Of a stretch of 64,000 bases of DNA, positions 1 through 64,000 are shown piece after piece. Both the position numbers and the translations under genes were made by a program. How positions within the stretch are numbered: the first letter of the stretch is position 1; each line of letters begins with the position of its first letter. The notes beneath the pieces are model-generated. The model was not told the DNA's origin and ran no database searches. It saw only the letters and a program-made list of their open reading frames with translations. The DNA is from Styela clava (Eukaryota; Chordata; Ascidiacea; Stolidobranchia; Styelidae), in NCBI RefSeq assembly GCF_964204865.1, contig NC_135257.1, forward strand, positions 7,648,151-7,712,150, written 5' to 3'.

Positions 1-684
1 CAGTTATCCTCGATCAATGTCATTAAAGATGAGGTTGGAGAAATAAAGACAAGCCAAGAATTCATTGCCAGAAAGTTTGACGAACTTAATGCCAATTATG
101 ACAAACTGAGCACCATCACAGTTAAAAACACCCGAAGAATTCGTCAACTTGAAAGTATTGTGGAAGAACTAGAAGAAGAAATAGATATCCTTACTGAACG
201 CCAATACGACCAGGAGCGTAGGTCAAGGCTGGATAATTTAGAATTTCACAATATACCCTACTCGCGTGATGAAGATTGTGAAAAATTAATTATGAAGGTA
301 GCAGCACGAATAAATGTACCGCTGCAATCATCTGACATATCAAACTGTCACCGGATGTCAAAAGAAAACAACAAAAAGCCTTCACCAATTATTGTTAAAT
401 TTGTACGCAGAAAAACAAGGCATCAAATTCTAAAAAATCGTCGCCAACTGAGATCGGCCAATTTTCATGAAGATTTTCAGCATTTTACAAGATCTACTAG
501 AATATTCATCATAGAAAACCTTAATGACAATAACAAGGACTTATTTTTTAAAGCAAGAGATCTTAAAAAAGAATGTGGATATAAATATCTATGGACACAT
601 AATGGAAAAGTTTTAATAAAAAAGAACGAAATGACAACTACCATCCCCATCAATAACGAAGATGACCTTTCTCTCATCAAGTAG
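1..684 (+). CDS. LINE ORF1 protein, N-terminus cut by window edge
   Basis: The frame is open from base 1 to the TAG at 682-684 with no stop (227 codons visible). The first part is rich in Glu, Lys, Leu and Ile with heptad-like spacing, consistent with a coiled coil for trimerisation. It is followed by a basic region with NCHRMS and PIIVKFVRRKTR stretches, and a C-terminal segment (IENLNDNNKDLFFKARDLKK ... YKYLWTHNGKVLIKK). This arrangement resembles the ORF1/Baculo_FP-like nucleic-acid-binding proteins found with many CR1/Jockey-type LINEs; in the family ORF1p coats the element RNA. That assignment is from pattern memory. The true start codon is outside the window; no in-frame ATG near the left edge need be the start. 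Confidence 0.75.
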   Translation, partial: QLSSINVIKDEVGEIKTSQEFIARKFDELNANYDKLSTITVKNTRRIRQLESIVEELEEEIDILTERQYDQERRSRLDNLEFHNIPYSRDEDCEKLIMKVAARINVPLQSSDISNCHRMSKENNKKPSPIIVKFVRRKTRHQILKNRRQLRSANFHEDFQHFTRSTRIFIIENLNDNNKDLFFKARDLKKECGYKYLWTHNGKVLIKKNEMTTTIPINNEDDLSLIK

Positions 685-808
685 GTCTATTGATTATAAA
701 TATTCATACATTGTATAGTCAAAATAATTTTATGTATTACTCAAACATATATCAAAAATACCGGCCATTTATTTCCAGCCTGGAGAAAATATCTCTTACA
801 TTTCATAC

Positions 809-3778
809 ATGGCTTTAGCAAACGACCCTCAATTAGCTTATTCCTGTGACATTGAAACGTGCAATAATGTAGGAGTTGTTGATTTAAATTCTTCTCAATC
901 ATTGTCTGACTTTTGTATTTTCCATGTGAACATTCGATCCCTGCAAAAAAATATTGATAAATTAACAACCCTATTATCTAATTTCTCATCCCCTCCACAA
1001 ATAATTGCGATAAGCGAATCAAAGTTATCGTGTAACCCTGTTTCCAACACTAATATTGATGGGTATAGCTTTATACACATGCCATCCATCACAAAAGCAG
1101 GTGGTGTTGGTGCTTATATTCGAAACGATCTCATCTATAATGAAATTTCAGATTACAATCTCAATCACTCCAACTGTGATAATATATGGTTTGAAATAAG
1201 TTTGGCCAACGCAGTCAATAAGATAATTGTTGGTGTTATATATAGGCATCCTCGTAATAATATTCCAAGCTTTACTAATGCATTTGAAGCATCTCTTGCT
1301 AAATTGGCAAAGAAACAGTTTTTGATACTAGGAGATTTTAACATTAACTTACTTACATTGTCAACTAATGCCCAAATTGCAAATTATGCCGATATGTTAA
1401 TTTCTCACAATGCCAAGTCATTAATCACTAAGCCTACTAGAGTGAGCAGTACATCATCAACACTTATAGATCACATTTATACTAATATTTCAAATTTTAG
1501 AATCAAATCTCATGTAGTTCTCTCAGACATAACAGACCATTTTCCTGTTATGTGTTGCCTCAGTGGCATAAAACCAGCCCATACAAATTATGTCAAAATA
1601 GCAAGGGACATGTCAAAATTCTCGATCGATTGCTTTCGCACAGATACACAAGTAATTTTTCATAATTATATTGCTAGAAACAATTTGAGTTCCCAAAACT
1701 TTGATGGTGTTTTCAGCGAATTTGTAAAATCTTTTGTTCACCTGATTGATCGCCACGCCCCGCTTCGACCACTCTCACGTCGTCAAAAAAGGCTACGATC
1801 AAAACCATGGCTAACCAAAGGGCTGCTTGCTTCTATTCGCCACAAAAATAAGATGTTTGAATCCCACTTTTTGAAAGGGAACACTTCCGAACGCTCCTAT
1901 TTCAAAAAGTATAGAAATGTTTTGATTAGAGCCATAGATGATTCAAAACAAACCTATTATCAAAACCTTATTGCTAAAAACAAAGGTAATCCTAGGTCAA
2001 CATGGCAAACAGTTAACGAAATCACTCATGTAAAAAATAAATCTAATCAAAAAGTTAACGAGATCGATATTGAAAATGGCTCTATAATTAGGGATGAACT
2101 TTTGATTGCTACAGAATTTAATAAGTATTTTTCTACAATTGGGTCTAGCCTTTCAGGCAAGTTTTCCACTGAACAGGATAGCTTTAAACAATTTCTTCAC
2201 AATTGTATAAACCAGTCCATCTTCATGAGCCCAGCGACTACAAATGAATTGATAATAGAAATACATAATTTGAAAGACAGGAAGGCAGTTGGTCCAGACA
2301 ACATACCAGCACGTTTCCTTAAATTAGTTGCTGATCTCATTGCACCATGTTTGGCTGAATTCTTCAATTGTTCACTTTTGTTTGGAATCTTCCCTGCATG
2401 TCTCAAAATTGCCCGAGTGATCCCTCTTTTCAAATCTGGCATTAAAAAATGTATGTCAAATTACAGACCAATTTCAATTCTTTCATCAATAAGTAAAATA
2501 TTTGAGCGTTTGATTCATAAGCGACTCAATGCTTTTTTTACGAAACATGATGTAATAAATAAATCACAGTTTGGCTTCCAAAATAATCTATCTACATCAC
2601 ATGCTATCTTAGACACAATATCATATATCTACGATAAACTAGAGAGGAAGGAGTTTGTCAGTGCAACATTCCTAGATCTAAGGAAGGCCTTCGATACCGT
2701 AAATCATAACATCCTGATTTACAAGTTGAGACATTTCGGTATCAGGGGTACAGCAAACAAACTCATTTCTAGTTATTTAAGTAATAGATCACAATATGTT
2801 CAAGTTGGGTCGTGTCGTTCCTCTCCCTTACCAGTGACTCACGGAGTTCCTCAAGGTAGTTGCTTGGGTCCTCTTCTATTTCTAGTCTATGTAAATGACA
2901 TAACTTGTTGTTCCTCCTTCTTTACCAAATTGTTTGCTGATGATACCAATCTTCTCGACAGCGACAAATCTTGTGCAGTTCTTCAGTTGAGAGTAAATTC
3001 TGAAATTGCGAAAGTATCAAATTGGATGCGGTCTAATAAACTAACACTGAACATTGGCAAATCAAAAACTATGTTAATATCTCCACACCAGTGCAAATCT
3101 AAAAATGAAACAGTAATACAAATTGATGACAAAGAACTTGAAAATGTCCATTCTTATAAATATCTTGGCATATATTTAGATAGTAAAATGAATTGGGATG
3201 TTCACTTATCCAAATTATCCGTTAAATTATCTAAATCGGTTGGAATACTTTACAAGCTTAGACGATTTACATCACCAACAACACTAAGGATGGTGTACTA
3301 CTCCTTATTCCAGAGCCATATCCAATACGGCATAATTGCTTGGGGTTCAGCTGTTAAAACATTATTACATCGCATTGAAATTATGCAGAACCGAGCAATC
3401 CGTGCAATATCTGCCGCTAGTTATTTTTCACGACTCAGTCCTATTTATTATAACCTTCAAATTATTAAATTGGCAGACATTTACAAAATAGAAGTTTTGA
3501 AATTGATGCACCAACACCACTGCAAAAAACTCCCTCCTGCGTTCACAAACTATTTTTCAAAACAAAGCAATGTTCACTCATATGGAACACGGTCCTCTAT
3601 TAGCAGTTCTTATTATGTAAATCGTTTTAGCACCAAACTCACCCAAAACTCAATCAAGTTTGTTGGTGTTAAATTGTGGAATAATCTCCCCAATAGCATT
3701 AGGACCAGTACCTATAACTTGTATAAACATGCACTGAAGAGCCTATACCTAGATGCTTATAAGCCCAGTTGCAATTAG
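809..3778 (+). CDS. LINE ORF2: endonuclease-reverse transcriptase, intact
   Basis: A 989-residue protein from ATG at 809. N-terminal exonuclease/endonuclease/phosphatase domain: HVNIRSL (Asn41), SESKL (Glu70), GDFNIN (about 175-180), SDITDHFPV (Asp243-His244), i.e. the catalytic residues of an apurinic endonuclease. Reverse transcriptase: YRPISIL, LDLRKAFDTVNH (motif A), HGVPQGSCLGPLLF (motif B) and FADD at 709-712 (catalytic Asp pair). C-terminal thumb and conserved LWNNLPNSIR near the end. In the family it nicks target DNA and reverse-transcribes the element RNA by target-primed reverse transcription. No stop or frameshift is seen, so it may still be active. It follows ORF1 after 124 bases in another frame, so translation would need reinitiation or internal entry. 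Confidence 0.93.
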   Translation: MALANDPQLAYSCDIETCNNVGVVDLNSSQSLSDFCIFHVNIRSLQKNIDKLTTLLSNFSSPPQIIAISESKLSCNPVSNTNIDGYSFIHMPSITKAGGVGAYIRNDLIYNEISDYNLNHSNCDNIWFEISLANAVNKIIVGVIYRHPRNNIPSFTNAFEASLAKLAKKQFLILGDFNINLLTLSTNAQIANYADMLISHNAKSLITKPTRVSSTSSTLIDHIYTNISNFRIKSHVVLSDITDHFPVMCCLSGIKPAHTNYVKIARDMSKFSIDCFRTDTQVIFHNYIARNNLSSQNFDGVFSEFVKSFVHLIDRHAPLRPLSRRQKRLRSKPWLTKGLLASIRHKNKMFESHFLKGNTSERSYFKKYRNVLIRAIDDSKQTYYQNLIAKNKGNPRSTWQTVNEITHVKNKSNQKVNEIDIENGSIIRDELLIATEFNKYFSTIGSSLSGKFSTEQDSFKQFLHNCINQSIFMSPATTNELIIEIHNLKDRKAVGPDNIPARFLKLVADLIAPCLAEFFNCSLLFGIFPACLKIARVIPLFKSGIKKCMSNYRPISILSSISKIFERLIHKRLNAFFTKHDVINKSQFGFQNNLSTSHAILDTISYIYDKLERKEFVSATFLDLRKAFDTVNHNILIYKLRHFGIRGTANKLISSYLSNRSQYVQVGSCRSSPLPVTHGVPQGSCLGPLLFLVYVNDITCCSSFFTKLFADDTNLLDSDKSCAVLQLRVNSEIAKVSNWMRSNKLTLNIGKSKTMLISPHQCKSKNETVIQIDDKELENVHSYKYLGIYLDSKMNWDVHLSKLSVKLSKSVGILYKLRRFTSPTTLRMVYYSLFQSHIQYGIIAWGSAVKTLLHRIEIMQNRAIRAISAASYFSRLSPIYYNLQIIKLADIYKIEVLKLMHQHHCKKLPPAFTNYFSKQSNVHSYGTRSSISSSYYVNRFSTKLTQNSIKFVGVKLWNNLPNSIRTSTYNLYKHALKSLYLDAYKPSCN

Positions 3779-4609
3779 TCTAGAAATATTATATTTGTAT
3801 ACCGGTATGTACTGTACCTATCCCTGTGGTGCTGCTTTTCCCATCCATGTTCGTCAAGTTGTGTGCTCGCTGTGTACTGTTCTTGTTTTAATATTTTCCG
3901 CCCAACCTATATGCCACGAATACTGCAGAACCCATAATTATTCTGCACTACTCTAATAGCCACTAACAATCGCTTTCAACATAAAAATCCGTTAAATACG
4001 GTATTGATTCTCGCAGCCAGAAGCCCGTTGCTGGGCACGCCATATTGGTTTACTGTGTATGCTTAGTCAGCATTATTTCGCAATTCTTTGTTGTCATTGA
4101 GGCATATCCTTCTTACAGATGTCGCTGTTAAGTCATATAATACGATGTGATCATTGTAGTATCTCGGTGTTTATTTCGATTTTATTTTGTTCTTACTCTG
4201 TATGATCGAGTTTAATTAGGTAAATATCTAATACTCCATAGTTATTATGACATCCTGTATTTTATTTTTCAAACTTTGTTGTTCCTTTTTGTGATTGAGG
4301 CTAATTAAGTGAATGTTTAGGTAACTTTTCGTGGTCATTGTGGCATTCTTTTTGTTGTCCCTTTTATATATATGATTGTGTCGAATTTAGTGACTATTTA
4401 ATATTGAGTTGTTCGGTTGCTATATTTGCTGCTTCAATGCAGCTACAAGGTGTCGCTGACTGGATGACTCTTTGAGTCTTTCGCGATCCCTCGTCTATTG
4501 CAACAAGCCGATATCTGTCTTCGTAATTTGTTATATGTCTTTTTTTATTTTTTCATATCGTATATTGGTTTTGCATGACGAAAATAAAATCTGAATCTGA
4601 ATCTGAATC

Positions 4610-5267
4610 ATTGGGGTGTCAAAATAGGGCTGGCGAAATGCGGTCGTTGCGTGTTAAATTAGGGGTGACGAAATAGGGCCGTCGAGTCAAGTTAGGGCTG
4701 ACGATATACGGTCGGTGCGTGGCAATTCAGCATTTATTTTCACATAATTTTTTGGCGTTGTTTATTGAGCACTTACGGCAGTACGACGTATACAGATCCT
4801 TGTACCACATGCATTATTCCTACAGTCCTATATAATCCATTCCGTTGCTTGTCCAGTTGGATTGACCAGACACAGTCTAGCAGTCTGACCAAAAGTACAG
4901 AAAAATGCATATTTTTGTATTTATGCTAGGGTGACCGATTGCTCCAAATTCTCATTGTTTAAAATGTCTCTTTATGTCTATTTTCTCCAGTCACGTGGGA
5001 TATCGTACCATTCTATCAGATATATAACGGTATGACTTATGTAAAGGAAATGTGACAAATGACTTTTAAAAACTATGACTGCATGTCTGCATGTGATAGA
5101 ATTCCTCAATGTGGCAATAAGAAGGTTCAGAATTGAATAGTAAATTGTTCGAATCTATTCAGATGAGAGTTTCGAATAGCCACCATCTTGTTTTGTAGGC
5201 TATATATTAAATACTATATTTTTAATTATCGTCTAGCATCCTAGTTGAAAATCATATTGGTAATAAA
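4610..5267. other. Intergenic, upstream of ANAPC7
   Basis: No coding signal. At 4611-4730 a decayed tandem motif around GGGTGACGAAATAGGGC appears about three times with variants. It lies directly after the LINE tail and may be the edge of an older repeat. The last 200 bases should hold the ANAPC7 promoter and 5' UTR, but I see no clear TATA box or other site I can support. Confidence 0.5.
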
Positions 5268-8200
5268 ATGTCGACTACTTCAACACAAAGCCTCATGAGT
5301 CATCTGAGTCAACTTCGATCAGAAAAACTCAACGCATCCTTGGAAATATTATGTGGATTTCTTGCGACTGCAATCAAAAACAACAGGTGCGTTTTGAAAA
5401 CTTTATTTACCCAGTGCAATATCATTTTTATTCTGTGTAACTTTTAAATTTCAAACCCCAAAAATAAAGCTTTTTTTCTGGTTGAAAAAAATATAATGCA
5501 ACCTAAATTTATTTTCTCGTGTGTAATGGAATTGGTGAAGGCTTCATTTAATTTACCCTATTTTTCTTATTTCAGTGAGACTTATTCACCAGCAAATCAA
5601 TATGAAATACTTCTGCATCAGGCTGATGTCAATTTCAAGAAAAAACATTTTCGAATAGCAGAGTCAGTTTATCGACAAGCAATAAATGTGAGGAAAAATG
5701 GTCTCAAACAGAATCAAAAAAATGTTTCTAGTTTCAATAAATTACCTTCAGAAGTTGATGTGAAATACAAGTAAGTTAGTCTTGTTATGTTTTTAGTGTT
5801 TTTAGTTAAGAATTAAAATATTTTAACAAAGTATGGAAATCGTTCGATACTAGGCTAAATTTGAGTGGTAATTATGTTAGGATAGGATAGTAGTATTTAC
5901 ATATTTATCTCGGGGGAGAGGAAAGCTGATAAGACGGCTTATCCATATGGCGAACCACGGCCTCTCGTCCGGTTACCTTTCAAAGTCGGGTATGGGATTA
6001 GTTATATTGTTTTGTTTTCGGAGGCATGGACTTGGTGGTGGTGGAAGCCGTAACCGACCAGCGGTTACGTGAACCACCCAACGACGGCGAGGAGTTCAGC
6101 AATCCTCTCGCACATAACCATCCCTGCATGGGATTCGAACCTGCGGACCCACGCAGAGTAATTAGAGGTGCGGTGGCGAGCGTATTCCTAACGCTTAGCC
6201 CGTTGAGCCACACCGCCGCGCCTATGTTGAAGTTGGATTTACTGAAAACATTATTAGTACTTCTCTCAATGACCCAGCTTCTGTTGATATGATGTTCTGT
6301 TGTTATGATTATATGAATTTAGATATTTTAGGATTGAATGACTGGAATTTTGTTTTTCAGAATACATGTTTGTTGTCATAACAATGATGATGATCATAAT
6401 GCGATTAGTATTTTGGAAAGCATTCCAATCAAGTACAGAACTGTAAAGATAAACTATGCTCTTGCTCAAATTCATCACAAGCTTGGAAGAAAAAGGTATT
6501 CATTGTGCAAGTATATTCATTGTGTACAACAGCAGACAAAATATCAACATTCGATATTAAAATAATCTTTGAACAACTTGTATTGCATATCCTTATACAC
6601 AGAAGGAATAAGGTGCATGAGGATAGATCATTGTATTTTTGGACAATTTCACAAGAAATAATGGTTTTTCTTTGGTAGTAATGAGAATATTCGTATTGGT
6701 TAGTGCAAATTGGGCATTCAATGATTTCAATCCCTAATTCAGATTCCATGTCATTATGTACCTTCACTGTTTCACATTACATTACCCTCCATGTTACATC
6801 TCAATTCTTTCAGATCGGCGATATTATCATACAAAGATGTCTTAAAGAAGATGCCTCTTGCTCTGGATGTCATATTCAGTCTTCTGTCATTGGGAGAAAG
6901 TATAAATGAAATTTTATCTATTGTTTCCAATGCTGCTCAAGGCTTAGATTGGTTTTTACCTCTCATAAAAGCCCATGCATTTTTACACTGTAAGGTATGT
7001 TTTGGTGTAATTTACAGACTTCTAAACCTGTAGACGTTTCGGCACGGGGTCAACCATCCGAACCATGAGGTGGCATAAGATGTGGACAAATACATGTGGA
7101 TTTATATGATATTTGGACATATTCACCAGAGTAACAACTTATACCAGTCAGTAGTGACCTGTCGGCACTGGTACAATCCGGATTCTAACTATGCATAAAT
7201 GTCCTATAAATCCACATGTATTCGTATATTATTTTTACATTTGACTGAAAATCAAACTCCCTAATTCTAACCGTCCTACTGAAAGTCTGTGATCTGAAAA
7301 GTTCATGGGCCTGTATACCTTTTGGCTTACACATTATACTTTGAAGTTGTGCTTGTTAAACAAGACAAGTATAATACTGATTTGGCAAATGACTAATATT
7401 TTAAAATTTGTGTTGATTATGGTGTATTATCATATAAAGATGAATTTTTATATGCGAGATCACTTAAAAATCACTAATGTACTAACAGGGAACATGACCC
7501 GAGTGGTACCATTTTTTAAAATTTGTGAAATTCATGAGTTTGAAAATTAGATATTTTATACAGCATATTTATATTCCTTTCACTCCGAACAAGGCGTTGT
7601 ACAAGCAACTACAGGATTTGAACTCGAGATTCTAATCTACGATTCCACCATATTCAAGCTCCATGCTTTATTAATAATAACTCCTGCACCACCGTGCCAA
7701 CTTTCATAAACTTTCTTTTTATTTACATTTTCATCTGATGAATTTGTTATTAGGCTCGTTTTCCAAACCATTTCTATTTTTAGGAATACTACAATTGTTA
7801 TTCTCACCTCAACATATTAATGAAAAAAACTGCTATTGCTGGTGATGCACAGGTACACTGTTCTCTTGCAAAGCTGCGTGCTCGCACTGGGAACAACAAA
7901 TCTGCAATCGTTTATTTTGAAAGTGCAAGAATGAATAATCCGTTTCTACTTGATGGCATGGATATGTAAGTAAATTATGTCTATCGCAAATTATTAATAA
8001 GTGGTAATAATCTTGGGTTTTGCTCCTTTTATTTTGAGGTGGTTTTCACACAATCACTCTGAATAGAGAGCACTCAAGAAAAGATAGCTACAAAAATTAG
8101 AACTAATTGAATTCATTCTGTTTGGCCATCTACTCAACTTTTTAGGTGAAACAGCTAGGCTTACTTACCTGTGTGAAAAAAAAAATTGTTATCTTAAACA

Positions 8201-10536
8201 ATGCTTTGTCATTGCATAGTTCTCATATTTACAGCACAGTTCACAGTGAATTTGAAACTACCGATAGCATTTTCAAAGATTATCAATATTATCCAACATA
8301 TCAATTCTATGTTGTAAAGAAATTTTCAGTTGACTTGTCCATTATTGAATAGCCAGAGCAACATACCCATGCTGAAAAATTTGACTTTGCAATTAGGTAT
8401 TCAAGTGTTTTAAAATTTTGTAACCAAATATTTTTGTCATTTGTGTTCCTTCCCATTTTACTCCTACTGATTTTATGTTTTTCAATCCAGATAGAGAAGT
8501 CTGCACTATGGTATCTCTATATCACCAACCTTCTTAGAACTGTACTTCTATTTACAACTTTTCAGCTATGCTTATCTTTTATATGAAGAGGATGAACACG
8601 AAAAATTGGATAAAGTGGCTTGTGAATTATTTTCCATAACTTGCCAGCACCCTGCACCGTGGGTTACACTTGGATATCGAGCATTGTCAAAGGGGGACTA
8701 CAAACGTGTTGTATATCTAGCAGTGCAAGCAACTAAACTCGATCCTGTATGTGTCCAGGTATAGATTATTATATGTTATTGTCCTGTCTTATTAAAATAA
8801 TTTGGAACTGTATTTTAACCATAATTATCACATGGGAGACGGACTGTCCTGCAGAATATTTTTATTGAGCTTGTTGCTAAAGCTTTTACTTAAACTCTTT
8901 GCTGTGTAATACTACAGATGAAATTTTGGTGGGAAAAAATAAAATCTCGAAATATTTTACATATGATTTTAACAACTTGTTGGCTATTATATGTTTAAAT
9001 TTTTTTCAACATGAACAAACATTTATTAGGATGCTTTATTAGGATGGCCACTGGTCAGTTGCACCATAATGAGTTTATTTCTAATTGCGTTTCATTTCGC
9101 ATTCATTCATTTAAGGCCCTTATATTGAAAGGATGTGCTTTACGTGCAATTGATGAAATAAAAGATGCTACTGCACATTTCAGGGAAGCGTCTAGAATTG
9201 ATCCCAACTGGTATGTTTTTCTTTCTGATTAGGAATGAATGTTCTGAAGAGTTGAACGTTGAACCAAATTGTGCTGATTCCATTTGCTTTTGTTCATAGA
9301 TAGGTTCAACTGATGAGGTTGATTGTGTTATTCAAAATAGTTGGCGTCAAATTTTGAAAGTACCATACATAAAAATATTTCAACCCTGACACTGAGTATT
9401 ACCATGGTTTAGGTTTGTATGTTATAAGGAACTTGCTGAAACACAGTTGCAAAATGGAAGAACAAATGAAGCTATTGCAGTTGCACATAGCGCATTGAAT
9501 ACGATTGGCTATTTGACAAGTTGCTTAGTGCTCTGTGCATCTGTACACATGTGTGATCAAAATGGCAAGGTAAAAATTTTTCAATTCCTTTTCATCCAGT
9601 ATTTTGAAATAAAGTTCTAGAGATTGATTATTAGAATCTTGTGCTAATGATTACGGTATATATGCATTTTTGCAATAAGATGAATGTACTTTACTAGTAC
9701 ATACATGATGGATAAAATTTCCATTTTTGTTTTGTTGTAAAACATTTCTATATTTAGGACAAGGCCTTGAATTATGTCAACAAGGCACTGGTTTTAGAAG
9801 CAAACAACCAATATGCAATCATCGTAAAAGCAAATGTTTTATACAAATATGAAAAGTATACGGAAGGAATTAAGTTCCTGTCAGACACAGTTGAGTACTT
9901 CTCCAGCAGTCCAATGCATACTATACTTGGAAACTGTTACCAGGAAGTAAAAAACTATCCGAAAGCGGTGGAACACTACACGATAGCTCTGAGGTAATGA
10001 CGTTTTTATTATTATAACCTATTATCGTTTTTGTATGGCATTGATTGGTCGTTGATGAATAATAACTGAGCGAAAGCTGTCATCATTCATACTGTACTGA
10101 ATATGCTGTTTTGCAACATTGCAAAATAGTTAAAATTGAATCAATTCTGTAAGCTTTGGCAAATATTTTCTTTCCTGTGTAGATAAGCTTTTCAATGAAA
10201 TTTTTTTCATTTAGTTTGAATTCGAACAATAAAGAAGCATCTGAAGGTTTGAATAAAATATCGAATCAACAACAAGACATCAATTTTGAAAGTGTAAGAA
10301 ATAATATGGAGTAAAAAGTACATTATTAGCGCTCAGAAAAAATTATCTTGTCATATTAGAATGGAAAGAGTGAAATTATAGAATGATGACACTGATTTTT
10401 CAATATTGTGGTCTCACCTCGGTTCTTATCAAATTTAATTGCCCACTTCCTTTTATAGGGGTCTTTGGATACTGGTCAGCAAGGAATTGATGCAGAAGAG
10501 GGAAACAGTGATAGCGATGCAATGTATACTGAATGA
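5268..10536 (+). CDS. ANAPC7: Anaphase-promoting complex subunit 7, 11 exons
   Basis: APC7 is a TPR scaffold subunit of the APC/C, the nuclear/cytoplasmic E3 ligase that ubiquitinates cyclin B and securin. Exons: 5268-5386, 5576-5770, 6361-6495, 6814-6994, 7784-7965, 8566-8758, 9116-9210, 9413-9569, 9758-9993, 10215-10293, 10459-10536. All junctions are GT-AG and phases agree, giving 1650 bases and 549 aa (the human protein is about 565-599 aa). Family matches in order include LPSEVDVKYK (exon 2), MPLALDVIFSLLSL (exon 4), LLDGMD (exon 5), HPAPWVTLGYRALSKGDYKR (exon 6), ALILKGCALR and HFREASRIDP (exon 7), HTILGNCYQEV and AVEHYTIALR (exon 9). The acidic, serine-rich tail (AEEGNSDSDA) is as in the family. 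TPR motifs fill exons 2-9. The start is the first ATG in an open exon leading into the conserved TPR region; the N-terminal 40 residues are poorly conserved. Tail-to-tail with YME1L. Confidence 0.95.
5881..6222 (-). mobile_element. tRNA-derived SINE in ANAPC7 intron 2
   Basis: Antisense to the gene. Read on the minus strand it begins with a tRNA-like head (GGCGCGGCGGTGTGGCTCAA, then GGGTTCGAATCC-like B box near 6128-6140), a body containing the inverted words CCGCTGGTCGGTTACGG, and a tail ATATGTAAATAC followed by CTATCCTATC. The same head, body and tail recur at 14750-15060, 48083-48380 and (tail only) 55471-55562, which defines the family. The tRNA origin is inferred from the A/B-box-like words. 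It lies well away from the splice sites. Confidence 0.85.
7089..7222. repeat. Short inverted-repeat unit (MITE-like) in ANAPC7 intron 4
   Basis: An 18-base perfect inverted repeat, AATACATGTGGATTTATA at 7089-7106 and its complement at 7205-7222, bounds about 100 bases. No target duplication is clear. A small non-autonomous transposon is the likeliest reading, but no second copy was noticed in the window. Confidence 0.5.
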
Positions 10537-10637
10537 TATATTGTTAATCACATGCAATCAAAATATGATGTCATGTATTTGCTATTTTCAATCTGAGCTG
10601 ATGTAAACTTGTCTTTGCGATTTATATTTTTTTTTTC

Positions 10638-10643
10638 AATAAA
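10638..10643 (+). terminator. Polyadenylation signal of ANAPC7
   Basis: Canonical AATAAA 101 bases after the stop codon, preceded by a T-rich run. It fits the 3' end of the plus-strand gene. Confidence 0.75.
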
Positions 10644-11297
10644 AAGTTCACAATTTGCAGTTTTTTCTCCTAGTACAACCAATTGGTTTTGAGAGTCGTT
10701 TGTGAGGGGAAATCTTACTAGGATTTCAGACATCAAAGAGCCTACGAATTGGTAACCCTTGGTGGACAGTGCTGGCATAAAGGGGGTTCTTTGAATGTTG
10801 TGAGCTGATGCCCAGTGTCGGAAAGTTATGTCATGTTTATGGGGTTGTTGACGCTGTGACATGGTTAAATAAGCTCTGGATGTTTTTATGAAATGAGGAA
10901 CCAAATACAAGTTCAATACAAAAGAGTTATAAGCTCTTAATATTTTGAAACCCCTACCGCCGATTGATAGAAATTGCTGTGTTGGACCATGGTGGCCAAG
11001 GTAGAGCAATATATATACAAAAACTTGGTAGTATTAATACGAACACGTTCCTACTACCCCTGCAGCATAAAGTTAAAAGTCTGCAGCTATTGTGATAAAA
11101 GCTGGTTTAAATCAACTTTCTATAATGCTTGACATGTTTCATTTGGCACAAATGGTTGTTACTGTCGCAAGCAGTAGATAGAAATAAATATCATTTTGCC
11201 GGAGTGCAGGATCGTTTTATAGCACGTAACTTCAGGGCCGATGACACGACAACTGTGCAAATGGTAAGATAGCAATGGATTCTGTCAAATGAATTCT
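10644..11297. other. Spacer between the convergent ANAPC7 and YME1L genes
   Basis: No gene that I can support. A 153-codon minus-strand open frame (10548-11009) covers the left part, but its upstream end is a TTG, it matches no family I know and it overlaps the ANAPC7 3' end. Its first in-frame ATG gives about 106 codons. It could be chance or a piece of an old repeat. Confidence 0.5.
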
Positions 11298-11303
11298 TTT
11301 ATT
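11298..11303 (-). terminator. Polyadenylation signal of YME1L
   Basis: AATAAA on the minus strand (TTTATT on plus) about 91 bases beyond the YME1L stop codon. Confidence 0.7.
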
Positions 11304-11393
11304 ACTATAATTCGATAAAAATTGCAATGCGAAGGAAATGAAGAATAATATGCACAAAAGACAAGTTATGATTAAATACCAGATACAAATAAT

Positions 11394-13451
11394 TTACATT
11401 GGTGAGGGAATGCTATCAGTACCGGGTTTCAGTTCTGAGTTTTCTGGAACATTCTGTGACAAGGTCTGATTCCTCATTTTTTCTACTGATTTGATGTTTT
11501 GTGTCGATAGCAGAGTTTTTATTTCTTCAAGAGTCAGTGTTTCATATTTCAAAAGTCCTTTAGCAAGCAGTTTATGTTGATGAGAATGCTTTGTGAGCAA
11601 GTCCTTTGATTTTGCATATGAAGTTTTAAGGATTTCATTCACTTCAGCCTCAATTTTGAGTTTAGTCTCTGGGCTTGAATGTTTGTAGGAATACTGCATA
11701 AAACCAAGTTTTTCTGACATACCCATTGAGCAGACAACTTGATAGGCAATATTAGTAGCCTGTTTCAAATCTGATGACGCACCGGTTGTAACATGGTCAC
11801 TGCCTTTCAATATTTCTTCAGCAACTCTTCCCCCCATTGCAACATCGATCATGGCTAGTAACTTTGCTTTGGTGGAGCCAGTTTCATCTTCTTCTGTCTG
11901 AATATAGGAGACGTGTCCAAGTGCGGGGCCTCTTTGTCCAATAGTAGCTTTGTAAATAGAAGGCGTATTGGGACTATAATAGGCAACTAAAGCATGACCA
12001 GCCTCATGGTAAGCGGTTAGTTCCAATTCTGCTTCTGTTCTGACGCGAGTTTTCAATTCAGGTCCCAAATGAAGTTTGTCGAGAGCAAATTCAAAATCAG
12101 ACTGCTCTGCATATAACTTATTCTGTTGAGCCGCTCTGAGAGCTGCTTGATTCACTAGATTAGATAAAGCAGCTCCAGTCATACCGCCAGTGAGACAGGC
12201 AATTTTGTCCAAATCAAGATCATCCCCATGCACTATCCTAGAAGAATAGAGTTCCAGTATTTCTTTTCTGCCTTTGATATCAGGTGGTAAGATATTGATC
12301 TGTGTATCGAAACGGCCAGGTCTTGTTAGGGCTTTATCCAAAGCATCAGACATATTTGTCGCAGCCAGCACAATAACACCTTCTGATTCACTGTATCCAT
12401 CCATTTCCTGCAAGAGTTGATTTATTGTTTGTCTTGCATATGGTTGAATTGGGGATGATGTTCGGGTGCTTCCACAAGCATCGATTTCATCTATGAATAT
12501 TATGCAAGGTGCATTTTCACGTGCTTCAGCAAAAAGTTTTCTTATTCTTGCACTTCCAACTCCAACAAACACTTCATCAAATTCAGATCCTGAAGCAAAA
12601 TAAAAAGGAACATCTGCTTCTCCAGCAATAGCTTTAGCTAAGAGAGTTTTACCGGTTCCAGGAGGACCAACCAATAAAAGACCCTTGGGAAGCTTGCCAC
12701 CAAGATCGGTGAATCTATCAGGGTCTCGTAAAAACTCAACAACGTCCTTGAGTTCATTCTTAACTTCATCTATTCCTTTAACATCATCGAATGAAACATC
12801 AGGAATTTCTGCTCTGTAGTCCTTTTTACCGGAGGCTCCGTCAAAACCTTCCGATTTATTTAAATCATTAGACATTAACAAATTATAAATGGTATATGCT
12901 ACAATGCCGACAAAAAATATCGATCCAACCCTCCTCCATTTAAAAGAACCAGACTCTTCATTAGGTGGTTTTAAGCTAACACCTTCTTTTAGGCCCAAAG
13001 TGAAGCTCATGGCTTCTCTTGTGTTCAAATCCAAAGATTTAGTTGTGTTCTTCACCATGTCTTCAATGAGTTTTTCTTGCGGCAACTGCTCAAGTTCTAT
13101 TTTGCTATGTGAAGCTTTTGTTCTGAAATTTCGTACTGAAGTGTATTGGAAATGTGCAGAGGACGAGGCCTGCAACAAGCTACTAGCAAAAGTTCTTGGA
13201 GTTAAAGCTTCAATTCGCAAATGACTATTCGGACCTTCCAACTCCGCGATGGCAGGTATCAGTCTATCGATAAGTGACTGCTGTATTTTGATGTGCTGAA
13301 ATGAGAGACTAGCATCTGTCTCTCTGTCGGTCCTTTTAGAAATACTGGCATCCATACACATTTTCTCCTTCAATTTTACTAAAGTTTTATAATGGCATTG
13401 CATGAAAGCACTCCAGGCCCATGGTATACATGGTGCGTTCAGGCTTAACAT
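11394..13451 (-). CDS. YME1L1: Mitochondrial i-AAA protease YME1L, single exon
   Basis: ATP-dependent zinc metalloprotease of the inner mitochondrial membrane, active on the intermembrane-space side; in animals it processes OPA1 and degrades unassembled or imported proteins. First in-frame ATG is 13449-13451; the frame stays open six codons further but without another ATG. 685 aa (human isoforms 716-773). Seen in order: a basic, Ser-rich N-terminal part with a family-like patch IKIQQSLIDRLIP; a membrane segment at about 176-194 (VGSIFFVGIVAYTIYNLL); AAA core with KLPKGLLLVGPPGTGKT (Walker A about 262-269), pore loop FVGVG, Walker B IIFIDEID (about 317-324) and the RPGRFD second region of homology; M41 peptidase HEAGH at about 482-486, and DVAMGGRVAEE. 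All key residues are present. No intron interrupts it, unlike its neighbours, so it may be a retrocopy that replaced or joined the parental gene. Confidence 0.95.
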   Translation of the reverse strand: MLSLNAPCIPWAWSAFMQCHYKTLVKLKEKMCMDASISKRTDRETDASLSFQHIKIQQSLIDRLIPAIAELEGPNSHLRIEALTPRTFASSLLQASSSAHFQYTSVRNFRTKASHSKIELEQLPQEKLIEDMVKNTTKSLDLNTREAMSFTLGLKEGVSLKPPNEESGSFKWRRVGSIFFVGIVAYTIYNLLMSNDLNKSEGFDGASGKKDYRAEIPDVSFDDVKGIDEVKNELKDVVEFLRDPDRFTDLGGKLPKGLLLVGPPGTGKTLLAKAIAGEADVPFYFASGSEFDEVFVGVGSARIRKLFAEARENAPCIIFIDEIDACGSTRTSSPIQPYARQTINQLLQEMDGYSESEGVIVLAATNMSDALDKALTRPGRFDTQINILPPDIKGRKEILELYSSRIVHGDDLDLDKIACLTGGMTGAALSNLVNQAALRAAQQNKLYAEQSDFEFALDKLHLGPELKTRVRTEAELELTAYHEAGHALVAYYSPNTPSIYKATIGQRGPALGHVSYIQTEEDETGSTKAKLLAMIDVAMGGRVAEEILKGSDHVTTGASSDLKQATNIAYQVVCSMGMSEKLGFMQYSYKHSSPETKLKIEAEVNEILKTSYAKSKDLLTKHSHQHKLLAKGLLKYETLTLEEIKTLLSTQNIKSVEKMRNQTLSQNVPENSELKPGTDSIPSPM

Positions 13452-14749
13452 TATTACTTGTATGTGCACTAAAATTTAAGTAAAATGACATAAACTGAAA
13501 GTAATAAAAGCATACATTGGTTTCTGTCTTATACTCAATTTGTATGGGAAATACAAATTTGCTCAGACCTGTGTTAATCGTTAAACAATAGAAGTTTGTG
13601 ACGTCAAAGTTTGTGAAAATGATCACGAGAACTATGCAATTTCATTATGCCGACCTTACAAGTGAATATATAAACAATAGTGCTCATTTGCATCAGAGGA
13701 GTTGATCATCAGTATACTGAATATACTTCAATAAACTTTTGCACATATATGCGGATTTTATTTTTAAACTACACAAGGAAAGTTATTATTTGCAAAGAGT
13801 AACAATCAAATCAAACTAAAACAATTGATTTGCGCATTGAGAGAAAAATGTTGCTAAGTTTAATTGTCATTTTGATACAAATCATCTGAGTCAAAGTGAA
13901 AGTATTGTTTTTATCTGAACGATCCTTCAATAATATACTGATATATTATGTTAGAGGCTATGCAGTCGATTTTATCATTTTTTTATACAAGTTAAAAGAC
14001 GGTTTAAAGGGCACTAGCCTAGGAAGAAATCACCTCAAGAGGCTCAACTGCTTTAGAATAAAGCCGGCGATTCTGTGATTTTTTCGAGTGAAAATCACTG
14101 AAGAACTATAGGGACATGGACTAGTAGCCGGACGAGAGACCTGTTTCTTTAACTCTACAATCAGCTTAAAGGAAAATAAAGTAATTGATAAAACAAAACT
14201 GATGACAAAATCAAGAAAGCGAACAGAACCTTGAGTAAGGTTTAAACCGGATCCGGTTATGCGGTAAGGTTTGAACCGTGAAGATTTTAGATATAGGGTG
14301 TTGTCAAAAGAAGTGGTACATTCACCCAATAGTATTACCGATAAGATAATTAAAACACACACACAGACACATACCTATGACACAGTACAAACAATCACAC
14401 AGAGAAAATTAAAGACAGAAAAAAGAGAGAAACATAAGATATATATGTGTGTTTCCCAGCAAATACAGAAATAGGACAGGGTCTTGTTTCAATTTTCGTT
14501 CAGGAAATATCACTAGGGCATACCGTATTCTGGGGTATGTCTTTCATTTTCATTTATCAAAAACAAAAATACACAGTCAGACAGTGGAAAACTACGATAT
14601 TTTCAGTTATACAATATATGAAAACCGATATCCATTTACTTAAAAATAATAAACAGTTCCTCTCTCAAACGGTTTGGATTAATCATTCAAACAGTGCAGG
14701 AGAGATTTCTTGATATCGAATGGGTAGAAAAAAAAATCGCCCTATCTCG
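13452..14749. other. Upstream region of YME1L; no gene seen
   Basis: AT-rich, non-coding in both strands as far as I can tell. Small low-complexity patches occur (a CA-rich stretch near 14350-14400). The YME1L promoter must be within the first few hundred bases, but no element stands out. Confidence 0.5.
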
Positions 14750-15060
14750 GCTCGGCGGTGTGGCGCATCGTGCTAAGCGTTAGGAATACGCTCGCCACCG
14801 CGTCTCTGATTACCCTTTGTGGGTTCGAATCTCCTGCCTCTTGCCGACGTACAGCCGTAAGGGTGGTTCACGTAACCGCTGGTCGGTTACGACTTTCTCC
14901 CCCATCAAGTTCATGCTTTCAAAAACAAATAACTGGCTAACTAATCCCATACCTGACCTGGTAACCGGACGTGAGACCGTGCTGCCGTGGTTCGCCATAT
15001 GATTAAGCCGTCTTGTCGACTTTCCTCTCCCCCGGGATAAATATGTAAATCCTATCCTTT
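14750..15060 (+). mobile_element. tRNA-derived SINE, full-length copy
   Basis: Same family as the copy in ANAPC7 intron 2, here on the plus strand: head GGCTCGGCGGTGTGGCGCAT, B-box-like GGGTTCGAATCTC at 14819-14831, body with the near-palindrome GTAACCGCTGGTCGGTTAC, and tail GGGATAAATATGTAAATCC followed by TATCC. It abuts the left end of the foldback element that follows. Confidence 0.85.
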
Positions 15061-15208
15061 AAGGGCAAGGCTCAACTGGGTGGATGCTAACTCGCCATGC
15101 GACGGCGGTTAACGGGTATGCCCGCAACTGCACAAAAGCTCTTCTTGTAATGGGAGATGGAAAGGTGACTGTTTCACTTACAACTTCAATAGCGAGGATA
15201 AATATATT

Positions 15209-15463
15209 AAATTAAATGTGTTTGGTTAGAATACTGTGCAAGGGATAACAAAGTAATAGGTTAGATTGTATACTGTTGATTTACTGATTTAGTGCTCACA
15301 CAATCAATTAATACAGTGATATATTTAGCATGCTTAGATGAAAATGATAAGTTGAGACATCCTTTGCGTGTCGAGTACTGTACGGTATATGAGCACATTT
15401 TTTGGCACTTTGTTACCGGTAGACTATCCCTTGCACAGTATTCTAACCAAACACATTTAATTT
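15209..15463. mobile_element. 255-bp MITE with 39-bp perfect terminal repeats
   Basis: Perfect inverted repeats at 15209-15247 and 15425-15463 begin AAATTAAATGTGTTTGGTTA. They are flanked by an exact 8-base duplication, AATATATT, at 15201-15208 and 15464-15471. The right arm of the surrounding foldback element (around 18735-18745) reads straight through with a single AATATATT, so it is the empty site. An 8-base duplication points to hAT mobilisation. Non-coding. Confidence 0.93.
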
Positions 15464-16605
15464 AATATATTGGGTCTCATGTACTTTCTTACCTGAATAA
15501 CTTCTAGTGGGCATGGCGTAACAATTTTTAGATATATGATTCCTGACCCCCGCCTGATGACGTCATCCAAAAATTACGTCACTTCTACGTCACAATAACG
15601 AAATACAGCTTGCCAAAGTATAGCGACGATCACCCGTAATGGCGCCTACGAGTATGTCAACAAACTCAATACGTCAGCGACCTCTCTCTTATCGGGGTCG
15701 TCGTGCAGAGCTCAAAATAAACAAGGATCACAAGCGACTAAATTGTCGCCAAAGAACGTTCACGATATCCCATTCTGACCAATTTCTGTCCAGCAATAGC
15801 TAATGTATCATGCTACAATCTAATAGAGCGTTATACACACACATGAAGACTTGTTATTTTATGTTCAGCAATAGCTCATGTATTGTGCTATTACGATCTA
15901 TTAATATGGTGATATACGATACCGCTCTAAGCAAGGCTTTAGACAAACAGAAAGAACATTTAATTCACGCGATGATTGAGGTTGGGTACCGCAGACATAA
16001 AGACTTGTTATTTAATATCCAGATGTGCCACATTTTATTAATAGGACATTGAATGTTTTCACTCTATGCAAGGCTTTAGACAAGCAGAAACCGACATATT
16101 AATTTGCCTTAGCGCAATGGATGTAGTTTCTTACCTCAATAACTTCTATTAGGCTTAGCGTGACAATTTTTGCATATATGATTCCGGACCCTCACCTGAC
16201 TTCGTCATCCAAAAATTACGTCACTGCAACGCCACAATAACGAAATAGAGCTTGCCCAATAATAGCGACGTTATTCGTAATGGCACCTATGGATTTAGTT
16301 TCCTACCGCCATAACTCCTAGTTAACTTAGCGTATTAATTATTAATTACGCCACTGCAACGTCACAATCACGAAATAACGCTTGCCCAATAATAGCGATG
16401 ATTACTAGTAATGACACCGATGGATGTAATTTCGTACCTCAATTACTTCTAGTTAACTTAGCGTAACAATTTTTGCATATAATATTCCTGACCCTGCCCT
16501 GACTTCGTCATCCAAAAATTATGTCAATGCGAGATTCAATGTTACTATGTACAGATGTATGCAAACCTAAACCATGTAGTTATGAAATAATTGTTTTTAA
16601 CAAAA

Positions 16606-16705
16606 AGGCGCTCTTGAAGGATTTGTACCAAGATGGCGCACAACCTGAACACTGTATGGTTACCAGGTTAGGGTTCAGGATGTGCGTCATCTTGGACCGA
16701 ATACT
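16606..16705. mobile_element. Decayed copy of the CTCCCGAAGTATG MITE family
   Basis: Begins GGCGCTCTTGAAGGATTTGT and contains CCAAGATGGCGCACAACCTG with the partly complementary CAGGATGTGCGTCATCTTGG, as in the better copies at 40008-40246 and 54842-54951. The termini are mutated and no target duplication is visible. It sits in the central spacer of the foldback element. Confidence 0.7.
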
Positions 16706-17104
16706 TTAAATCCACTTGAAAAAAATTGCTCAACATTACTCCACACCCACCTGGGTATTATTATATATGTCATATACATTATATCTAAACAATAAAAAAA
16801 AACTTTATGTCCCAAAACAATGTTAAGGCCCGATTCTGCCGGACTATCTTATCCAAAATGTATAGTTTACAAAAAACAAATTAAAATATAAACCTCACTG
16901 ATAAATGGTGGCACAATACAAAATACACTCATATAATGTGAACGTAAATTAATATGTCCGTTTCTGCTTGTCTAAAGCCCTGCTTAGAGTGATATCGCGT
17001 AACGCCATATTAATATATTGTAGCCCAATACATGATCTATGGCTGGACATAAAATAACAAGTCCCTCCTTATGTGTGTGTGGTAGGGAGGCCGCTGCCCT
17101 CACT

Positions 17105-17990
17105 GAGTTTGTTAACGTAGTCGCAGACGCCATTACGGGTGATCATCTCTATTTTGTTACTGTGACGTCGCATTGGCGTAATTTTTTGATGACGAAGTCA
17201 GGTGAGGGTCGGGAATATTATATGCAAAAATTGTTACGCTAAGTTAACTATAGGTAATTGAGGTACGAAACTACATCCATAGGTGTCATTACGAATATCG
17301 TCGCTATTATTGTGCAAGCCGTATTCCGTGATTGTGACGTTTCTGTGACGTACTTTTTGGATGACGAAGTCAGGTGAGGGTCAGGAATGATATATGCAAA
17401 AATAGTTACGCTAAGCCTAATAGAAGTTATTGAGGTACGAAACTACACCCATAGCGTACACACAGGTGTAATTATTACGAGTTCTTTATTGTCGCTATTA
17501 TCAGGCAAGTTCTATTTCGTTATTGTGAAGTCGCATTGACGTAATTTTTGGATGACGAAGTCAGGGCAGGGTCAGGAATGATATATGCAAAAATTGTTAC
17601 GCTAAGTTAACTAGAAGTTATTGAGGTAGGAAACTACATCCATAGGTGCCATTACGAATAACGTCGCTATTATTGGGCAAGCTCTATTTCGTTATTGTGG
17701 CGTTGCAGTGACGTAATTTTTTGATGACGAAATCAGGTGAGGGTCAGGAATATTATATGCGAAAATTGTTACGCTAAGTTAACTAGAAGTTATTGAGGTA
17801 AGAAACTACATCCATAGGTGCCATTACGAATAACGTCGCTATTATTGGGCAAGCTCGATTTCGTTATTGTGACATCGCATTGACGTAATTTTTGGATGAC
17901 GAAGTCAGGTGAGGGTCAGGAATGATATATGCAAAAATTGTTATGCTTAGATAAGTATAAGTTATCGAGGTAAGAAACTACATCCATTGC
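17105..17990. repeat. Tandem array of ~172-190 bp subrepeats in the foldback right arm
   Basis: About five units. The phase marker CATAGGTG with GCCATTACGAATAACGTCGC recurs near 17278, 17468 (variant), 17641 and 17813. Each unit holds TGACGTAATTTTTGGATGAC and GTCAGGTGAGGGTCAGGAAT. Reverse-complement versions of the same unit occur near 15530-15650, 16170-16310 and 16350-16530 in the left arm. Confidence 0.85.
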
Positions 17991-18785
17991 GCTAAGGCAA
18001 ATTAATACTGTAATATGTCGGTTTCTGCTTGTCTAAAGCCTTGCATAGAGTGAAAGCGTTCCACGTCCTATTAATAAAATGTGGCCCAATACATGATCAG
18101 TCTCTGGATATTAAATAACAAGTCTTTATGTCTGCGGCACCTAACCTCAATCATTGCGTGAATTAAATGTTCTTTCTGTTTGTCTAAAGCCTAGCTCAGA
18201 GCGTTATCGTATATCACCCTATTAATAGATCGTAGCACAATACATGAGCTATTGCTGGACATAAAATAATAAGTCTTTATGTGTGTGGTACCCAACTTCA
18301 ACCATTGCGTAAAATAACATGTATTTTCTGCTTGTCTAAAGCCTTGGTTGGAGTTGTATCGTATACCGCTCTATTTTAGATTGTAGCACGATACATGAGC
18401 TATCGCTGGACAGAAATTGGTCAGAATGCAGGAATGGGATATCGTGAACGTTTCTTGGCGACAATTTAGTCGCTTGTGATTCTTGTTTATTTTGAGCTCT
18501 GTACAACGACCCCGATAAGAGAGAGGTCGCTGACGTATTGAGTTTGTTGACATACTCGTCGGCGCCATTACGGGTGACCGTCGCTATACTTTGGCAAGCT
18601 GTATTTCGTTATTGTGACGTCGCAGTGATGTAATTTTTGAATGACGTCATCAGGTAGGGGTCAGGAATCATATATCCAAAAATTGTTACGCCACGCCCAC
18701 TAGAAGTTATTCAGGTAAGAAAGTACATGAGACCCAATATATTTATCCTCGCTATTGAAGTTGTAAGTGAAACAGCCACCTTTCC

Positions 18786-19080
18786 ATCTCCAGGCATACC
18801 GGTACCCGTTAACCGCCGTCGCATGGCGAGTGGTCCATGGCGAGTTAGCCGTCAGTCGCTCAACTTACCGTACCTGCGTACCGGTACCGGTACCGTACCG
18901 GGTCTAGTGTACCGTACCGTAGTTTCGTACCTAAAGCAGCCTACTTGTAGTGGGCGTAGCATAACAATTTTTGCATATGTTAATTCTAACCCCCACCTGA
19001 TAATCCTAACCACTCCATATAAAAAGAGACCCCTATACCGGTACGAGTTACGAGTACCGGGTACCGGTACCGTACACCAG
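18786..19080. repeat. GTACCG-rich low-complexity patches
   Basis: Runs of overlapping TACCGGTACC words at 18796-18812, 18873-18935 and 19035-19075, at and just outside the foldback right end. The open frames over them (both strands) are products of the repeat. Short similar words also occur near 25770. Confidence 0.6.
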
Positions 19081-19580
19081 TTAACGCCCATACGATAAAC
19101 GCACGGACGGACTAAAAGAACTTCACATTAAACCCTAGAAACCTTTACGACTAGAGCAATTTGGTATTCAGGTGGGCTGTTTCCACGACCCTTGACCCCA
19201 GTAAAATTCTCTCCATCATAAAAGTGTTTTGCAGCGTTATAAAATGGTTTACATCAGTGATTTTTAAACTAGGCTTTGAGAGCCGCATGCGGCATGCGAA
19301 TAATTTTAACTAATACCAAATAATGAATATTTTTACTACACAACAGGAATCCAGAACGTTGGAGGTCGATACTTCCTTTGGAAATTAAGTCCGCAATGAA
19401 GCGTTAGTTTACTGGTTAATGGGTAATTTCATCATAATCTCTTGATTGTCTTTGTCATCTCGATCGTTTCGGCGGCGATATCCCAAAGTTAGTAATCTAT
19501 ATTCCCGCTCTTTCTGTTTTTTTTGCAAATATAAGGGGTCGTTGGATATCAAAGTTTTATATTTCTAGTATGCCCTAGGC

Positions 19581-21093
19581 CAGGGGTCACCAAACTACGG
19601 CCGCGGGCCGGATCCGGCCCGCGGCGTCATTTTATCCGGCCCGCAATAACACGCAAAATTGACGATTTTTTTTTTCAAGGGAAATTTTCCCCGAGCATCG
19701 TCTTCCTTGTTTATTTTGTAACATTGGCCAATCAGCAAGATGCAAAAAAGTGACATAGGCCCCTCGTCCGCTTAGATACTTTTGTTTTGTCACCCTGGCA
19801 GATTTTCAGTCGTGGTTGTAAACGATACTTCGTTTTTGCGAATTTGAATGCTATTCGTTAGTTTTTGGTTGTGTTTGGGAAATTTAAATCAAATACGTCC
19901 ATCATCATTTGCCTGCTTAGGAGTTGTAGTTTTAATGGTAGTAATGAAAAATTAGTCTAGAAATAGCTGTGACAAAATAGGCTACAATTCTCTACCGGTA
20001 CGCAACGTTTTCTGCGAAAGATGCACTCGTGGCGCGTGCTTTCGACGAAACTGTTTACGTTTCTTGTGCCAAAATGAACGTCGAATGTGCATGTTGCGCT
20101 AACAGAACTGTAAGCCCTCACGTACTGCTCCAATTCCACAAGTCACACTAACTTTTGTACTGCTTTAAAGCGGATATTCATGTCGTGATGTTACAAAATA
20201 ATTGACGTTTATCCGATTTAAATGAAAACTGCGCCAGTGGATCTGAGTGAAAATAAGAAAACAATACCGAGTTTATAAAAAACGATCAAGAAATAACGGA
20301 GATATCGGAATTTTAGTACCACCAGACAGGCAAATTCTTTCCAAAGGAATGTATTACTTTTTCATAAGAACTGTAATAAATATGAAAAAAGAACACATAT
20401 CACTCTCCATTCTTTCGATCTGCGTCACATCTATGGAATATTAAGACTACTTCAGGATTTTATCGTCGATTTTATAAACGCTGGAGTTGTGCACGTTAGT
20501 TTGACAGTGGTTCATTGTCAGTAATAGTCAACGATGTTTTGATTGTACAAATTTCATAAAAATTGGTAAGTATTAGGTTAGACAAGAAATACACACGTCC
20601 ACATAAATTTTATTAGTGACTATAGACCATATCATTAATCTGTACTACGTATAAATAGAGCGTAATTTTTAAAAGCTCCGAATGTTGGGAAATTTATGCG
20701 GTAATAAAAAAATTCAAATACCAGATAATAGTTGTTTATTTTATCTAAATTATGTCAAAATTTCATGGAATTCCATGCTACAGCAGGCAGTCAGTTCGTA
20801 GTCGTTTTTATGAGCGGTATTCCGACACGGCGTAACGGTACTTAGCAGACGGGATCCGTACATTTTTTTGAGCGAAAAAGCGGGTTTTGTAACATTCCTA
20901 ATTCATGACTGCAACAGCTAAACTAAGGTTAGTTGTCTAGATAAAGAAATCTTGTATATTTGTTTTCCTAGAATGTTCTCGATCTAACTTTAGTGAATTT
21001 ATTGTATTGCATTGACAAAAATATTCATCCGGCCCGTTTCAACACAGTTTGAGTCATATCCGGCCCGCGGTCAAAAAAGTTTGGTGACCCCTG
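19581..21093. mobile_element. 1.5-kb non-autonomous hAT element
   Basis: Left end CAGGGGTCACCAAACT and right end AGTTTGGTGACCCCTG, followed inward by GGCCGCGGGCCGGATCCGG-type subterminal words on both sides. Exact 8-base target duplication CCCTAGGC at 19573-19580 and 21094-21101. No transposase-like frame inside. The terminus agrees with the hAT/Charlie consensus CAGGGGTC known from many animals. Confidence 0.93.
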
Positions 21094-21101
21094 CCCTAGG
21101 C

Positions 21102-21925
21102 CTAGGTCCTAGACGCAGATATTTATAAAAACGGTAGCCTACTTGAGTTTCACATGCTTTTCTATGGGTGTTCGTGTTATTATAGTATTAGATCTGGCGA
21201 TTGCGTGAATCCTGACTGTTGATTTAAAATAGCAATTAAATAAATTGATAATAGAGGCATTTCTAGGCCTTTGTGCCTAATAGAGGGTCAGACGCTAATT
21301 ATAACTAATTCCTTCAAGTTTTAACGCTTTTTTTCAACAAAGCAACACCCCGACGGTTATTATAGCTAAAATACTTACTGAGTAATGCTCAATTTTATTT
21401 GCGGAATTTGGAAAATTCAGCACTCCACTTAATGATTTAATTATGTCATGCCTTAATTATTTCTTCCCAAATGCTTCATAAATTAACAATTGTAATCATT
21501 TTCGATGATAATAAGCGCAACAATTATTAAATGAGTCAGTGTGCGTTGTTACAACGAAATTCACGATTGATTTTACGTTCTACTCTTGGCTCAACGGCCA
21601 TGCATGGTTGAGTAAAATGTTTACATATTCGAAAATTTACTTGGCCAATGATGGAAGGGATCACGTATGAGCTAATAGAAGAGGCTTTAAAAGGAGTAAG
21701 ACATGACATTTCTTATCTGGTTACACTTTAATGAGTATTTTTCGTACAAGTAACTCATACCAGCTTTTGGAAAAACCCATGCTATTTATACACCTCGAGT
21801 TTTCTGACGACCTAAAATCTAAAGCCTTTTTCGCAATGAACCGGCGAAAATTTGGGCCATGCAAGAAAGGGATAATGACATGGAGTTTAAAATCTGGGAA
21901 ATTTATTTTATATATATATACTTAA
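21102..21925. other. Non-coding spacer between two hAT elements
   Basis: No ORF, repeat or structure that I can support; AT-rich unique-looking sequence. Confidence 0.45.
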
Positions 21926-24900
21926 CAGTGGCGGCGCGTCAATAGGGCCAACCGGGGCAATGCCCCGGTTGTTTTTTCGGTATAATGAAAAATATTCGAA
22001 ATATACTTCAATATCGGTTGCACAGACTGTCTACACTAGCCATATTCTCCCGCCATGGTTCATTTTTCGCTCGCAAAGCCTTCGCCGAACGTCGACGGGG
22101 CGACGCTGATTTTGCCCCGGTTGCTCATTGTATATCGTATTCTCTCTTTTATCTTCCACTCGCCGCGGTTGTCTCGTTTGTTTTCTGTTTCTTTTACTAA
22201 ATCATCGGGGCTAGCCCCGAAATTATGACGACACAATGCCGACGTTTCTTACAACAACGTGTTGACATATTCACGCATTCCTTCTCGTTCGTAGATTGCT
22301 TGAAGAGTTGATAGTTTCCTCGCCTTCGTTTTTGTCGCTTGTTTTGCTATTTGAATCAGTTAGAGACCTTTAGGCCATTTGCTTTCGATTTTCCACATTC
22401 CTTTTGAGCTCCTCACTTCTTTCCGGCTTCGCATTTCTTAGCCTTAGACCTCATAATGAATAAGGTTGATGCACTACTTCGCACTCCGTTTTCGCAGCTG
22501 CCGCTGGAACAAAAATTAGAGGTACAACGTCTTGGGCCTTATCAACCAAAAAATTGTTCACTGGAACAATCCCATGACGGAGGAAAGCGTCGGCGTACAT
22601 TCTGCGCAGAAACTTGGTATAAAAAACACGAAGGGTTGTGTTACAGCGAGGACAAAAATGCACTTTTTTGTTTTTATTGCCTACTTTTTGCTACCGCCCG
22701 TGACTCACGTTGGTGTAAATTTGGTTTTAGAGATCTTAAACATCTTTCCGAGCGTGCCAGGGATCATCAATCTTCTATGGAGCATCTGGACAATGCAGTA
22801 AAATACCGAACATTCGGAAATGGTAATATTGCAGCACAGTTGGATGAAGGACGCGCGGTTTCTATTCGTCGGCACAACCAAAACGTCGAGAAAAACCGCC
22901 ATGTTCTCGGTCGATTGATAGATGTTTTGAATTTCATTGGTTGTCACGAGCTGTCCGTCCGTGGGCACGATGAACGGGCTGGCTCTTCTGATAGAGGGGT
23001 ATTTTTGGATATGGTGGAATACACCGCATTACTAGATACAGTATTGAGAGATCATCTTGATGCCGCAACTGTTTCGAAAGGGACATCTAAGGATATCCAA
23101 AATGATTTGCTCGACTCAATGTATAAAATTTATTTACAACATTTGGCTCTGGAAATTGAGAATTGCCAGTTCCTTTCGATTCAGTCTGACGAGACAACTG
23201 ACATCACGTGCGTTTCCCAACTGACTGTGATTTTTCGGTTTGTGAAAGATGGTAAACCTACCGAGAGATTTCACAGCTTTGTACCAATCGTTGATCGCAC
23301 GGCTTGCGGGATATCGGCTGTACTGAAAGAAGTGTTACAGCCATGCAACGCGAAGTCAAAATTGATAGCTCAAACTTATGACGGCGCGGCAGTCATGAGT
23401 GGGTCGAAACATGGTGTTCAAGTTTATATAAAAGAAGATTTTCCTCATGCGCATTTTTTACATTGTTATGCACACCAATTTAACCTCGTTATTAAAAATA
23501 TGTGTCTTGATACCTCTCTCGTCCGTATATTTTTTGCAAATGTTTCGGGGTTTTCTTCATTTTTTTTCGTTTCGCCGAAGCGCTCTGACCTCCTTCGCCA
23601 GATATGTAGCCGCCGTCTCCCAGCTTGTGCACCAACACGTTGGAACTTCCAATCACGCGTGGTGCAGGGCGTGTCCGAAATTAGGTCTGAGCTCATTGAG
23701 TGTTTCAATGGCATTCAGAGCTCTCCGGTTTGGGACGAACGCTCTGTGAGGGAGGCGGCAGGTCTGAAGCGTCTGCTAGAAGATGGTGAGTTTTCATTTT
23801 TTCTCCACAATATTCTATCACGTGGATGTATTATACGGCGCATTGCAGTCAAGGCTAATGGATAGAGCGTCTGTGCAGTCGTGTATTTCAGACTTCTGCG
23901 ATGCTGTATCTCGTATCCGGGAAACAATAAAATACGACGACACGTGGGGTGCTTCTTTACGCCGCGGGCAAACAACGCAGCGTTTGATTTTGTCTGCAAA
24001 GGAATGCTGTGACATTCTGGTGAATCAAATAGGCGATCGTCTGCGCACTGAATACCTTGTCGCGTTCTCTTTGATGAACCCCAAAAATTTTTCAAAATTT
24101 GCCCGTCAATTTCCCATCCATTTGTTGGCTACTGTCTCCAAATTTTACCCCATGATAAACGTGGGTAAATTGGAAAATGAATTGCGATGTATATACACCA
24201 ATCAAACTTTTTTGAACATCACATCTACTTGCGCGCTCTATGGGTTCCTCATAGATAACACTCTAGTAACTACCTTTGCGGCGTCTGCAAAATTTCTGGA
24301 CATCATTTTGACGACGCCTATTTCTTCCGCCGACGCAGAGCGAACATTCAGCACGCTGAAGCGTATTAAAACGTATCTCAGAAACACAATGAAGCAAGAT
24401 AGATTAAATTCCTTGGCTGTTTTATCCATTCACAGAGACGTTATTTCTGGGATGCATGACTTTAATCAGCGCGTTATTGAGCATTTTGCTTCCAAGAAAC
24501 CGCGGCGTGTTGCATATATGTTCAAGCAGTAGAAGTCTAGCAGCATATATATCTATGAGTGAGCGACGCATGTCCTTATCTTTGCATTACCTTTCCTTTC
24601 TTCATAGTAACGTTTTAAACCTTATTTTAGGTTTTGTCTGCTTTCCCGAAGTTTCTGTTAATATGTCATTGTATTTATCTGAGTAAATATTGCCTTTCCT
24701 TTTGAAAGAGGTTTCAAAATAAACTATGTCTATATTTATTAATCCCTTGACTTGGACCGGTTTTAAAGACACTTTCTTATCGTTAAAAATTGTCGCTTTT
24801 GACGATTGGTTGTTACCGATGGAATGGTTTTTATACTCATAAAATGATGGGAGAACTTACAGCGCTCATCCTGTCCCCGTACATGGGGGTGACTTGGTCC

Positions 24901-24946
24901 CGCAGTAGCTTGCCCCGGTTGTCAAAATGACCACGCGCCGCCACTG
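21926..24946 (+). mobile_element. Full-length 3.0-kb hAT transposon
   Basis: Left end CAGTGGCGGCGCGTCAATAG and right end GACCACGCGCCGCCACTG are inverted repeats; both continue into CCGGGGCAATGCCCCGG-like words. Target duplication ATACTTAA (21918-21925) and ATACCTAA (24947-24954) matches 7 of 8. It encloses a transposase frame with one frameshift. Everything needed for an autonomous element except the intact frame is there. Confidence 0.93.
22456..24532 (+). pseudogene. hAT transposase (ZMYM1/TTF-zinc-finger type), one frameshift
   Basis: The first frame runs 22456-23865 and the second covers the C-terminal half to the stop at 24532. Seen in order: N-terminal TTF-type zinc-finger region (FCAETWYKKH ... 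LFCFYCLLFA); a DUF4371-like catalytic core part (FLDMVEYTALLDTVLRDHL, FLSIQSDETTDITCVSQL, TYDGAAVMSG, HCYAHQFNLV); then, in the other frame, ALQSRLMDRASV and the C-terminal hAT dimerisation motif (TTPISSADAERTFSTLKRIK). Alignment of the two halves places a single-base slip at about 23796-23805, in a run of T. The family excises and inserts DNA by a cut-and-paste RNase-H-like mechanism. Apart from the slip the coding sequence looks intact, so inactivation is recent or the slip is a sequencing error. Confidence 0.92.
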
Positions 24947-25974
24947 ATACCTAATCTGGTTTAAATTTTTAATTAAATTTACGGAACGGTCGGTACGTTT
25001 TTTGCAAAATATAGAATTGAAACGATACGTTAAGTACAAAGAAAAGCATATAACACCATAACGCAAGGACAACGACTTTCCAAATTTGTCGCTTTTTTCT
25101 AGTAGCTAGCGTCGTGGAAAAATCTCGCACAATTTACGATTGAGTTGTAGAGGCGCGAGTTTGGTGTCGAAGCAAAGCGGCGCAGGTCACGTGGTACCGG
25201 ATAATCGAATAGTAAAATTTCATTCGAATATTTTATTATTAGATTCGTTATTCGAATATTTTGCCCATCCCTAATAGACCTTATTCATTAAAAACCCATC
25301 CTACGCGCAAAATGAAAAGTGATGTAAAAAAAAAATTTAACATTAGTTCTTACGGGGATTGTGATCACCAGAGCAGAAATTTGCATTTTTTGTAATTTTC
25401 TAGATATCTTTCATTGTATACGTGAGCAGTTTTGAGGATAGAATATTTTTCACATCTTTTTTGATATTTTCATCATGATAAACATGGTCAAGATTTTTGA
25501 TAATCGTTCATTAAAATTTTAATGAGCGCAGTGTTTCCGATGACGTCATTCTTACTAGACCATGAGATTCTGCCAACGCGCCGTGCTCTGTGGGATATGC
25601 GCTGCAAATGCGGCGCTAATGTCGCTTTGGGTCCGGTACTGGAAGCGTTTAACATTGACAATCTATAACCCATACCATTTCTATCACGTTTGTTTACTGG
25701 TTTTACGCATTTATACCTGTACAGCTAGCAATCATTTACTGAAGGCATGCTGACGTGTTATTTAAACTACCGGTACCGTACCAAGGCTGCAAGAGGTGAA
25801 AACTAAATTATTTAGTCTAAAAACTGAAATAGGCCTACGAACAAAAATGTTGGCCATCCTGCCAATAGGCAGGATAAGTTGTACGGCACCGTTATACAAA
25901 AAAGATGAATATCTCCAACCTATAATGGTGTACAATACCGGTCTCCTAACAAGGTTAAAAAAAACATGACTGAA

Positions 25975-26130
25975 TACGAGGTGGAGATTTATTTTGTCAA
26001 ATAGAATACAAGCATTGAAAATTATATACAAACACACAGTTATTCGGTATAGACTGGGGAAAGATACGACCATCACAGTCAGCTCCCCCCCCCCCCCCTG
26101 CCCCCATGTTCGCTATCAAGATTAACAGTT
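25975..26130 (+). repeat. Dispersed repeat, also at 61392-61550
   Basis: Shares GATACGACCATCACAGTCAG-type sequence with 61392-61550 (there GATACGACCATACATACGGT with a short insertion), plus nearby GAGATTTATTTTGTCAA and AAGATTAACA words. Unidentified family. The copy here includes a poly-C run. Confidence 0.5.
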
Positions 26131-26737
26131 AATTAGGATGTTTGAACAATTTAACAAAAATTCCTTGAAGGAAGGGTTGAATAAGTTATAGTTTATACGG
26201 AATATTTTTGGATTCGGTTAAAAATGTAGTCCATTATTAAACCACTGCTTTTTTCTGTAGATTTTCACTCAGTGGATACTTAGCAAGTACGACAGTAAAT
26301 TTATGAAAAAAAATTGTAACTTAAATAACAAATCAGTAGAAGTCAGCTCGGGTATTCAAACATGTGATGATTGAAGTGAGAAAAAAATTCGAAGTCACGT
26401 TTAGGATATTACATTAAACAACAATGGAAAAGATACATTGGAATAAGTCAAGCTTCAAATGCTAATGGCATTAATGAAAAGAATATGCGAAATGAAGACT
26501 GAAGTTTCCATCTGAGACATTGGAAGACGCTAAAACCTTATAGACTTGATAGTGTGGAAAGCCTTCTCACAATGCAGTAATAATGGGACATATATTTATA
26601 ATATCGTTATACAGGCTTTAAGTTGAACTATATATTTAATTAAAATGTATATATTTGCTAATAAATGCTGAAAACTATTTATTTCAATCTGCTGAGTGAT
26701 TAGGGCCAGAAATTTGCTGTAGGGTAGGGACCATCAC

Positions 26738-27235
26738 CAGGGCTGGATTTACCAATAGGCTAGGCAGGCTGAAACCTAGAGCCTCGAAATTCGGTTTCGA
26801 AATTTGTAATTCTTTTGAAAACTTGACAAGTTTAAACCCTACAAAAAGTATGGGCAAGCTTTTCAGAGTAGAAAATTCTGTACACAACTGGTTTCAACCA
26901 CATTGTAAACAGCCATTATTGCGTCGTTTGCATCGAAATAAAGGAAATTATTATTATGCGCATTCTGCTGGAAGTTTCTATGTTAAAGCGTAGTAGTATA
27001 TATTTACGGTTAAAGTATGGCTGTAGCGGTTGTTTGATCAAAGAAATTGAAAGCAAAACTGCCTCAAGTAAATTTTTATTCTTTTAATTAAAAATTCACA
27101 CCCATGAATGGGGAGAATTGAAAGTTTAATGCTTTCATATTTTTAAATTTTAAGCAATTAAATGTGGTGTTGTTTAGAGAGAATTTCTGAGCTCAAAAAT
27201 ATGAAGGGGCCTCTCATGGTCCTAATCCAGCCCTG
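26738..27235. mobile_element. 498-bp hAT-type MITE nested in the inverted-repeat element
   Basis: Ends CAGGGCTGGATT and AATCCAGCCCTG are inverted repeats. They are flanked by ACCATCAC (26730-26737) and AACATCAC (27236-27243), 7 of 8 bases alike. Non-coding. The 8-base duplication and CAGGG terminus indicate hAT mobilisation. Confidence 0.88.
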
Positions 27236-27952
27236 AACATCACCAATTTTGGGATAGGTACATGGTGTCAACATATGAACTGAGTTAGGCCATTAGATTT
27301 TGAAAGGTGTACCAGAAATGTACATAGTTACATGGAATTCATGAAATATATAACATCTAATTAAAACCAAAATAGGTCTTTCGTTAAACGCCAGTTGTGG
27401 TCCCGGTACTGGTATTTCAGTATCCTGTTATCACAAGCAGTTGGAGCGCATATCCCACAGAGTACGGCGCGTTGGCAGAATCTTATGGTCTAGTGAGAAT
27501 GACGTCATCGGAAACACCGCGCTCATTAAAATTTCAATGAACGAATATTAAAAATCTTGACCATGTTTATCATGATAAAAATATCAAAAAAGATGTAAAA
27601 AATACTCTATCCTCAAAACTGCTCACGTATACAATGAAAGATATCTAGAAAATTACATAAAATGCAAATTTCTGCTCTGGTGATCACATTCCCCCATAAG
27701 AGCTAATGTTAAAAAAAAAATTTTACTTCACTTTTTTTTTTGCGCGTAGGATGGGTTTTCAATGGATAAGGTCTATTGTTACGTGTGTTGTTGTTACGGT
27801 GGCTTGGCATTCAAAATATGTGCTTAAGCTTTGTTGCTATTTAAACGTGCGATGTATGTGTGCGGCTCTTCGCAACTTTGAGATTTGAAATTTGGCTCTG
27901 GGACTAAAAATGTTTGAGAACCAATTTGTAAAATCGAATATTTTTATAAGGA

Positions 27953-28656
27953 CTATCAAACCACCTGCCGCTTACGGACTTATCAGTTTACAACGACACC
28001 GATGAATCTAAAATTTTTAGTCGCTATGACCATATAGCACAGATTCCACCGGTGACCACTGTTTCTGAGAATTCAAACCCTAGCATGGCTGACCCTGACA
28101 ATATTCTTTCACCACAAGTAAGAGCCAAATTTTGTCCTTACTCTCTGCTCATTCAATATTGATTTCTCCTTCAAATTTAATATGTGGACAACATTGACGA
28201 TTTTTTCAGAGTTTTGCCCATTTCATCCTCGAAACCTTGTTTTAACGCGGCTGAATAAGGATTTATTGAAAGAGCAAAATGTCGTTCGTCTTGATGTCGT
28301 TTTGACTTGGAGGCCTTCGACACTGTTGTTCAAATTGGCTTCATGGAAACAAAACACTCATTTCGAAATTGCAGAGTACTGTATTTGTATATTATTACCA
28401 AACTGCTTTGACGGCATACACGTCACAAATATTTCCAATCGAAAAAGTAATTCTGATTCGTTCATACCTTTGAATCTGTTATCAAGCATACCCAATTTTG
28501 CCTTTTAGGTTATGGACCCAAACTATGGAATTTTTTTTCTTCGGATTTGAAGATGTTGAAATCTAAACAATCTTCTCAGAAACTAGTAAAAGTCCCATTC
28601 AGACGATTTAGTATCCAAATATTGAAAATTACTGTTTCAAAACCACTTTGACATAC
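27953..28656 (+). pseudogene. Decayed L2/CR1-like LINE ORF2 remnant
   Basis: Pieces in several frames: FDLEAFDTVVQIG (RT motif A) around 28300-28340, then after an apparent internal deletion a C-terminal stretch LPNCFDGIHVTNISNRKSN and, one frame over from 28506, LGYGPKLWNFFSSDLK ending at a stop at about 28656. These resemble the corresponding parts of the intact LINE at 809-3778. The leading 170 bases (27953-28121) give an open frame with SRYDHIAQIPPVTTVSENSN and end at a GTAAGA. They may be the ORF2 N-terminus of the same element or an unrelated exon; I cannot tell. Confidence 0.65.
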
Positions 28657-29333
28657 TGTATTATAATTTATCTCCTCTCAACTGACTCTCTATTTTGAAA
28701 GTGCAACATAGATTTCAGAATCGCAAAGATGGTAAAATCGTAGCCAAAAGATCATTCTTAATTAGATGAATTAAATGAACGACTTGAATTAAATAAAGAC
28801 ATCGCATAATATCTGTCACCAATCGATGTTCCGTAAAAAAGATTGATATTATTCACATTAACGATTTCTTGATTGTTGATTATGCGTTCTGCAAAGAATT
28901 TGTAATAACAATGTGTCTCACAAATTAGTTCCCCACGGTTTTCGCATAAATTTTCACAATTATATATATATCTATTGCTCGATCGAATTCAATTTTGCTC
29001 ACTAAAAATTGACTTTGTGATATATGAAATTTCTATCTTATCGCATCATCATTGCTGCAAATCTGAAATACTCGTACGCATAAGCTAGTTATTCGGTGGC
29101 GTATCTAGAAGAAGGCAGCCATAACTTGTGTCATAGGCATTCATTCCGATGTGACGTGAACGCACTATATAACTATGGCAATTCAAGTGAATGTATCACC
29201 AGTCCGTTAAGGTAAATTATTATAAAACCATGATTTGAAAAATTTAATGCCAATTTAATGTCATTTCGTACAACATGAAAAAGTACATTATTTAAGCAGT
29301 ATAAGATGTTGATGGTTCATCTGTTCCTGATTT
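28657..29333. other. AT-rich stretch without recognised features
   Basis: No gene or repeat that I can support. Confidence 0.4.
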
Positions 29334-31286
29334 TTGTTTGGAATAAGCGTGGTTGTGGGTCAAAGCGTGGTCAAAGGTCAAGCGTGGGTCAAAACTTTGT
29401 ATTATTCCAGTCAAAGTACTGTTATTATTATGAATTATAGTTCAAGAATGTTTCAAGTTAAAAATGGTCTGAAGCGAGGCTGTAGTCTCTCACCATTTAT
29501 GTTTTTATTAATAATTGAAATATTTGCATGTAGAATTAGACAAAATCATGAAATACAAGGTATATATATGTCTCGGAAACACAGAAATTCAAATTTCTTT
29601 TCTTGCAGATGATGCAACAGTGTATTCTGATGGCTCAGAAAAAAGTATCAAAGCAGTATTTTCAGAAACCGATATTTTTTATATCTGGTTGTAAAATAAA
29701 CATGAACAAATGTCAAGCGTTATACCTGGGAGGAAACAATCATTGCCAAATTTTTCCTACGCAAGACCGAGAACTTCAGTGGAACCCTAGCTGTTTGGGC
29801 ATTAATGTGGGTGGAAATGATGATGATATTTCAACTGTGAACCTTTTGCCAAAACTTCAAAAAATGAAAGTGGTTGCACAAATATGATCCAAAAGAAATC
29901 TCGATTTCCTCGGAAAAATCACTGTTATTAAATCTTTGATGGTGCGCTTATTGGTTTATGTAGTATCCATCTTACCAGTAAGACTGCCCAATAGTTTTAA
30001 AATGGAAGTAAATAAGATATGCCATGAATTTTTATGGGGTTCAAAATGGGAGAGGATCAAACGTAATACATTAATTGCATCTGTAAAGGAAGGGGGGGGG
30101 GGGGGGGGGGGTCAATATGCTCGATGTTTAATCATTTTTCATTGGTCGAAAATTAAGATGGGTCAAATTTTTATTAAATGACGATATTGATGTCTCATGG
30201 AAGTCCATAGAGCAGGTTTTCTTAAATTTGAATGGAGGAATGGCTTTATTTTATGGAAATGTATATCCGCATAGAGTGTATATCAGGAATATTTATTCCA
30301 CATGTTCGGGAGATACTCTGTACTATTGGTTCATTTTCAAATTCAAGGTCATTAGGAATGCAAGTCATTTACATGAACCTCTGTGGTTCAATAGAAATAT
30401 ATCTTGTCAAGGGAAACTTTTATATATGGATAATTGGAATAGTAAAAATATTTGCTTCGTTGAAGATATTTGTGATTCTAAACAGCAAATTGCAATATTT
30501 CCGTTTATTTTTCATCATTATTGTTTTTCTAGTTTTTATGATGACATGCTATAGCGTATTTAAAAATTATATCATGTATACCCCAGGACTGGAAACTAAA
30601 TTATCAAAAATCTCGCAAGCCAATCCACATCTTAGTCTGATCGAAGATATCAAAAGCATTAAGAAAACCGCTCGATACATATATATATGATAAGCTTTGT
30701 AATGTTAAAATTTTGCCGCCAACTGAAAAAATAGAAAAATGGTCAAAAGAATTGCGCAGGAACTTAGATAATTGGTTGACATTGTATGAAAAAGTTTTTT
30801 ATTGCTCTATTGAATCCAGACTTCGTTCTTTCCATGTCAAATTTGCTTTGCGAGCAGTGGCCACTAATGACCTGCCATATAAAATAAATAAAACACAAAG
30901 TCCAAAATGTACATTTTGTAATATGCAAGTTGAAACTGTGTTACATTTATTTTATCTCTGATTTTGTGCAGCAATTTTGGGAAATAGTTATCGCTTGGCT
31001 AACCGTTGAGTATGGATTAAACCATAATTTGACACATAGAGAAATGGTATTGGGGGTAGGGCAAAACCAGGGTATAAATTGTGTTTTATTGTGTGCCAGA
31101 TATTTTATATACAAATGTAAACTGCGTAATGAAAGGCCTCATTTTTTCCAATTTTTGTATATGATAAAAAATACTATAAACTGTGAAAAGATTATTGCAA
31201 CTAAAAATGGTAAACTGCCAATTCATAAGAAGAAGTGGAAAACTATTATGTGCTCGTTATTGTGTTTATATAAATGTATTTTGTGA
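29334..31286 (+). pseudogene. Tx1/L1-like LINE ORF2 remnant, several frameshifts
   Basis: Successive fragments in changing frames: KNGLKRGCSLSPFMFLLIIE (RT motif B region), FLADDATVYSD-type active-site words about 29600, GCKINMNKCQALYLG, LPNSFKMEVNKICHEFLWG, and near the end SPKCTFCNMQVETVLHLFYL, the Cys-Cys-His knuckle of Tx1/L1 ORF2 C-termini. At least three frame changes and a run of about 21 G (30090-30111) break it. The endonuclease and N-terminal RT are missing, as expected for a 5'-truncated copy. Different clade from the LINE at the window start. Confidence 0.85.
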
Positions 31287-31527
31287 TATTGTGTCTATAT
31301 TATGTGATGTTTTTATTAATGAAAAATTGCGGGAAAAATCGGTTGAACAGTGCTAATCACCGATAAACCCTGCCATTCGTTGTTACAGTCAACCACGACA
31401 ACAAGTTGAAGCATGTTTTCTAAATGAAGAACAAAATAGCCAAATGTTCACGCCAACCATAGGTACAGCCAATTTTATATCGAATCTCAAACACATCATT
31501 CGGTAATAGTTTACAGAAATATATATA

Positions 31528-32117
31528 CAGGGTGGCCCAAAAGTAGGTATACAGTTATTAGAATATTTTATATGCTTTGAAGCTACTTGCAGTTCACTTT
31601 ATGTTACTTGTTAAGTACCACAAAAATTGCTTATTTTTTTAGATAATAAATTTTTAGATAATGTGAATTTTACATTAGTTTTCTAGCTGCTTAGAAGGTA
31701 AATACATTTTGTAAATCTTTATTTTATTTGAGGGTTAATGGCGAATAATTTGAATGAAGAGCAAAGAATGAACACAATGGATTTCTTTTTTTGGGGGTGT
31801 TGTAAAGAATAAGGTGTATGAGAAGTATCCCAAAACAATAAATGAATTAAAAGATTACATTCATGACGCATTCAGAGAAATTGATGAAGATAGAAATTTG
31901 TGCCGTACTGTGTGTCAGAGTGTTTTGGACAGATGTGAAGAATGTTGGAGTTGGACATTTTGAGCACTTAAGAGATTAAACAGTTTCTGTCTACGATATA
32001 GCTAGCATTCTTGAACTTTAAAAGTGCCTAAATGAAAACTACAAACCTACTTTTGGACCTAAACCCTACTTTTAATAACTGTATATATATATATATACCT
32101 ACTTTTGGGGCACCCTT
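31528..32117 (+). mobile_element. Internally deleted Tc1/mariner element
   Basis: Left end CAGGGTGGCCCAAAAGTAGG and right end CCTACTTTTGGGGCACCCT are inverted repeats, each next to TA, the mariner target. Inside, about 31760-31960 encodes in broken frames the transposase C-terminus MDFF-WG-VKNKVYEKYPKT-type sequence and a final CEECWSWTF. The DNA-binding and most of the catalytic domain are gone. Confidence 0.82.
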
Positions 32118-32229
32118 ATATATTAGCATGACCAGGTTTCTTGCCTTTCGGGTGAACAATCGCCGTTAGTAATGTCTTACTTGGCTTTTTCAGAAAGGAG
32201 CAGTTTCCCCATTATTATCCTTCTGTTTC

Positions 32230-32722
32230 TTCAAATATTTTTTTTCTTCATATTCAGTTTCAGTTATACATTTAAAAGAGGTATTGATGAGATTCCACAT
32301 TGGGTTAATCCAGAGCATGTTTCATTTTTACGTGAATCAAAAATATTGCAATAACACATATTTTATTGTGTACCACATGTATACCAAAAAGGATAGATAG
32401 TTTGAAGGCGACTGGCGCAACATCATTGTTATGAGCGATCAATAGTTTAATATTAGTTCAATATTATCTGGATATCTGTCGTCGTTTTATTAGGAGTGTT
32501 TATAATGCACACGATGGATATTGTTACAGATCTAACCTTGAATTTTAACTAGTTAAGGTATGTAGTGGGATTTATAGAGGCAAAAGTACAAACATAGCCG
32601 TAAATTAGTAAAAACAGAATTGATTATGGACTCGGTAAAAATGATGTGGACTCGAAATCGAATCCGAGTCCAAAAAATGCCTGGATTCGACGAGTCCGGA
32701 TTCGAATCCCGGCCCATCCCTA
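32230..32722 (-). mobile_element. Truncated copy of the TAGGGATGGG hAT element
   Basis: Reads on the minus strand from TAGGGATGGGCCGGGATTCG at 32722 and matches the left and middle parts of the fuller element at 50556-52413 (shared GACTCGGATTCG words, CGACGACAGATATCCAGATA and the stretch corresponding to 51590-51850). It lacks the 820-bp MITE present in that copy and so provides its empty site. The far end is missing. Confidence 0.8.
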
Positions 32723-34200
32723 TGCGCTACCCGTTTTGTACAAGCTAATTGTTGGGGCACTTTAAAGTAACAGGTATAGATATTGAATTTGACTAAGGCA
32801 TAGGCTTTGCAGCGTTAAGGGATTGAAATTACTCGCACGTACCAGATTAAACTAAATTAAAAACCCGTTTCACCGACCGCACTCTATTTAAAATTGGCGT
32901 ATTTCCGCGGGCCGCAGGTTGTACACCTCTAATTTAAAACATTGTTCGATGCCAGTGCTTTCCCTCTTGTGTAATTCGCGGCCCAGTGAAATTGAATATA
33001 ATGACGTCACGAACTGACAAAAAATATTCAAACGAATAATTACAAATATTAGCCTGCAACTTCGCTCATAATCCCTTTCTCGTTTTATTATTTATATCAA
33101 TAGATTACAACGAATTATCCATCCTAGCGCCATTATTTCTTCTTTGTCTTTACAACGCTTCGCCGTGGTAAGATCAGAAGTTCACAATATCTGTCTACAG
33201 TTGTATTATGAAATGACACAAATCACCTCAAAGCGATTTAACATATATGAACAACAAAGGAAACAGGCGTGATCAATACTTAATCCCAACCCGACTCTAA
33301 TGATGCAAGACAAACGTGCCAAATGGTAACCACTCGCCTCTTCACGTCCCGAGGAATCACCTAAGACAATTATCACACTTCGTCACATAGAAATAATAAT
33401 AGATAACAACCGAGGATGAAACTTTTTGTTTGTATCACAGCCGACAGCTCCGTTATGAGCTTCTCTTTTATAGAATGTTTTGGTTTAGGTCGTGAAAGAA
33501 GGTTGATGAAGCTCGTTAAAGTGTGCGGGTGATCAGTCAAGTTGCATACTGATCAATCTACTCCAAGTTAACGACTTCAGGAATCAGTGATATTCGGAAC
33601 GATACATCAAATTCTGAGATATCTGTGTACTCTTCATTACGAAGTCTCACTGCGACGCATTAGTGGTAGACAAAGTCATTCCAGTAATTGATGACTTTGA
33701 AAGCTCATACCTTTTTTAACAATATTACATATGTACGATCTGAAAAAATACCCTTATTTTCAAATACATTTTTCCAAATGTTTATTAGGCTCATGTTACG
33801 ATTCAAAATATTTTATCGGTATTAAAAAGATATCTTCAATGCCCACTTGTTCATATGAAGAAAAAAATTGTATGCTTTCTGTAATCTGAAAGCGAAACAA
33901 AAATTAAAACACAAAAGTAAAAAAAATAGAAATTTCAGTTTTGAATTTACTGTGTGTTTCGAATTTAGTGTATTCATTTTAGTACATTACGTTCTCTTAT
34001 ATTCTCATTCTGTCAGCTATCAGCCATTTGTCGCCTCATCTCTTTCGACAGCCATCCTCCCACTCATTTCGCTTAGCCTAGTCTGCAAAGGTAAACAAAC
34101 ATACCGTTCGTAGTTTTTATCCGTTTTTCTCTGTTCTTTCTTTTTTTCATAGTATCTGTTCTATTTATTCGATCCGTTGATCCTAAAATTTCTTGTCTGG
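32723..34200. other. Intergenic, no recognised gene
   Basis: AT-rich. A GC-richer patch at about 32865-32995 (CCGCGGGCCGCAGG) looks like one end of a hAT-type element with no partner seen. Nothing else supported. Confidence 0.4.
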
Positions 34201-35080
34201 TCATCCAGAATGTTCAAATAAAAATTGAAATAAAGTTTCACTACCACGCCGTTAACAGTACGAGCAAGGCCGCAGAGCAGTGAGCACCGCTTTTTCGAAA
34301 ATAGGGGGAAATGGTTAAGGCAATGCTACGCGGTGGCGCAATGACCGCCGAAATAATTAAATCTAAAGGTCCCATGCGACTCGGAAAATAATAGAAAATA
34401 AAAGTAATATCGTTCTTGTGGCTCCAACCATTCACAAAGAACAAAAATGGGAAGTCGATTGGTCCGTTTGTTGACAAGGAAGTTTTTTTAACAACAACAT
34501 AGCCTATGTACCTTTCGTGCCCAATAAATTATAAAGGAGATCAAAACATTCGGGACCTGTCAAAAACAGTCTTTAGAAAGATATTGAAAGTACTTTGTTA
34601 TATGTATATATATAACCCATCATGCCAACATTGCACCACTCATTGTAAAGAATAGAATTTCATAGAATTTTTAAATAGAATTTCAATTTCAATAGAATTT
34701 CACAACTGAATAGTCGGCCACCAATGTTTATGTCCAAATACATCCAACGGAGTCTATTGAATAGCATCAAACAAAACCTTCTGACTTTCAGCTCTCAAAT
34801 TGCTTTTCAGCCAGGACTTGCTAAAACACAAAGAAACTCGTTGGCGAGACTGCAATCATAATACACGATCAGACAAAGAAACGAAACTAGTTTAAAAATT
34901 CCCCCATTTGATGAAAGCAGACCCAATATATGTCAAAAAAGTTATTGTTATTACACAAAGGTTGGATAGACGGGAAAAGTAACTACGTTTCAATTACAAC
35001 CAATTAGATATAGCCTAATTATACATATCACTTAGTGTATATGTTGCATTCAGCAAGCGTGGGTAAATCTTGTTTCAACG
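34201..35080 (+). promoter_or_regulatory. Upstream region of CLCA-A, duplicated before CLCA-C
   Basis: This segment and the following exon 1 and start of intron 1 are repeated from 62557 onward with high identity, apart from about 150 extra bases in the right copy near 62990-63140. It must contain the CLCA promoter. Shared blocks such as CTCTCAAATTGCTTTTCAGC and AATCATAATACACGAT just upstream of the ATG are candidates for conserved control sites, but recent duplication alone explains the identity. No TATA box can be assigned with confidence. Confidence 0.6.
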
Positions 35081-38000
35081 ATGATTTCTTATCATTTAAC
35101 TGTAATAGTATGTTTATTCCGGATTGTCAATTGCTTTTCTTCGCAAACAGTACTTGTCGACAATGGTTATCGTGGAGTAGTGATTGCGATACATCCAAAT
35201 GTGACAGAAGATCAAAATTTGATTGACGATGTCAAGGTAAGATTTAGGGTCAGCGTGTGTGGAAATGAAATATTACTATGTAGTCCAACCGCCTATGATA
35301 AAGACCGCATTATACGAATTGTTGTAACGCAAATCAATTGGCGGGTTGCCATACGACACTTTTTTTCCGGACATGTCCGCGATTTTAGTGGTAAAATTTG
35401 TGTTAGGGAGAAATGTTAAAAAGTGCTTGAATGTCAGCGATTTTTGAATACAGTGTTATCCCTGCCACAAATCCTTGAGTTTTCAGATATTACGCATCCA
35501 GAAATCGATATTTTCAGAGATATGTCACATGAAGGCCTTGTTGTGCAACACGGATTGCGTTAGATTCAGATAATTGTGATGTCACATATGATTTTAATTG
35601 TCAGATATTTGTACTCTGTATTTTGGTTGAACTACCAATACCTGTGCTTTACACCGTTACTTTGTGCTTTTTCATAATTGTTATCGTTCACAGAAACAAC
35701 CTGCATTTGATTTAGTGAAATGTAGGCTTGCACGTAATTGACAAAAATCAATTCCGTAATTACGGCCAAATCGATTACGTAATGACCCCGTGATTGCGAT
35801 ATTTTTTTCACACATTTAAACCTATCATAACAACCAATTTAATCCACTTCTATTCCGGATGGGACATCGAAGTTTGTTTTTCATATTCCCGGCAGTACTA
35901 CACGCCGGCGACAGATGTTAAAGACAAATGTCAAGGAGTGAATTCAAAATAATTTTACTCTGATTTTTATCTTTTGTGTTAGCTTTGATTTTTTTTTATC
36001 CACTTTATCACCAAATTTTATGCGATCAATTTTATCATTACCAACACTGGTAATAAATTTAGGAAACGATAGTTCACTTTTTTGAAATCGTATTAACGTA
36101 TTAATACGACTTTCGTATTAAAAAAAAAATTCGGGTTGCTAATTTATTAATCAACTACAAGCGTATTCTCTCGTTTGATTATACTTTCGCATGCCTCGCG
36201 ACGAAGACTTGTTATTTCACCAATATCCGACTTTACTACTTAGTTAGCATTTTATAATAATTATTGATGCCGACTTATTGACGATATTCCGAATTCTATG
36301 CTTCATTTTAAATTAAATCATTTCGCGACCTAAAATTTATAATAATAAAAAATCCCGTCGAATTGTTGTTTCTCTGCCGTCTCAATCGCTTTACCGATGT
36401 CGAAAAGACTTAAGTTGCGTTGGTTCATTACGCAATTTCTCTTCCGTCTTTATATTGATGTTTGATAAGCGCGGCATTAATTATCACGCATTTACAAATA
36501 GACCATGTTTTATAAGTTGATCTCTTACATTCTTTAGTCGTTTCACCCGACGTTCATCGGTCTCAACACAATTCTATTCCTTATTTACGGTTAATATGTA
36601 CATTGGCCATCCTAGATAAGTTGATAATAGGTTAGTAAATGACGCGTTATGCCTTCCCCATCTGCCTAAGAAGAGAGAGAAAAACGGCTGCGAATACCAG
36701 AACTCTAACTTCTTTTACTTAAACTTTAATTTTTTACAATCGACGGAATTGACTGCTCTGAAGAGAGCTCGTTTCAATCGCGAAAGCGCTCGACCAATAA
36801 TTACGACTTTACGTAATTCGTAACTTCGCTTCCGTAACTCGAAATAATTCCGTAATTCCGTAAATCCGTAAATTACGTGCAAGCCTAGTGAAATGCAATT
36901 CTGTATTCATTCTATTCTCACGAGAAAGCAACGACAGCTTGTGTCTTTGGATTTATCGCGAATTTATACCATAATATAAGTGTTTTGTTTGTATAATTGC
37001 TCAGCGTGGCATATTAAAATTTTGTCTTTCCGGATATGGTACCCTAGCATATGGCAATCAAATAAAAATAAATCTGATATGAACGTTCTATTTTTATTAT
37101 GTTAGAATATGATGATAGATGCTTCTGCAGATTTGTTTGAAGCCACTCATAAGAGAGCATATTTCAAAGAAATCACAATACTGATTCCTAAAACGTGGAC
37201 AGTTGGGAATTACGAAAATGCATCAAAAGAATCATATGATTCGGTTTGTATACTTCCGTTGTCATCATTTTTCCTATTCACACTGCAAAGTCGAAGATAT
37301 ATATATTAATAGAATATATAATTTTGTTTCAAGATGCTGGTAAATAACATAAAGACGATGCTACGATTTCAACTATGAGAACAAATTTAGTGGAATGTAA
37401 AATAAAATGAGCGATTTATTAGAACATCTTAATTCTTGATGGTAGATATAGACGCCAAAACTGAAGAAGTGTTTTTTTTAGGCTGATATTCGGATAGAGG
37501 AATCGGAAATCGGAAAGAATACGCCTTATGCACGGACGTACCTAGGATGTGGATTAGGCGGCATATACATCCATCTTACTCCAGATTACGTATCATTAGA
37601 CACAGTGGCAGACAATTACGGTCCGAGAGGTAAATTTGGTATTGATAAGTAAAACTGATCTGAATAATCTTACATTCGAGAGTAGTGGTTCTCAAATTTT
37701 ATAAGCCGCGCCCATATTTTAGAATTTGTCAAGTCTCGCGCCCACCTCAAAAATAACTAGCTAACAATAAGCTACAAATAACAGATAAAGCGAGAGTATG
37801 TTTATTGGGCCGAGCAAGATCAAATCTATATTTAATATATATTTTATTTTATTTTTATATTTCAATTTTTATCAGCTTCACGCCTCTTCAGAAAACTGTC
37901 TACGCCCTCTTGTTGTGCGCGTTTGACAACCACTGTCTCAGAGTATTTATTAAAAATATAGATATTGTTTAATGATATAATTCATGAATAGTATGAAATA

Positions 38001-41000
38001 TGTATGAAAGTATGAATGAATTAGATAAATAAATTCTTGTCTTAAAAAGGAAAAACTGTTGTTCACGAATGGGGCCATTATAGATGGGGAGTGTTCGACG
38101 AATATCCAGTCAATGATGATCAAGCATTTTACTTGGATACACTGACAGGGGCCGAAGCAACTCGGTAAATATATTTGTCATGTTTTTAATCACTGAGTTG
38201 TATTTTATTTATTCGCAAACACTTCCGATTTTGAATTGCCTATTTATATTTGTTTCACGAGTATCTGATTGTGTAACGTTAGCTTGGTTAAATGTTACTC
38301 TCAGGGCTTCTTAGTCCACAATCTAGAATGATGTTTTACCTGTTTATTCCTCTGTTTCTCGTCTTTCTAGAATTGGAATGTACTATTCCGATTCTGATAA
38401 TTTTTCTAATGACTCCAGTCCCGGTAACCATGTCACAGTGCCGAATTGAAGTGCACTAGAAACTGGTTCCATATTAAGAAACTGTTAACAATTCAGACGT
38501 TACTCATAGTTCTAAATGTATTACTTAATAACTGTCTTGTTAGGTACACCACCAGAACGTGCACCTTTAAAAACTTGTACCTAAACGCCGTTTCCGAATG
38601 GCTTTTCCCGTATGACTGTACCCAGCCTGCTGTCACTGTGCCAAGGTGATCTCTACATTGGTCGTTGCTATGTTGTTCGCTGCCCATGATTACCCCTCCC
38701 GTACTTGACGGTGCCCGGAGTCTCTTTTCTGTAACAAATTTGGTTTTTGGACTTAATATTTGATATAGTCTTATTTCTAATAAACTTTCAAAGTTAGACT
38801 CTTATCACAGGTGTCACTGCTCGATAAACAACTTTGGTTTTTCGCGTCACCTTTCCCCATGAAATGTCATTTTCAACTTTTTTAAGTTTGTGTTCACTGT
38901 GAGTGCATTTTCATTTTGGTGAAAAGTAAACTACTGACTGACTGGCCTAAGATTCTAAATTGTCAAAATTTTTATCGATTTTTCTCTGCATGAAGTAAAG
39001 ATCTGGGTCGTTTTGCTGAATTCTTGCTTTTTTTGCTACTAATGGAACAATCAATTTCAAAATTACGGTTTTTCAAATTTCCTCCCGAGTCCTATGATAT
39101 CCGATATTTAGCCTAAAATTTTCTTGTTTCATTTAAATTGAAAACAAAGTTTTTTTAAACATTTTTTCTTTCAATAGGCCGCTTCAGTATTTTGCCCAAA
39201 ATTAACTTGCTTCCCAAAGCTCGTCATCTTTTTCCTAAATTTAATAAAACGCAGCCACTGTTACCACGTGATTTTTTTTGTTTTGTTATGAGATAGCGAC
39301 TGTCTGAATCACATTTCGAGTAATAGCCCCTTCTGCACGGATCGGCCTTCCGCGATCATTCAAATTTATTTCTAAAAAAAATAATTTTTATATTTTTGCC
39401 GAATTCAACTTCATATCCATATACAATTAAGCATAATATACATGAAGGTTAACTAATTTTTTGTTTGTTATTCAAGTTGTCCGAGAGCAATCAGTGGGAC
39501 ATATCGAGGTGTGTGCAATATTTTTAATCCACTAACATACTTACCGTATCCGACTTGTTTCTTCAAAGATGATGACTTGCAGCCAACGGGCTTGAAAACA
39601 TCCATCATGTACAAGCAATTTTTGGATAAGGTTCGGGATGAATTTGTTTGATAAAATCACTTGTTTAGTCGTACGTACATGGCGACGTTTTCTTTTTAAT
39701 ATTCAGCTGGTTAAGTTGATTTCTTTTCGACTATTGGGTCACACATACAGTTATTTCAATTTATGTAGTATTTACGAACTAGTATGAACTTATTTACTTT
39801 GAACTACTTTTCATCGTTTCTGGATTCGGAGCTCCAAACAAACATTATTATACACAATGACAATCACCATTACATTGATTTAATTTCCGTCTTCAAATGA
39901 TTGATTTTTTAGTTCTGGGTTCGTCGATATTGAGCTCGCACATGCATTTCTCTAAAGACTAAACTAAAGTGCCAATCCTGGCCGCCGTTAATTCACCATA
40001 TTTTCTAGGGGGCTCCCAAAGTATGCGAACTAAGATGGCGGACATCGGAATGTAATATGTGTACTAGGTTAGGGTTAGGCCATAATTTTAGGTATAAATA
40101 CTACGGGAGGCTCTTGGCTAGTCTTCGAACTGATAATAGGACTAAAATAAGGAAAATTGAAAAAAAAAATTATCGCCTAACCCTCACCTGTTACCCATGT
40201 TACGTTCCGATGTCCGCCATCTTGGTTCGCATACTTCGGGAGCACCTTTTCTAGTACTATTTATTACCTCTTTCAAAACTTTTTGGTTAACTGCTTTATT
40301 ATCTTCCAGAACAATTGTTTTAGCATGCTTAACACTACCTGACCTACATAGCCATATATCATTCGTGCGAGCCTCGTATCCATATATATATATATTCACC
40401 TATTTCGCTCTATTCAAACATAAAACATCAGTTATTGGAGAGAAGCAACTATTTGGAACGAAAAGATTGCATCAGATACATGTTATTTGTCAACATTTAA
40501 TTTTCCAGGTTTCTACTTTTTGCCACAGCGACTCTTCCGATCCGATAAACCTTCACAACGAAGAAGCAAATAATACTCAAAATATCCGATGTAGTTATCA
40601 AAGTACCTGGGATGTCATATTAGAATCAGTAGATTTCCGGAACGGCTCGAATTTGCCGAACTTAGCATTGACCGATATTATTCCGGAATTCAAGATTTTA
40701 AGAGTTGTGCCTAAGAGAATAATTTTTGTAATGGACGTATCTGGAAGCATGCAAGATAACGTAAGCTCAGTTTGAATTTCTGCTTGACCCAAAGCTTCCC
40801 CCCCCCCCCCTATTTTACCACGTGCTAATAAAAATATTGATAACAACGGTAAAACACTGAAATACTTTAATTTCACTCTTAATAAATCACTGAATTAAAC
40901 AATGACGATTCAGCTTCGTTAACTCGCTTAAGCTCGGAATTTGATATCATCACTTTTGGAATGAGAAATACATGCAAAACTACTTGCCAGAAAAGGTTGT

Positions 41001-44000
41001 GGTTGGCAGTAAACCTTTCGGAAGATGGTTTTCATTAATGCAAATTGTATTTATGTATATCCGATGATTTCATTCATATCGTTTTTTTGGCATTAGATGA
41101 AACTCGTACACCTACGATCAGTTGTGAATCATATTATCAAAGATGTTCTGAGTACTGGTTCATATGTGGGACTTGTTTCATTTGAATCTATATCGTTGAT
41201 TTTGGCTCAACTCACAGAAATTTCTGATACTGACAGCAGAAATGATTTGACAGCACTTCTTCCTGGCACAGCTAGCGGAGGCACGGGAATTGGAAGTGGA
41301 ATTCGGAAGGGAATCGAAGTATGTTGCTTGTCATTGCCGCAACCGAGTGGGTTGATAACGTGAAGTGCCTATACAGACGGCTCATATGCATATAGAGTCA
41401 ACTAAATATATATGCATATACATCCAATACCCTATATCAGTGGTTCCCAAACTGGGGGTAATTACCCCCAAAGGGGTAATTTGGCAATTTTTGGGGGTCA
41501 ATCCAGACGTTCACTGTTTTAACAATTTCCTTTGTAATCCCCATACTTTTTGACTAGTCTGCTCAAAAGCTGGACATGTAATGCTCGCATCTGGTCAATG
41601 AGCCTAGCCCTAGTCATTTAGTCACCACTGTATTAGGACGTACTAACTTCGCCGTACAGATTGTGGGCTAAAATGCTGAGCTAGCGCAGGTTTATCATTT
41701 TAAAGTCAAGTCTTTGGTTAAAAGTAATAACGATATGACTGCTGAATTTTTATGAGGGGGGTAATTGAGATTTTGGTAATTCGATTTAGAGGTAACAATA
41801 TTGAAAAGTTTGGGAACCACTGCCTTATATGTATATACAGCCAACCTAACATACGTATACACACTATACAGACAGCCAAAGCAATATACAAAAGCCAATG
41901 TGATATGCATATACGGCCTTTGAAGCAATGCTCATACATAGCCAGTGTCACATGTATGTGTAGTCAACGCTCTATACATTTACAGCCGTTAAAATGTACA
42001 TACATACATAGCCAGTGACATCTGCAAATTATAGACAACTCAATATACTTATACATTTATTCAAATAATCTACAGTTGAGTCAAGTTAATTTTTTTTTTC
42101 CAACCAGTCAAAAAGAATCATATACAATAGTTAAAAAAGTGTCTGCGTCAATGTTATATGTATTTATTATCCAGGTAATATACATATAGATCCGGTTGTT
42201 CAATATGCATACGAGTATACAGCCGTTCATGCAATGCACATACACAGAAATATCATATGTACAAATTGTCAACTCAACATACTAAAAACATATATTTAAG
42301 TGATGTGCAATGTCATATGAAGCCAACAAAATATACATATACAGCTATTTTGAGGGATGTACAAACACAGTCAATCTGTTTCATATCGTCACGCTAATAA
42401 CTGAATTGCGTAAGTCATTTTTAGCAGTTTTGAGAAAAACGTAAAAAACTTCCTAATGATATTGTTATGCCATTGAGAGTCAATAATTTTCCTTGGTTCA
42501 GTTTTTTGATCGTATCCGGATTTAAGTTAATTTGTATGACGCAGTTAAGTGACGTCATAATGGCGCATTGTGACTTAGGCAGAAATGTGTCTTTGACTTG
42601 GGGACATACGCAATTTTGCAACTTTACTATATGCACCAGTCCTGAAAACTAAACATTTCAAAAACGAATGTAATTCTCGGTATCTACAATGTCAAATCCC
42701 CAAAATAGCTAATCAGTTTCAATTACATTATTTTTTATGTTTAAAAATATATATTTCATCAATATAACACGTTCTGCACACCCACCGAAATAAGACTAAG
42801 ATTAAATATAAAAAATAAAACAGCAATGCACCCCGTATAAAAGCCAACCAAGGTGATTTGGACTCGGACAGTGAATATCACAAGTGCATGCCCTCTATAC
42901 TGTAGTATAAAATCAAAATAATACGCGCTAAGCTAGAATCCGAGATGCAAAAACTCGAAAATACTTCGCCGAGGTTATTTTGCCTTTGTGATGTCACAAT
43001 AGTCCTGCGGTAACAATGGATAATTCATCATGACGAAACAATTGCACCAATGTGCATGTCATACTAAATCTCCATTTTTATGGGTTTCGGAATTCTTAAA
43101 ATAAAATCTGAGTAAACAGACAGGTGCGCAGCATTACATAAATACTTATTTTATAAAAAACTCAAAATCGCCAATAAGGACTTACGCAATTCGGTTATTA
43201 GCGTGACGATATGTATGCACTCTATGTGGGTGCTGCGGCAATGCGGTTGCGTCCACATTGTCTATTGCGCACATAACTTGTGGGTCTGAACGTAAATACG
43301 ATACGTAAAGAACCCGTCGCTCGTTGCGGATATATAGGTATATATATTGGACGTCGCAATCTAAAAAGTCATATCGCATTACAACAGCTGATCGCTCATA
43401 TCACGAGTGCGTTGAAATGGCTTTACATGGTATTTACGCATAATAGTCAGCGCCGGATTAACCATTAAACCAGGCCTGCCCTACCTTTTTCGTCTCGCGG
43501 GCCACTTTCACGTGACGAAATCGGTCGCATGCGGCCCGCCGGAGTGTTTTTTTGCGGCCCGCTCTATAAAGTTTGTGAGCAGACTTTTTAAATTTTTACA
43601 TACATTTTACTATACATAAGTATCTTTTGTGATTTGGGTGTAATTATTCCTGCCATCTATGTACGTCCAAATGCCGGTTTTTATTATTCCGTATGTGTCA
43701 AGTCTTGCATCCTGTTGGACATAAACGTATTTTTTTTTTATTTCTCGAAAAACTGTGCACCTTATTCGACGAACTATAAAGATATTGTTCGATCATTGGG
43801 AACAAACGCTGAGCACAATATTTTGGGTACTGGTCCCCGGCCTCGTTGTCTTTTTATGTTTGTACTTTTGTTCATGTTATGTTCGCGTTAAATAAGATTT
43901 TGGAAATGTCGTCACTGCGTATTCGTCAATAATTCTGATAAAATTGACGTAATGGCATTGCTACTAATGAGTTACAAATCAGTATATATCGACTATTCGT

Positions 44001-47000
44001 TTAGAAATCTTCGTTATGTTACTTCATTAAATACTTGTATTGGTGTTTCAAATTTTACGAAACGGCCCACTAAAACTTGATATTGCCGCGGCATTGACGC
44101 ACATTATGCTCATTTTAACATTAAAGCAGTATCGTAGCTACTGAAAATGAATGAATAAAACCACTATAACGCAAATATAACACTCAACTTTGATGTGTTT
44201 GTTTTTGGCGTGGTCGCCAAAAAACCGCAAGTGTGTTGTGTAATGATTGATTCTTTGATTCGTTGCTCGAGAGTGTTATGTCCACGCCCCGTTCATCAGA
44301 TATTCGAATAGTAAACCGCTATTCTAATATTCGAATAATTTGCCAGCCCTACCCAGTAACCAGAAAGCAATTATTAATTTGATTGATTTCAGGTTAATAA
44401 ACTCGCCTTTTATGTATTATGTAATTACCTACAGTGTAAGCCTTTTTAACGCACTCGTCATAGGAGCGACCAGCTGTCTGGGACAATATGACTTCTTAGA
44501 TTGCGACTTCTCACATATCTATCCATCCGCCACGAGCGGCGGATTCTTTAACTATGGGTGCAGCATATAGCCTTTATAAGGTGCATGTATGTGGAATGGA
44601 TTGACTGTGTTTGTACAACACCTGCTTGGCTGTATATTGGAATGGCTGTCTATACATATGGCTTTGGCTGTGTACGTATATTTGGTTGACTTTATATAAG
44701 ATGGTGTATACTGCATACCATACCATATATTCTTGCCTCTATATGTACGCCACGTATCTAACACTATAGATACTAAATTATTGATTTTTTTTAGATACTA
44801 AAGTTCGATGGTGGACAGCCAGCTGGTGGAATATTGGTTGTGTTAACGGACGGACAAGAGACACAGCTTCCGTATGTCGAAAATATTGCATCTGAAGCAT
44901 TGATGGAAGTAAACGTTGAATATTTTTTTTCATTTCAATGTCGTTTTAATTCATATCTTGTCATCAAAACGATTTTACTTTTACAGAATGTTATCATTCA
45001 CTCAGTTTTTATTGGAGTGAGTGATACCAATGTAAACCATGATTTAGCAAGTCTATCGGAACAAAGTGGAGGAAATTGGTATTACAGCGATGGCACTACT
45101 AATACTGCTTCTCAATTGACAAATATAATTGCAGCACTGACAAAGTCAAAAGATGGAGATTTGTCTTCTGAATCTATTCAGGTTTAATTTCCATTCCTTC
45201 CCCTGTTTCATGTTAACGGTATTTCTTTTCTATTTCCCAATATTTCTCCCTCGCTAAATTCGACCTTATTTTTTTTTTGTTAATTGCTTTTTTCCTAACT
45301 TAGTTCATTTTTTTGTTCAGTTGGTGAATCGTAATGAAAATCTAAAACCTGGAAGAATTGTTAGTTCAACCGTGGCAATTGATGGGTCGGTGGGAAAAAA
45401 TACTGTGTTCACGTTTACCTGGGACATTCAAGAACCAACTGTTGAAATAACACCTCCTGGTCGATCGTGTATTTACTCCAACCGTATTTCATCACACAAG
45501 AGTTATTGTGACGGTTCCCCAATACACGAGGTGGAGGAACAATTTTCGTCAGTGAGATTTGTCATCCCAGAAACGGTTAAAGTATGTAAGAAGTTTCTAA
45601 TTTTCGAACATGTTTTGAATATACGGTATATATATCAAAATTTATAACCTATCAGTGAGCATTTAGAATTCAATGTTTCATGGAGTTTTTCATGCAGTGG
45701 TATTTTTGATGGACCGCTCTGTTTAACCGGTATATTTTCCTTGGCTGCGTGACCTACCATTGATGATCCCTCGATATGATCGAATATTTAGATTTCCGGT
45801 TTATATACAGGATTCTGTTATATTTACAGCCTGGTACTTGGGAATATACAATACAAAGCAATGTATCAGACGAGTCAACTGTCACGGTTACATCCACTGC
45901 ATCAACTGGCGGTAATCCTGTAACAGTCGAAGCAAAAATTTTGGCTTCCGACGTTTCAGAAAGCAAGGCAGCTGTCATAATAGCTGAGGTAGTGGTGGCA
46001 ATTGAAACATATTTGCATAAGTTGAATGACTAAATAATAATATATTGCAATTATGTTTAGGTATTTCGGAATGGTTTGCCAGTGTTGGGAGCGTCTGTAA
46101 ATGCAACTGTGGTTAAACCCGACAGTACAACTTCTAATGTTATACTCCTTGACAACGGAAAAGGTATGCGGCATCGATCAGGATGTATTACAATGTTTGT
46201 GTACATAGCCTGTTTCTTGTTTTAATGCAGTCTCAATGTTTCTCCTCTTTTTTATACAAATATAAATTATGGAATCTCAGAATCCCATTTATTTTCTTAA
46301 CAACAGGTGCTGACTTTAAGAAAGACGACGGAGTCTATTCAAAATATTATTCCAATTTCAATTCCAAAGGAAGATATTATGTTGAGGTAATCCACTGTAT
46401 GAATTACTGAAGTACTTATTATCAGTGCCGTCAAAACGAGATAAAAATAGTTTTGTTTCGGCTAACTAAACTAAAAACCATCGAAAAAATCGGCTTCCCA
46501 TTATTTGATTATTTCCAAAGCGTATAGTGTTCATTTTTTTATCTATATTATACTGCTTATAATTTATATGTTTTGTTTATTTTGAAACTGAATTTTTAAT
46601 ACCTCATATATTTTTCAGGTATTAGTGTTTAAAGATGACGCATCGCACGAAGAAGACGGCGCTCAAGGTTCCCGTTCAGCCACAAGAAATGGTAAAAACA
46701 AGTAGTTTTGGCGACTACATAAATAAATATTCAATGTTGTGAATGTCATTAAACCGCTCATGGGAACATTTTTTTTATAAGCGCCCAACATGAAAGCCAG
46801 AGTTAAAAAGTTTTTTTATTACTCCTTTACACTGCACCAACGTATTCTATTATCATACACACTGCCCTAAACTCCGCAGTCAACTGTAATGTTTTTAAAT
46901 ACTCTTAAAAATCGTACATTTTACTTGTGAATATTGACTTTATCATAATGTTACGCTGGATATATTTCCAATCCTAACAATTCCCTACAGATTTATTCTA

Positions 47001-50000
47001 CAAACAAAACGCATATTCTCATCCAGACTCTTTAAACACCATAAACGCCATCGCTGAACGTGATCCTCGCATATGTGACCTGTTTACCGAACCATGACCG
47101 TAATATACATATGAATTTAGATGTCTTTTGATATATTGTATGTGATATTTGCATACTTTGTTATTGGACACAGTGGGCCTAATACCCTTCTATTGCTGAA
47201 CTCTTTTTCGTAGTTGTATAAAAATCGCCTCTTTCCACATATGATGGACCAATGTTTTGCGCGATTTTCGAGTCCATATATTTGAATTTTGAGCATTACA
47301 TTTCTGTTTCTGGGAGAATCACGGTAGCTAAATTTCTCTGTTTTATACTATTATATTCAGTAAAGCTTAATGCATGTATGTTGCTCACGAATACTAACGT
47401 TAACATCATAGGTACATTTGAGCAGGGGGATACCCAAGCAGCAAGCATTGAAGGACCTTTACAGAGAGTTGCCTCTAGTCCTGGACTAGCATACACTGGG
47501 TAAGTTGAACATATGCATGTATATATTTCAATTAAAAAAGGTGGTCACGGCTCGGAAAAACTGCATTACAAGACAGGGAGGGTATAGATCAGGGGTCACC
47601 AACATTTTCGAAGCCGAAGGCTACTTTTTGGGTACAGATTAAGCTGCGGGCTACCAGTTCAATGTACACTTTTAAAAAAATTAGTTGCCCGATTAAGCTT
47701 CAATTATTGATATAATTACTGGTATTTAGTGAAGTAGAGACATTAATAAACTTTAGGATTCTTCAGGAAATCAAACGATTATCATAACGTTGCAAATAAA
47801 TTTCTATCAATAACACATGTATTTCAAAACTGAATGTTTTCAAATTGAATTTCAACACGCTGCACAAGTCTAAGATAAAATGGACTAATAAGCACCGAAA
47901 ATTTTAAAATGGTAAAGAATAGGAAGAATTTTCCGGGGTCAAAGGTCGGTAAAGGTCAGTTGTACTATCAAATGTTGCAGAGTATTATACTCCGACGCGT
48001 AACTTGACACTGTAACTCTGAGCGAGTCTTCAGATTTTCATCAGTGAGGCGTGTTCCATGTTTGTTCTTGTTGGAGTGAGTCGCGGCGCTATGGCCCATC
48101 GTGTTAAGCGTTAGGTTCGCAGGCTAGAATCCCATGCGGGGATAGTTATGTGCGAAAGGATTGCTGGACTCCTCGCGCCGTAGGGTGGTTCACGTAACCG
48201 CTGGTCGGTTAAGACTTCCTTCGCCATCAAGTCCAGGCTTCCGGAAACAAATAACTAACTAATCCCATACCCGACATCGAATGGTAACCGGCGAGAAGCC
48301 GTGGTTTGTCATTGGGTTAAGCAGTCCTATCGGCTATCTTCTCCCTCGGGATAAATATGTAAATCTCCTCCTATCCTGAGTTTTTGTCAAAAAAGTTGAT
48401 TCGAAAGGATAGGTTGAAACAAACGATGGTCTCGTAAAATAGGATTGCTGTATGATTTGAATCGCGAGCTTTTTCTGTCCGTTCTGTGCTGACTGCTGAC
48501 CAGTGGGTAGTTAGCGCAGAAGATTACGTGACAAGATGTGAAATATCTCTCCGCTTTGCCGTCGCTAAAATCGCCCCACTAATGAGACACACGCAGGCTG
48601 TTTTCATGGTGGTATAAATTTATCCACCTCCCATTCATCGTGCAAATGATGGATTTTTCTTTGGAATCAATAATTGTATTATTACTGCTCCGCTAACCAA
48701 CGGACAAGAAAAAGCGCGGGTTCGTGGAAAGTGATCTCAGTGGGATGTCATAATTAGGAGAGTGTCAATTGACCCGTCACATTACTGAGGTCAAATAAAA
48801 ATAAGGTTGATGGTTACAATAATTAATATAGTGTCATTTCTAGTTCCCATATAAGTGTGATTTATACTAAAATAGCAGGACAAAATATAATTGATGTAGC
48901 TTACTTATAAGAGCCGTTAATAGGCTTAGTTTGGAACAGACCTGTGGGCGGCTCATATGGTCTTCGCGGGCGACTTGGTGCCCGCGGGCAACGCGTTGGT
49001 GATCACTGGTCTAGATGAATGCGGCTTTTAGGTTCAACCACGATAAAGTGAGAATGGGCGCTTCCCAGTCAATTTCCACTTTTTTTTCAAGCTTGGGACT
49101 TTTTGATCCTCATGCTCAAAGATTCGGCAGTTTCAAAAATTCACGGATAATCATAATATTGCATTCTAAATTCTTGAAAAAAAGTCATGCAGTGTGTCTC
49201 ATACTACAGTTGAATATCATTTCATGTTTTTTTTATTCTCTTCTTGGTATTACAGAAGTGTGTCAACAAGTGATACTATTCCACCCAATAAAGTCATCGA
49301 TCTTGAAGCTAAACAAGCTGATCTAAGCGACGCTTCAATCGGTGTTCACCTCAGTTTCACATCACCTGGAGACGACTATGATAGCGGAACAGGTAATATT
49401 GTCTTTGTCCCGAATACAAACATGTAATACAATCTCATTGCGGAGTCAAATGTCATGTAGGCTACTTACGAAAAAATGTAGCTGTCGGTGAATCATAAGG
49501 TCTGTTTTACAAAGCCCTTTAAAATAACTTTGATACGAAAAGTACCAGATTAATATTAAGGGCGATATATATAGTAGGCTTTTGGGGAAAAACATATTAT
49601 TTGCAATGAATGAGAAATGTAGTACCTTGATATGAGGCTTTATTCAACTTAAATCTAAAGCACATTTAGAATGAATCTATAATAAAATATAACACAAGTA
49701 AATTTTATTAAACAAGAAAACAAATACGTAGCGATTTGCTGATGCTAACAGTAAGCGACCCAATAGTTAAATGAATAAAGTTGAAAGATTTAACATACTA
49801 CATCTACAGCACAGCAATAATTGATGTCTGATTAAAAACGCTTCAGCCATCATCGCTAGACTGCAGCAGTATGAGTTACATTTACAAGTTATTACATTAT
49901 TTACCATCGCACGGTAATTGTTGAACTAGGTCAGGGGGCCGTGGACAACCCCTAGCACGCGTGCCAAAATTGGCACACGAGCCCATTTATTCGGCACACG

Positions 50001-53000
50001 AGCAAGGCCTCGGAAACGAGATCATTCTCGTTCAGATGAAAAGTTTCAAGACTGAATTATCTGATGAAACTAAGGTGTTCGTTAATTCATTATCATTTGT
50101 TACCAATCTGTTAGTTAGCTGTTAGCCATGGCATGAGTATGCCCATCGTTGTCACGCGTAAAATTGAAAAAATTAAAAATAAAATAAAAAACCGAAAATA
50201 AAAGTAAAATAAAAAAAATAGTGGTGAAAAAACATAAAAAAATAAAACAAAAATAAAAAAAAATAAAAATGTAAAAAAAAAATTAAAAATAAAAACGAAA
50301 ATAAAATAAATACGAAATAAAAAAAAAGCAAAAAAAAAAAAAAAAAATTGAATAAAAAGAAAATAAAAAGGTTGACAACGATGGTCCGCCTCGTGGCCCA
50401 TCGTTGACACGCGTTTTTATTTTGAGAAAATTTGCTGCTGATTGGGACCAACGTTGTCAGGAAAAGTCCTACGCGCACAAACAGTGTTCCATGGGGTTCT
50501 AACTCACTTCGAATTTCCTTGAGCAATATTCAGTATGAAAATCTTTTATAAATTCTAGGGATGGGCCGGGATTCGGATCCGGACTCGGATTCGGGTCGAA
50601 TCCAGGCATATTTTGGACTCGGATTCGATTTCGAGTCCACGTCGTTTTTACCGAGTCTATAATCAATTCTGTTTTTACTAATTTACGCCTATGTTTGTAC
50701 TTTTTCCCCTATAAATCTCACTACATACCTTAACTAGTTGAAATTCAAGGTTAGATATCGTCACGCTAATAACCGAATTGCGTAAGTCATTTCAGGCGGT
50801 TTTGAGTTTTTTATAAAACAGGTATTTATGTAATCCTGTCTGTTAACTCAGATTTTATTTTAAGAATTCCGAAACCCATAAAAATAGAGATTTTGTATAA
50901 TATGCAAATTTGTTCAATTGTTTCGTCATAATGAATTATCACTGTTAGCGCAGGACTATTGTGACGTCACAAAGGCAAAATAACCTCGGCCAAGGATTTT
51001 CGAGTTTTTGCATCTCAGATTCTAGCTTAGCGCTTATAAATTTCAATTTATACTACAGTATAGGAAGGCGTGCACTTGTGATATTTACTGTCTGAGTCCA
51101 ATTCACCTTGGTTGGCTTTAATATAAGGGTACATCGCTGTTTTATTCTTCATATTTAACTTTAGTCTTATTTCGGTGGATGTGCAGAGCGTGTTGTATAT
51201 ATTGATGAAATATATATTTTAAACATAAAAAATAATGTAATTGAAACAGATTAGGTATTTTGGGGATTAGACTTCGTATATACTAAGAATTACATTCGAT
51301 TTTGGATTGTTTGGTTTTCAGGACTGGTACATATAGTCAAGTTGCAAAATTGCGTATGTCCCCTAGTCATAGACATATTTCTGGCTAAGTCACAGTGCGT
51401 CATTATGACGTCACATGACTGCGTAATACAAATTACCTTAAATCCGGCTACGATCAAAAAATTCAACCATGGCAAATTATTGACTCTCAATGGCATAGCA
51501 ATTTCAATAGGAAGTTTTTTACGTTTTTCTCAAAACTGCTAAAAATGACTTACGCAATTCGGTTATTAGCGTGACGATATGTAACAATATCACCCGTGTG
51601 TATTATAACACTCCTAATAAAAACGACGACAGATATCCAGATAATATTGAACTAATATTAAACTATTGATCGCTCATAACAATGATGATGCGCCAGTCGC
51701 CTTCAAACTATCTATCGTTTTTGGTATACATGTGATACACAATAAAATATGTGTCAGCGCAATATTTTTGAGTTTTCAATTTGCGTAAATAAATATGAAA
51801 CATGCGCTCGTTCAACCCAATGGGAAATCTCACCAATACCTCTTTTAAATCGAGTTTATTACGTGCAATCCTTTCTCTAAAAAGGGAGCAATGGAAAGCA
51901 TGGAGCGTTTCAGAACGTTTACATGAACTACTAAATTGCAAGCATTGTATTGACGACGAGTGGCATCTTTCTACCATTTGCACACGCGGCATAGTAAATT
52001 TAAGGCTAGAAATATCTGAAATTATGGGAAAGCATTGTAGTCAAAAGCTTTTTATTTTCCTATTTGACATGTAAGAATTTCTAAATAGCCGCCCAGAATT
52101 AACGCAAGGTGGTGGGCTGTAAATCCAGTTCACAGCCAAGGCGCACATTGACCCACGTTTACGTTTGTATTATGGCCGCCAAAAAAGACGAAAAATATAT
52201 TTTTATATTGATTCAACAGCTATCTGCGGAACCATTAGGCAAAAATATGAGCTACGACGTATGTTTGTGAGCGCGCGATTCTGTAGTATGGTCGAAAACG
52301 TGTTTTTCTACTTTTACATTGTGACGTCACGGACTCGGAGGATTCGATTCGAGTCCCTGACCTATTACTCGGATTCGTCGAATCTCTGTAATGCCGGACT
52401 CGTCCCATCCCTAATAAATTCTCCATGCTACAAGTTCAACTACAAGTAATATAATTATAATAATGATAAGAGAATATAGAATTGGATACGAAAATTCGGA
52501 AAATTTGTTTTTACGTGTAGAAGGTAATTGAATTGGAGAATGCTGCTTAACTGCTAGGTTGTCCGGACACACGTGCGATGCCGGTACCGTCTGACCAAAG
52601 GTGTTATAGTCGCTTTGCGCCAGACCGTATCGATGAAACAAATGGGAGATACGGATAGTCTAGTAGAATATAGTATAGACTACTGAAACACTCTCTGCGC
52701 CTGCCCCATACCGTACAGCCATAACATACCGATCCAGACCAATGATCCATCCCTTGATTCAGTATATTCTACAAGACTATCCGTATCTCCCATTCGTTTC
52801 ATGAGTGATTGCATGGGTACCGTTACGGTCAGACGCAAAGCGACTATAACCCCTTTGGTCAGACGGTAGCGGCATCGCACGAGTGTCCGGACAACTGAGC
52901 AGTTAAGCAGCATTCTCTAATTCAATTACCTTCTACACGTAAAAACAAATTTTCCGAATTTTCGTATTCAATTCTATATTCTTTTAACATTATTATAAAT

Positions 53001-55900
53001 ATATTACTTTTGGTTGAACTTGTAGCATGGAAAATTTATAAAACATTTTCATATTTAATTTATTGGATATTGCTCAATAAAATCAGTAGTGAGTTAGAAA
53101 CCCAGGGAACACATTTGTGCGCGTATGATTATTCCTGACAACGTTGATCCCAAGCAGCAGCAAATTTTCTCAAATTAAAAACGCGTGACAACGATGGGCC
53201 ACGAGGCGGACCATCGTTGTCAACCTTTTTATTTTCTTTTTATTCAAGTTTTTTTTTTTTTCAATTTTTTTTTTTTTGCATTTTTTATTTCGTTTTTATT
53301 TTATTTTCGTTTTTATTTTTAGTTTATTTTTTTTCATTTTTTTTTTTTTTCATTTTTGTTTTTAATTATTTTTCATGTTTTTTCACCCCTATTTTTTTTA
53401 TTTTGCTTTTATTTTCAGTGTTTTTTATTTTTTTTTCATTTTTTTTTTCAATTTTACGCGTGACAACGATGGGCCACCATACATGAGGCTACAAAAAATA
53501 TATTATGACGTAACGAATGGAGCTCTTGAGAAATTTTGTCGAGAAGAGCGCAACAGTCATTTGGTTACCTACACTGTTACGTAATATTGTTCGTCTGCCA
53601 ACCTTTTTCCTCATTTCTGCTTGATTTATGAAGTTGTACAGCTCATGTTGGTTAGAGTTACTTGCTACCTTACTGTTATAAATTGATTTCGAAAGAAATA
53701 TAAGCGATTAGGGAAGGGAATACAAGAGAGAAGTGCAGAAAACGAACTATTGCGTGCTTGGGATGCCATTCCCGAAAATTTTTCGTGTCTCAAAAACTTT
53801 GCAACTGCATTACTCTCCATGTTTTCATCTACATATGCTTGTGCATCTCTATTCATGGTTATGAGCTTTATTAGGTCTCGTAATAGGAGTAGCATGAAAG
53901 ATGAATCCAGTAGTTCGTGTATAAGTATAAACCCAATCAATGTAAAATCTCTATCATCGGTAATGCAATAGAAGTCTCACTGAAATAGAATAATAGAAGT
54001 AATCAAATCTATTTGTCGGACTGATATTTTACCGAATGCTGAATCTGGCTGTACACGTTTAAAAGGTTTACTATTGTGTATTTTTTTTAAATAAGCAAAG
54101 CGTTGTTTTTAATTTTGGTCGGCACACGGAAGAATTTTGTCGTTAGATTTAGCCGATTGTGGCACCATTGATGACTTAAGGTAATAATGGTGGCACGCGA
54201 GCCGAAAAAGGTTGCCCACCCCTGAACTAAGCCAAATGAATTATTAAATGTATACATCTCTCAAATAAGAATTATCTTTTCACTTTTACAGCTTCTAGAT
54301 ATGAGATTCGATATTCCTACGGAAGTTCCAAGCCCATAAGGATAGACTTTGCGTCACAAAAAAATGTTACGGATAATATGATCACAAAAGGCGACCTGAG
54401 TCAGCCAAAACCAAATACTAACTTTGAAGAATTTTCATTAATACTGAGAGACTTGCCGCAAAATGAAAATTCAGTTCGGTGAGATTGACGTATTTGTTTA
54501 CTATGTTTTTCACTAAATGTAACTTATGGATGAGAGCTGATACTACAATAGAAAATGGTTTCAAAAATTCTTTCAACTTTGAATCAATTATTCGGGAGGG
54601 TTGCGAAGCGCAGTATATAACTGCAACTAAAATCGTTCAGTTTTGTACATATATATAGCTCATTATTAACTTATTTCTCACAACATTCGATTCAAACTGT
54701 TCTCCTTGCACACAACCATTCTTTTTGGTGAGAAGTTACAGCTCAATTTTATTTCTCACGACAGAATCCCGCAGGAGTGTTTACGTTGCTCTACTCTTCT
54801 GTGTAGCAAAGGAATTTCTATGAATATGAGCCACTACTAAAGGACCTCCAGAAGTATGTGCGCCAAGACGGCGCACAACCTGAACATAGTATGTGTACCC
54901 GGTTAGGGTTCAGGTTATGCGCCATGTTGTTGTACATACTTCGGGAGCGCCCTACTAAATGATTATATCACGAAAAGTGAATTTCTATATGTATAATAAA
55001 TATATTTTATAGAGTTGCGTTTGCAATGCGCGCTTTCGACGAGAGTGCAAATCCTTCTGAAATCTCAAATATTGCTATGGTGACTTTTTTCATTATTCCC
55101 CCGTCAATACCACCAACAACAGAAACAGCGACGTCGGCCGCTATAAGTACAACGACTGCAAAAGAAGTTTTGGAACCAAATGGTGAGAATCCAAATACAT
55201 TTGAAGATTGAAATTTTCACATAATATATACAATGAAATTTTATGAAAATTGTATCTAAATACAATTAAAAGTAATATAAAAAAAAAAGCAGTTGGATCA
55301 TATTTCATTGATTAAATTTGCAAAAACATTTGCTGATATCAAATTCGGTTTTTCATGCTTACCATTTTTTTTAATATTATTTCATTTTTTAATTCAGATG
55401 ATCGTCTTGGATTACTTCTTGGCGTGATTCTTGGAGCAATTGGTAAGATTCGATTGTCGGACAATTGTGTGGGATAGGATAGGATTTACATATTTATCAC
55501 GAGGGAGGGAGAAGCCGACAAAACCGCTTATTCATAGGGCGAACCACGACCTCTCGTCGCCAGTCCATATGAGAATAGTTAGCCAGCTTTAGCCTATTTT
55601 TTCTTAAGGAAAAAAAGGGCACTTCCAATCTCCCCACTTACGAATGACTGCCAAAGTTCTGATCGATGGTTTTAGATACCTCATAAAAATATATTCTAGC
55701 AATATCTGGGGGCCTTTATTATTTCTATGTCCTTTTGTCGCGTAAAAACAGGTGTTAATTGATGTTTTTACTATTTTATTACAGGAGTCATCTCTCTACT
55801 GATACTTGTTGCCGTGTTTTACTGTCGCAGAAGAAGAGCATTACGCAAGCAAAACGAAGAAGCCCATGACCACACTTACGAGAATCCGTATAGAATTTAG
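35081..55900 (+). CDS. CLCA: CLCA family protein, copy A, complete, 20 exons
   Basis: CLCA proteins are secreted or membrane-anchored, self-cleaving metalloproteases that modulate calcium-activated chloride channels. Exons: 35081-35236, 37106-37243, 37482-37629, 38050-38164, 39477-39630, 40509-40760, 41097-41318, 44795-44908, 44987-45181, 45321-45581, 45830-45988, 46061-46163, 46307-46386, 46619-46691, 47412-47499, 49256-49392, 54292-54478, 55013-55182, 55398-55442, 55785-55900. All GT-AG, phases agree, 970 aa. Signal peptide 1-22; N-terminal [14 protein letters not shown]; zinc site [14 protein letters not shown] (His153-Glu154-His157, Glu/Asp following); VWA domain with MIDAS DVSGS (313-317), SGGTG and LTDGQE; beta-sandwich part ([25 protein letters not shown]); FN3-like [12 protein letters not shown] and [10 protein letters not shown]; Thr-rich stalk; membrane segment about 921-945; basic RRRR tail ending YENPYRI. 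The anchored form resembles vertebrate CLCA2, which is about 943 aa. Confidence 0.95.
35723..36887. mobile_element. 1.2-kb hAT-like element in CLCA-A intron 1
   Basis: Ends TAGGCTTGCACGTAATT and AATTACGTGCAAGCCTA are inverted repeats, flanked by an exact 8-base duplication GTGAAATG (35715-35722 and 36888-36895). Subterminal regions are full of ACGTAAT/TTCCGTAA words. No transposase frame. Non-autonomous. Confidence 0.92.
40008..40246. mobile_element. 239-bp MITE, CTCCCGAAGTATG family, CLCA-A intron 5
   Basis: Left end GGGGCTCCCAAAGTATGCGA and right end TCGCATACTTCGGGAGCACC with long inner complementarity (AAGATGGCGGACATCGGAA). Exact 8-base duplication TTTTCTAG at 40000-40007 and 40247-40254. 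Non-coding. The right end is about 260 bases before exon 6. Confidence 0.92.
41365..42385. repeat. Degenerate minisatellite in CLCA-A intron 7
   Basis: Many variants of a roughly 30-base unit built on CATATACAGCCAA/CAATGTCATATGCATATACA. It is interrupted by the MITE at 41438-41822 and bounded on the right by the MITE at 42386. The same words occur in reverse orientation at about 44565-44760 at the other end of the intron. Short frames here are not genes. Confidence 0.7.
41438..41822. mobile_element. 385-bp hAT MITE in CLCA-A intron 7
   Basis: Ends CAGTGGTTCCCAAACT and AGTTTGGGAACCACTG, an inverted repeat characteristic of hAT/Charlie-type elements. Flanks CCCTATAT (41430-41437) and CCTTATAT (41823-41830) match 7 of 8. 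Subterminal G-run GGGGGTAATT. Non-coding. Confidence 0.92.
42386..43209. mobile_element. 824-bp TA-target MITE, copy 1
   Basis: Inverted ends TCGTCACGCTAATAAC and GTTATTAGCGTGACGA, each abutting TA. The whole element is repeated in opposite orientation at 50758-51577. TA duplication and size suggest mobilisation by a Tc1/mariner-type or similar transposase. Open frames inside are conserved in neither copy as a protein. Confidence 0.88.
43213..44794. repeat. Rest of CLCA-A intron 7: undefined repeat fragments
   Basis: 43480-43570 has GGCCCGC-rich words like hAT subterminal regions (GCGGGCCACTTTCACGTGAC, GCATGCGGCCCGCC). 44285-44350 holds ATTCGAATA words ending TTTGCCAGCCCTACC, as also near 25205-25270. 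44565-44760 is the reversed minisatellite. I could not pair ends or find target duplications. Confidence 0.5.
47590..49008. mobile_element. 1.4-kb non-autonomous hAT in CLCA-A intron 15
   Basis: Left end CAGGGGTCACCAACATTTTC, right end GCGTTGGTGATCACTG. Flanks GTATAGAT (47582-47589) and GTCTAGAT (49009-49016) match 7 of 8. It contains a nested tRNA-SINE copy at about 48083-48380. No transposase frame. Confidence 0.85.
48083..48380 (+). mobile_element. tRNA-derived SINE nested in the hAT element
   Basis: Head GCGGCGCTATGGCCCATCGT with a deletion before the B-box region, body GGTTCACGTAACCGCTGGTC and tail GGGATAAATATGTAAATC, as in the copy at 14750-15060. Confidence 0.82.
50556..52413. mobile_element. 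1.9-kb hAT-like element, TAGGGATGGG ends
   Basis: Ends TAGGGATGGGCCGGGATTCG and GACTCGTCCCATCCCTA, inside an exact 8-base duplication ATAAATTC (50548-50555, 52414-52421). The right arm of the host foldback element supplies the empty site (TTTATAAATTTTCC). Subterminal GGACTCGGATTCG words on both sides. A truncated relative is at 32230-32722. It carries a TA-MITE at 50758-51577. No transposase frame recognised. Confidence 0.9.
50758..51577. mobile_element. 820-bp TA-target MITE, copy 2, innermost of the nest
   Basis: Same ends as copy 1 at 42386-43209 and the reverse-complement orientation. TA at both junctions (50756-50757, 51578-51579). The truncated relative of the host element at 32230-32722 reads GGTTAGATCTGTAACAAT on its minus strand where this copy is interrupted, so it is the empty site with one changed base. 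Confidence 0.92.
53687..53971 (+). pseudogene. hAT transposase C-terminal fragment
   Basis: An open frame of about 95 codons ending TAG at 53969-53971, with [20 protein letters not shown] followed by [20 protein letters not shown]. This is the hAT dimerisation-domain pattern (FGSTY-CE-LFS-MNFIKS-RS-L-DE) of the Charlie/GTF2IRD2-FAM200 type, with some key positions altered. It belongs to the outer hAT element at 49932-54224. Confidence 0.82.
54842..54951. mobile_element. 110-bp MITE, CTCCCGAAGTATG family, CLCA-A intron 17
   Basis: Left end GGACCTCCAGAAGTATGTGC, right end GTACATACTTCGGGAGCGCC, exact 8-base duplication CTACTAAA (54834-54841 and 54952-54959). It ends about 60 bases before exon 18, so its right flank is close to the branch-point region. 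Confidence 0.92.
55471..55562 (-). mobile_element. 3' tail fragment of the tRNA-SINE, CLCA-A intron 19
   Basis: Only the tail portion (GGATAGGATAGGATTTACAT to CGAACCACGACCTCTCGTC on plus) is present; the tRNA head is missing, as in 5'-truncated insertions. Confidence 0.8.
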
Positions 55901-56004
55901 CTATTGCGTGGTTGATGGAATTTGTTTAAATCACAACACTTCCAGAAGATTGTTAGATATTTGTATATTGTAATGAGTTATCTATTTTACGTAGAAATAT
56001 TTTT

Positions 56005-56010
56005 AATAAA
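56005..56010 (+). terminator. Polyadenylation signal of CLCA-A
   Basis: AATAAA 105 bases after the stop codon of exon 20. Confidence 0.7.
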
Positions 56011-56529
56011 TTTACTTACAAATAACTTTTTCGCGAGAACAGTTCATACTTCGGATTCGTCCCAAATGAGATTCGGTGGTCAACTTTATGAAATTTTAAA
56101 ATTTGCTAATATGAAGACATAGCAAACTGTGCCAAAATCACAATAAATTTGACATTCTGAATTTTCAAAAAATATAATTTTGAATAGCATTAATTCAAAA
56201 TTTATTTTTAAAAACCCAGATAATACATATCGAATGTATATTTACACTTTTGTCACACTGTATTCCCTCCCGATTTAATTTTATTTGATATAAACATAAA
56301 GGCTAAAAAACTTTGATGATTACGTTGCATCTCATATCATTTTATAACCTAGTTTTTTCGTTTTTGATTTTTCTTTCATCGTCTGTTATTTGATAATCTT
56401 TATTCTTACCTACAGCGACGAATATCGAATTGCTTAGTGTCGTGCAATTAGCATTGGCATCTCTGCTCTGCCCTAACTACATACACGCAAATATAGATAT
56501 AGCGTATAGGCGCGTAGGTGATTATTTGT

Positions 56530-59500
56530 GACTTTGCTGCCAATAATCGTTCCACTTCGAGCTGAACGATCGCAGTAACCCAGCATTCACGTTATCCAAA
56601 TCCACTTGACTTGCCGTTAAATCTGTTATTCTATTCGGGGGAAATATGTCGTCTGCAGTGATAGACCTGAATGAATAGTTACATGAAATATGCAGAGGAA
56701 TGATTCAACTGCAACGGTCGCATAGTTATTGTTTACTATAAACATTGGCACAGACGCAGCACAGTGTTTAATCGCAAGCATTCTTGACTTTGGACTTAGT
56801 TCGCAATAAAATGATTGACTTTTAAACGTTTTTAAGGATGGGACGTCATTAAGTAACAAAATAGCCTCCACTGACCCCGTGTATGCAAATCCTGGCGATG
56901 AAGATGTTCGTTCAATTAATTACGCCTTCAACATTCACTCCTTTGTAGACAGATGGGTTAGCAGAGTTGTCCTGATTTGAAACATACGTACCTGCTCATG
57001 ATAATATCGATCACATTATGAAATATAGCTCTACCACGGATTTAATCGAGAACATGCTAATTCTTACCATCGTCTAAAAGCATATAGCAATTAACCCCCA
57101 AATGTACCCCATTTCATGTTAAAAATATGAAAACAAAGTTAATTTTTCCCAAAATTCGAACAAAGACTTTCGTTTGAATCAAATTAATCCACTTTTAGGA
57201 AAATAACAAATTTCGTCCGGCCATTATTAAATTGAAATTTATTATATCACGATATTTAAACACTAATTTAAATAATTATATGTAAGTTCCCATCCGTACG
57301 ATGTTCATAATTACCCATATTGGGATAACAGGAGTTTCTGTTTATAACGTGAATCACGAGCTCACGTTTACAGTATTTAATTGGATTTATGATCAACGTA
57401 TAAATACGACTCGATATCTTTCAATGTTAAGCTAGTCTGGATAAATGTTTTAAAATTTGTATTCTGTGTATCGTGGAAATCTGAGAATAAAATCAAACAG
57501 AGTTTTTTAAAGTTTCTTCATTAACGTGGGCATTGAAGCTGAAGGGTGAACGAGCGACTGACTGGCTGTTCTGAGACGGTCTACTCTACGAAATAGCAAT
57601 ATACGGTGACATCACATTCATTTACCAATAATATATGCTATAAGCTCGCCTCGTCGTAGTCAGATTCTTGAATCCCATAGATTACATATTACATTTGCCA
57701 TAATATATACATGTAGTTCTAGCATTGAACATATTATACAAGTTAGGATCCTTGACCATGCCTGCACCGTTATCAAACAATTCAACAACAGAAATAGTAT
57801 CATCAGGCCTTGTAACAGTTGCATTCACACTAGCTCCAAGAACAGGCAGGAAGTTTTGAAAAACCTGATAATATACAAAATGGGATCACTGTTTTTTTTC
57901 TGAACAACAATATAGCCCAAGGTAACACATGATACCTTAGCAACTACGATTGGCGGTAACGTTGTATCATCTGAAACTTTTAATTCAGTTTCGACTGTGA
58001 TCGGATAAACGTTGAGATCGGAAGGTCTGGAAGTCACAGCAGTGGTGATTTTGTTTTCTGACGTTGAAAAAATACTGAATTCCCAAATCCCAAACTGCAA
58101 GAAATATTTGATTAGTTTGGCAGATGATGAACGAAGCTGTTACAAGCAATAAAACATCAATGCAGAAATCATAAACACTTCACCACTGTTTAATAAACCC
58201 AAATTAAAAAAAAGGAAATCAAACATTTGCTCATAAAAGCCAATCAACAAAATTTGAAAAGTTCAGGGCGCTGTTAATACATTCATTTATGATATCGTAA
58301 TGGTAGGTCACTCGTGGAGACTCGGTTCTCTCGTTTCACAAGATTTAATATCAAAGCGTTATATTAGTGAAAAGAACAGAATACTTACTTTTGCCGTTCC
58401 AGGAGTATAAAATTTAATCGACTTGAAATTTTCGTCGGTTTTGTGTATTGGGCTATCATCGCAGTACTTCTTGTTGGGGTTATTGTAGTTTGAATATATA
58501 CAAGTTGACTTTGGTGGTTTTATTCTATGGTAGGTTCGTCGTCAGTCCATTTAAAGGCAAAAACAGTTATATTGCCGACAGAACCATCAATTGCCGCAGT
58601 CACCGTATCGGGTGTTCCTGGCTTCAGATTGATGATTTTATTTAATACCTGAAAGGCAAATTAAAGTGATCATTTTTATTACAAAGAAATGAAATTTATA
58701 CTAAGTAATATATAGGGCGATTCAGAATGTATTTATGTCGATGCGTGCGTGTGTGCGGACTGTCATTTCGTATTTCTCCCATGTGAGAGGAAAACCAATA
58801 AAACGGCTAACCGCGCCGGTTGACCGTCCGTTTTACGGTTGACCGTCCGTTTTTGGTATAGTTAGACAGTTGTTACTTGTTTCAGATGTATGGACCTGAT
58901 TGGTTACCTGTACTGCGTTGGCTGAGAAATTTCCATCATCCGATTTGCTAAGTGATGCAAATATTCCGCTGAGCTGTGATACAGACTGATCAGACGTGCT
59001 TGCATAATACCATTTTCCTCCAGTTTGCAAACTCAAACTAGCCAACGAGGCATCCTTAGAAACATCGACGAGTCCAAAGAAAATAGAATCGACAACCACA
59101 CCCTGTTGTTAGGTATAAAAATTTCGGCTAACTTAACCTAAACTTCGGAACAGAATAATAACAAGCTTAGTTTTTAGGCACAAATTAATTGCCCGGTCTG
59201 CCCTACAAAACGATAAGACGTTAATTAACAGTGACGTGGTATCCAAGGTTACAACTGAATATCTGGATTGTCTATTATAATTTCACTGTGTTTGTCCTAA
59301 TTGTGAAGTTACTAGTCAAAAGCAAATTAAATTAAGCATTTGTCAGGGATTTTGATGGTACACAGATTTGATATTTTTCACAATGTGCAAATCGAGAAAT
59401 ATTACGTCATTTAAATGCTCTATCAAATACTGTTTGATGGTCAGACAGTTTTACTTATTTATTAATAATTTAAAAAATTTATTGAGAAATTCATATTTTT

Positions 59501-60528
59501 AATGAGTAAATTCTCTATATTTTCATCGTTCTCACACTCTTGATTGCCTCTGCGGTAATGTCTTCAATGTAAGGTTTCGCGTTTTCTTCTCCATCTATAA
59601 GAACAATCAGCTGTCCTCCTTTCGGAAGTTTTACCACGGAAGGAAGGAATGGAAGACCATTTTTACTCAAGACCTGTGTACAAAAAAGCCACTCACTCAT
59701 CAAAACTCAGGCAATTTTTCAATGTTACCGCACCTTAATTCCTTCCAGAATTCCAGCACCAATACCGGTGCTTCCATTCACACATGAAGGGAGAGACTTG
59801 ATCATCTTTTCTCTGTTTCCGTCATCATATCCAATTTTAGTTAAAGGTTGAAGAACAACAGCTGATTCAGAAAAGGCGACAAGACCAAGCGTCATACCAT
59901 CACCGAGTAAACTTGATATTGGTAGTTCGGATGCACTTCTGAGATCATTCAATCTTTTCTAGATTACGTTTTAAAGAATGTACACGGGTTAGCAAAAGGA
60001 TTGGATATATCCAACTGGGTTTTCGTGTAAACATCAGGTTTAATTATATATTAGATATTATAGTTTAAGTCCTGTTCGTTTGAAACGTTCGAGTTGTTTC
60101 TGGAATAAATAAAATGGTTAACATATAAAATGTTCGTATTGAAACTCAATTTCTTAGTTTTTACCCGGGGAGAGAAATGAATACTTTGCCATGCACATAT
60201 ATAACAGCATTTTTTACTATTATTTTCTTCATATGCATTAGAAATATGGCACCCGTGAATTTATACTTACTCCGTACATACTACCAGAAATATCCATAAT
60301 TAGAACGACTCGCTTGGGTCCAGGTCTGACTATCATAACAATAGGGTCTGTATTCTGTATTGTAGGATTTGTTGGATTCACTGCACCGTTTTTATCCATC
60401 GAATCCACCGAATTCAATATAACGCCCCATGTACTTCGGTAATCGCATTGTCTATTATGGTTATTGGGTGCTTCTTTATTGTGTACATTCATGGGATCTG
60501 ATATTTCATCGTGACAAAACGTTGAAAC
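56530..60528 (-). pseudogene. CLCA: CLCA paralogue, copy B, inverted and decayed
   Basis: Minus-strand exons matching CLCA-A exons 6-11: 60271-60528, 59734-59958, 59536-59673, 58908-59102, 58389-58648, 57936-58094; exon 12 from 57864 down to about 57759. The VWA domain is well kept: IMDISGSMYG (MIDAS), NGSTGIGAGI, LIDGEE. Exon 10 is 260 bases where 261 is needed: one base is lost near 58523, giving a stop in frame. Exon 12 is followed by GC instead of GT. Weaker matches continue: exon 15 (SSSPGFAYTG, about 56874-56952, frame disturbed) and exon 16 (FPPNRITDLTASQVDL, from 56666, eroded at the GDDYD site). Exons 1-5 (signal peptide, zinc protease), 13 and 14 are not found, nor clear 17-20. A transcribed VWA-only protein cannot be excluded, but the lesions favour a pseudogene. 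Confidence 0.85.
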
Positions 60529-62556
60529 CTAATATAAAAATTCGATATTTTTATTTCTGGGTAGTTGAAAAAATACAACTTATAGCATATAAGCGTAAAT
60601 TCGTCTGTTTATGACAATATAATTTTTTACACTCCACAAGTTCTGCTACAAGATATAACACTGATGATGAAATAACTATGTGGGGCTCAATCGCCGTGAT
60701 TGCCTATTGGTTGTTTCGTTGTTTTACTGTATTATTATTATAAACAAAAAAGTGGCGAACTTGAAACTTCTGACGTAAACAAAACAACACGATTTTTAAA
60801 GTGTTTATCCGGTATAAAATCCTCCATTTAAAAACACGTCACGTTTTAATGCCTAAAATCCATGATTTAATTATCATGCTAAACATATTCATTTGTTTTA
60901 TGTCTCTATTCGTTGCCATCTATCTCACGAGTTGCAGCGGCGAATCGTGTTCTTTTGTTGGCGCTGGATCTTTCAAGTTCACTCCCATTTTTATCAAATG
61001 TAAGGACAAAATACTTCAACGAAATAATAATAATAATAAAACAATTAAATTCTTCAATTAAAGAAATATGCAATCTCTACGATCGAGCCTGCCTGGACCG
61101 AAACGTCTGGTCCGTAACGTCAGTGGGCCGAAGCCCGAAACGTCGGTATATGATATACCCCCAGCCAAAACGATTTGCAATTTTAACAAATTAAAATAAT
61201 ATTTGGTTTCAGGTTTGAAATCCTGAACGCTAATATCTGGATGTAAACTGGCTCGTCTGATTCGTTAACTTTTGCAGTTCAGTCTTTATTTGCTCTACTT
61301 TCAATTTATGGGGGAGTGTATCATTACCGTGGCATGAGATTAAACATCTAGAAGTTTACAACGTCCTTACCAATGGCAGTACAACGAAAAAGAGAGATTT
61401 TATTATTTTGTCAACCAAAAAATACAGTCATCAATAAAATAGCCACAACAAATAAACTGTTTGGTATGGACAGGAGGGAGCGATACGACCATACATACGG
61501 TCATCGAAGTCAGCTCCCACCATATACGCTGATGTGATTAAGATTAACACTGAAAAATGACCAGTGACAAAACTTGAACTATTACGATAATATTTTTACA
61601 ATAAATTTGTGAACAAATTGAGGGAATCCTTAGGTAAAAGCAATGTAGTAAACAAACAAAAAATAGGACAAAAAAGTGTCGGGGGTGTCCGGTGTTGCAT
61701 TCGTTGAATAAAACAATCTAAAAGGCCAGAATAATGTGATGGAAATTTATACTTGACTGATTAATAAATTCAATGGGGTTTGGACGATAATATTCAGAAT
61801 AAAATAAATAAGCTGGCTATATATACAAAGTGGATCAGGGAATTGATGTGATGAGAATGTGTCTGAACGTGAAACAAAAATTGAGTACAACTAAGTGGTA
61901 CATACACATTACTGAAAAAACTAACACACTGAATAGGGCAAAAAGAAATTTAATTTATAGGTTGCATGAACTTTATATAAATATGTTTGGGATTTTTACG
62001 ATCTTGCACTCCAAAAATGTTAATACTTATCAATAAGTTTTAGAAGATGGGTTTTGAAAACGTTTCTGACTAACGTCAGAAAGGCGTCACCCCTTTTTGC
62101 ATCGGCGAATGCGGAAGCCGCATGGTCAAAGGTTATGAATGTCCATAATCAAGGGAAATTACGGCATCAACAATAACAAATAAATTACTACGCAAGTTAA
62201 ACGGACGCAATGTTTAAGTCAATACAAAAATCAAGTGAATGCGATTCCCGATGTAACAGTATGTTTATTCTTCTTTCCGTCTATTCTTCTGTTACTTCTT
62301 CCCGTCTAATTTTTCTGCAGTACATTTCTCTTTAGGCTAACATGAGTTAGTAATGGCTGATGTTTAGGAATGATTTTTTTACCTTCAAACTAATTAACAA
62401 ATGTCTAGTAAACGATAATTTTGGCAATCTTCCATTTAAGCTACCACATTAAATTCCAGAATTCATACTGTATATATATTTATATGGACGCCGCATATAT
62501 ATGTTCAATCGCAATACTGCTAGCTTATGCGATTCACATTAAAATCCGTTGTGTAG
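60529..62556. other. Intergenic between CLCA-B and the CLCA-C duplication
   Basis: No CLCA exons 1-5 seen on the minus strand and no other gene. 61085-61165 has repeated CCGAAACGTC words (GGACCGAAACGTCTGG, GCCCGAAACGTCGG) and 61392-61550 shares sequence with 25975-26130. The rest is AT-rich with simple repeats (ATA units at 61023-61040). Confidence 0.5.
61392..61550 (+). repeat. Second copy of the dispersed repeat at 25975-26130
   Basis: GCGATACGACCATACATACG and GTCAGCTCCCACCATATACG correspond to the words in the first copy, with GATTAAGATTAACA downstream in both. Family unknown. Confidence 0.5.
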
Positions 62557-64000
62557 TCATCCAGAATGTTCGAATAGAAATCGAAATCAAGTTTGACTAC
62601 CACGCCGTTAACAGTACGAGTAAGGCCGCAGAGCAGTGAGCACCGGCTTTTTCGAAAATAGGGGGAATGGTTAACGCAATGCTACGCGGTGGCGCAATAA
62701 CCGCCGAAATAGTTAAACTTTAAGGTCCTATGCGACTCGGAGGATAATAAAAAATAAAAATAATATTGTTCTTGCGGCTCCGACCATTCGTAAGGATTAA
62801 AAATGTGAAGGCGATTGGTCCGTTTGTTCAGAAGGAACAACAACATAGCCTACACACCTTTCGTGTCCAATAAATTATAAAGGGGATCAAAATATTCGAG
62901 ACCTACCAAAAGCAGTCTTTAGAAGAATATTGAAAGTACTTTGTTATATGTATATAATTATATAACCCTAATGCCAACATTTCATTAACCATAATGGCGT
63001 GATTTTGTTTCACGACTTGCGCCACATTAAAGCTCCGCGATTTTATTAAACAAAAATCACGTGTAAAAAAATGAACTGATAATTGAAACATTTAGAGGTT
63101 ATATTTCATAAAAATCTCGTTTCGTTTAACATTGTAAAGACAATCAATAGAATTTCACAACAGAATCGTCGGCTACCAATGTTTATGTACAAATACCTCC
63201 AGAGGAGTCACGACCTCCTTAAATAGCATCAAACAAAACTTCTGACTTTCAGCTCTCAAATTGCTTTTCAGCCAGGACTTGCTAAAACACAAAGACACTC
63301 GTTTGCGAGACTGCAATCATAATACACGATGAGACAAAGAAACGAAACAAATTAAAAATCCCCCTATTTGATGAAGGCGGACACTATTTATGTCATTGTT
63401 ATTACACAAAGGCTGGGTAGACGTCAAAAGAAACTACATTCCAATTACAAACAATTAGATATAATTATACAAATCGCTTTAGTTAGAGTATTTGTTGCAA
63501 TCAGCGAACGTGTGCGAATTTTGTTTCAACGATGATTTCTTATCATCTAACTGTAATAGTATGCTTATTCCAGATTGTCAATTGCTTTTCTTCTCAAACA
63601 GTACTTGTCGACAATGGTTATCGTGGAGTGGTGGTCGCGATACATCCAAATGTGACAGAAGATCAAAATTTGATTGACGATATCAAGGTAAGATTTAGGG
63701 TCACACGAATTGTTGTAACATAAATCAATAGGCGGTTCCTTATTATCATGCATATATATATATATATTAGGGTTGCCATACGACACTTTTTCCCGGAAAT
63801 GACCGCGGTTTTAGTGGTGAAATTTGCGTCGGGGAGAAATGTTGAAAAGTGCTTAAATGTCAGGAATTTTTGAATACAGTATTATCCCTGCCACAAATCC
63901 TCGAGTTTTTAGATATTGCGCATCCACAAGTCGATATTTTCAGAGATATGTCGCATGAAGGCTTTGTTGTGCAACACGGCCTGCGTTACATTCAGGTAAT
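62557..64000 (+). repeat. Segmental duplication of the CLCA-A 5' region
   Basis: Matches 34201-35590 in the same orientation up to the window edge: upstream region, exon 1 and the first part of intron 1 (for example TTTTTGAATACAGTATTATC). The left boundary is sharp at TCATCCAGAATGTTC. Differences are mostly substitutions plus an extra ~150 bases near 62990-63140 and a different short segment just after the exon 1 donor. Confidence 0.9.
63532..63687 (+). CDS. CLCA: CLCA copy C, exon 1 (gene continues past window)
   Basis: 156 bases, 52 codons, identical in length and phase to exon 1 of CLCA-A and followed by the same GTAAGA donor. It encodes a signal peptide ([20 protein letters not shown]) and [15 protein letters not shown], the start of the CLCA N-terminal protease domain. 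It differs from copy A at three residues (Arg/Gln in the signal, Ile/Val and Val/Ile in the mature part), all conservative for function. The remaining exons must lie to the right of base 64000, so whether the gene is complete is unknown. Confidence 0.9.

Follow-up and report, generated by a model that had tools for sequence, protein, structure and literature searches.

Four nested DNA transposons in one CLCA intron of Styela clava, the innermost very probably brought in by its carrier

Transposon nests, and the interruption of one element by another, serve to place bouts of transposon activity in sequence, the inner element being presumed the later arrival. In a survey of Drosophila melanogaster nests (PMC1794594), 6 of 294 nests are "tertiary", with a path length of 3 and four elements; 215 of the 294 lie in pericentromeric regions, and LTR elements are the commonest partners. 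The survey also notes that a DNA element may transpose together with whatever has inserted between its two ends, and proposes transposition of a pre-existing nest for jockey2 in Cr1a. For the classes of element that concern us here, PMC8151067 and PMC2874221 describe the target duplications of Tc1/mariner and hAT elements, and PMC9635669 gives CAYATATRTG as the Tc1 target consensus. Deep nests are rare but known, and the nest reported below is a clean new case of this known kind.

The window, a 64,000-bp stretch (C9:7648151-7712150) of a 376.6-Mb genome that is known here from assembled sequence alone, contains four DNA transposons, one inside another, within a single intron of a chloride-channel-regulator (CLCA) gene (Table 1). 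A sequence-only reading had proposed this four-level nest in a CLCA intron; the nest is real, the nesting, element classes and junctions all hold, and the proposed spans are base-exact for the outer hAT remnant, the inner hAT ("hAT2") and the TA-MITE. For the remaining element, a foldback, the presence of long inverted arms stood and the ends did not. Empty sites are known for every level of the nest except the insertion of the foldback into the hAT, a putative step for which the evidence is the terminal bases, a duplication matching at 6 of 8 positions and a domain on one side. In a literature search confined to titles and abstract openings, which says little, the nest is named nowhere; an Rfam scan at the gathering threshold returned no match.

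Table 1. Features of the nest and of its surroundings, in window coordinates
Feature	Position	Strand	Remarks
CLCA intron holding the nest	49393..54291	+	4899 bp; GT..AG, in-frame join, TIGR00868 spanning the join
Upstream exon ("exon 16" in the sequence-only reading)	49256..49392	+	start inferred from an AG
Downstream exon ("exon 17" in the same numbering)	54292..54482	+	frame continues to a stop codon
Outer hAT remnant, level 1	49932..54224	+	ends CAGGGG..CCCCTG; Dimer_Tnp_hAT; missing from the paralog intron
Outer hAT left duplication AACTAGGT	49924..49931	+	
Outer hAT right duplication AACTAAGC	54225..54232	+	6/8 match to left
Foldback, level 2	50138..53481	.	arms; CATGAG at 50132-50137 and 53482-53487; earlier given as 50141-53474
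Left foldback arm	50141..52672	+	broken by 50556-52413
Right foldback arm	52762..53474	-	unbroken; level-3 empty site
Inner non-autonomous hAT ("hAT2"), level 3	50556..52413	+	TAGGGATGGG..CCCATCCCTA; ATAAATTC at 50548-50555 and 52414-52421
TA-MITE, level 4	50758..51577	+	TA at 50756-50757 and 51578-51579; same insertion in L009
Second MITE copy	42386..43209	-	upstream, same gene region; ~9% substitutions
hAT2 copy without MITE, truncated	32269..32722	-	GATC subfamily

The exons on either side of the nest join in frame (CAG/GTAATA ... TTTTACAG/CT), and the TIGR00868 hCaCC model matches across the join (profile positions 750-811, E 1.2e-8), a fragment match that is far under the whole-protein cut-off. 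Four of six upstream frames match the same model in order (9-53, 243-319, 323-402 and 488-538), and those at 44795-45187 and 45767-46033 gave no match in the TIGR00868 library search. Pfam CLCA matches at 40 kb and also, at 25.4 bits and slightly below the cut-off of 25.6, at 35 kb. Searched against Pfam, the exon pair returned only a weak Endotoxin_C match (E 0.087), which we take as chance, and against solved structures it returned none. Set between intact splice sites, the nest would be removed with the intron, and lengthening of the intron is the only effect of the nest that is shown.

The CLCA gene has undergone tandem duplication, with 34184-35574 aligning to 62540-64000 at 83-86% in blastn, and a further CLCA gene begins at ~63.5 kb and extends past the window end. 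On the minus strand, a second CLCA-type gene at 55472-60657 has a 3' end that appears decayed; its exon-16-like stretch loses similarity ahead of the splice site, and a search nearby gave no match to exon 17. Elsewhere in the window, a 1016-aa open frame with endonuclease and reverse transcriptase domains (728-3778) represents a non-LTR retrotransposon, and an uninterrupted 693-aa frame on the minus strand (11394-13475), with AAA and peptidase M41 domains of FtsH/YME1L type, is perhaps a retrogene.

The two ends of the outer hAT are only modestly alike past their first six bases: the local alignment score of the terminal 80 bases is attained in 35 of 2000 shuffles. Its transposase is recognised only as a C-terminal piece, a Dimer_Tnp_hAT match at 53687-53971 (E 4.5e-5; 23.6 bits, Pfam cut-off 21.4). 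In the 30 kb following the window we found a tandem CLCA paralog, 14 kb past the window end, which provides a built-in nest-free control. Its copy of the same exon pair (78250-78390 and 78689-78877 in continued window coordinates; protein identity 94% and 86%) encloses a 298-bp intron that contains nothing of the nest. The two introns align to 49920 and resume at 54231, and ten bases at the outer target are absent from the paralog, which thus appears to be a near-exact rather than an exact empty site for the outer level; because those 10 bp are missing, the paralog may itself have undergone excision. The paralog also lacks some 300 bp that lie to the left of the nest in the window intron. A search at E 1e-6 of the 184 kb surrounding the window recovered no further copy of either the outer hAT or the foldback, and it showed the MITE again at 42 kb. 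Among the sequences compared, the only match to either of these two elements is one of 40 bp to the outer hAT right end (82.5%, E 4.7e-5) at L042:2290-2329, immediately beyond the right terminus of an inner-hAT copy.

The foldback has arms of ~0.7 kb each around an 89-bp middle. With gaps counted, blastn identity is 85.8% for the outer parts of the arms and 80.6% for the inner part, self-aligned together with the middle; with substitutions only, the arms are 92.6% identical over 664 sites. No duplication lies at the ends first proposed, 50141 and 53474, whereas shifting them outward to about 50138-53481 places CATGAG on either side, a better but weak solution given that at least 6 bp are duplicated in ~1.9% of 20,000 random flank pairs allowed equal freedom. 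An A-rich block, bordered by CCATCGTTGTCA in opposite orientations, opens each arm, and the arms therefore appear modular. The inner part (626 nt) folds at -399.9 kcal/mol (z -35), with 0 of 20 shuffles as stable, and the RNA hairpin predicted for the inner arms would be very stable and a possible editing substrate. Another large inverted repeat, containing tandem arrays with units of ~172 and 151 bp, lies at 15464-18743 and is possibly a second foldback-like element.

Within the left foldback arm, the 1858-bp hAT2 is surrounded by an exact 8-bp duplication, ATAAATTC, as the sequence-only reading had it, and on alignment of the two arms the right one passes the hAT2 site without a gap, as expected of the level-3 empty site. 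A genome search with the hAT2 left end produced 264 candidates; 40 were scored, one being the copy in the window, and the 39 others were read. Exact 8-bp duplications surround 29 of these 39 copies (7 are not exact and 3 unmeasurable), and hAT2 is therefore a real mobile family. Two hAT2 frames had no match in Pfam, and the element is filed as hAT-like by its ends and duplication only. At other positions of the element, three copies (L037, L042 and L049) have 0.7-0.9 kb of sequence that does not align, probably other insertions. A near-complete hAT at 21926-24946, with CAGTGGCGGCGCG ends, a 7/8 duplication (ATACTTAA/ATACCTAA) and two overlapping frames bearing DUF4371 and dimerisation domains, was considered as transposase source for hAT2 and dropped, as the ends differ.

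The 820-bp MITE has terminal repeats of 49 bp (92%) and TA on both sides in both window copies, a combination that fits a Tc1/mariner-type MITE. Its end matched nothing in the viral-contig or the genome-contig collection, from which the species' own genome was possibly left out. At the MITE site, 37 of the 39 other hAT2 copies read through and one (L009) is filled; in L046 the match stops exactly there, and the right part of hAT2 was sought and not found. A clean empty site, GATATGTAACA, is present in eight copies (L011, L013, L014, L016, L018, L037, L038 and L049). The region 32230-32722, which had been put forward as the empty site of the MITE, is indeed uninterrupted at this point but is a fragment, with homology over ~32269-32722, one hAT end and GATC in place of the target TA. 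GATC at this position marks a subfamily (L024, L035, L036, L039 and L042-L045), within which the 32-kb copy falls. Because the flanks of the two window MITE copies agree (20/24 positions alike), we at first suspected a footprint model, with GATCTG in the 32-kb copy as an excision scar and a MITE extending out to CATATCG; this was rejected, as GATATGTAACA is unfilled in eight copies and GATC belongs to a subfamily. Flanks as alike as 20/24 are reached by 45 of 200,000 random TA-site pairs and by 1777 of 50,000 Tc1-like TA-site pairs.

The copy that bears on the order of events is L009, on another contig (C17), the one composite besides that of the window among the 39 other copies scored of the 264 candidates. 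In it the same MITE interrupts hAT2 at the identical base, and the copy has its own exact 8-bp duplication, CTGCGCAC versus ATAAATTC here; the hAT2-MITE composite has therefore moved as a unit at least once. The window and L009 copies are 2.4% apart in hAT2 (1032 sites) and 1.7% apart in the MITE (816 sites), and the 42-kb MITE is 8.8-9.5% from both. At three hAT2 columns the two share a state absent from all 17 or 18 lettered others (19 others aligned), and a tree places their hAT2 parts as sisters, at a node printed without a support value, with L011, which has no MITE, joining next (support 95). Private changes in hAT2 number 20 in the window and 4 in L009, with the majority of the 19 other copies as reference and one site undecided; in the MITE they number 9 and 4, with the 42-kb copy alone as reference and again one site undecided. 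The totals of 29 and 8 differ (binomial p 0.0008) on the assumption of equal mutation rates, with the MITE part alone not revealing the imbalance, and a locus by a long hairpin might mutate faster, which would make L009 a possible daughter. Given these unequal private changes, the window locus is unlikely as the source of L009, and the MITE most likely joined the hAT2 source before hAT2 reached the foldback arm. The innermost MITE thus very probably arrived already inside its carrier. The earlier claim that sequence fixes the order of events fails on this second composite, with its own duplication, and on the 29:8 count: nesting and empty sites reveal which element contains which, but not the time at which each part arrived at the locus. 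As the two different exact duplications indicate, an inner element can travel as cargo, so that the order of landings at a locus may be misread from nesting alone.

Divergence provides a rough scale for the landings, whose ages are inferred from it. The paralogs differ by K2P 0.109, or 0.055 a side (1835 sites outside the two exons, which may include other exons), and by a lower 3.4-4.8% inside the intron (184 sites). The foldback arms differ by 0.078, or at most ~0.039 an arm, a figure that is an upper bound for the landing because the arms may have differed beforehand. The composite at the window locus has 29 private changes over ~1848 sites, near 0.016. This rough ladder fits an order of hAT, then foldback, then hAT2 with its MITE, although the landing of the outer hAT would be dated only by its absence from the paralog.

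What is directly observed is the nesting with its junctions, the composite at a second locus and a paralog free of the nest, and the history that we consider probable, taken as a full scenario, is one of three landings in the intron, the last being that of a preformed hAT2-MITE composite. An ordinary CLCA-family intron would have received three cut-and-paste elements. A hAT would have come in first, most likely once tandem duplication had produced the neighbouring paralog, and only a remnant of it is left; the foldback would have landed inside this remnant; and a short non-autonomous hAT2 would have landed in the left foldback arm. The TA-MITE would have inserted earlier into the hAT2 source elsewhere and been carried as cargo between the hAT2 ends, and the composite would have landed at least once more, at L009. 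We infer that the transposases acted in trans. A strictly outside-in history, in which hAT, foldback, hAT2 and MITE each inserted at this locus and the composite later moved out to L009, agrees with the nesting topology and the empty sites, and the divergence ladder runs in the same direction for the paralog split, the foldback and hAT2; yet source and daughter should then gain private changes equally, and with the observed imbalance we judge such a history unlikely.

For the MITE to have inserted independently at one position in two hAT2 copies, that position would have to be a hot target, and the target GTTAGATATGTAAC is nearly palindromic; the likeness of the flanks of the window MITE copies is what target preference would produce. 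The MITEs of the window composite and of L009 are, however, 98.3% identical, their carriers are sisters with states missing in other copies, and 37 other hAT2 copies are empty at the site, which together render convergence very improbable. The nest might be an assembly artefact, as long inverted repeats, and repeats in general, are difficult to assemble; the exact 8-bp duplication at hAT2, the base-exact junctions and the identical composite junction on another contig make an artefact the least credible reading of all. A bolder extension of the three-landing history, to which we give little weight, is that hAT2-MITE is a chimeric family still spreading and that larger units (foldback, hAT2 and MITE together) may also move whole. 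If so, deep nests could be built from preformed parts.

The MITE flanks partly resemble the Tc1 consensus CAYATATRTG (PMC9635669). As in the hAT superfamily (PMC2874221), hAT2 has an exact 8-bp duplication and the outer copy a putative one (6/8), the ends suggest short terminal repeats, and the outer copy retains the dimerisation domain; a difference is that the outer copy is a fragment and the inner element appears non-autonomous. The foldback has in common with Tetris (PMC4079207) long modular inverted arms and no recognised transposase gene, whereas Tetris duplicates 8-10 bp and the present foldback 6 bp at best. The nest as a whole equals in depth the tertiary nests of D. melanogaster (PMC1794594), at path length 3. 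In contrast to those nests, its members are DNA elements and its setting is a gene intron, and two exact 8-bp duplications of different sequence demonstrate the movement of a composite.
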